Source: a virus. From it: 24,972 nt of DNA. Below are positions 1 through 24,972 of the stretch, piece by piece. Within the stretch, counting starts at the first letter, position 1, and each line of letters starts with the position of its first letter. The notes beneath the pieces are model-generated. The model searched no databases. It saw only the letters and a program-made list of their open reading frames with translations, and had not been told where the DNA came from. Made by a program: the position numbers and the translations under genes. The stretch lies in the IMG/VR virus record IMGVR_UViG_3300009441_000038, positions 1 through 24,972 of that record; one strand, written 5' to 3'.

Positions 1-3000
1 CTATTAGATTCAGGATATTTGGCTTATAAAGAAGAGAACTCAGGAAATGTTTTAAACACTATTGATTTTGATAAAGAAGGTATAAACCGAAACATAATAC
101 CAGAAAAACAATATGGATTTATTAATCCAGAAACAGGTCAAAAAGAATTTAAGAAAGAATCAGAACTTAGCCCAGAATTATTAGAAGCCGTTGAAACATA
201 CGAAATTGCAACTCAAGATGTTCAAACTCCAAATTACTTAGATGTTGATATTGATGAAGGAGAGGTTGGAAATGCTAATTCATTTTTAACAAGCGTTATT
301 ACAAATGATGGTAGTGATGTAACAGATTATTTAAAGTGGGAAAAGAAAAACACTAGGAACGAAACTGGCGTATACAAGTGGGTGAAGCCCCTTCTTACAG
401 ATGATGAAGGTGATGAGTACTTTGAACAAAAAAATTATTATGAAAAAGTTCAATCATACAAGACGGCACAACTTAATCAAATTAGTAAGAGATTAAATCA
501 AATTCAGGCGAAAATAGATTTAACCTCTGACACTAAACAGATAAAAGAATTAAAAAATGAGGGAAAAGAATTAAGCAAAGAATTTTACGCAAAAGTTGAA
601 AGCATTTCTACCACTATTAAAGATTTCCCTGTGCTTACAAAATTCACAGAGGATACTGACTTAAGAAGAAGAAAAGCAATGTATGAGGCCGCTCAGGAAG
701 GTGGAGCAGATGAAGGAGGTCAAGGATTAGTTGAGTTACTTGCTGTTGCAGGAAATAGTTTGGCTGGTTTTGGTCTTGATTTTTTAGCTTCTATACCTGC
801 TTTTTTAGATCAAAGGATTGCAACTATAGGGAAAGGAGATGATAAATTTGATAATAAAGGTGTTTTAAAAAGCCTTGAAGAAATGCTTACCCAAAGTAAG
901 GAGTCTCTTGAAATCACAACTGGCGCAGTAAAAAGATCTGCTTTTTTAGACGGAAAGCCAGTTTTAAGTATGGGTAAACAATATATTGTTGATGAAAACG
1001 GAACAGTATATGATGCAAATACAAACATAAGAATGGATGGGATTATTTCTCCTGAAAAAATAAAAGAAATACAAACACTATCTAAAGATGTTACAGAGAC
1101 TGTAACTAATTGGACAGCAGGATCTGTAACTCAAGGAGGAGTAGGCATGCTTGTACACTTATACGGCTTAATTAGAACATCAGGAAAAGTAACAAAGAAA
1201 CTAGGATTTAAAGGCCCTAAAGGAGCTGGTCTAGGAATGGGAATTACTTCTTTTGCAAGTGGTATTACAGGGAACGTGGAGGACGTAAGGTCTCAGCTAG
1301 TAGCTTCAGGTATGTCTGAAAAAGAAGCTATGAATATAGCTGTTAATGCAGGTCAGGCAATATCTACTTTAGATGGTATATTCTCTGGATTAGCAGGTGG
1401 TAATCAAAAATTACTAACAGGTTTTACAGGAATTAAAGACCAGATTAAAAACCTAGCATTAAAAGAAGGTAAAAAATTCACAGCAAAACAACTTGTAGAT
1501 AAGGGCAAGGGTTTGTTAAAAGAAAACGCTAAAGAACTTTTTATAGAAGAGCTTCCAGTTTATTTTTCTGAAAAGGGTATAAACCACTTGGTGAATAGAC
1601 ATATTGGAAACGAAGTTTTAAGTGACAAAATTACAAAGGCAGGTATAATGGAAACTGTAGTAATGACCGTAGGAGCTACTTCTGGTTTGGGTGCTAAAAA
1701 TTTATTGTCAGGAAATAGAAGGTCTAACTTAGTTAGGCTTGCAGCAGCAAATGTTAAAAATTTACAATCTACATTAGATGTTTTAGTTAAAGAAGGTTCT
1801 TTAACTGAAAAAGAGGCTTCAAATGCATATACAGAAATTTACAATATGCAGTCAGCTGAGTTAAAAACTCAAGGAACTATAAAAGTTTCTGAAAACTTAC
1901 AACCTGCATCTGACTTATTAACTCAAAGACAAAATTTAATAAATAAAAAACAGGGACTAGAAGGACCAGGTAAAGCACGAATTGATAAACAGATAGCTGC
2001 TGTTGACCAGCAACTAGATGCTCTTTATAAAAAAGACGAATTACAAGTTCAAGAAGAACTAACTAAACAAAAAGAAGATGCCATTTCAAAGCCAAGCACA
2101 GAGGAGCAAGTGCTACCAGATGCTCCAAAAAGCACAGAAGGAGGGAAAGACTCCGAAGTGGAATTGCAACAAGTGGGAGAAGGAGACGTTGAACAAGTCA
2201 CTCCCGACACGCAAGTCCAAGAAGGTGAAACGCAAACCGATAAGCCTAGCGACACGACTACGGAGACAGATGTTGAACAAGTAGAGTACAATGAAATACT
2301 GGAGTTAGAAAGAGAACAAGAAGCTCTAGAACAAGAAATGGATAAAGAGCCTGGTAGAAGCGAAAAACTATCACAAGAAATAAATGATAGAAGAAATGCA
2401 TTATATAATAAAAATAGTACACCAGCTGATAATTTAAAAAGACAAAAGCTGTTTGACAAATCAAAATTAGCGTTTGATGCGTATATAAAGAGTAAAGAAA
2501 ATTTTGATAAGATAGAAAATCCAACGAAAGAGGATAGGGCAGAAATAGATCGTCTTAGTGAGAAGTTTCGTAATGAGAGTCAGTCTTTAGCTAAATTTAC
2601 AGAATCAGTAATACTCAGAGGTATACCAACTAAAAGAGATACAACTAGCGACACGACTACGGAGGGAGATGTTGAACAAGTAACTCAACCTACCTCAACA
2701 GAGGAAGGTATGAGTGTGAACAATCAGATAGAGTCATTTGCAAATCGTATTGTTGAAGGAGGAAATCAAGAATCTTTTTCTGAAGATGCTATTCAGTTTT
2801 ACGCAGAAAATAAAGAAGCAATAGATAATGCGGTTTCTCAAAAGAAAAAACAACAACCCAAAACACAATCTAAAGAAAGAGCTTTAGCTTTAAAAATCGC
2901 TAGGGGTGATACGGAATTTTCAAATGCAGAAATAGACTTGTACGCTAAATCTGAAGGAGCAGTTAAAGCTGAAGTAGATGCTATAGGAAAGACAAACAGT

Positions 3001-6000
3001 CAGACAGTAACAGCTAATACTTATAAATCTATAATAGCCTCTACAAAAATAAAAGGAAAGCCTAAGACTATTAAAGTAAAGAGTGATTACGCAGCAATGA
3101 AGAAGGATCTTCAAAAAGAAGCGAAGGTTGCTAGAGATGCTAAAAACGATGTAAACAAAAGAAGAAAAGGATTACAGGGGGCTATAGATTTAGTTCTGAA
3201 AGCAGGTAATATTACAACTAAAAAAGCAAACTCATTACTTAAAAAAGTTTCTAATGTAAATCTATATAACGCCAAGAAAGTTCAAGACGTAATAGATTTT
3301 ACTACAAGAGCAATGAATGATGCTGAGTATTCTAATAAGCTAGATAAGGCTAAAAAACTTCAAAAATCTATTAAGAATAAATTAAAAGGTAAAGAAGCTG
3401 GACTTTCTGACGCTGCAAAGAAATTTACTCAAGTAAATCCAAGCAATGTAAACGATATTGATACATATTTAGAAAAAGCATCTGAAATTAGTAATGGTCT
3501 TACACCAACTAGGAAACAATCTAAGGGGGAACTTAAAGTAAGTAAGCCTTTTGATATTAAAAAAATTGAGGAGTATTCAAAAAAAGAAACTGAATTAGAA
3601 GCAGAAAGAAACTATGAGTTAGCCAAAGAGTCATTTCAAGAATTGACAGGGCTAGAACCAGGGGACTTAACTCTTGACCAAATGAAAGAGATACTGTATG
3701 AGGTAGATGGTTCAACAAATACTTCTGAAGCAGATGCACAGACTCTTAAGGATAAAAAGAAAGCAATTGATAAAGCAGTAAATAACGCTTTTAAAAACAC
3801 TAAGATAAATATAAAAGGAGCTATAAAATCTGGAGACATAAAGGTTACCAAGACTCAAAAAACTTTAATCAATAATTTTTTAAACATGGACTTAAGTTTA
3901 ATGACTACCAAGCAAAAATTGGAAGCATTAGATTCGATAGTTAATTTTGAGCTTAACCAATCTACAGGTGGAATGGAGGCTTCTCTAATGCAGCAAGTTG
4001 GTAATACTAAAATAACTCGTTTAAAAAATAAAGGAGTTAAAAATACTGAAAACAAATCATTATTTGGCTTAGGTAAGTTTTGGAATAAACAAATATCCAC
4101 TTTACCTAATGTCTTTGAACTTACATTTAAGTCTCAACAGAAGGCGAGAATGGTTATGGAGGCTTTAGGGCTTGATGGAATAATAAACGGTAGCGCAAAA
4201 GCTCAAAAAGAAGCAGCTAATACAGAGAAAGATTATGCAAATAAATTTGCAAAAAAGAAAATGCAAGATGGTATATACTTTGACGAATCTAACGATACTG
4301 AAAGAGGTATACTAGCAGATGTAAGAAGATTTACACCAGGGAAAGAACAAAAGGAATTTGAAAAGAGTAAGAAACTTATTCAGCAAACTTATGAGAGACT
4401 TATAGCTTCAGGAGACAAGTTAAAAGTTAAAAAAGGTGAGATTGTTAAAGCTCAATATGATAAGCTTTTGAAAGACTCTAACTCTATAGCGGACGTTGAA
4501 AGTAAAGCAGACCCTGCAAATTTAGATGGAGTAAAATATGTTACGGAAATCTGGGCTGAAAAATATAATGAATTAGCTGATACGTCTTTGAATGTATATA
4601 ACAAGAATTTAGGAAAAGACACTAACTATACTCCTAGAAACATTCAAAAAGTAAAGCAACCAAAAGCAGAAGATGTAGATATAACACAACCTGTTTTTAA
4701 TCCTGAAGGAAATAAAAGAAAAAGCGCTTACGACAAAAAAACAGGTGTTTTAAAAGAGGCTACTAAACCTGGTTCTCTTGATACAGGAGATGTATTAAAC
4801 TTAAGTTTTGATGCTCAGAATATGAGTAATTATAAAGCTGCTTTAACTGATATATATACAGCCCCTTCTATACAACAAGTGAAAGGAGCTAGAGAGTCAA
4901 AAGCTTTTAACGAAGTTTTTACAAATGAATCAGCAAAAGAAATAATTAATGACAGAATAAATAGTTATGTAGATTCTAAACGAGGTAAAAAATATGTTGA
5001 TGGTTCAACAAAAAGAACTTTAAATCGTATAAATAAGGTTGCTACATTAGGTGTATCTAGAGTTTTAGGTGGGCCAACTCAGTTTGTAAAACAAATAGTT
5101 CCTATTTTTAACACAATGTTTAATGCAGGTCTCAGCAATACATTAAAAGGATCTAAGTTAATTTTTGATGCTGAGGTTCAAAAGGCTATAGACAATTCAG
5201 GCTTACCTATTGCTAACAGGGGAATACAATCTCAATCAGATATTGAAAATGCTGATAGTAGAATTAAAAAGAAAGCACAGACAAAAGGAGGTAGAGTAAT
5301 TGATGCTGCTGATAAAATAAATAAAAAGACACTTGAAGCTTTCTTGGTGTATCCAGATGTTCAGACAGCAAGAGCTTCTTTTATTGCTTATTATATTCAG
5401 CAAGTAAAAAAAGATGGAGGAGATACTACTAATATTGATTGGTCTAAACCATTAGACAAAAAAGCTGCACAGTATGCACAGCAACAAGTGGATAGGCAAC
5501 AAAATACATCTGACCAAGACCTTCAAGGAGATTTGTTTACTGACCAAAGATTTTACCCACAAATAGTTCGTAAGACATTGTTTCCATTTGCTAACTTCTT
5601 ATTGAATCAAAAGACAAGAATGTATTCAGATATAAATACTTTAATTAATAACCCAACTGCTCTTCCAGGTGATAAGACTAGAGCGCTTAAGTCATTAGGA
5701 GGTTTAGGTGTAGAGACAGTAATGTTTAATGCTATTGGTTTAGGAATAACTCAAACATTAGCTGCTGCCGCAAGATTAATATCAGGAGAAGAAGAAGACC
5801 CGAATTTAAACAGATATGCTAATAAAAGAGCAAGAGAAGAAAAAAGAGAGAAAGAGTTTAATCAAAGGTTAATAGGTAGAACTGGAAATGCATTAGCAGA
5901 TATTCTTGTTCCAATACCTATTTTAAATGACGAAAGTTTAAATCAAATAAACGGATTGATGTCTATGTTTCAAGACGATGAGGATAATCCATTTCAGTTC

Positions 6001-6537
6001 TTTGCAAAGACAGATAAAAAAATAATTGACCAACTAGGTACATTAGGAATCGGTGCAAAAAAAGCAGTAATACTTGCTGATATGATTAAAACAATTGTTA
6101 CAGGAGAAAAGACCACTGTTTTTATGGGTAGAGAAAGTAAAGCTGAAATAGACCCTGAAAAATTAAACGCCTTGAAAATGACGACTATGGCTTATGCTAT
6201 GCATTTAATTGGTGTCCCTGTTTTAAATTCAAGTGAAGTAGGATATATTGCTGAAAGAGCTTTTAAGGATATAGGTAAATCAAGAGAAATAGAAGAGAAA
6301 GTTGATTATATTGTAGAAGCTGAAGCTTTACTAAATCAGAGAGGTATTAAAAATCCTTCTCAAAAAATGATAGATAATGAAGCAAAGCAACTAAAAAGAA
6401 TAGATCAAGGTAAGGACCGTAAAGTTGAGAAAACAAATAGCAAAAGTAAAGATGATAAATCTTTTTCGCCAGCTTCTTTTGGTAATGAGAAAGGAAAAAA
6501 GAAAAGTGGAAAATCGTTTAATCCTAAATCTTTTTAA
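1..6537 (+). CDS. giant virion-associated / putative DNA-ejection protein (5' partial)
   Basis: The frame is open to the left edge of the window, so the gene starts upstream; TTG at 19 is just the first possible start inside. More than 2170 residues are visible. Numbered from position 19, there are Ala/Gly-rich hydrophobic stretches near 235-262, 373-385 and 402-420, long Lys/Glu-rich helical regions, an acidic low-complexity linker near 690-890, a hydrophobic patch near 1850-1920 and a basic Ser/Lys tail (2128-2172). Length, helical make-up and patchy hydrophobicity resemble the very large internal virion proteins of podovirus-like Bacteroidota phages. I recognise no catalytic motif. It is the only plus-strand gene of this size here, as expected for a late gene converging on the early block. 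That it is coding is near certain; the role is inference. Confidence 0.85.
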   Translation, partial: LLDSGYLAYKEENSGNVLNTIDFDKEGINRNIIPEKQYGFINPETGQKEFKKESELSPELLEAVETYEIATQDVQTPNYLDVDIDEGEVGNANSFLTSVITNDGSDVTDYLKWEKKNTRNETGVYKWVKPLLTDDEGDEYFEQKNYYEKVQSYKTAQLNQISKRLNQIQAKIDLTSDTKQIKELKNEGKELSKEFYAKVESISTTIKDFPVLTKFTEDTDLRRRKAMYEAAQEGGADEGGQGLVELLAVAGNSLAGFGLDFLASIPAFLDQRIATIGKGDDKFDNKGVLKSLEEMLTQSKESLEITTGAVKRSAFLDGKPVLSMGKQYIVDENGTVYDANTNIRMDGIISPEKIKEIQTLSKDVTETVTNWTAGSVTQGGVGMLVHLYGLIRTSGKVTKKLGFKGPKGAGLGMGITSFASGITGNVEDVRSQLVASGMSEKEAMNIAVNAGQAISTLDGIFSGLAGGNQKLLTGFTGIKDQIKNLALKEGKKFTAKQLVDKGKGLLKENAKELFIEELPVYFSEKGINHLVNRHIGNEVLSDKITKAGIMETVVMTVGATSGLGAKNLLSGNRRSNLVRLAAANVKNLQSTLDVLVKEGSLTEKEASNAYTEIYNMQSAELKTQGTIKVSENLQPASDLLTQRQNLINKKQGLEGPGKARIDKQIAAVDQQLDALYKKDELQVQEELTKQKEDAISKPSTEEQVLPDAPKSTEGGKDSEVELQQVGEGDVEQVTPDTQVQEGETQTDKPSDTTTETDVEQVEYNEILELEREQEALEQEMDKEPGRSEKLSQEINDRRNALYNKNSTPADNLKRQKLFDKSKLAFDAYIKSKENFDKIENPTKEDRAEIDRLSEKFRNESQSLAKFTESVILRGIPTKRDTTSDTTTEGDVEQVTQPTSTEEGMSVNNQIESFANRIVEGGNQESFSEDAIQFYAENKEAIDNAVSQKKKQQPKTQSKERALALKIARGDTEFSNAEIDLYAKSEGAVKAEVDAIGKTNSQTVTANTYKSIIASTKIKGKPKTIKVKSDYAAMKKDLQKEAKVARDAKNDVNKRRKGLQGAIDLVLKAGNITTKKANSLLKKVSNVNLYNAKKVQDVIDFTTRAMNDAEYSNKLDKAKKLQKSIKNKLKGKEAGLSDAAKKFTQVNPSNVNDIDTYLEKASEISNGLTPTRKQSKGELKVSKPFDIKKIEEYSKKETELEAERNYELAKESFQELTGLEPGDLTLDQMKEILYEVDGSTNTSEADAQTLKDKKKAIDKAVNNAFKNTKINIKGAIKSGDIKVTKTQKTLINNFLNMDLSLMTTKQKLEALDSIVNFELNQSTGGMEASLMQQVGNTKITRLKNKGVKNTENKSLFGLGKFWNKQISTLPNVFELTFKSQQKARMVMEALGLDGIINGSAKAQKEAANTEKDYANKFAKKKMQDGIYFDESNDTERGILADVRRFTPGKEQKEFEKSKKLIQQTYERLIASGDKLKVKKGEIVKAQYDKLLKDSNSIADVESKADPANLDGVKYVTEIWAEKYNELADTSLNVYNKNLGKDTNYTPRNIQKVKQPKAEDVDITQPVFNPEGNKRKSAYDKKTGVLKEATKPGSLDTGDVLNLSFDAQNMSNYKAALTDIYTAPSIQQVKGARESKAFNEVFTNESAKEIINDRINSYVDSKRGKKYVDGSTKRTLNRINKVATLGVSRVLGGPTQFVKQIVPIFNTMFNAGLSNTLKGSKLIFDAEVQKAIDNSGLPIANRGIQSQSDIENADSRIKKKAQTKGGRVIDAADKINKKTLEAFLVYPDVQTARASFIAYYIQQVKKDGGDTTNIDWSKPLDKKAAQYAQQQVDRQQNTSDQDLQGDLFTDQRFYPQIVRKTLFPFANFLLNQKTRMYSDINTLINNPTALPGDKTRALKSLGGLGVETVMFNAIGLGITQTLAAAARLISGEEEDPNLNRYANKRAREEKREKEFNQRLIGRTGNALADILVPIPILNDESLNQINGLMSMFQDDEDNPFQFFAKTDKKIIDQLGTLGIGAKKAVILADMIKTIVTGEKTTVFMGRESKAEIDPEKLNALKMTTMAYAMHLIGVPVLNSSEVGYIAERAFKDIGKSREIEEKVDYIVEAEALLNQRGIKNPSQKMIDNEAKQLKRIDQGKDRKVEKTNSKSKDDKSFSPASFGNEKGKKKSGKSFNPKSF
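2078..2284 (+). CDS. small basic protein nested out of frame in the giant gene
   Basis: A 68-aa frame starts at ATG 2078 after an A-rich stretch and ends at TAG 2284, entirely inside the giant gene but shifted by one base. It begins MPFQSQAQ and contains KTPKWNCNKW followed by KET and LPTRKSKK. This matches a family of small phage proteins I recognise by its pattern MPF-x-S-x-AQ, a central WNC motif, a W-x-x-x-T segment and a basic LP-x-R/K tail; I know of no function for it. The stretch uses codons such as AAG, CAG, AGC, CCG and CGC, richer in G+C than the neighbouring giant-gene sequence, and the giant frame reads it as acidic low complexity. It may be a translated nested gene or an inserted gene now read out of frame. 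Confidence 0.55.
   Translation: MPFQSQAQRSKCYQMLQKAQKEGKTPKWNCNKWEKETLNKSLPTRKSKKVKRKPISLATRLRRQMLNK
2246..2283 (+). repeat. 38-bp direct repeat, copy 1
   Basis: It starts CTAGCGACACGACTACGGAG and ends GATGTTGAACAAGTA. Copy 2 at 2645-2682 differs at only two bases. In the nested frame this copy encodes the last residues, LATRLRRQMLNK, with the stop codon finishing just after. In the giant frame it reads SDTTTETDVEQV. A shorter related piece (GACGTTGAACAAGTCACTC) lies near 2186-2204. Confidence 0.9.
2645..2682 (+). repeat. 38-bp direct repeat, copy 2
   Basis: Second copy of the element at 2246-2283. It would encode LATRLRREMLNK plus a stop in the same frame as the nested gene, but no start or upstream part of that gene precedes it. 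It therefore looks like a duplicated 3' fragment of the nested gene captured in the giant gene, where it reads SDTTTEGDVEQV. Confidence 0.9.
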
Positions 6538-6641
6538 TTTTTAACCTTATCAATTAACTGTTGTAGCTTTCTAATTAAAGAGAAGTTGGGGTTGTCCTTC
6601 AACTTCTCTTTTAATATTTGGTCTCTAATTTGTTCCATCAT
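6534..6641 (-). CDS. small hypothetical protein (35 aa), last gene of the minus-strand block
   Basis: Starts at a double ATG (6641/6638) inside the 3' end of the DUF3310 gene (17-base overlap) and stops at TAA 6534-6536, overlapping by two bases the stop codon of the converging giant gene. The peptide is charged and helical (MMEQIRDQILKEKLK, then SLIRKLQQLIDKV). Nothing identifies a function. A long inverted repeat lies inside it (6575-6614), so this stretch could instead be only a 3' untranslated terminator region. Coding status is uncertain; overlap-coupled starts are common in this block. Confidence 0.45.
   Translation of the reverse strand: MMEQIRDQILKEKLKDNPNFSLIRKLQQLIDKVKN
6575..6614. 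terminator. inverted repeat at the convergent gene junction
   Basis: AAAGAGAAGTTG (6577-6588) pairs perfectly with CAACTTCTCTTT (6600-6611): a 12-bp stem with an 11-base loop, extended by A/T pairs with one bulged T. It lies where the plus-strand giant gene and the minus-strand early block meet, the usual place for a bidirectional terminator. The T-tracts beyond it are short, and a possible 35-aa gene reads through it. Confidence 0.6.
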
Positions 6642-6852
6642 TTTGTAAGTGTTCTGATTCTCTATTTGCATAGTCAGCTATTTTTTTCATGTCAGATATA
6701 TCGTCTCCTTTTTTTCTTAGTAGGTATTTAAGAATATTCCCTTCGTTAAAATTTAAATCCCAGTGCTTAATTAAATCAATGACATCTAATCCATTAATCT
6801 TTCTAGAAGAATATCGCTCCTCTAGAAGAGTTGTGTCTTGTTTATATTGCAT
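6625..6852 (-). CDS. DUF3310 family protein
   Basis: 75 aa. The core GLDVIDLIKHWDLNFNEGN followed by ILKYLLRKKGDDISDMKK and a terminal helix with Tyr and Glu-Ser-Glu matches the DUF3310 signature (G-x-x-V-I-D, then L-N-F-x-x-G-N, K-Y-x-x-R, D-x-x-K). DUF3310 proteins are short phage and plasmid proteins of unknown biochemical role, sometimes annotated as nucleotide-kinase-like. The start ATG at 6852 overlaps the stop region of the 42-aa gene before it by 11 bases, implying coupled translation. Assignment to the family is good; no function should be inferred. Confidence 0.82.
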   Translation of the reverse strand: MQYKQDTTLLEERYSSRKINGLDVIDLIKHWDLNFNEGNILKYLLRKKGDDISDMKKIADYANRESEHLQNDGTN

Positions 6853-6970
6853 TGTCTATAACTTCTATTACGTGTCTTAAGTCACTTTTTTCAAACTCGC
6901 CTAGTGAAACGTCATTAACTATTAATAGGTAATAATCTTTTCTTACTTCAATACATTTTGTGTTTTCCAT
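6842..6970 (-). CDS. small hypothetical protein (42 aa)
   Basis: ATG at 6970 lies 3 bases after the stop of the metallophosphoesterase gene; TAA at 6842-6844 is inside the start of the DUF3310 gene. The product begins MENTKCIEVRKDYYLLIVND and ends in an acidic helical stretch with EVIDNAI. The tight spacing on both sides and an even mix of residues argue for a real gene. I do not recognise the family. It could be a small beta-sheet protein, given the alternating hydrophobic pattern around residues 7-24. Confidence 0.6.
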   Translation of the reverse strand: MENTKCIEVRKDYYLLIVNDVSLGEFEKSDLRHVIEVIDNAI

Positions 6971-6973
6971 TTT

Positions 6974-8005
6974 TTAAAATATGTGTGTTAATCTTGCTAC
7001 TTGTCCATGTTCCATTGAGTGTATAAATCCTTCTACAGCTTTTATTCCACCAACACCATAACCTTTTCTATGATGCCAGGAATCAGATCCGCTTGGTGAC
7101 CTTAACGACTCAACTGTAATACCATGATAATCTTTACTAGACTTGTGATGTATATGGTGTGTGTAAACATAACGATGCTTTGTATCTGCCCACCACTTAG
7201 AGAACTCATTAGCCATTATAAGGGGTAAATCTGCTTGTTTAGCTCCATCTCCATGTGTTGTTCCGATTAAGTTATTACCGTACTTAAAACCTTTCCTATG
7301 GGCTATTGAGCAATCGAATGTAATGTTCTTGCTTTTTCTAAACCAAGACTGTATAGAATCCGATAACATGAATCCTGATATGTAATCGTGGTTACTTGGG
7401 TTGTAAACAAAGTGAACATCTGCCACTGCGATTAATGTTTCTAATACGTCTACGTAAAGTTTTTTTGCTGTAAGGAAGTTTTCGTACCACATCCCATCAG
7501 TATCCTGTGGCGTACCTGCTGTTGTTTTTCGGTGTGGCTCATCGATGTGAAGTATATCGTTACCTCCTACAAATAATATCTTATCTATTTTAAAGCCATT
7601 AGACTTTTCAAGTATTCCTTGTATTCCTTCCTTTACTCTCTTGACAGCTATCTGTGAGTTATAATCCTCACCTGTTTCAAATGATGATGCCAGCTTACCT
7701 ATATGTATATCAGCAGGATCAATTACTAGTAGGTGAGGGTCTTTCTGTTTTTTTCTTTTAATCTTAGGATATGAAGGAGAATGCTTATTCATTTCCTTTA
7801 TGATATCCTCTCTTACTTTGTCTAAAGAGACACCGTTGTTTTTTACATGAAGAGAAAAGCTTTTGCCTTTATACCAGTAATGATTTACATCACTCATTGG
7901 TATTCCGTTGGTTTCGCATTCTACTTTTAATGCTCTGTGATTGTTTATCATCACACTTTCTTCCTCAGTAAGTCTTGGTCTGTAACCTACATTATTGTTT
8001 TCCAT
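6974..8005 (-). CDS. calcineurin-like metallophosphoesterase
   Basis: 343 aa. The five metal-binding blocks of the calcineurin-like phosphoesterase fold are visible in order: DxH as D99-I-H101 followed by IG, GGND at 147-150, a GNHD variant NPSNHD at 202-207, the histidine of THGD at 250-253, and HHIHH at 283-287. These residues hold a two-metal centre that hydrolyses phosphodiester or phosphomonoester bonds. The N-terminal ~90 residues are basic and helical and may bind DNA. Phage members of this family are often placed among replication genes as possible SbcD/Mre11-like nucleases, but I see no separate capping domain, and substrate is unknown. The gene follows the DnaA-like gene by 33 bases and precedes the 42-aa gene by 3. 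Confidence 0.85.
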   Translation of the reverse strand: MENNNVGYRPRLTEEESVMINNHRALKVECETNGIPMSDVNHYWYKGKSFSLHVKNNGVSLDKVREDIIKEMNKHSPSYPKIKRKKQKDPHLLVIDPADIHIGKLASSFETGEDYNSQIAVKRVKEGIQGILEKSNGFKIDKILFVGGNDILHIDEPHRKTTAGTPQDTDGMWYENFLTAKKLYVDVLETLIAVADVHFVYNPSNHDYISGFMLSDSIQSWFRKSKNITFDCSIAHRKGFKYGNNLIGTTHGDGAKQADLPLIMANEFSKWWADTKHRYVYTHHIHHKSSKDYHGITVESLRSPSGSDSWHHRKGYGVGGIKAVEGFIHSMEHGQVARLTHIF

Positions 8006-8038
8006 GTCACTAAAGATACAAAATAAAAGTCAATTATT

Positions 8039-8443
8039 TTAATTAGACAAAGTAAGTAGCTCTTGGTTAAGCTGTTCTATCTTTTTAATTATCTCTTCTT
8101 TTCTTGCCTCTGGAGAGTACGTTGTAATAAACTCAGCTCTTTCTAGCGCTTTTTGATATACACCATTTAATATTGGGTCAGCCTTAATTATATAATCAAA
8201 ATCTTTAATTGCATGTATAATAGTTGCGTGATCTCTTTTAGAAATCCTTCCTATTTCAAAATAGGTTAGAAGAAAGTTGTTTCTAAGAATATAGAATAGT
8301 ATTCTTCTTGCATCTACATACTCTCGTCTTCTAGTGTTTTTAAATATATTTTCAATTTCCATTTCTTGTTCAATCAATAATTTAATTGAAATAGCTTCTA
8401 CTTTGTTTTTTAATTTGATTTCAGGTGATGATTCGAATTTCAT
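8039..8443 (-). CDS. stand-alone DnaA domain IV-like DNA-binding protein
   Basis: 134 aa. Residues 45-85 (ARRILFYILRN, then FEIGRISKRDHATIIHAIK) match the C-terminal helix-turn-helix of bacterial DnaA, including the box-recognition signature RDHxTxxHA at 70-78. There is no AAA+ ATPase region, so it can bind DNA but cannot itself open an origin by ATP-driven assembly. It probably binds DnaA-box-like sites as an origin-binding protein, a regulator, or a competitor of host DnaA. It ends in a Glu/Lys/Leu coiled-coil-like tail (113-134). The start overlaps the stop of the preceding gene as ATGA (8440-8443). A second, more divergent DnaA-C-like gene lies at 16112-16408. Confidence 0.85.
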   Translation of the reverse strand: MKFESSPEIKLKNKVEAISIKLLIEQEMEIENIFKNTRRREYVDARRILFYILRNNFLLTYFEIGRISKRDHATIIHAIKDFDYIIKADPILNGVYQKALERAEFITTYSPEARKEEIIKKIEQLNQELLTLSN

Positions 8444-8754
8444 TTTATATGAATGTTTAAATTAATATCGTTTAGGTATTGGTCTAGTGTTATCTCAAAT
8501 ATATCTAACAGTATAGATGGTGAGTTCTTATTTCTTTTGGAATAGGAAAGAGTAAAGAAAGTTGGTGTTCCATCTTTATCGTGTACTACTCCAGATTTTA
8601 ACTTGTCTAAACCCTTTGTTGTAGGCAGACCTATTAAGGTATCTATTTGCGCTGCTATCTTATTCTTTACACTAGGGTTAAATGCGTGTATTTGATATAG
8701 GAAGTTTTCATCCAATTCAAACTCATCCTCTATATACTTCTGTTCTGACTCCAT
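8440..8754 (-). CDS. hypothetical protein between nuclease and DnaA-like genes (104 aa)
   Basis: The only methionine start is ATG 8754, 32 bases inside the VRR-NUC gene; the stop overlaps the DnaA-like start (ATGA). An acidic N terminus (ESEQKYIEDEFELDENF) is followed by an alpha/beta body with SGVVHDKDGTPTFFTLSYSK and a hydrophobic ILLDIFEI strand. The core of a helix, then Leu-Lys-x-Gly, then a strand rich in Phe/Leu, loosely recalls RelE/ParE-type folds, but the catalytic residues are not evident and I do not assign it. Its position suggests a replication-linked role. Confidence 0.75.
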   Translation of the reverse strand: MESEQKYIEDEFELDENFLYQIHAFNPSVKNKIAAQIDTLIGLPTTKGLDKLKSGVVHDKDGTPTFFTLSYSKRNKNSPSILLDIFEITLDQYLNDINLNIHIK

Positions 8755-8962
8755 GCTTTTCTAATTCTTTTAGTCTATATTCTTGTAAGGCAGACACCCT
8801 GCCCTTTGGCTTTTTTATTTCAGAGAATAGGACACCACAGTTAGGTGGTATAGCTACAACATCAGGTATGCCATTCTTATTAGTCTTAATAAGCTTGATA
8901 ACATAGTACCCTTCAGCCTCTAGCTGTTTAATCCTCTTCGCTTGTATCTGTTGTTCCGTCAT
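8723..8962 (-). CDS. VRR-NUC domain nuclease
   Basis: 79 aa, the usual size of phage single-domain VRR-NUC proteins. The PD-(D/E)xK-type active site is visible as GIPDVVAI (31-38, Asp34), then SEIKKPKG (47-54, Glu48 and Lys50), with the downstream Q60 of LQEYRLKELEKHG. Related domains act as structure-specific endonucleases, often beside an SF2 helicase, which is exactly the context here (helicase gene at 9082-10320). Its start lies 35 bases inside the preceding 50-aa gene, and its end overlaps the next gene by 32 bases. Confidence 0.9.
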   Translation of the reverse strand: MTEQQIQAKRIKQLEAEGYYVIKLIKTNKNGIPDVVAIPPNCGVLFSEIKKPKGRVSALQEYRLKELEKHGVRTEVYRG

Positions 8963-9080
8963 TGTCCCAAAGATTATTCTCGGTTAAATATTTTGGATTC
9001 ATCATTGGAATCCACATACTTTGTGGTTTTCCAAATACCCAAATAGTTTTTTTTGTTTCTCCTAAAGTTTCTTTTGTCAT
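8928..9080 (-). CDS. small hypothetical protein (50 aa)
   Basis: ATG 9080 lies one base after the stop of the SF2 helicase gene; the stop TAA (8928-8930) lies 35 bases inside the VRR-NUC gene. The product begins MTKETLGETKKTIWVFGKPQ, has a Met/Trp/Pro-rich middle (SMWIPMMNPKYL) and ends in an acidic tail (TTDTSEED). The unusual Trp and Met content and the exact packing between two replication genes suggest it is translated. Family unknown. Confidence 0.6.
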   Translation of the reverse strand: MTKETLGETKKTIWVFGKPQSMWIPMMNPKYLTENNLWDNDGTTDTSEED

Positions 9081-9081
9081 A

Positions 9082-10320
9082 TTAATTTAAAGTTAATAAA
9101 TCTCTTTTAAAATGTTTTAATGTATAATCTTTTTTCTTGCTTACTGCCCTATATATTTGTTTCTCTATTCCTCCCTTAGTGAATATCCAAAAGACTTCGT
9201 TCTCAGGTCTATCCTTTGTAGTCATTCTATCACGACTCTGCCAATAACTAGTAGCACTAAAGTCTATGTTATAATAGACCAGGTACTCTGCTTGCCTTAA
9301 ACTAATACCCTCTCTACCGCTAACAATCTGCAATGCAATAGATTTGTTTGTGCTTTCAAACGTCTCCAAGTCTGTGCATAATTGATCTCCATACACTTCT
9401 TTAAGGCAATTCAATTCTTCTTTAAATTTATAAAATATTCCTATCTTATTAGCACAAAAGTTGTTGTAAATAAACTTCCCTTTGAAATTATTTAAGACCA
9501 TAGAGTTGCCACTTTCAAACTTAACAGTTCCGCTATACATCTGATGAAGCTTCTGCATTAGTTTAACGCCTGTATCAGCCAATATAACATCATCCTTACC
9601 TTGCACAACTAAATCTTTTTTAAGTAGCTTACAGAGGCTGTGAATAGATTCTGGAGCATCAACTGTAAGTATGGTTTCTTTTATAGAAGAATTAAACCCT
9701 GCTTCTTTTTGAGTGTATGAAATCATATACTGATTCATTTTATCAAGTATAGTTTGTTTTCCATCTGAGTAATCATTAACCATAAAAGAACCTATACGTT
9801 TTGTCTTAGCTACAACATGTTCTCTAGCAAACTTATAGAAGTTTGTATGTTCTCTAAAAGGATTACCTGCTATACTATATACCTGATGATACATTTGACT
9901 AAATGACTCTGGTGTAGGTGTACCTGATAGCAGTATTACGTATGGGTTGTTTTTAATTACAAACTCTTTAACCTGCTTTGCTCTTTTACTTGGCTTTGGA
10001 AAAGCCCCCATACTATGAGCCTCATCACACACAATCGCATCCCAACCTTTAAGATCAACCTTATGTAAGGATTCGTAGTTTATAACGAATATCTCATAGT
10101 CTGGACTCAGTAGCTTATAATCAGACTCAATACTGCTTATTGCCTTCTTCTTTGTAATGAATAATACTTTGTTCACACTCATAATCTTATTTAAGATTCC
10201 TAGTGATGTAAGTGTCTTACCTGTTCTTACTTCCATGGATAAGTATACAAAGCTGTAATCAAGCAAACACTTGACCCCTTTGGTTATAATATCCTTCTGA
10301 TAGTCTCTAAATTTTATCAT
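9082..10320 (-). CDS. SF2 DEAD/SNF2-like helicase
   Basis: 412 aa, two RecA-like domains. Walker A is MEVRTGKTL (29-37), Walker B is CDEAHSMG (98-105, DEAH box), motif III is SGTP (132-135), and the second domain carries the motif VI region YWQSRDRMT near 357-366 after SGREGISLRQA. The N-terminal FRDYQ resembles the Q-motif-like start of SNF2/RAD54-type enzymes. It should be an ATP-dependent DNA translocase or helicase in phage replication or recombination. It lacks extra terminal domains. The adjoining VRR-NUC gene suggests the two proteins cooperate as a helicase-nuclease pair. Start ATG 10320 follows the preceding gene after 22 bases. Confidence 0.9.
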   Translation of the reverse strand: MIKFRDYQKDIITKGVKCLLDYSFVYLSMEVRTGKTLTSLGILNKIMSVNKVLFITKKKAISSIESDYKLLSPDYEIFVINYESLHKVDLKGWDAIVCDEAHSMGAFPKPSKRAKQVKEFVIKNNPYVILLSGTPTPESFSQMYHQVYSIAGNPFREHTNFYKFAREHVVAKTKRIGSFMVNDYSDGKQTILDKMNQYMISYTQKEAGFNSSIKETILTVDAPESIHSLCKLLKKDLVVQGKDDVILADTGVKLMQKLHQMYSGTVKFESGNSMVLNNFKGKFIYNNFCANKIGIFYKFKEELNCLKEVYGDQLCTDLETFESTNKSIALQIVSGREGISLRQAEYLVYYNIDFSATSYWQSRDRMTTKDRPENEVFWIFTKGGIEKQIYRAVSKKKDYTLKHFKRDLLTLN

Positions 10321-10342
10321 AGTTTATTTTAGTTGACGTTAT

Positions 10343-10597
10343 CTACAACACTACATCGTAGGTTTTATCAAATATGTCAGGCTTGCAAGGGTATAGTTCA
10401 CCGTTAACCCCTTTTATTATCCAATCAAGGTTGCTTGCTATGTGTTGCCCTTCAAGCGTTGGTATCATTATCGTAGCGTCTTTAGTTACAGGAAAAGTAA
10501 CTCCCTGTATGGTTACGAATGGCGGTATTTTGTTTAAGTCCCATACTACAAATTGTTCCGCTTCAATTACTACTGGTTTTTTTCTGAATTTTGTCAT
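10343..10597 (-). CDS. conserved phage hypothetical protein (KPVVIEA...YPCKPDIF type)
   Basis: 84 aa. The start FRKKPVVIEAEQF, the middle MIPTLEGQHIASNLDWIIKG and the end GELYPCKPDIFDKTYDVV match a widespread short phage and prophage protein recognised by exactly these three blocks. Its biochemical role is not known to me. It is probably a small beta-rich domain. It sits between the zinc-ribbon gene and the helicase gene, in the same direction and with short gaps. Confidence 0.85.
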   Translation of the reverse strand: MTKFRKKPVVIEAEQFVVWDLNKIPPFVTIQGVTFPVTKDATIMIPTLEGQHIASNLDWIIKGVNGELYPCKPDIFDKTYDVVL

Positions 10598-10615
10598 TTT
10601 ATTTAATTTTAGTAA

Positions 10616-10720
10616 TTAATTACATCTTGGGCAATCTGCAGTATAGCCATCTTCTGTTTCAAATACTTGGTCATTATTGCAAACCTCGCACAACTCCTTT
10701 GCTTTATCTTTTGCTGTCAT
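10616..10720 (-). CDS. 34-aa zinc-ribbon-like protein
   Basis: Starts at ATG 10720, overlapping the stop of the preceding gene as ATGA (10717-10720), and stops at TAA 10616. The peptide has two CxxC knuckles, LCEVC near the middle and DCPRC at the end, separated by 15 residues with one aromatic, the layout of a single rubredoxin-like zinc ribbon. Such minimal zinc-binding proteins are common among phage early genes; partner or function cannot be told from sequence. Confidence 0.75.
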   Translation of the reverse strand: MTAKDKAKELCEVCNNDQVFETEDGYTADCPRCN

Positions 10721-10932
10721 AGTTTTTCTATTTCTTTTAGTACTTCTTGATAGTATTCTATTGCTTGGTTATTAGATGGTTTTAGTATCTCACTCTCTAG
10801 TATAAGATTGATGTGTATTTTAGCACATTGTTTTGCTTCTGTGCTTGTTGTTGTTTCTACATAAAATGCTTTTACTAATTGTATTGCTTTTTCTTTTGGT
10901 GTTTGCATGAACAACCATTCTTTTTTCTTCAT
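10717..10932 (-). CDS. small conserved phage protein (MQTPKEKAIQLV type)
   Basis: 71 aa from ATG 10932; an internal Met9 (MQTPKEKA) is the alternative start and is where the family resemblance begins. The pattern PKEKAIQLVKAFY, then AKQCAKIHINLILES, then YYQEVLKEIEKL matches a small helical protein common in Bacteroidota and other phages, of unknown function. The first start overlaps the stop of the preceding gene as ATGA (10929-10932), which supports translational coupling at that site. No signal peptide or membrane segment. Confidence 0.75.
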   Translation of the reverse strand: MKKKEWLFMQTPKEKAIQLVKAFYVETTTSTEAKQCAKIHINLILESEILKPSNNQAIEYYQEVLKEIEKL

Positions 10933-11201
10933 AGCTTTTTTTGGTATGTTTCTTTTAAATATTTGTAGACACCTGGTAAAACATTATTAGCTTTCTCTTG
11001 ATTCTTATAATCTATTTTACCAAGCTTCTCTACACTATACAAATTCATCTGAGTTTCTTTACAAAAGAAAATATCCTTACCATTAGATGAGATACCTCCT
11101 TTTCTTATAGCAACTTTAAAATAACCGCTATGGTCCATCTTCTTTATATAAACCTGAAAGTCATTGTCGATACACCATTGTAGATCAGAATTCAAACTCA
11201 T
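10929..11201 (-). CDS. hypothetical protein downstream of primase-helicase (90 aa)
   Basis: ATG 11201 lies 17 bases inside the 3' end of the primase-helicase gene, and the stop overlaps the next start as ATGA. The product is basic and mixed alpha/beta: DNDFQVYIKKMDHSGYFKVA, then SSNGKDIFFCKETQMNLYS, and a Lys-rich C-terminal helix. No family recognised. The overlap with the replicative primase gene makes a replication accessory role plausible, but that is inference from context only. Confidence 0.75.
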   Translation of the reverse strand: MSLNSDLQWCIDNDFQVYIKKMDHSGYFKVAIRKGGISSNGKDIFFCKETQMNLYSVEKLGKIDYKNQEKANNVLPGVYKYLKETYQKKL

Positions 11202-13614
11202 CTTCTTTTTCTTTTGGTTTAGTTTTCTTTGTTGAGTAAATAATAAACTTACCGTTTAAGTCTCTGTCTGGAACTATATTAACCACATCTTTTCTAAACT
11301 CTCCGTAGTCTACTAACCACTTATTAAAAGCAATATTAGAAATACTTCTTTTAGCCCTTGGCGCATAATCCTGATTCTCACTTATAAATTCTGTAAACAA
11401 ATCTTTAGTGTATATCTTTTCATTCATTCTAAGTAACTCATTTGGATTGCTTCCTAATATCAATCCACAGAACTCAATGAACTCATGTGAGGTAGCAGCA
11501 GATAGTTTTCTAATAGATAGGTTCTTGAATTCAGATTTAACTAATCCATGATTAAGATAGTACATAAGGTTCTCTATCATATAGTTGTCAAATGCACACC
11601 ACTCATCTTCATTCCAGTCAGAAAATAAAAGCTTTTGAAATTCTACCAATGGAGTAAATTCTTTTGTATAGAACTGCTTGAACTCTAACTCCCACTTTCT
11701 TCTCTCAAATGAATTACCCTTACCCTTAATCGCATAGTTAGTTGTTATAGCAACCTTTGGTGACTTATGGAATGGTATCTTAATTGCATCCTTGTTCTTC
11801 TTCTCTAGTGTTAACCCCTCGGTAACAACACTAAACAATCTTTCGAAGTCAAAATGTTTCTTGACATCATCAAAACAAAGTATCTGAGTATCTGCACTAA
11901 CCAACTGGTACGCAAAACTCTTCTCAAAATTAAAACCTTTACCATCAATAACTACCAACTTCTTCATCTTGGAGATAGCATTGATAAATAAACCCTTACC
12001 TGTACCACCCTCTGGATTGTCTGATATAATCTCATCATTCAATATAACAGCAGGGCAGTAAGATAGATTCTTATAAGCATGAAGCATATAGCCTATCGTA
12101 CTCTCCATTGACTTAATAGTTTTCTTATCGGATCCTGCTACGTTTGATACGAATGTTTTGTAATCACATTCGTGCGACTTACACAACTCAAAGTCTCTAT
12201 CTATAACCTGGTCTTTCCAAACATATCCACCCAAGTCTAGGTAGTCTATCGTGGTCTTGCTATTCTTTGTGACCTTTACAGCGCAGTTATTGTAATACAG
12301 ATATGCGGTATTCTTATCGTCTTCAATAAAGTAAACATTAACAGTTCCTAACAGGGACAAGAACTCTTCCTTAAAGTACCTTGTCTTATCTGCAAAGTAA
12401 TTGTAGATAGACATATCATCAAGTTTTTCCAAATGCCCTAACACAAAATCCTTTATTTCTTCCTCAGTAGTATGGTCTATTTTGTAGTTGGTTACTTTAA
12501 CAAATATAAAACTCTTAGTACCTTCAGGAGAAAACTTCCAGAATCCATTGTCCTCAAGAAACTGCCTAAACAAATAATGTATTAGTGTTATAACACCTTT
12601 ATCACTCTTGGTCCAAAACCTTTTGTCAGTATCTTCTTCTTCTATTGATCTTATAGTAGAAACCGCTATAGCATCTTCAATACCTGACTCAACTAATTGA
12701 AGACGAATTTCTTTTTTTGATACTCCGCGTTTTAATTTAACCCTAACCTGATTAACCTTATCCTCATCCTCATAATACTTAGAGCCATGGTTTTGAGTTT
12801 GTGAGTATGCAGAGTTTATAGTGGTCTGTATTTCATTCATTGTAAAATCACTACTCTGAAACTGAGACATGATATATTCTGTTAGTGACTTAGTAACTCC
12901 GTAGTCATTAAAGGCCGCAGCCAATATGTATACGTTGTTGTTTCTCTCGCCATCAACTATACCATACTTCTTAGTCCACCACTTCATAAGTATATCCACT
13001 ATCTTGTTCTCATTAGTAACAGGTATCGTAGGCCTAGATGAATACTTGTCTACAACCTTGTACTCCTGCTCCTCTATCTTAGTCCAGGTGTTTGAGTTCT
13101 CGTTTATATAAACTAACGGGTCATACGACTCATAGCAAACTCTTGATATATTCTTACTGGTCTTATCAAAGTAATCAGAATTAAAATATCTTTCTAATGA
13201 TATGAAATAGTTCTTATGGTTCTCTGATTCTTTAGGTATCTTAACAATAGCTTTTAAACCATTACCACTAGGAGATACAAATACAGAGTAAACGTATTTA
13301 TCTTTTGATAGCCTTTCTTTTTCAGATGTCATATCTTTCTTGGTTTTATAACCATCGAAATCCAAACATATAAAACCACTATGCTCAATCAAGCTATCAT
13401 CACTTCTCTTGTTGAATGTTCCTGAAAAACATATAGCAGGTAAACTCTTTTTAAGTTCTTGCCTAACCTCTTTGTTCTTCTCTGATCTAATCTGTTTAAT
13501 CAAATCTTTTGACTTACCTTCCTTTATTCTTTCAAGGATAGAGTTCAAGTCTCTGAAGAAGGGAGTGGAGGTGTCCCTTATATTTCTAAATATAGTAACA
13601 TTGTTATGTTGCAT
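11185..13614 (-). CDS. VirE/BT4734-type primase fused to SF3 helicase
   Basis: 809 aa. The N-terminal domain has HSGFICLDFDGY (about 78-89), the DxD metal pair of archaeo-eukaryotic-type primases in the BT4734-like/VirE_N form, and SPSGNGLKAIVKI (about 118-130) typical of it. A PriCT-like linker follows (GERNNNVYILAAAFNDYG). The C-terminal half is a superfamily 3 helicase: Walker A EGGTGKGLFINA near 534-545, Walker B ILCFDDV near 577-583, and motif C region VAITTNYAIKGKG followed by FERRKWELEF. It should synthesise primers and unwind DNA at phage forks. It ends in an acidic tail (KEKEDEFEF). It sits 99 bases beyond the terminator that closes the recombination operon. Confidence 0.9.
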   Translation of the reverse strand: MQHNNVTIFRNIRDTSTPFFRDLNSILERIKEGKSKDLIKQIRSEKNKEVRQELKKSLPAICFSGTFNKRSDDSLIEHSGFICLDFDGYKTKKDMTSEKERLSKDKYVYSVFVSPSGNGLKAIVKIPKESENHKNYFISLERYFNSDYFDKTSKNISRVCYESYDPLVYINENSNTWTKIEEQEYKVVDKYSSRPTIPVTNENKIVDILMKWWTKKYGIVDGERNNNVYILAAAFNDYGVTKSLTEYIMSQFQSSDFTMNEIQTTINSAYSQTQNHGSKYYEDEDKVNQVRVKLKRGVSKKEIRLQLVESGIEDAIAVSTIRSIEEEDTDKRFWTKSDKGVITLIHYLFRQFLEDNGFWKFSPEGTKSFIFVKVTNYKIDHTTEEEIKDFVLGHLEKLDDMSIYNYFADKTRYFKEEFLSLLGTVNVYFIEDDKNTAYLYYNNCAVKVTKNSKTTIDYLDLGGYVWKDQVIDRDFELCKSHECDYKTFVSNVAGSDKKTIKSMESTIGYMLHAYKNLSYCPAVILNDEIISDNPEGGTGKGLFINAISKMKKLVVIDGKGFNFEKSFAYQLVSADTQILCFDDVKKHFDFERLFSVVTEGLTLEKKNKDAIKIPFHKSPKVAITTNYAIKGKGNSFERRKWELEFKQFYTKEFTPLVEFQKLLFSDWNEDEWCAFDNYMIENLMYYLNHGLVKSEFKNLSIRKLSAATSHEFIEFCGLILGSNPNELLRMNEKIYTKDLFTEFISENQDYAPRAKRSISNIAFNKWLVDYGEFRKDVVNIVPDRDLNGKFIIYSTKKTKPKEKEDEFEF

Positions 13615-13712
13615 ATGCTGACTTTTTTTCTATATACTCTTTATATAGTTTTATTAATATTATTTTTTTTAATTTGTATATCTAAGGGAAAAACTAAGCA
13701 TTCTTAACATAG

Positions 13713-13744
13713 ATAAAAGAAAAGAAAAGGGGCAAATAGCCCCT
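13713..13744 (-). terminator. rho-independent terminator after the SSB gene
   Basis: Read on the minus strand: AGGGGC, loop TATTT, GCCCCT (13744-13728), followed directly by TTTCTTTTCTTTTATC. The G/C-rich stem and T-rich tail are textbook. It lies 22 bases past the SSB stop codon, so it should end or reduce transcription of the recombination operon before the primase gene. The 98 bases from 13615 to 13712 are AT-rich and hold only a weak promoter-like TAGTTTTT (13689-13696). Confidence 0.88.
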
Positions 13745-13765
13745 AATCTATTCTATTAGAGTGTA

Positions 13766-14044
13766 TTAGAATGGTAATCCATCATCTTCTTCCTCTTCCT
13801 TTACAGGAGCAGGAGCAGGAGCCTTATCCTGACTTTTCTTAGGAACAAACTGGTCAAGCTCAATATAAGCTGTACCTCCCTTGCTGTTAAGAACATTTAG
13901 GTTAACCCATCCATTCTTATCATGGGCTTTTAAAAACTCAATAGCGCTCTCAACTTTTACGCTGATGTTACCTATTACGAAATCGGGTGCGTTCTCTCTT
14001 CTCTTGAAGATGAAACCGTCTGCAAAAATTTTGTCTTGTGACAT
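13766..14044 (-). CDS. ssb: small single-stranded DNA-binding protein with acidic SSB-type tail
   Basis: 92 aa. The body (about 1-70) has the alternating strand pattern of a compact OB-like fold (FADGFIFKRRENAP, FVIGNISVKVES, WVNLNVLNS, TAYIELDQFV). A Pro/Ala/Lys hinge follows, then an acidic tail ending EEEEDDGLPF (83-92), the same kind of tip that bacterial SSB uses to recruit partner proteins. It is shorter than cellular SSB (about 170 aa). With exonuclease and annealing protein just upstream it completes a recombination set, and it would also serve replication. The leader holds a hairpin (14064-14085) and a terminator follows. Confidence 0.82.
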   Translation of the reverse strand: MSQDKIFADGFIFKRRENAPDFVIGNISVKVESAIEFLKAHDKNGWVNLNVLNSKGGTAYIELDQFVPKKSQDKAPAPAPVKEEEEDDGLPF

Positions 14045-14063
14045 ATTTAATGGTATTTATTTG

Positions 14064-14085
14064 GTAGCTTAGTTGGAGAAGCTAC
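14064..14085 (-). promoter_or_regulatory. stem-loop in the SSB gene leader
   Basis: GTAGCTT and AAGCTAC form a perfect 7-bp stem around an 8-base loop, 19 bases before the SSB start, in the 75-base gap after the exonuclease gene. No T-tract follows, so it is not a terminator; it could be an RNA-processing or mRNA-stability element or a site for autoregulation by the SSB. Function is inference. Confidence 0.5.
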
Positions 14086-14119
14086 TCTGACTCCTTTATT
14101 ATTATGAGTGTGAAAAGAA

Positions 14120-14857
14120 TTAAAACTGCTCGTACTCAACAAACTGTGTGAGGTCTTTCTCTGCATCTTCAGCAAAGAACTTCTTATACATCTCTACAGC
14201 TCTTATAACCTTGTCTCTACCTCTTAGTAAGGTTTCTTCACTTGGCTTTGCTATCTTAAGCATTAAGGTCTTCTTATCCACTATATAGAACTCAACAGGC
14301 TTACCAAATAGTTGTTGGTATATGTATGCCTGACTATCATAGTTGTAGTCATTAGCACTCCACTTAAACTTGTTGATGTCTCCAGAGGTCTTGATGTCAA
14401 TCACCTTGTCCTTTGTTACAATATCAGCCTTACCCTTCCAAGTCAAACCAAACAACTCAGTAACAGCAGGCTGCTCATATATGTTAGTTGACTCATAGAT
14501 ATCTGTATGCATTACAAAGTTAGACTTCATTGAGTCTACCCAAGTATTAATAGTGTCCACCTCTTTACTTAACAACACATCGTATGGATGCAAATCGTTA
14601 GCTGTAATGTACTCTTTAAATACTTTGGTTGATCTTGTTGAAGCCTCTACTATTTTGTAGTTAGGAAGCTTCTCAGGCTCTAACATTGCCGTGTGAAAGT
14701 AACCCCCCATTATTAATGGAAGGCCTTTATCGTTCTTTCTAAATTGTCTAGGGTTTTTTAGTAGGTTATATATATCTGAGTTAGATAGATATTGTTTACC
14801 AAAGTCTCCGTAGTATTTAGAGTCGTCTCTTAACTGTTCTATTATATTACTTGACAT
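14120..14857 (-). CDS. PD-(D/E)XK exonuclease (RecE C-terminal / exonuclease VIII-like)
   Basis: 245 aa. The nuclease core reads GGYFHTAMLEP (51-61, His55), GLTWKGKADIV (137-147, Asp145), VIDIKTSGD (152-160, Asp154 and Lys156) and DSQAYIYQ (174-181), the motif order of the DUF3799/exonuclease VIII branch of PD-(D/E)xK nucleases. It should resect one strand of double-stranded DNA from ends so that the annealing protein can pair the exposed single strands. The start lies 11 bases inside the annealing protein gene, so the two are probably made together. The motifs look intact. Confidence 0.88.
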   Translation of the reverse strand: MSSNIIEQLRDDSKYYGDFGKQYLSNSDIYNLLKNPRQFRKNDKGLPLIMGGYFHTAMLEPEKLPNYKIVEASTRSTKVFKEYITANDLHPYDVLLSKEVDTINTWVDSMKSNFVMHTDIYESTNIYEQPAVTELFGLTWKGKADIVTKDKVIDIKTSGDINKFKWSANDYNYDSQAYIYQQLFGKPVEFYIVDKKTLMLKIAKPSEETLLRGRDKVIRAVEMYKKFFAEDAEKDLTQFVEYEQF

Positions 14858-15452
14858 AGGCTGATAATTCTTTTTTGATTGCTGTAGGTATAATGTATTT
14901 AGTTTCTAGTGTCTTAACTATTGAAGACAACGACTTAGTGTTGTTTGCCTTAACATAGTTTACTACGTCATTCCACTTATCACTGGTCTTCTTAAGTGTA
15001 GGCTTAGACTCTTGCTTAACAGCAGGTGCTGCCTCACTAATGTCTACTAAATCTTCGCCTGCCCATAAAGATAATCCCAATCCATGCATAGCAATAGCCT
15101 TAACCGTACTACGTTGTATGGTCTTGTTTACTGCAAATGATGTGATCTTATCCACACTAAGTGATTGGTTGTTGTGTCCCATTATAGGTAGGTAGTCTAT
15201 ATGCTCTACACCTTCTATTGTTACACCAACCTTTACATAACCTGTATTGCCATCTGTAAAGAAGTTCAACTCAGTTGCCTCTGACTCATATACCTTTCGG
15301 TTTGCATCAGGGTATTGGTCTTTTACCATAGCCCAGGCATATGCCCAAGATAAGTAATCAAACCTTCCTTTCTTTTCTAATCTATCCTTAACATTAAGTG
15401 CTGCTAATGTTTTGAATGTTGTCTTTTTTCCCGTTGTTGTTTTTGTTGCCAT
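14847..15452 (-). CDS. Sak3/DUF1071-type single-strand annealing protein
   Basis: 201 aa. FDYLSWAYAWAMVKDQYPDA (31-50), FFTDGNTGYVKVGVTIEGVE, then LPIMGHNN and NKTIQRSTVKAIAMHGLGL with LWAGEDL (109-135) are the hallmarks of DUF1071 proteins, the Sak3 group of phage annealing recombinases. The conserved part ends near 140. A Ser/Lys linker leads to a small helical C-terminal domain (155-201), possibly for DNA or partner contact. It anneals complementary single strands and works with the overlapping exonuclease and the SSB. Confidence 0.88.
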   Translation of the reverse strand: MATKTTTGKKTTFKTLAALNVKDRLEKKGRFDYLSWAYAWAMVKDQYPDANRKVYESEATELNFFTDGNTGYVKVGVTIEGVEHIDYLPIMGHNNQSLSVDKITSFAVNKTIQRSTVKAIAMHGLGLSLWAGEDLVDISEAAPAVKQESKPTLKKTSDKWNDVVNYVKANNTKSLSSIVKTLETKYIIPTAIKKELSAYVK

Positions 15453-15463
15453 TTTGTTTTAAA

Positions 15464-15724
15464 TTATATTAGTTCTAGTTTTAACATGTCCTCTGTAGAT
15501 AGCCCACACTTTACAGCTACCTTCTTGTTGTACTTCTTGATAGCACCACTAAGTGTAAATAGCCTATACAATGTCCACAATCCACAGCCACCCAATGTAA
15601 GGTAGTAGAATATCTGTTTACCCATGTTGTTCATACTTCCATAAGACCATCCTACTAATAGGAATAAAATCCATATGCTTCCCTTGTCTAATGCTTGTGC
15701 GTTATACGCGTCATAATTTGTCAT
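15464..15724 (-). CDS. TM2-domain-like membrane protein
   Basis: 86 aa with two predicted membrane helices: SIWILFLLVGWSYGSMN (16-32) and IFYYLTLGGCGLWTLYRLFTL (38-58, without its first and last residues). The Gly-rich second helix ending in W-x-x-x-R-L resembles the TM2 domain, found in many small bacterial and phage membrane proteins of unclear role. A basic C-terminal tail (KKYNKKVAVK) would face the cytoplasm. The start overlaps the stop of the preceding gene as ATGA. Placement inside a recombination operon is common in Bacteroidota phages but unexplained. Confidence 0.72.
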   Translation of the reverse strand: MTNYDAYNAQALDKGSIWILFLLVGWSYGSMNNMGKQIFYYLTLGGCGLWTLYRLFTLSGAIKKYNKKVAVKCGLSTEDMLKLELI

Positions 15725-16119
15725 AATCGTTTGGTTTTAGAAATTTTACTGTACTTATTTATTAATTCACTTCTTTTAATCTTCATAGACTTGTAATGTT
15801 TTTTATTGTTCCTGCTGTTGATCTCTTTCTTTATGCTTTTATTTAAAGCTTCTATCCTATCTAAGTAGGATTTCTTTAAGACATCCACAACCCCTGGTCT
15901 AAATCCATTGTTTAGAAATGAATCGTATAGATATTCCTCTATCTCTTCATACTCTAATCCAAAGGTTCTAGTGTTGAGTATTTTTATTTCATCACGTATC
16001 TTAACAACTTTAATACCTTTATAAATGTATGCTTGTTTGTTTCCATAAGACATGTCTACAGAGACATTATCTTCAATGGCCTGTTGCCATATATCTAAAA
16101 GGGTATACGTTCTAGTCAT
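15721..16119 (-). CDS. hypothetical protein with basic C terminus (132 aa)
   Basis: Starts at ATG 16119, 8 bases inside the preceding DnaA-C-like gene; stop overlaps the TM2-like gene. The first half is mixed alpha/beta (LLDIWQQAIEDNVSVDMSYG, then KGIKVVKIRDEIKIL); the second half is a long, very basic helix (about 88-132; KKEINSRNNKKHYKSMKIK) likely to contact nucleic acid. I recognise no family. Tight overlap on both sides says it is translated with its neighbours. Confidence 0.75.
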   Translation of the reverse strand: MTRTYTLLDIWQQAIEDNVSVDMSYGNKQAYIYKGIKVVKIRDEIKILNTRTFGLEYEEIEEYLYDSFLNNGFRPGVVDVLKKSYLDRIEALNKSIKKEINSRNNKKHYKSMKIKRSELINKYSKISKTKRL

Positions 16120-16408
16120 TAAATTTTTCTATGCAGTTTTCAATTAAGTCCCATACATCTTTGTCTGTAGACTTGTTTATCTTTTCAATACCATAGTCAA
16201 TGTTCTGTCTAGTAACATCAAAGCCATTGCTTTTCATTAGGTTTCTGATGTCCACTATCTTCATTGGTCTTTTAGTACATATGTAGTACAGTATATACCT
16301 TGGAATAGAGAACCTTATCTCTCTGGTATTTGAAAATAACTCGTCTCTTGTAATGCCACACTCCTCACATACGAAGTTGGCATACAGATTAAATATTCTG
16401 TTCTTCAT
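16112..16408 (-). CDS. divergent DnaA domain IV-like protein
   Basis: 98 aa. The pattern CEECGITRDELFSNTREIRF, then SIPRYILYYICTKRPMKIV, then a helix-turn-helix ending VTRQNIDYGIEKI (65-77) follows DnaA domain IV: a short helix, the S-x-R-x-x-x-x-x-x-R basic helix, and a recognition helix. The box-reading signature is altered (TRQNIDYGI where DnaA has RDHxTVxHA), so DNA specificity probably differs. It may be a transcriptional regulator of this operon or an origin-binding factor. Start ATG 16408 lies inside the preceding 45-aa gene (20-base overlap). Confidence 0.62.
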   Translation of the reverse strand: MKNRIFNLYANFVCEECGITRDELFSNTREIRFSIPRYILYYICTKRPMKIVDIRNLMKSNGFDVTRQNIDYGIEKINKSTDKDVWDLIENCIEKFND

Positions 16409-16526
16409 TTTTTTCAGTATTAGTATCGTTAGAAATAAAGCCCCAAGAAAATGGCGCTTGAATAATGGGGAGTGAGTTCAACTCTCCCTCTCTTTGTTTA
16501 ATGAACTCTTCACTTGATCTTCCCAT
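16389..16526 (-). CDS. small phage protein (45 aa), first gene of the recombination operon
   Basis: ATG 16526, stop TAA 16389, overlapping the next gene by 20 bases. It begins MGRSSEEFIKQREGELN, has a hydrophobic middle (SLPIIQAPFSWGFIS) and an acidic tail. Similar MGR-[ST]-S-E-x-[FY] starts occur in short proteins of Bacteroidota phages. It is the first gene after the promoter at 16602, with a leader of roughly 70 bases that contains operator-like repeats. Function unknown. Confidence 0.65.
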   Translation of the reverse strand: MGRSSEEFIKQREGELNSLPIIQAPFSWGFISNDTNTEKNEEQNI

Positions 16527-16552
16527 CAGTATAGAATTTAATTATTATTTTT

Positions 16553-16591
16553 TGTAAACACTTAAGTTTACAAAATATAAATAATGTAAAC
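16553..16591. promoter_or_regulatory. operator-like triple repeat TGTAAAC/GTTTACA
   Basis: On the plus strand TGTAAACA (16553-16560), GTTTACA (16566-16572) and TGTAAAC (16585-16591) stand in alternating orientation, forming two overlapping inverted repeats. They lie just downstream of the TATATTTG promoter at 16602-16609, where a bound dimeric repressor would block transcription of the recombination operon. An isolated GTTTACA also occurs at 24864-24870. Confidence 0.65.
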
Positions 16592-16601
16592 GTGTATGAT
16601 G

Positions 16602-16609
16602 CAAATATA
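16602..16609 (-). promoter_or_regulatory. Bacteroidota-type promoter (-7 TATATTTG) of the recombination operon
   Basis: TATATTTG on the minus strand matches TAnnTTTG exactly. The upstream 40 bases are nearly identical to those upstream of the promoter at 17529; at the -33 position both have AGTT, 20 bases from the -7 element, rather than a plain TTTG. Expected start is near 16597. Confidence 0.65.
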
Positions 16610-16647
16610 CATTTTATTTTATAAATAAGAACTATTTATTTGCTTTT
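16608..16647. repeat. 40-bp duplicated promoter-upstream/gene-end segment, copy A
   Basis: 37 of 40 bases match copy B at 17535-17574. It includes the last codons of the PP-loop gene (reading KANK and stop) and the upstream part of the promoter for the recombination operon. Confidence 0.85.
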
Positions 16648-17522
16648 TTTACCTCATCAATAGAATCAAAAAGATCTATTTGATAGTTTATATCTTGTTC
16701 CTCTGGCTTTCTTTCTTCTAAATCATTTACACCACAAAAACCATTACACTCAAACAATGGCTTAGGCTCTCTGCCCTTCATCATTGTTATATCTTTCACA
16801 TCTGGGTAATCAGGATGAGGTTTTAAAAACACTAACCCACCACCCTTGCTTTGATCCTTGAGCATTGTAACAGGTGTTCCCTTGAGTTTTGTTAGGTCAT
16901 GTTCTACCTTACCCATAGCCTCAAACTTTTCAGGGAAATCTCTCTTCATTTTTTGCCAGTAACCTATACCTCCTTGAACACACCCTGTTTTAAAACAATT
17001 GTTGTTTAAGAATCCCATCTTGTACATTACAGGAACTTCTATTCCCGAATCTTGAATTATATTAATGCAATCTTTTTTTGAGTAGTAATGCATTAGTAAA
17101 GGGAATATAGGTTTAGCTCTAGAGTGATTGAGCTTCATTCCTTTAGCTCTTCTAGTCTCATCAACATCAAAGCCAAAGGCCTGATATGTAAACTCATTGT
17201 TCTTTTCCCACTTCTCCCTAGCATTTCTTTTTAGTTCAGAAGAACACACAGCTCCATGAGCAACATTTAAAGACTTGTGCTTTGTCCAAACATCTTGGAT
17301 TTTTTCATACTTGTCTCCTATATTACTAATGGTTTCTATATCAATACCATACCATTGTTCACAGTCTTTTTTAAATCGGTACGTATCTTCATGTTCGTTA
17401 TGGGTGTCTATAAATATAACCCTAACTCTTTCTTTGCCATAAGTGTCAATACATATTTTACACGTAACAGCAGAGGTAACTCCTCCTGACCACCACGCAA
17501 TAATGTCTTTTTGTTTTTCCAT
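16632..17522 (-). CDS. PP-loop ATPase, phosphoadenosine phosphosulfate reductase-like
   Basis: 296 aa from ATG 17522. SGGVTSA (12-18) is the PP-loop that binds ATP or an adenylated substrate. FIDTHNEHEDTYRF follows the second strand, as in PAPS reductase-family proteins. Cysteines cluster as CSSELKR, NNCFKTGCVQGG with IGYWQ, and CNGFCG near the C terminus, suggesting an iron-sulfur cluster or thiol chemistry. Related phage proteins are annotated PAPS reductase-like; relatives such as DndC act in DNA phosphorothioation and others in tRNA thiolation. None of the other dnd genes is here, so the reaction is open. The longer start (TTG 17531) lies inside the promoter element and is rejected. The gene has its own promoter and very little or no 5' leader. 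Confidence 0.82.
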   Translation of the reverse strand: MEKQKDIIAWWSGGVTSAVTCKICIDTYGKERVRVIFIDTHNEHEDTYRFKKDCEQWYGIDIETISNIGDKYEKIQDVWTKHKSLNVAHGAVCSSELKRNAREKWEKNNEFTYQAFGFDVDETRRAKGMKLNHSRAKPIFPLLMHYYSKKDCINIIQDSGIEVPVMYKMGFLNNNCFKTGCVQGGIGYWQKMKRDFPEKFEAMGKVEHDLTKLKGTPVTMLKDQSKGGGLVFLKPHPDYPDVKDITMMKGREPKPLFECNGFCGVNDLEERKPEEQDINYQIDLFDSIDEVKKANK

Positions 17523-17528
17523 ATTATA

Positions 17529-17536
17529 CAAATTTA
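17529..17536 (-). promoter_or_regulatory. promoter (-7 TAAATTTG) directly before the PP-loop gene
   Basis: TAAATTTG fits TAnnTTTG, and the upstream 40 bases copy those of the 16602 promoter. Only TATAAT separates the element from the ATG at 17522, so transcription should start at or within a few bases of the start codon, giving a leaderless or nearly leaderless mRNA. Confidence 0.62.
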
Positions 17537-17574
17537 CATTTTATTTTATTAATAGAAACTATTTATTTGCTTTT
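17535..17574. repeat. 40-bp duplicated promoter-upstream/gene-end segment, copy B
   Basis: Near-copy of 16608-16647 placed between the stop of the GP88-like gene and the PP-loop gene. Read on the minus strand it begins AAAAGCAAATAAATAG, which in copy A encodes the PP-loop protein's final residues. Here it is not part of a gene, so it is a transplanted gene end plus promoter-upstream region. Confidence 0.85.
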
Positions 17575-17575
17575 A

Positions 17576-18181
17576 TTAATGAAAGATTAGTCCTACTTTT
17601 TTGTTGTCACTGAACCATTTGGTAGCCATCAGGTCAATGCTGCTAGAATCAATATAGCCAGCGGAATTAAGAACATCAATATTGTTAAAAATCTTTGTAT
17701 GCCTGTGTAGTTCTTCATCTATTAAATTTTTTTGTTTACCTGAATCACTGAATATGATGTCGTAGTTATCAGGTAGGTTAGTTTTTAAAATCATATCTAT
17801 CATGTTAGTGTAGCTGTAGAATCTTACACTTGGATTCTGATTAGCTATTGTAATCCACTTAGCTAGGTAACTCCTTGAGTAGTAGTCACCACTATCGTGT
17901 ACCCTTACATAATCAGGACGTTTCTTTTTTATCTCTGCATTCATAGCGTCAATAAACTCTACAGTCTTACTAAGTTGATATCGTTTCTCAAAGGCAGGCT
18001 TTACATTACTCCATATATAAGCACCCTTCTTGGCATAACAGAACTTAACACACTCGTCTGCCATAGGGCATGTGAGCTTACCGCTTGCTGATTTGTACGC
18101 AGGTATACCAAAGTTGAATACCCTTAAGTCAAGCGCTTTGCTTGTCTTCTTTAGCTTACTATTTTGTGTTAGTAGATTCAT
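17576..18181 (-). CDS. GP88-like protein (mycobacteriophage gene product 88 family)
   Basis: 201 aa. The N-terminal VFNFGIPAYKS followed by LTCPMADECVKFCYAKKGAY (36-55) and the middle DYVRVHDSGDYYSRSYLAKW with IANQNPSVRFYSYTN match the family named after mycobacteriophage gene product 88. Cys38, Cys44 and Cys48 are a probable metal or iron-sulfur site, and the HDSGDYYS motif is the other hallmark. The pattern hints at a barrel enzyme, but no reaction is established that I know of. It overlaps the 52-aa gene as ATGA and is followed by the PP-loop gene, another cysteine-rich putative redox or thiol enzyme, hinting at a shared pathway. Confidence 0.82.
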   Translation of the reverse strand: MNLLTQNSKLKKTSKALDLRVFNFGIPAYKSASGKLTCPMADECVKFCYAKKGAYIWSNVKPAFEKRYQLSKTVEFIDAMNAEIKKKRPDYVRVHDSGDYYSRSYLAKWITIANQNPSVRFYSYTNMIDMILKTNLPDNYDIIFSDSGKQKNLIDEELHRHTKIFNNIDVLNSAGYIDSSSIDLMATKWFSDNKKVGLIFH

Positions 18182-18336
18182 TGTATCTTATTGTTTTGAG
18201 CGTTAATAATCTCGCCATATGGCGCTTCTTTCTTCCATCTCCTAGCCTCTTGTAAGTCAAATGTATACCTAGTCCTAACCAGGATACTATCTTTAGAGTT
18301 AGAGAGTTTTACTTTAAACAGTTGGTCTTTTACCAT
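18178..18336 (-). CDS. small basic protein coupled to the GP88-like gene (52 aa)
   Basis: ATG 18336 to TGA 18178, overlapping the GP88-like start as ATGA. It begins MVKDQLFKVKLSNSKD, continues SILVRTRYTFDLQEARRWKK and ends APYGEIINAQNNKIQ. The strand-strand-helix pattern and Trp/Lys/Arg content suggest a tiny nucleic-acid- or protein-binding domain. I do not know the family. It is preceded by about 200 noncoding, structured bases with a strong AAGGAGGTAA sequence 16 bases before the ATG. Confidence 0.68.
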   Translation of the reverse strand: MVKDQLFKVKLSNSKDSILVRTRYTFDLQEARRWKKEAPYGEIINAQNNKIQ

Positions 18337-18352
18337 TATTATTAATTTTAAG

Positions 18353-18510
18353 TTACCTCCTTGGAGGGGCGTCTTTCCGTCCTGTCAGTCTTGTTGTAAT
18401 TTATGAGTTTATGGAGGGCTTCTTAAACCCTACACGCCACCTCAATTTAACTTGTTAAGCATTACAACGGCCTACATTAGCGACAACTAAGGATTGTATT
18501 TATGGCGTGT
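18353..18510 (-). promoter_or_regulatory. structured leader RNA with alternative pairings, before the GP88-like operon
   Basis: No gene fits in 18337-18546. ACACGCCA (18432-18439, plus numbering) is perfectly complementary to TGGCGTGT (18503-18510), while the overlapping ACGCC-A-CCTC-AA (18434-18445) is complementary to TT-G-GAGGGGCGT (18361-18372). The two pairings exclude each other, as in attenuators and riboswitches. The last element is followed on the minus strand by AAGGAGGTAA, a perfect Shine-Dalgarno-type site (18362-18353) that itself can pair with the adjacent CCTCC. No promoter was found in the stretch, so it is probably read through from the upstream operon. Confidence 0.45.
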
Positions 18511-18526
18511 TTAATTTTTTACACAC

Positions 18527-18542
18527 TTATGGGTGTGAACAA
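18527..18542. repeat. 16-bp 3'-end repeat (TTATGGGTGTGAACAA), noncoding copy
   Basis: The same 16 bases occur at 20694-20709 and 15 of them at 23066-23080. In those two places they are the end of genes and encode Cys-Ser-His-Pro plus the stop codon. Here the copy follows the stop of the YubB-like gene and belongs to no gene. It also makes a short hairpin CACAC-CCATAA-GTGTG. Confidence 0.8.
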
Positions 18543-18546
18543 TATA

Positions 18547-19191
18547 TTATAATTCTTTTATAGCTTCTTCTAGCGTGTCTCCAAGATATTCATCTAGGCT
18601 ACCCCATCCATAGTACCCCTTTTTGTAATTACCTATACTATTCTGGTAATCATTTTCAAGGAAGTATATGTCATCGTGATCTGTGGAATCCCAATCAGGT
18701 GTGTCCCACTCCAATGTGCGTATATCTTCACCATCAACAATCTCAAACTCAGCACCCCAACCCTGCTCCTCCTCATAGTAGTAGTCAAAGGTTGGTATGT
18801 CTTTAATGAGCATAGCCATAATAATTGGTGCTACAGGCCCCCAAGCTGTAGTGAATCTGTACGTGCCATTATCCCACTCGTTATCGTAGCAGCCCCACTT
18901 AGTACCCCAATACTTAGATGCCCAGTCGTACCAATTATCTGCATCATACTTATCAAGTAACATCTTTTGCCTGTCTATGGTCAATGGATAGTGCTTGAAA
19001 TCATCTGTCTTGTTCTTCTCCATCTGCTTGTCATACTCTGATTGGGTTACAATCCTAGCAGGACTTGATGTGTTGATTAGCTCATCAGGCATGGGCTTGT
19101 AGTATCTACATAGCCCCACCTTAGCTATCTCTTCTAACTTCTTACTGTACTTCTCTGACACAGTTATCTGTGCGTAAACGTGATTTGGCAT
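18547..19191 (-). CDS. DUF1281 / YubB ferredoxin-like domain protein
   Basis: 214 aa. MPNHVYAQITV at the start, YKPMPDEL near 32-39, NWYDWASKYWGTKWGCYDNE (about 86-105), RFTTAWGPVAPI and a final YYEEEQGWGAEFEI match the plasmid and phage DUF1281/YubB family, whose members carry a small ferredoxin-like domain and begin MPNxxxN/Q. Function unknown. The C-terminal third is strongly acidic. The ATG sits in one of the copied leaders (AATAGAGTTATG), and the previous gene's stop codon lies within that leader. Confidence 0.82.
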   Translation of the reverse strand: MPNHVYAQITVSEKYSKKLEEIAKVGLCRYYKPMPDELINTSSPARIVTQSEYDKQMEKNKTDDFKHYPLTIDRQKMLLDKYDADNWYDWASKYWGTKWGCYDNEWDNGTYRFTTAWGPVAPIIMAMLIKDIPTFDYYYEEEQGWGAEFEIVDGEDIRTLEWDTPDWDSTDHDDIYFLENDYQNSIGNYKKGYYGWGSLDEYLGDTLEEAIKEL

Positions 19192-19220
19192 AACTCTATT
19201 TGTTTAATTGATTAATAAAT
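19189..19220 (-). repeat. copied translation leader, copy 1
   Basis: The start region ending CAAATAGAGTTATG is nearly identical to those at 19932-19963 and 20198-20229. The core TTTAATTGATTA plus CATAACTCTATTT (plus strand) is shared. Shorter versions occur at 21771-21799 and 21954-21966. Confidence 0.8.
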
Positions 19221-19414
19221 TCTACTACCTCTTCATACGCTTCATCTATGGTTTTGTATAGCTTGTAATGAGTATCTTCTCTTGCGTCAGCCATCTTGAT
19301 AATTACAGGCATCAACCAATCCCATGAGGTGTGGTAGTTGGGTGTGACATACTCGCCCATCTCTTGGTAGTCTTCCATACCCATAAATTCTGCAATTAGT
19401 TTATTGTTTTTCAT
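19196..19414 (-). CDS. phage ABA-sandwich-like small protein
   Basis: 72 aa. NKLIAEFMGMEDY, then YHTSWDWLMPVIIKMAD, then a C-terminal TIDEAYEEVVEFINQLNK follow the widespread short phage protein pattern (IAEFMG, YHTSWDWLMPVVEKI, AVVEFI) associated with the phage ABA sandwich domain. Function unknown. The stop codon TAG is inside the leader of the next gene, only four bases before that gene's ATG, suggesting translational coupling. Confidence 0.82.
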   Translation of the reverse strand: MKNNKLIAEFMGMEDYQEMGEYVTPNYHTSWDWLMPVIIKMADAREDTHYKLYKTIDEAYEEVVEFINQLNK

Positions 19415-19434
19415 ATCTTTATTTAATTAATTGT

Positions 19435-19704
19435 TTAACATGCAGCCCACCCAATAAATACATAGTGTGTGTCTGTCTCATAATACTTGCACTCTCTCTT
19501 GTCTATATTATCCAATGCCTCCTCATAGGCATCGTCATCTTTAGGCTCGGATATCTTACCCTCCAATGAACACGTTGTTATTGTGCCATTGTACGGGTCG
19601 TGTCCGTACTCATACACCTCCTCTTCTCTCAAAGATTGGTAGGCTTCTCTTGCTGATTTGTAATGTTTCTTACTTGCATCGTAATGTATACTATTTGCTC
19701 CCAT
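19435..19704 (-). CDS. conserved phage hypothetical protein (HDPYNGTI type, 89 aa)
   Basis: A helix with KSAREAYQSLREEE precedes YEYGHDPYNGTITTCS, a motif I recognise from small proteins of Bacteroidota phages, then acidic linkers and CKYYETDTHYVFIGWAAC. The Tyr-Gly-His-Asp-Pro-Tyr-Asn-Gly-Thr-Ile block is the diagnostic part. Two cysteines at the ends of the last strand could pair or bind metal. Function unknown. It starts two bases after the previous gene's stop. Confidence 0.75.
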   Translation of the reverse strand: MGANSIHYDASKKHYKSAREAYQSLREEEVYEYGHDPYNGTITTCSLEGKISEPKDDDAYEEALDNIDKRECKYYETDTHYVFIGWAAC

Positions 19705-19706
19705 AG

Positions 19707-19934
19707 TTATAGTTTATTAAGTGATTCTTTAATCATTTCTAGATACATCTCTTGCATCTTCTTTTGTTCCTTACATACTTGCTCAATGATAAACGGAAGG
19801 TCTTTGTATAGCTCTTCCACGTTTATTACAAGGACCTGCTCGTTACCCACATCTCCATGATTTATTACTAGCTCCCCATCTGAACAGTGTAAGCTGTTTG
19901 TTTCTCCTACGTAAACTGATTTGTTTTTTTCCAT
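19707..19934 (-). CDS. hypothetical protein (75 aa)
   Basis: Starts at ATG 19934 in a copied leader (copy 2). N-terminal strands (KSVYVGETNSLHCSDGELVI) are followed by NEQVLVINVEELYKDL and a long amphipathic helix (IIEQVCKEQKKMQEMYLEM). No family recognised. The arrangement of a small sheet plus a helix resembles other early phage regulators, but that is a weak analogy. Surrounded on both sides by genes of the same direction with short gaps. Confidence 0.72.
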   Translation of the reverse strand: MEKNKSVYVGETNSLHCSDGELVINHGDVGNEQVLVINVEELYKDLPFIIEQVCKEQKKMQEMYLEMIKESLNKL

Positions 19935-19963
19935 AACTCTATTTATTTAATTGATTATTAATC
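19932..19963 (-). repeat. copied translation leader, copy 2
   Basis: Same element as 19189-19220, differing by one base over the first 25. It contains the stop of the upstream gene (19958-19960) and gives AATAGAGTTATG at the next start. Confidence 0.8.
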
Positions 19964-20200
19964 TACTATCCCACCTCTGTAGTAATTTTCTATTGTGTGG
20001 TGTTTAGGGAAGAATTCTTCCGTATATCTTTTATTGTCTTCATCACTTACAAACTTATAATGACTTCCATTACAGTATTTCAATTGATTATTTAATTTAT
20101 AATACCTTGCAAAAGATTCGTCTGTGTCAGGCCACTCTTCTGTCTTTACTAATTCACTTTTAGCACCTTTATAAGGTGAGTTCCAATACTCTACTTCCAT
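19958..20200 (-). CDS. conserved phage hypothetical protein (YCNGSHYKF type, 80 aa)
   Basis: MEVEYWNSPYKGAKSELVKT leads to a helix (FARYYKLNNQLKYC) and the motif KYCNGSHYKFVSDEDNKRY, which I recognise from several small phage proteins; the rest (EEFFPKHHTIENYYRGG) is rich in aromatic and charged residues. Function unknown. ATG 20200 lies in copied leader 3. The stop lies in leader copy 2 of the next gene. Confidence 0.75.
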   Translation of the reverse strand: MEVEYWNSPYKGAKSELVKTEEWPDTDESFARYYKLNNQLKYCNGSHYKFVSDEDNKRYTEEFFPKHHTIENYYRGGIVD

Positions 20201-20229
20201 AACTCTATTTATTTAATTGATTAATATTT
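20198..20229 (-). repeat. copied translation leader, copy 3
   Basis: The first 26 bases match copy 2 exactly. The two overlap-like junctions formed with the flanking genes suggest that the leader was duplicated together with gene boundaries. Confidence 0.8.
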
Positions 20230-20470
20230 ATATCGTGTATATTGTGTGGTCTTCTTTACCTCCTCCAATAAACCCAGCGCCTCCATCATTACCCTCATCA
20301 TCTGATTGTAATACCAGGTATGTTCCATCTGTGAATACTATACATAGTGGCCTCTTGTACCAACCGAAGTCGTCTGCCTCTTCTTTAGTCATGTACCTAC
20401 ATGAGTCTACCTTCTTTCCTTTTAAGATTTTCTCAAATCTGTACCCGTGTTTCTGATCTTCTGATTTCAT
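20228..20470 (-). CDS. conserved phage hypothetical protein (GWYKRPL...QSDDEGNDGG type, 80 aa)
   Basis: The blocks MTKEEADDFGWYKRPLCIVF, TDGTYLVLQSDDEGNDGGA and the end KEDHTIYTI match a very widespread phage and plasmid protein defined by exactly these motifs. The Asp/Glu/Gly-rich loop could bind a metal ion, but no activity is established. Starts at ATG 20470 after TTAACT, two bases after the previous gene's stop. Confidence 0.85.
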   Translation of the reverse strand: MKSEDQKHGYRFEKILKGKKVDSCRYMTKEEADDFGWYKRPLCIVFTDGTYLVLQSDDEGNDGGAGFIGGGKEDHTIYTI

Positions 20471-20472
20471 AG

Positions 20473-20682
20473 TTAAAATTTAATTTTAGTTAGAAAATAT
20501 TCATATACTTCAGGTATATGTTTTTTATAGTAAGGTTGCTCTGATGCAACCCACTCTTTTAATGCTGACTCAGAAAGCCAAGGGTGTTGTATAACCTTTA
20601 GCTTCATGTTAAACGTAGGTTCTATCTCATCGATAAAATCTCCTACAGTCCAGCCTTCCCAAATGTGTTTATCTCTACTCAT
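20473..20682 (-). CDS. conserved phage hypothetical protein (WEGWTVGDFID type, 69 aa)
   Basis: MSRDKHIWEGWTVGDFIDEI (1-20), a middle EPTFNMKLK, and the end YYKKHIPEVYEYFLTKI match a family common in phages (W-E-G-W-T-V-x-D-F-I-x-x-L-E; Q-P-Y-Y-K-K-x-I-P-E-V). The start is taken at ATG 20682, after AAAAACT and where the family begins, not at the in-frame ATG 20709, which lies inside the previous gene. Function unknown. Confidence 0.82.
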   Translation of the reverse strand: MSRDKHIWEGWTVGDFIDEIEPTFNMKLKVIQHPWLSESALKEWVASEQPYYKKHIPEVYEYFLTKIKF

Positions 20683-20693
20683 AGTTTTTGTTA

Positions 20694-21386
20694 TTATGGG
20701 TGTGAACAATCTGATTTAAGTTCTTCACAACGTTTTAATATTTCTTTACTTGTATATGTAATAGAGTCGTCATCGATATCTTTTATATCAGTTAGATACC
20801 CCTCATCTATATCGTCTTGTATCTCACATCTATCCTTATACTCCCAAAGGTATTCGTGTATCATGCCATCACAATAGTCACCACCCTTGAACATCCTGGC
20901 ATGTGTGTACCCTCCCCTAGCATCTGCACCATTATGTATCTGTATGATATGGTAATACTCCCCATCAATAATAAGGTTACTACCCTGTAATATCTGCGAT
21001 AGGTCAGAGTCTCCGTTGTACGTGTTCCATGTCCTCTCTATCTCTATATCATGTAACTCGTCTAGCATTTCATATGCCTCTGTAGATACACCGTATAGAT
21101 TACACACCGCATCCCAATTGTCATTCTCATCTTGTAGCCTGTTAAACTCCTCACAGATATCATCTATCTCTAGGTTGTTAGTTAAATAGTGGAATACAGA
21201 TACAGTCCTCTCTATATCTCCATACCTATAGTCAAATACATAAGACTCCTCATCTTCATCCTCAAAGTCCTGCATTGTTTTACGTTGGTTTCTCTGCCAC
21301 ATTCTCCCATCAGTACCACCACTATCTAAGAAGTGTTTACCTGTGTTCTCTGTTAGCATCTTGTACACTAATTGTTTTGTTTCCAT
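20694..21386 (-). CDS. conserved phage hypothetical protein (GKHFLDSGG type), acidic, 230 aa
   Basis: The N terminus (LTENTGKHFLDSGGTDGRMW followed by QRNQ) matches a broadly distributed phage protein recognised by N-x-G-x-H-F-L-D-S-G-G-x-x-G-R-x-W. The rest is strongly acidic, with a conserved-looking NGDSDLSQILQG and IIQIHNGADARGGYTHARMF. No catalytic motif is evident; charge suggests DNA mimicry or protein binding, which is inference. It ends in CSHP and a stop, the same tail as the gene at 23066-23287. Start ATG 21386 follows AATTAAACT. Confidence 0.85.
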   Translation of the reverse strand: METKQLVYKMLTENTGKHFLDSGGTDGRMWQRNQRKTMQDFEDEDEESYVFDYRYGDIERTVSVFHYLTNNLEIDDICEEFNRLQDENDNWDAVCNLYGVSTEAYEMLDELHDIEIERTWNTYNGDSDLSQILQGSNLIIDGEYYHIIQIHNGADARGGYTHARMFKGGDYCDGMIHEYLWEYKDRCEIQDDIDEGYLTDIKDIDDDSITYTSKEILKRCEELKSDCSHP

Positions 21387-21402
21387 AGTTTAATTATATT
21401 AG

Positions 21403-21516
21403 TTAGTTAATAAGTTCATCTTCGTCTTCATCATAGAAGTCCGAGTGATCTTTACATGCACCACATATATCATCACTTAAATAGCTCGCTTCAGCGTCAC
21501 AACAAGTACTTAACAT
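21403..21516 (-). CDS. 37-aa zinc-binding-type acidic protein
   Basis: ATG 21516 overlaps the stop of the preceding gene by 7 bases; stop TAA 21403. The peptide has Cys5-Cys6 near the start and ICGAC (Cys18, Cys21) in the middle, then an acidic tail (YDEDEDELIN). Short zinc-knuckle proteins with a Cys-Cys...Cys-x-x-Cys arrangement and an acidic end are common in Bacteroidota phages. Function unknown. Confidence 0.7.
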   Translation of the reverse strand: MLSTCCDAEASYLSDDICGACKDHSDFYDEDEDELIN

Positions 21517-21773
21517 ATTAGCTCTGATTCATCGTTAACAAAATTATCTAGTATGTACGCACACGGGTCGTCCATGTAGTAGTAGCATTCATCCATTCGT
21601 ATGTCTAACTCAATGGCTTCTTCATCAGTAAACAATCTCTTGCCGTACCTCATGTCCACCACTTCTTTAGCATATGTTTCGGGATGATATAACAAATCAT
21701 CCGCTGCTAGTTGGTCAATGAATAACTCAGCATCCTTAGTGCTGGTCACTTCTTTCTTAAAGTATTCTCTCAT
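21510..21773 (-). CDS. conserved phage hypothetical protein (87 aa)
   Basis: The pattern AELFIDQLAADDLLYHPE, then GKRLFTDEEAIELDIRMDE, then DDPCAYIL matches a family of short phage proteins with I-x-x-L-x-x-D-x-L-x-H, G-x-x-L-F-T-x-x-E-A and a final Asp-Pro-x-x-Tyr-Ile/Leu. Acidic and mostly helical. ATG 21773 lies in a shorter copied leader (21771-21799). Function unknown. Confidence 0.75.
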   Translation of the reverse strand: MREYFKKEVTSTKDAELFIDQLAADDLLYHPETYAKEVVDMRYGKRLFTDEEAIELDIRMDECYYYMDDPCAYILDNFVNDESELIC

Positions 21774-21785
21774 AACTCTATTGTA

Positions 21786-21956
21786 TTAATTAATAAATTC
21801 TTTTTTGTAGTACTCCCATGCTTGCTCTTTTGTGTACAACCTATTGCGATACAACGCGTCTTGTGATGCGTAATAAAAGTTATCATCTTTATCTACATGC
21901 CAAATAATATTGTCGCTCACAAGCCAAGCTTCAAACTCTTTTCTTTTCTTGCTCAT
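21786..21956 (-). CDS. hypothetical protein (56 aa)
   Basis: MSKKRKEFEAWLVSDNIIWH leads to DNFYYASQDALYRNRLYTKE and an aromatic C-terminal helix (QAWEYYKKEFIN). The start is taken at ATG 21956 because it follows AATAGAGTT, the leader shared with other genes here, and lies four bases after the previous stop; the in-frame ATG at 21983 lies inside that gene. The RLYTKEQAWEYY end resembles the LFTDEEA block of the neighbouring 87-aa protein, so the two may be distantly related. Confidence 0.7.
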   Translation of the reverse strand: MSKKRKEFEAWLVSDNIIWHVDKDDNFYYASQDALYRNRLYTKEQAWEYYKKEFIN

Positions 21957-21960
21957 AACT

Positions 21961-22269
21961 CTATTGTTTTTGTCTGTATTCATTCAGATGATATTCACTT
22001 ATTGCTGAGTGGTATGCCCACATACACTTGTTTATAAATACTAATGTAGAGGTCTTATTGCATTCGATTGGAAATGTGTAAAGCATTTGCTTATAAAACT
22101 CTGTCATACCTTTGTCGCTTACACACCAATCTTCCTTGAATAGTTCATACTCGTCTCCTTGCATGAAGTTCAACCCCATCACTTTACCATCTTGGTCATA
22201 CTCTATGTACATCCATCTGTCGTTTTCTTCACACCATTGGTGTACTACCTTGTCTAATTCTTGTATCAT
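21961..22269 (-). CDS. hypothetical protein (102 aa)
   Basis: The product starts MIQELDKVVHQWCEENDRWM, is rich in Trp, Tyr and Cys, and is predicted mixed alpha/beta, with DGKVMGLNFMQGDEYELF in the middle and a helical end (MWAYHSAISEYHLNEYRQK). No family recognised. ATG 22269 overlaps the stop of the preceding membrane protein gene as ATGA (22266-22269). Confidence 0.72.
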   Translation of the reverse strand: MIQELDKVVHQWCEENDRWMYIEYDQDGKVMGLNFMQGDEYELFKEDWCVSDKGMTEFYKQMLYTFPIECNKTSTLVFINKCMWAYHSAISEYHLNEYRQKQ

Positions 22270-22439
22270 GCCTGTTCTCTTTTAAGTGTTATTATTAATG
22301 CGAATATATTTGCTAGGCATAGTGCCTGGACATATACTATTTGCTCTATCGTAAATCTAGGTATGCCCTCCCATATTAAGAAGCACCATATACTTAATAG
22401 AATTACTAGTGTTGCGTACAATACGTTTGCTGTTTTCAT
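22266..22439 (-). CDS. small membrane protein with two helices (57 aa)
   Basis: ATG 22439 to TGA 22266. Two hydrophobic stretches, VLYATLVILLSIWCFLIW (6-23) and IVYVQALCLANIFALIIT (34-51), are joined by a short loop with EGIPRFTIEQ, and a basic end (LKREQA) follows. This is the layout of a helical hairpin in the inner membrane. Phage early membrane peptides of this kind may act in superinfection exclusion or lysis control, but nothing specific supports either. Confidence 0.72.
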   Translation of the reverse strand: MKTANVLYATLVILLSIWCFLIWEGIPRFTIEQIVYVQALCLANIFALIITLKREQA

Positions 22440-22449
22440 CTGTTTAGTT

Positions 22450-22800
22450 TTAATCGATTATTATTATTCCACCATAAAAGTGTCCCTGCTCTGGGCAGTC
22501 TTTCAGTGTCTCGTTTTCCCAATTACTATTCTTTAATCTTACTAGGTTTGGATATTTCATTCCATCTATTGGCTTGAAAAATATCTCTATACCTTTATCA
22601 CGTCCTTCGAATCCGTTCATCTCTGCGATTAATTCATAGATGTCCTTACCTCCGAAGTTACCATACCCTTCATAGTTACTCTCTTTCCATACATTTCCTT
22701 TGTCGTCTTTCATATAGACTGTGAATGTTGGTCTGTCGTATTGCCATGTGTTTGGTATACTATCTTGTGTGTCTGTTGTAAAAAAGCTAAATACTCCCAT
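22450..22800 (-). CDS. conserved phage hypothetical protein (MGVFSFxTxDTQ type, 116 aa)
   Basis: Starts MGVFSFFTTDTQDSIPN, continues FTVYMKDDKGNVWKESNYEG with YGNFGGKDIYELIAEMNG, and ends CPEQGHFYGGIIIID. This combination (Y-M-x-D-D-K-G-N-x-W-K-E, Y-E-G-Y-G-x-F-G-G-K-D) is a recurrent small protein in phages and mobile elements of Bacteroidota and other bacteria; activity unknown. The start is ATG 22800; the in-frame ATG at 22836 lies within the preceding gene and adds twelve residues not typical of the family. Confidence 0.85.
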   Translation of the reverse strand: MGVFSFFTTDTQDSIPNTWQYDRPTFTVYMKDDKGNVWKESNYEGYGNFGGKDIYELIAEMNGFEGRDKGIEIFFKPIDGMKYPNLVRLKNSNWENETLKDCPEQGHFYGGIIIID

Positions 22801-22804
22801 CTGT

Positions 22805-22999
22805 TTAATGTTTAATCGCCCACGATGCACCTGCACCTAGACTAGTTAGTGTTTCCTTTACTCTATTCCACCATGAGTTTTGTATCTCTAGGTCTCTGTA
22901 CTCTTGTTCTGTATACACGTTTATTGTTACGTATATTATATTTTCTATTAATCTTTTGGTCTCCACTACGTGTAGTCCGTTTACAATTCTGTGTTCCAT
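22805..22999 (-). CDS. hypothetical protein (64 aa)
   Basis: MEHRIVNGLHVVETKRLIEN, a beta segment IIYVTINVYTEQEYRD, a Trp-Trp motif (NSWWNRVKETL) and a Gly/Ala end (LGAGASWAIKH). Family unknown. Its start region overlaps the end of a possible 27-aa gene by 19 bases, and its stop lies four bases before the next ATG. Confidence 0.68.
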   Translation of the reverse strand: MEHRIVNGLHVVETKRLIENIIYVTINVYTEQEYRDLEIQNSWWNRVKETLTSLGAGASWAIKH

Positions 23000-23064
23000 A
23001 TCTCTATGTTTAAAATGTTTGACAATGATTTTACTTTTGCTATTACTATTTCTAATTCTTCCAT
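22981..23064 (-). CDS. possible 27-aa peptide
   Basis: ATG 23064 lies one base after the stop of the preceding gene and TAA 22981 falls inside the next gene. The peptide MEELEIVIAKVKSLSNILNI followed by EIWNTEL is amphipathic and helical. Spacing fits the operon, and without it a 66-base gap would stand out in this packed region. It is too short to be sure. Confidence 0.45.
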   Translation of the reverse strand: MEELEIVIAKVKSLSNILNIEIWNTEL

Positions 23065-23065
23065 A

Positions 23066-23287
23066 TTATGGGTGTGAACAGGTTAATAAATCTATCTCTC
23101 TCTTGATGCCTTGGCTTACTTTCTTGAACTTGTGTATCTGTTTAGCCTCGGTCCAGGAGCAATCATTTTCTTTCATGATGTCTTGCACGACCTCTGCATA
23201 CATACTCTTTGATTTCAAAAATTTGTCTTGCTGTTTTTTTATTAACATGCTTAGTTCTCCCACTTGTATTCTTTTACGTTTTCCCAT
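23066..23287 (-). CDS. small basic hypothetical protein (73 aa)
   Basis: MGKRKRIQVGELSMLIKKQQ starts a Lys-rich helical protein with a middle VQDIMKENDCSWTEAKQIHK and an end IDLLTCSHP. Basic charge suggests nucleic-acid contact. The last four residues and the stop codon are encoded by the same 15 bases as the end of the 230-aa protein gene (20694-21386), although the two proteins are otherwise unrelated. Family unknown. Confidence 0.7.
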   Translation of the reverse strand: MGKRKRIQVGELSMLIKKQQDKFLKSKSMYAEVVQDIMKENDCSWTEAKQIHKFKKVSQGIKREIDLLTCSHP

Positions 23288-23293
23288 TTGTTT

Positions 23294-23383
23294 TTATTTA
23301 TCTGTTATTAAATGTTTTACTATTGTTACTATGCACCCGATTGAAATTACAATCATAAGTACCTCTACTATTTCTTTTACCAT
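23294..23383 (-). CDS. single-helix membrane peptide (29 aa)
   Basis: ATG 23383, TAA 23294, six bases before the next start. MVKEIVEVLMIVISIGCIVT plus IVKHLITDK forms one hydrophobic helix (about 5-22) with charged ends. Leader AATTAAACAAATG is typical of genes here. It may be a real membrane micropeptide; size limits certainty. Confidence 0.55.
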   Translation of the reverse strand: MVKEIVEVLMIVISIGCIVTIVKHLITDK

Positions 23384-23411
23384 TTGTTTAATTGTTTTTA
23401 ATTAATATTTG
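23383..23411 (+). promoter_or_regulatory. candidate plus-strand promoter for the structured noncoding region
   Basis: TTTG (23383-23386), 17 bases, then AATATTTG (23404-23411), which differs from TAnnTTTG by one base. Transcription would begin near 23416, just before the first strong hairpin at 23424. It is the best promoter-like signal pointing into the 23.4-24.1 kb region, but on its own could be chance. Confidence 0.35.
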
Positions 23412-23649
23412 TTTTAAATAGATACGGCACAAAGATCCCTCCTCATGCCGTTAGTTTAGTTTTATGTATTCTTGTTTCTCTTATCCCTAGTACTCAGTAC
23501 TGGTCTTGACTCCATACACGAAACTATGTACTTTGCCCATAGCTTAATTTTAACGCGTTGTAATGTTTAGCTTGCTATGCCTCTATTCTATGTGGCTCGT
23601 ATCCGTCCACACGTCAAATTAATAGGTTGTTAGTTGTCCAATTTGATAG

Positions 23650-23667
23650 CGTAGGATTGACCATACG
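23650..23667. repeat. GGATTGACCA hairpin A
   Basis: Stem CGTA/TACG around the 10-base loop GGATTGACCA (23654-23663). Beyond a mismatch, outer TTG/CAA pairs may extend it. Confidence 0.85.
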
Positions 23668-23682
23668 ATGCAATGATTTTAT

Positions 23683-23708
23683 TGTAGCTAGGATTGACCA
23701 TAGCTACA
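23683..23708. repeat. GGATTGACCA hairpin B
   Basis: Perfect 8-bp stem TGTAGCTA/TAGCTACA around GGATTGACCA (23691-23700). The loop starts 37 bases after that of hairpin A. Confidence 0.9.
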
Positions 23709-23902
23709 CCTTTGCGGTTCTATCTCATATTGTTTTGATTTATTTACACATTGTAATTAATTTAAAGCCTTCACACTTTCGCCCACGTATCCCACTTTTT
23801 TTTAAAATCCAGCGGATACGGTGTACTAATGCTTCACCATCTTAGTCGCAACTTACACAACTATCTCTTTAATATACAAAACCTCTTACACCGCTATTTC
23901 AC

Positions 23903-23924
23903 GTTGTGGGATTGACCACACAAC
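23903..23924. repeat. GGATTGACCA hairpin C
   Basis: Perfect 6-bp stem GTTGTG/CACAAC around GGATTGACCA (23909-23918). Confidence 0.9.
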
Positions 23925-23938
23925 TATTAATTTTTATG

Positions 23939-23971
23939 TTTATATCGTGGGATTGACCACACGATTATAAA
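23939..23971. repeat. GGATTGACCA hairpin D
   Basis: Stem TCGTG/CACGA, extended by TTTATA/TATAAA across one bulged T, around GGATTGACCA (23950-23959). The loop starts 41 bases after that of hairpin C. Confidence 0.9.
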
Positions 23972-24095
23972 AATCTAGCAACTTTTTAGTAAGACAAAGA
24001 ACGTTAGTTTAAAGCCTATTTGCGGGCTGTTTGTGGACGTTAAACGTTGAAGTTTACCTTTGTGCTATTTCACACAAATAACGCCCGTTAAATTG

Positions 24096-24215
24096 TTAAT
24101 TTATTACCTCCTTAGTTATTGCACATATTATTTTAGTTGTACAATCTTTATCTAGCACTTCAAAATATATTTTTCCTGTGCTTAGGTCTTCAAAACTTTT
24201 TGTTATTATATACAT
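24096..24215 (-). CDS. small hypothetical protein (39 aa)
   Basis: ATG 24215 to TAA 24096, 20 bases after the stop of the 155-aa gene. MYIITKSFEDLSTGKIYFEV followed by LDKDCTTKIICAITKEVIN shows alternating hydrophobic residues of a small beta-sheet with two cysteines. Family unknown. The codons for Lys-Glu-Val near the end create an AAGGAGGTAA string that mimics a ribosome-binding site but has no start after it. Confidence 0.6.
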   Translation of the reverse strand: MYIITKSFEDLSTGKIYFEVLDKDCTTKIICAITKEVIN

Positions 24216-24235
24216 GATATTATTTTTAGTTGTTA

Positions 24236-24703
24236 TTACTTTTTTAAGTTTATAAGACTACGCTCAAAACTTTGACCGTCATTTAATTTCATTTTAACAA
24301 TTTTTTGTATTGTTTGTTCTGCAAAGTATGGGCTATATAAACCGCTTTTTGACGTTCTTACAACTTGCTTAAGTAATGGCAAATACTTTGTCTCATTTTT
24401 TAGTAGGTAATTAATAGCTACTTTACATTGATTGTGTAGTACTAAATTCTCAAGGCTTTTGGTATCTACATTATTAAGAGTTGTAGTACGTTTTACCTCA
24501 ATTAGTATTTTTTTCAAGTCTTTTTTGTACTCTAGATTTTCAACTTTGCGTTTTGCACTTTGCACATTTGCAAAACTTTTGTTTAACGCTCTCTTTTTTG
24601 CAATAGCGTCTCTTTGTTTTTGTGTTAATACCTTAGCTACTTTTTTAGTTGCTACTTTTTTTGTTGCGGTAACCGCTTTTAATACTTGTGTTGATTTGTT
24701 CAT
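24236..24703 (-). CDS. basic Lys/Ala-rich protein, promoter-proximal early gene (155 aa)
   Basis: The first ~50 residues are very basic and Ala/Thr-rich (TATKKVATKKVAKVL, then QKQRDAIAKKRAL), like histone-H1-type or nucleoid-binding tails; the rest is helical (ILIEVKRTTTLNNV, CKVAINYLLKNETKYLPLLK, SGLYSPYFAEQTIQKIVKMK). No known family. It is the first gene behind the strongest promoter in the window, with a 5'-terminal hairpin and a palindrome in its leader, so it is probably made early and abundantly and perhaps autoregulated. A DNA-binding role is inference from charge. Confidence 0.8.
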   Translation of the reverse strand: MNKSTQVLKAVTATKKVATKKVAKVLTQKQRDAIAKKRALNKSFANVQSAKRKVENLEYKKDLKKILIEVKRTTTLNNVDTKSLENLVLHNQCKVAINYLLKNETKYLPLLKQVVRTSKSGLYSPYFAEQTIQKIVKMKLNDGQSFERSLINLKK

Positions 24704-24722
24704 AATAATACTTTTTAAATTG

Positions 24723-24734
24723 CCTATATATAGG
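24723..24734. promoter_or_regulatory. 12-bp palindrome CCTATATATAGG in the early leader
   Basis: Perfectly self-complementary, flanked by G and C on both sides in the plus strand, 20 bases before the start of the 155-aa gene and within its transcript. A candidate operator for a dimeric regulator. Confidence 0.45.
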
Positions 24735-24744
24735 GCTTAATTAT

Positions 24745-24764
24745 GTTGCACGTTTTCGCACAAC
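24745..24764 (-). promoter_or_regulatory. 5'-terminal stem-loop of the early transcript
   Basis: On the minus strand GTTGTGCG, loop AAAA, CGTGCAAC: eight pairs if two G-U pairs are allowed. The expected transcription start is about 24766, so the hairpin would cap the 5' end of the mRNA and could protect it from decay. The two G-U pairs work only as minus-strand RNA. Confidence 0.5.
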
Positions 24765-24771
24765 TTGATAA

Positions 24772-24779
24772 CAAAGATA
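24772..24779 (-). promoter_or_regulatory. strong early promoter (-7 TATCTTTG)
   Basis: TATCTTTG matches TAnnTTTG exactly, and CTTG lies 19 bases upstream, within the usual Bacteroidota spacing. It points leftward at the 155-aa gene and the long block of small genes. The further upstream bases to 24972 are AT-rich without another clear signal. Confidence 0.68.
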
Positions 24780-24972
24780 ATATTACTTTTGACTTATACA
24801 AGCAAAAAACAAAGAAATATTAAAATAAAAGTAAAATAATTTATAAGTTATTGAATATCAATAGTTTACAAAGCAAAGTTTTTTTGTATTAATTTATAAT
24901 AGATCTGTATTTTATTTGTTTTTGTAGTTAATTGTTTAAAGTTATAAGTATTAAAAAAGTTAATTATTAGGA

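Follow-up and report, generated by a model that had tools for sequence, protein, structure and literature searches.

The stretch of DNA analyzed here (the window) is a complete IMG/VR record of 24,972 bases, whose genes include, by Pfam, a BT4734-like primase, DnaA-C-terminal proteins and GP88, and whose relatives include phages of Flavobacterium and other Bacteroidota; these genes and relatives suggest that it belongs to a marine Bacteroidota podovirus. Its long open reading frames, from 6625 to 24703, lie mostly on the minus strand. Between the gene of a small protein, E1, and that of a conserved 73-aa protein there is a noncoding region of about 670 nt, and it is within this region that the hairpins described below are located (Table 1).

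Table 1. Features of the locus, in window coordinates
Feature	Coordinates	Strand	Remarks
E1 gene	24236..24703	minus	155 aa, small, Lys-rich; upstream of the RNA; candidate partner
Noncoding region, proposed structured RNA	23424..24095	minus	~670 nt, inferred ends; BLASTN kinship, MFE
RNA 5' domain	23983..24094	minus	84% identity to L135 over 114 nt (BLASTN E 6e-28)
Hairpin D, first of doublet 1 in RNA order	23944..23965	minus	ATCGTG-U.GG.UCAAU.CC-CACGAT
Hairpin C, second of doublet 1	23903..23924	minus	GTTGTG-U.GG.UCAAU.CC-CACAAC
Hairpin B, first of doublet 2	23683..23708	minus	TGTAGCTA-U.GG.UCAAU.CC-TAGCTACA
Hairpin A, second of doublet 2	23650..23667	minus	CGTA-U.GG.UCAAU.CC-TACG
3' terminal hairpin	23424..23451	minus	ACGGCA...TGCCGT; degenerate counterpart of the minihelix of L183, L135, L138, L134 and L112
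73-aa protein gene	23066..23287	minus	conserved, two-helix protein; downstream of the RNA

Several other features of the window were recorded in passing. Directly after the noncoding region a 29-aa hydrophobic peptide, MVKEIVEVLMIVISIGCIVTIVKHLITDK, can be read by eye (23294-23383, minus strand); it has a close copy in one related locus (L183) and analogues in two others (L134 and L135). At 23466-23496 (minus strand) there is a partial match to the Ocean-VII RNA (19.4 bits vs. a gathering score of 53.5), which covers a sequence part of this family only, without its stem. The minus-strand word AATAGAGTTATG is found exactly at 19189-19200, 19932-19943, 20198-20209, 21771-21782 and 21954-21965, in four cases at a listed gene start, and five copies with at most one mismatch were reached in none of 100 shuffles; it looks like a shared translation start context, and the copy at 21954 suggests that the gene there begins at 21956, not at 21983. 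A second minus-strand word, TGTTCACACCCATAA, stands at or just past gene ends (18527-18541, 20694-20708 and 23066-23080, all exact); it encodes an identical C-terminus, CSHP-stop, in two proteins, and similar letters are present in L095 and L183. Two small minus-strand proteins (8039-8443 and 16112-16408) consist of a DnaA C-terminal DNA-binding domain only, the second falling below the Pfam cut-off, and the plus strand of 1-6537 encodes a giant protein that is incomplete at the contig start and 2,178 residues or more in length, and a PHROG scan of 2,172 of these residues gave nothing at E<=0.001.

An exact search confirmed the initial annotation's central observation, four identical loops enclosed by four different perfect stems at 23650-23965. 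The ten-base word GGATTGACCA is present in four exact copies, all on the plus strand (starts 23654, 23691, 23909 and 23950), and is flanked in plus-strand order by CGTA/TACG, TGTAGCTA/TAGCTACA, GTTGTG/CACAAC and ATCGTG/CACGAT. Successive loops are spaced by 37, 218 and 41 bases, in agreement with the two doublets about 200 bases apart that had been described. The repetition of a ten-base word is not rare in this A+T-rich window, where at least 11 ten-letter words recur four or five times; with at most one mismatch, 0.94 matches to GGATTGACCA are expected and four were reached in 1 of 100 shuffles. The unusual part is the stems. Given the loops, the joint chance of stems of 6, 6, 8 and 4 bp is 1.06e-14, for a pairing probability of 0.262 taken from the base composition of the hairpin region, and among 49,874 ten-base stretches of the window, both strands counted, that were treated as "loops", a stem of at least 4 bp was found at 0.66%, of at least 6 bp at 0.056% and of at least 8 bp at 0.008%.

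The minus strand is taken to be the sense strand of the hairpins because the neighboring genes and the relatives point there. Folding energy alone cannot decide the matter, because both strands of the region beat their shuffles (20 per strand; z of -3.57 on the minus strand, with no shuffle as good, vs. -2.88 on the plus strand, with one). Read on the minus strand, the loop is UGGUCAAUCC, which gives an outer stem, a single 5'-bulged U, the two pairs GG/CC and a five-base tip, UCAAU. The minimum free energy (MFE) fold of the whole region draws D, C and B with this architecture; A, which has the shortest stem, is paired otherwise and forms no isolated hairpin. The GG/CC pairing, the single bulge and the five-base tip of the initial annotation are thus retained, on the MFE fold of three of the four copies and on the architecture scan presented below, whereas its bulged A and ATTGA tip must be replaced by the 5'-bulged U of the sense strand.

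Relatives were sought along several routes. A primase search gave 292, of which 80 were kept, and the 73-aa gene and E1 were used to reach the homologous place in other phages. A search with an E1 alignment gave five loci in viral contigs and one in genome contigs; as a single query the window's E1 found no relative in viral contigs. Among 395 genomes of the order of one relative, G051, there were three E1 matches, G051 itself and two weak ones, each of whose loci had one single motif match (plus strand scanned). Twelve noncoding regions were compared, that of the window (W) and N095, N098, N101, N112, N134, N135, N137, N138, N183, N187 and N188, which are named after their loci (N112 is the region of L112); where several loci came from one phage, or from phages nearly identical to each other, they were counted once. 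Since N112, N187 and N188 are near-copies, the twelve amount to ten distinct types.

Doublet 1 is found at the same place in five other distinct E1-bearing relatives, with other stems and mostly with other loops, and doublet 2 is present in whole or in part in four of these five. In N135 doublet 1 reads AATATAT-A.GG.CAAGU.CC-ATATATT and GCAAT-A.GG.CAAGA.CC-ATTGC, and in N188 GTAAATAT-A.GG.CUUUGA.CC-ATATTTAC and AAGT-A.GG.CUUUGA.CC-ACTT; N183 has a U.CG.CAAAG.CG hairpin twice, and in N101 and N137 the first hairpin is U.GG.UUAAU.CC and the second has a different loop. Doublet 2 consists of U.AG.CAUUGU.CU twice in N112, N187 and N188, and of U.GC.CAAAG.GC and U.GG.CAACG.CC in N183; N135 and N101 have one match each, and N137 has none with a stem of 4. 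Within doublet 1 the loops are therefore identical in W, N112, N188 and N183, one base apart in N135 and different in N101 and N137, and these last two, together with the unequal loops of doublet 2 in N183, make "one shared loop per phage" a tendency. By inspection, the first C or U of the tip is followed, two to five places on, by a G or A, so that pairing across the loop is possible. The invariance originally ascribed to the loop holds within this phage and not among its relatives, most of which carry other loops; the complementarity of the flanks is kept, and no relative was seen to retain the loop without it.

Two scans, both of which select stems of at least 4 bp, measured how far this pattern exceeds chance. 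The motif scan, which also requires a C or U as the first base of the tip, gave sense-strand counts of 4 in W, 3 in N135, 3 in N112, 3 in N187, 4 in N188, 5 in N183, 3 in N101 and 2 in N137, and in each of these eight E1-group RNAs none of 200 shuffles reached the observed count; one of the five matches in N183, which lies past the minihelix described below, is probably due to chance. The other RNAs are at chance level (N095 1, N098 1, N134 1 and N138 0; 24, 24, 33 and 32 of 200 shuffles), and the antisense strands of all 12 RNAs gave a single match. The inner pairs seen were GG/CC, CG/CG, GC/GC, AG/CT, GT/AC and AT/AT. The architecture scan used no preset letters, left the first base of the tip free, and varied the bulge side, inner length and tip size in six RNAs, N112 and N187 being left out as near-copies. 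Hairpins with a 5' bulge and two or three inner pairs numbered 22, vs. 3.2 expected from 20 shuffles, and their bulge was A or T in all 22. There were milder excesses of 3'-bulged hairpins (one pair, 12 vs. 4.6 and 11 vs. 3.9; three pairs, 3 vs. 0.55) and in one 5'-bulge class with a single pair (8 vs. 4.5); in the four RNAs without E1 the 5'-bulge classes gave 4 vs. 1.25, 3 vs. 0.65 and 2 vs. 0.40, with any base as the bulge.

The strongest single piece of evidence comes from two near-copies, L112 and L188, because it is independent of how the hairpins were picked. Their noncoding regions are 97.0% identical, their E1 genes 90.4% and their 73-aa genes 99.0%. The noncoding regions, whose last 166 bases are identical, have 21 internal differences (19 substitutions and two insertions), and the hairpins hold 10 of them: eight of the substitutions alter stem 1 of doublet 1, and each loop receives one of the insertions, the same extra T. 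From L112 to L188 stem 1 changes from GTTTTTTT/ATTAAAAC to GTAAATAT/ATATTTAC; three T-A pairs become A-T with the pairing kept, and two mismatches of the L112 stem, in which 6 of 8 positions pair, are repaired. These pairs were counted by hand on an alternative alignment, MAFFT having placed the loop gap inside the stem. Two loops were thus altered alike while a stem was rewritten with its pairing retained.

The folding of an alignment of four other regions (N101, N137, N135 and N183) extends the argument along the RNA: 36 of 91 consensus pairs show a double change, and the sense strand folds at -55.2 kcal/mol vs. -30.6 for the antisense. Wobble cells (53 G-U vs. 5 A-C in the sense; 26 vs. 7 in the antisense) weigh less than this energy gap, because RNAalifold favors G-U on whichever strand is folded. 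Together with the MFE and the architecture scan, the compensatory stem of L112 and L188 bears out the proposal that selection has acted on a folded single strand. The hairpins are almost certainly RNA hairpins under selection, and they are very probably part of a structured noncoding RNA on the minus strand. The element was rightly taken to be folded; its strand can now be given as minus, it would form part of a structured RNA of ~670 nt, and its loop is phage-specific.

The kinship of this RNA with those of other phages is concentrated at its ends. In BLASTN comparisons the stretch of L112 that overlaps the 5' domain is 75% identical over 100 nt, the 3' core matches N112 (80% over 46 nt, E 1e-4), and the 3' end matches N183 (85% over 73) and N095 (97% over 90). 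R1, a model of the central domain, finds nothing credible in the window, in L112 or in L188 (a 17.5-bit match, E 1.1, lies elsewhere in the window); what links the window to the R1 group is therefore confined to the ends, the hairpins and the short match in the 3' core. Among 50 records R1 reached E<=1 in 16, strongly only in G006, a training sequence (G019 has 0.0086). At the gathering score Rfam 15 found no family in the window, and none of GOLLD, ROOL or OLE in five loci; these three are also absent from the two matches at E<=10 in window 23280-24240 and from the seven at E<=5 in seven loci. Of the 80 primase loci, 50 led to as many records, often fragmentary, and the exact loop of the window is in none of these 50; this absence was dropped as a refutation of the hairpins, the relatives carrying other loops. 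Elsewhere, an exact search for GTGGGATTGACCACAC gave five loci with stems of at most 4 bp, and the spaced doublet TGGTCAA[G/T]CC gave 42 loci, of which only L144 and L170 (contigs of L112 and L187) are in this RNA; in the listed loci no copy has a stem above 3 bp beside the 10-mer. A pattern of the conserved center returned three loci, all already known, and one of the 5' domain returned four, three known and L192, which is false. Phage records gave no match to window 22400-24972 or to the E1 and RNA of L183, and short chance-level matches to L188 and L138; an inspection by eye of two gaps in MW202828 revealed nothing similar. A mostly surface-level literature search, which took in parts of PMC12286853 and PMC2864571, returned no description of this RNA. 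A contig of 8.6 kb that was binned with a Cryomorphaceae MAG carries a copy of the E1 and RNA block (L188); the contig probably belongs to a phage, and the bin is a hint of the host.

Several related loci (L034/L134, L043/L112, L135, L138 and L183) end in a minihelix made of an acceptor-like stem, a T-stem and a TTCGANN loop, of which the window has a degenerate counterpart, ACGGCAUGAGGAGGGAUCUUUGUGCCGU. Scanning the set of loci then collected for this element turned up another three distinct matches, which were put down to chance, and none in L098, L101 or L137. Among seven loci compared with Rfam, the end of L137 alone reaches the tRNA threshold (31.3 vs. 29 bits), and L135 and L138 have weak tmRNA matches; ARAGORN reported no tRNA or tmRNA in the window or in eight loci. 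By analogy with tRNA processing, the minihelix could be a signal for RNase P/Z.

The predicted structure of E1 (pLDDT 78) is an all-helical body with a Lys-rich, low-confidence N-terminal tail. The protein has no Pfam or PHROG match at E<=0.001, and fold searches gave no confident solved relative (best Foldseek E 4.0, best VIA Z 3.1); a likeness to ribosomal protein S7 chains, at Z 2-3, was not taken as evidence. A viral model, A0A516LQP5 (41% identity, probability 1.00), is likely to be a homologue. In all six distinct types with doublets the upstream protein belongs to the E1 family, vs. none of the four without a doublet, where it is A7 (N095, N134 and N138) or a family of its own (N098); random labelling, with kinship ignored, would give this split with a probability of 1 in 210. 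The ten types are kin to one another, and a link between E1 and the RNA could arise from their exchange as a block, without any contact between them. Against E1, hhalign gave A7 E 6.8e-5 (probability 64%) and the N098 protein 0.0043 (8%), with about 16 N-terminal residues shared and nothing more. Otherwise unrelated upstream proteins (window 24236-24703, L095, L098, L101, L134, L138 and L183) have in common a short N-terminal tag resembling KTNSVKKVV, which is weak in the window's own E1 and present also in a second small protein of L101; it is possibly a targeting signal.

The primases of the window and of the L095 phage (L039 is the same record) are 98% identical. The two genomes match upstream of the locus (24972-24721, 76%) and downstream of it (94% from 23472, further parts 84-98%), and have no match at E<=1e-5 over 24720-23473, which is the E1 and RNA block; on this comparison, E1 and the RNA are exchanged as one block between close phages. 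The E1 proteins of W, L183, L101 and L137 go with a U bulge in doublet 1, those of L112, L188 and L135 with an A bulge. The co-variation of bulge and E1 that this hints at is a lead from small numbers, and doublet 2 of L112 and L188, which has U, runs counter to it; the 5' domain of the window RNA is nearer to the A-bulge group despite its U bulge.

We propose that the phage makes a ~670-nt structured noncoding RNA from the minus strand, directly downstream of the E1 gene; its transcription and its ends we infer. Each hairpin would be a repeated recognition module, composed of a changeable outer stem, a 5'-bulged A or U, and a short tip closed by two or three pairs, and the modules, arranged as two doublets, would dock copies of one partner. 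If the partner's recognition surface is common to all the hairpins of a phage, loops should tend to change in step, with the stems drifting through compensatory changes. The partner would most likely be E1, encoded directly upstream in the same exchange unit, with its basic N-terminal tail and helical body, and E1 bound to the hairpins would give a phage ribonucleoprotein (RNP). We put the chance that E1 is the partner at slightly under to about even, and regard it as an even bet that a new structured phage RNA uses these hairpins for docking, with E1 the most likely protein to bind them and form a phage RNP. The block exchange suggests an interaction with the host or with rival phages. A still broader reading, doubtful for the present, is of a new class of phage RNP, in which a ~670-nt structured RNA, tRNA-like at its 3' end and bearing bulged hairpins in pairs that co-evolve with a co-inherited RNA-binding protein, would be swapped together with this protein between close marine phages as one immunity-like or counter-defense block. 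Natural variants show how the hairpins change, and a direct test for a partner could use a hairpin of 22 nt.

The most serious competitor, although unlikely, needs no protein: the hairpins could be docking elements between RNAs, whose loop-receptor or quaternary contacts fold or multimerize a large RNA. Repeated similar hairpins in a large phage RNA of many helices would suit a symmetric assembly, and kissing loops help to hold together the nanocages that GOLLD and ROOL build from RNA alone (PMC12286853, in part); but these two are missing from the Rfam matches, a search by eye found no conserved complement of the tips elsewhere in the RNA, and the tips are not self-complementary, except for UUAA in N101 and N137. 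It is rather improbable that the RNA is a sponge whose hairpins capture a host RNA-binding protein, for instance to block a host defense or regulator, with E1 a mere neighbor. Recurring hairpins with a common loop recall sponge RNAs, and a block swap between phages with such similar primases is what host-interaction genes would show, but the loops vary among related phages, the sense loop of the window lacks the CsrA motif GGA, and no host protein was identified. Primase or initiation sites, as the initial annotation had considered, are not supported, and hairpins of single-stranded DNA serving priming, initiation or N4-like promoters for a phage RNA polymerase are very improbable: both DNA strands can form them, the phage encodes a primase and the intergenic position fits, but the region in relatives has compensatory pairs along its length and folds more strongly in the sense, and its antisense motif match is one in 12 RNAs. 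Least probable of all is that E1 and the RNA form a pair, either type III toxin-antitoxin-like or for immunity, in which the hairpins act as antitoxin by masking E1, since, for all that a small basic protein beside an RNA with units 37-41 apart is exchanged as a block, these units share about 10-14 bases and are not whole repeats, E1 matches no toxin family, and the order is protein, then RNA.

The reading of E1 as the partner of docking hairpins in a phage RNP can be set beside several known systems. The MS2-type operator, bound by a coat protein dimer, has a 5' bulged A, two pairs and a four-base loop, ANYA; the hairpins here resemble it in having an outer stem with a single bulge on the 5' side, two G-C pairs and a short loop, but in the window the bulge is U and the tip, UCAAU, has five bases, and the RNA is that of a dsDNA phage, for which no coat protein is known. 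L112, L188 and L135 have the A bulge, with other tips. Iron-responsive-element-like hairpins share a bulge below the tip and a possible cross-loop C-G pair, but two or three pairs separate bulge and tip here, and common descent is unsupported. In the sponge RNAs CsrB and RsmZ, as here, one RNA carries several hairpins whose loop is common and whose stems vary, but in the window the GGA that marks CsrA/RsmA sites is found on the antisense strand only. Type III toxin-antitoxin RNAs are near-identical tandem repeats beside a ToxN-like nuclease, whereas our units have differing stems and E1 no Pfam family at the threshold used. The promoters of N4 are template-strand hairpins used by its giant virion RNA polymerase. 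Lastly, GOLLD and ROOL are large structured phage RNAs, of about 650 to over 800 nt and with no known function, that sit near tRNA islands (PMC12286853, in part). The window RNA resembles them as a large structured phage RNA, several of whose relatives carry a tRNA-like 3' minihelix, but it has no Rfam match, is swapped with a protein gene and bears doublets of bulged hairpins; here the large phage RNA comes with a linked protein gene and with short modular hairpins.
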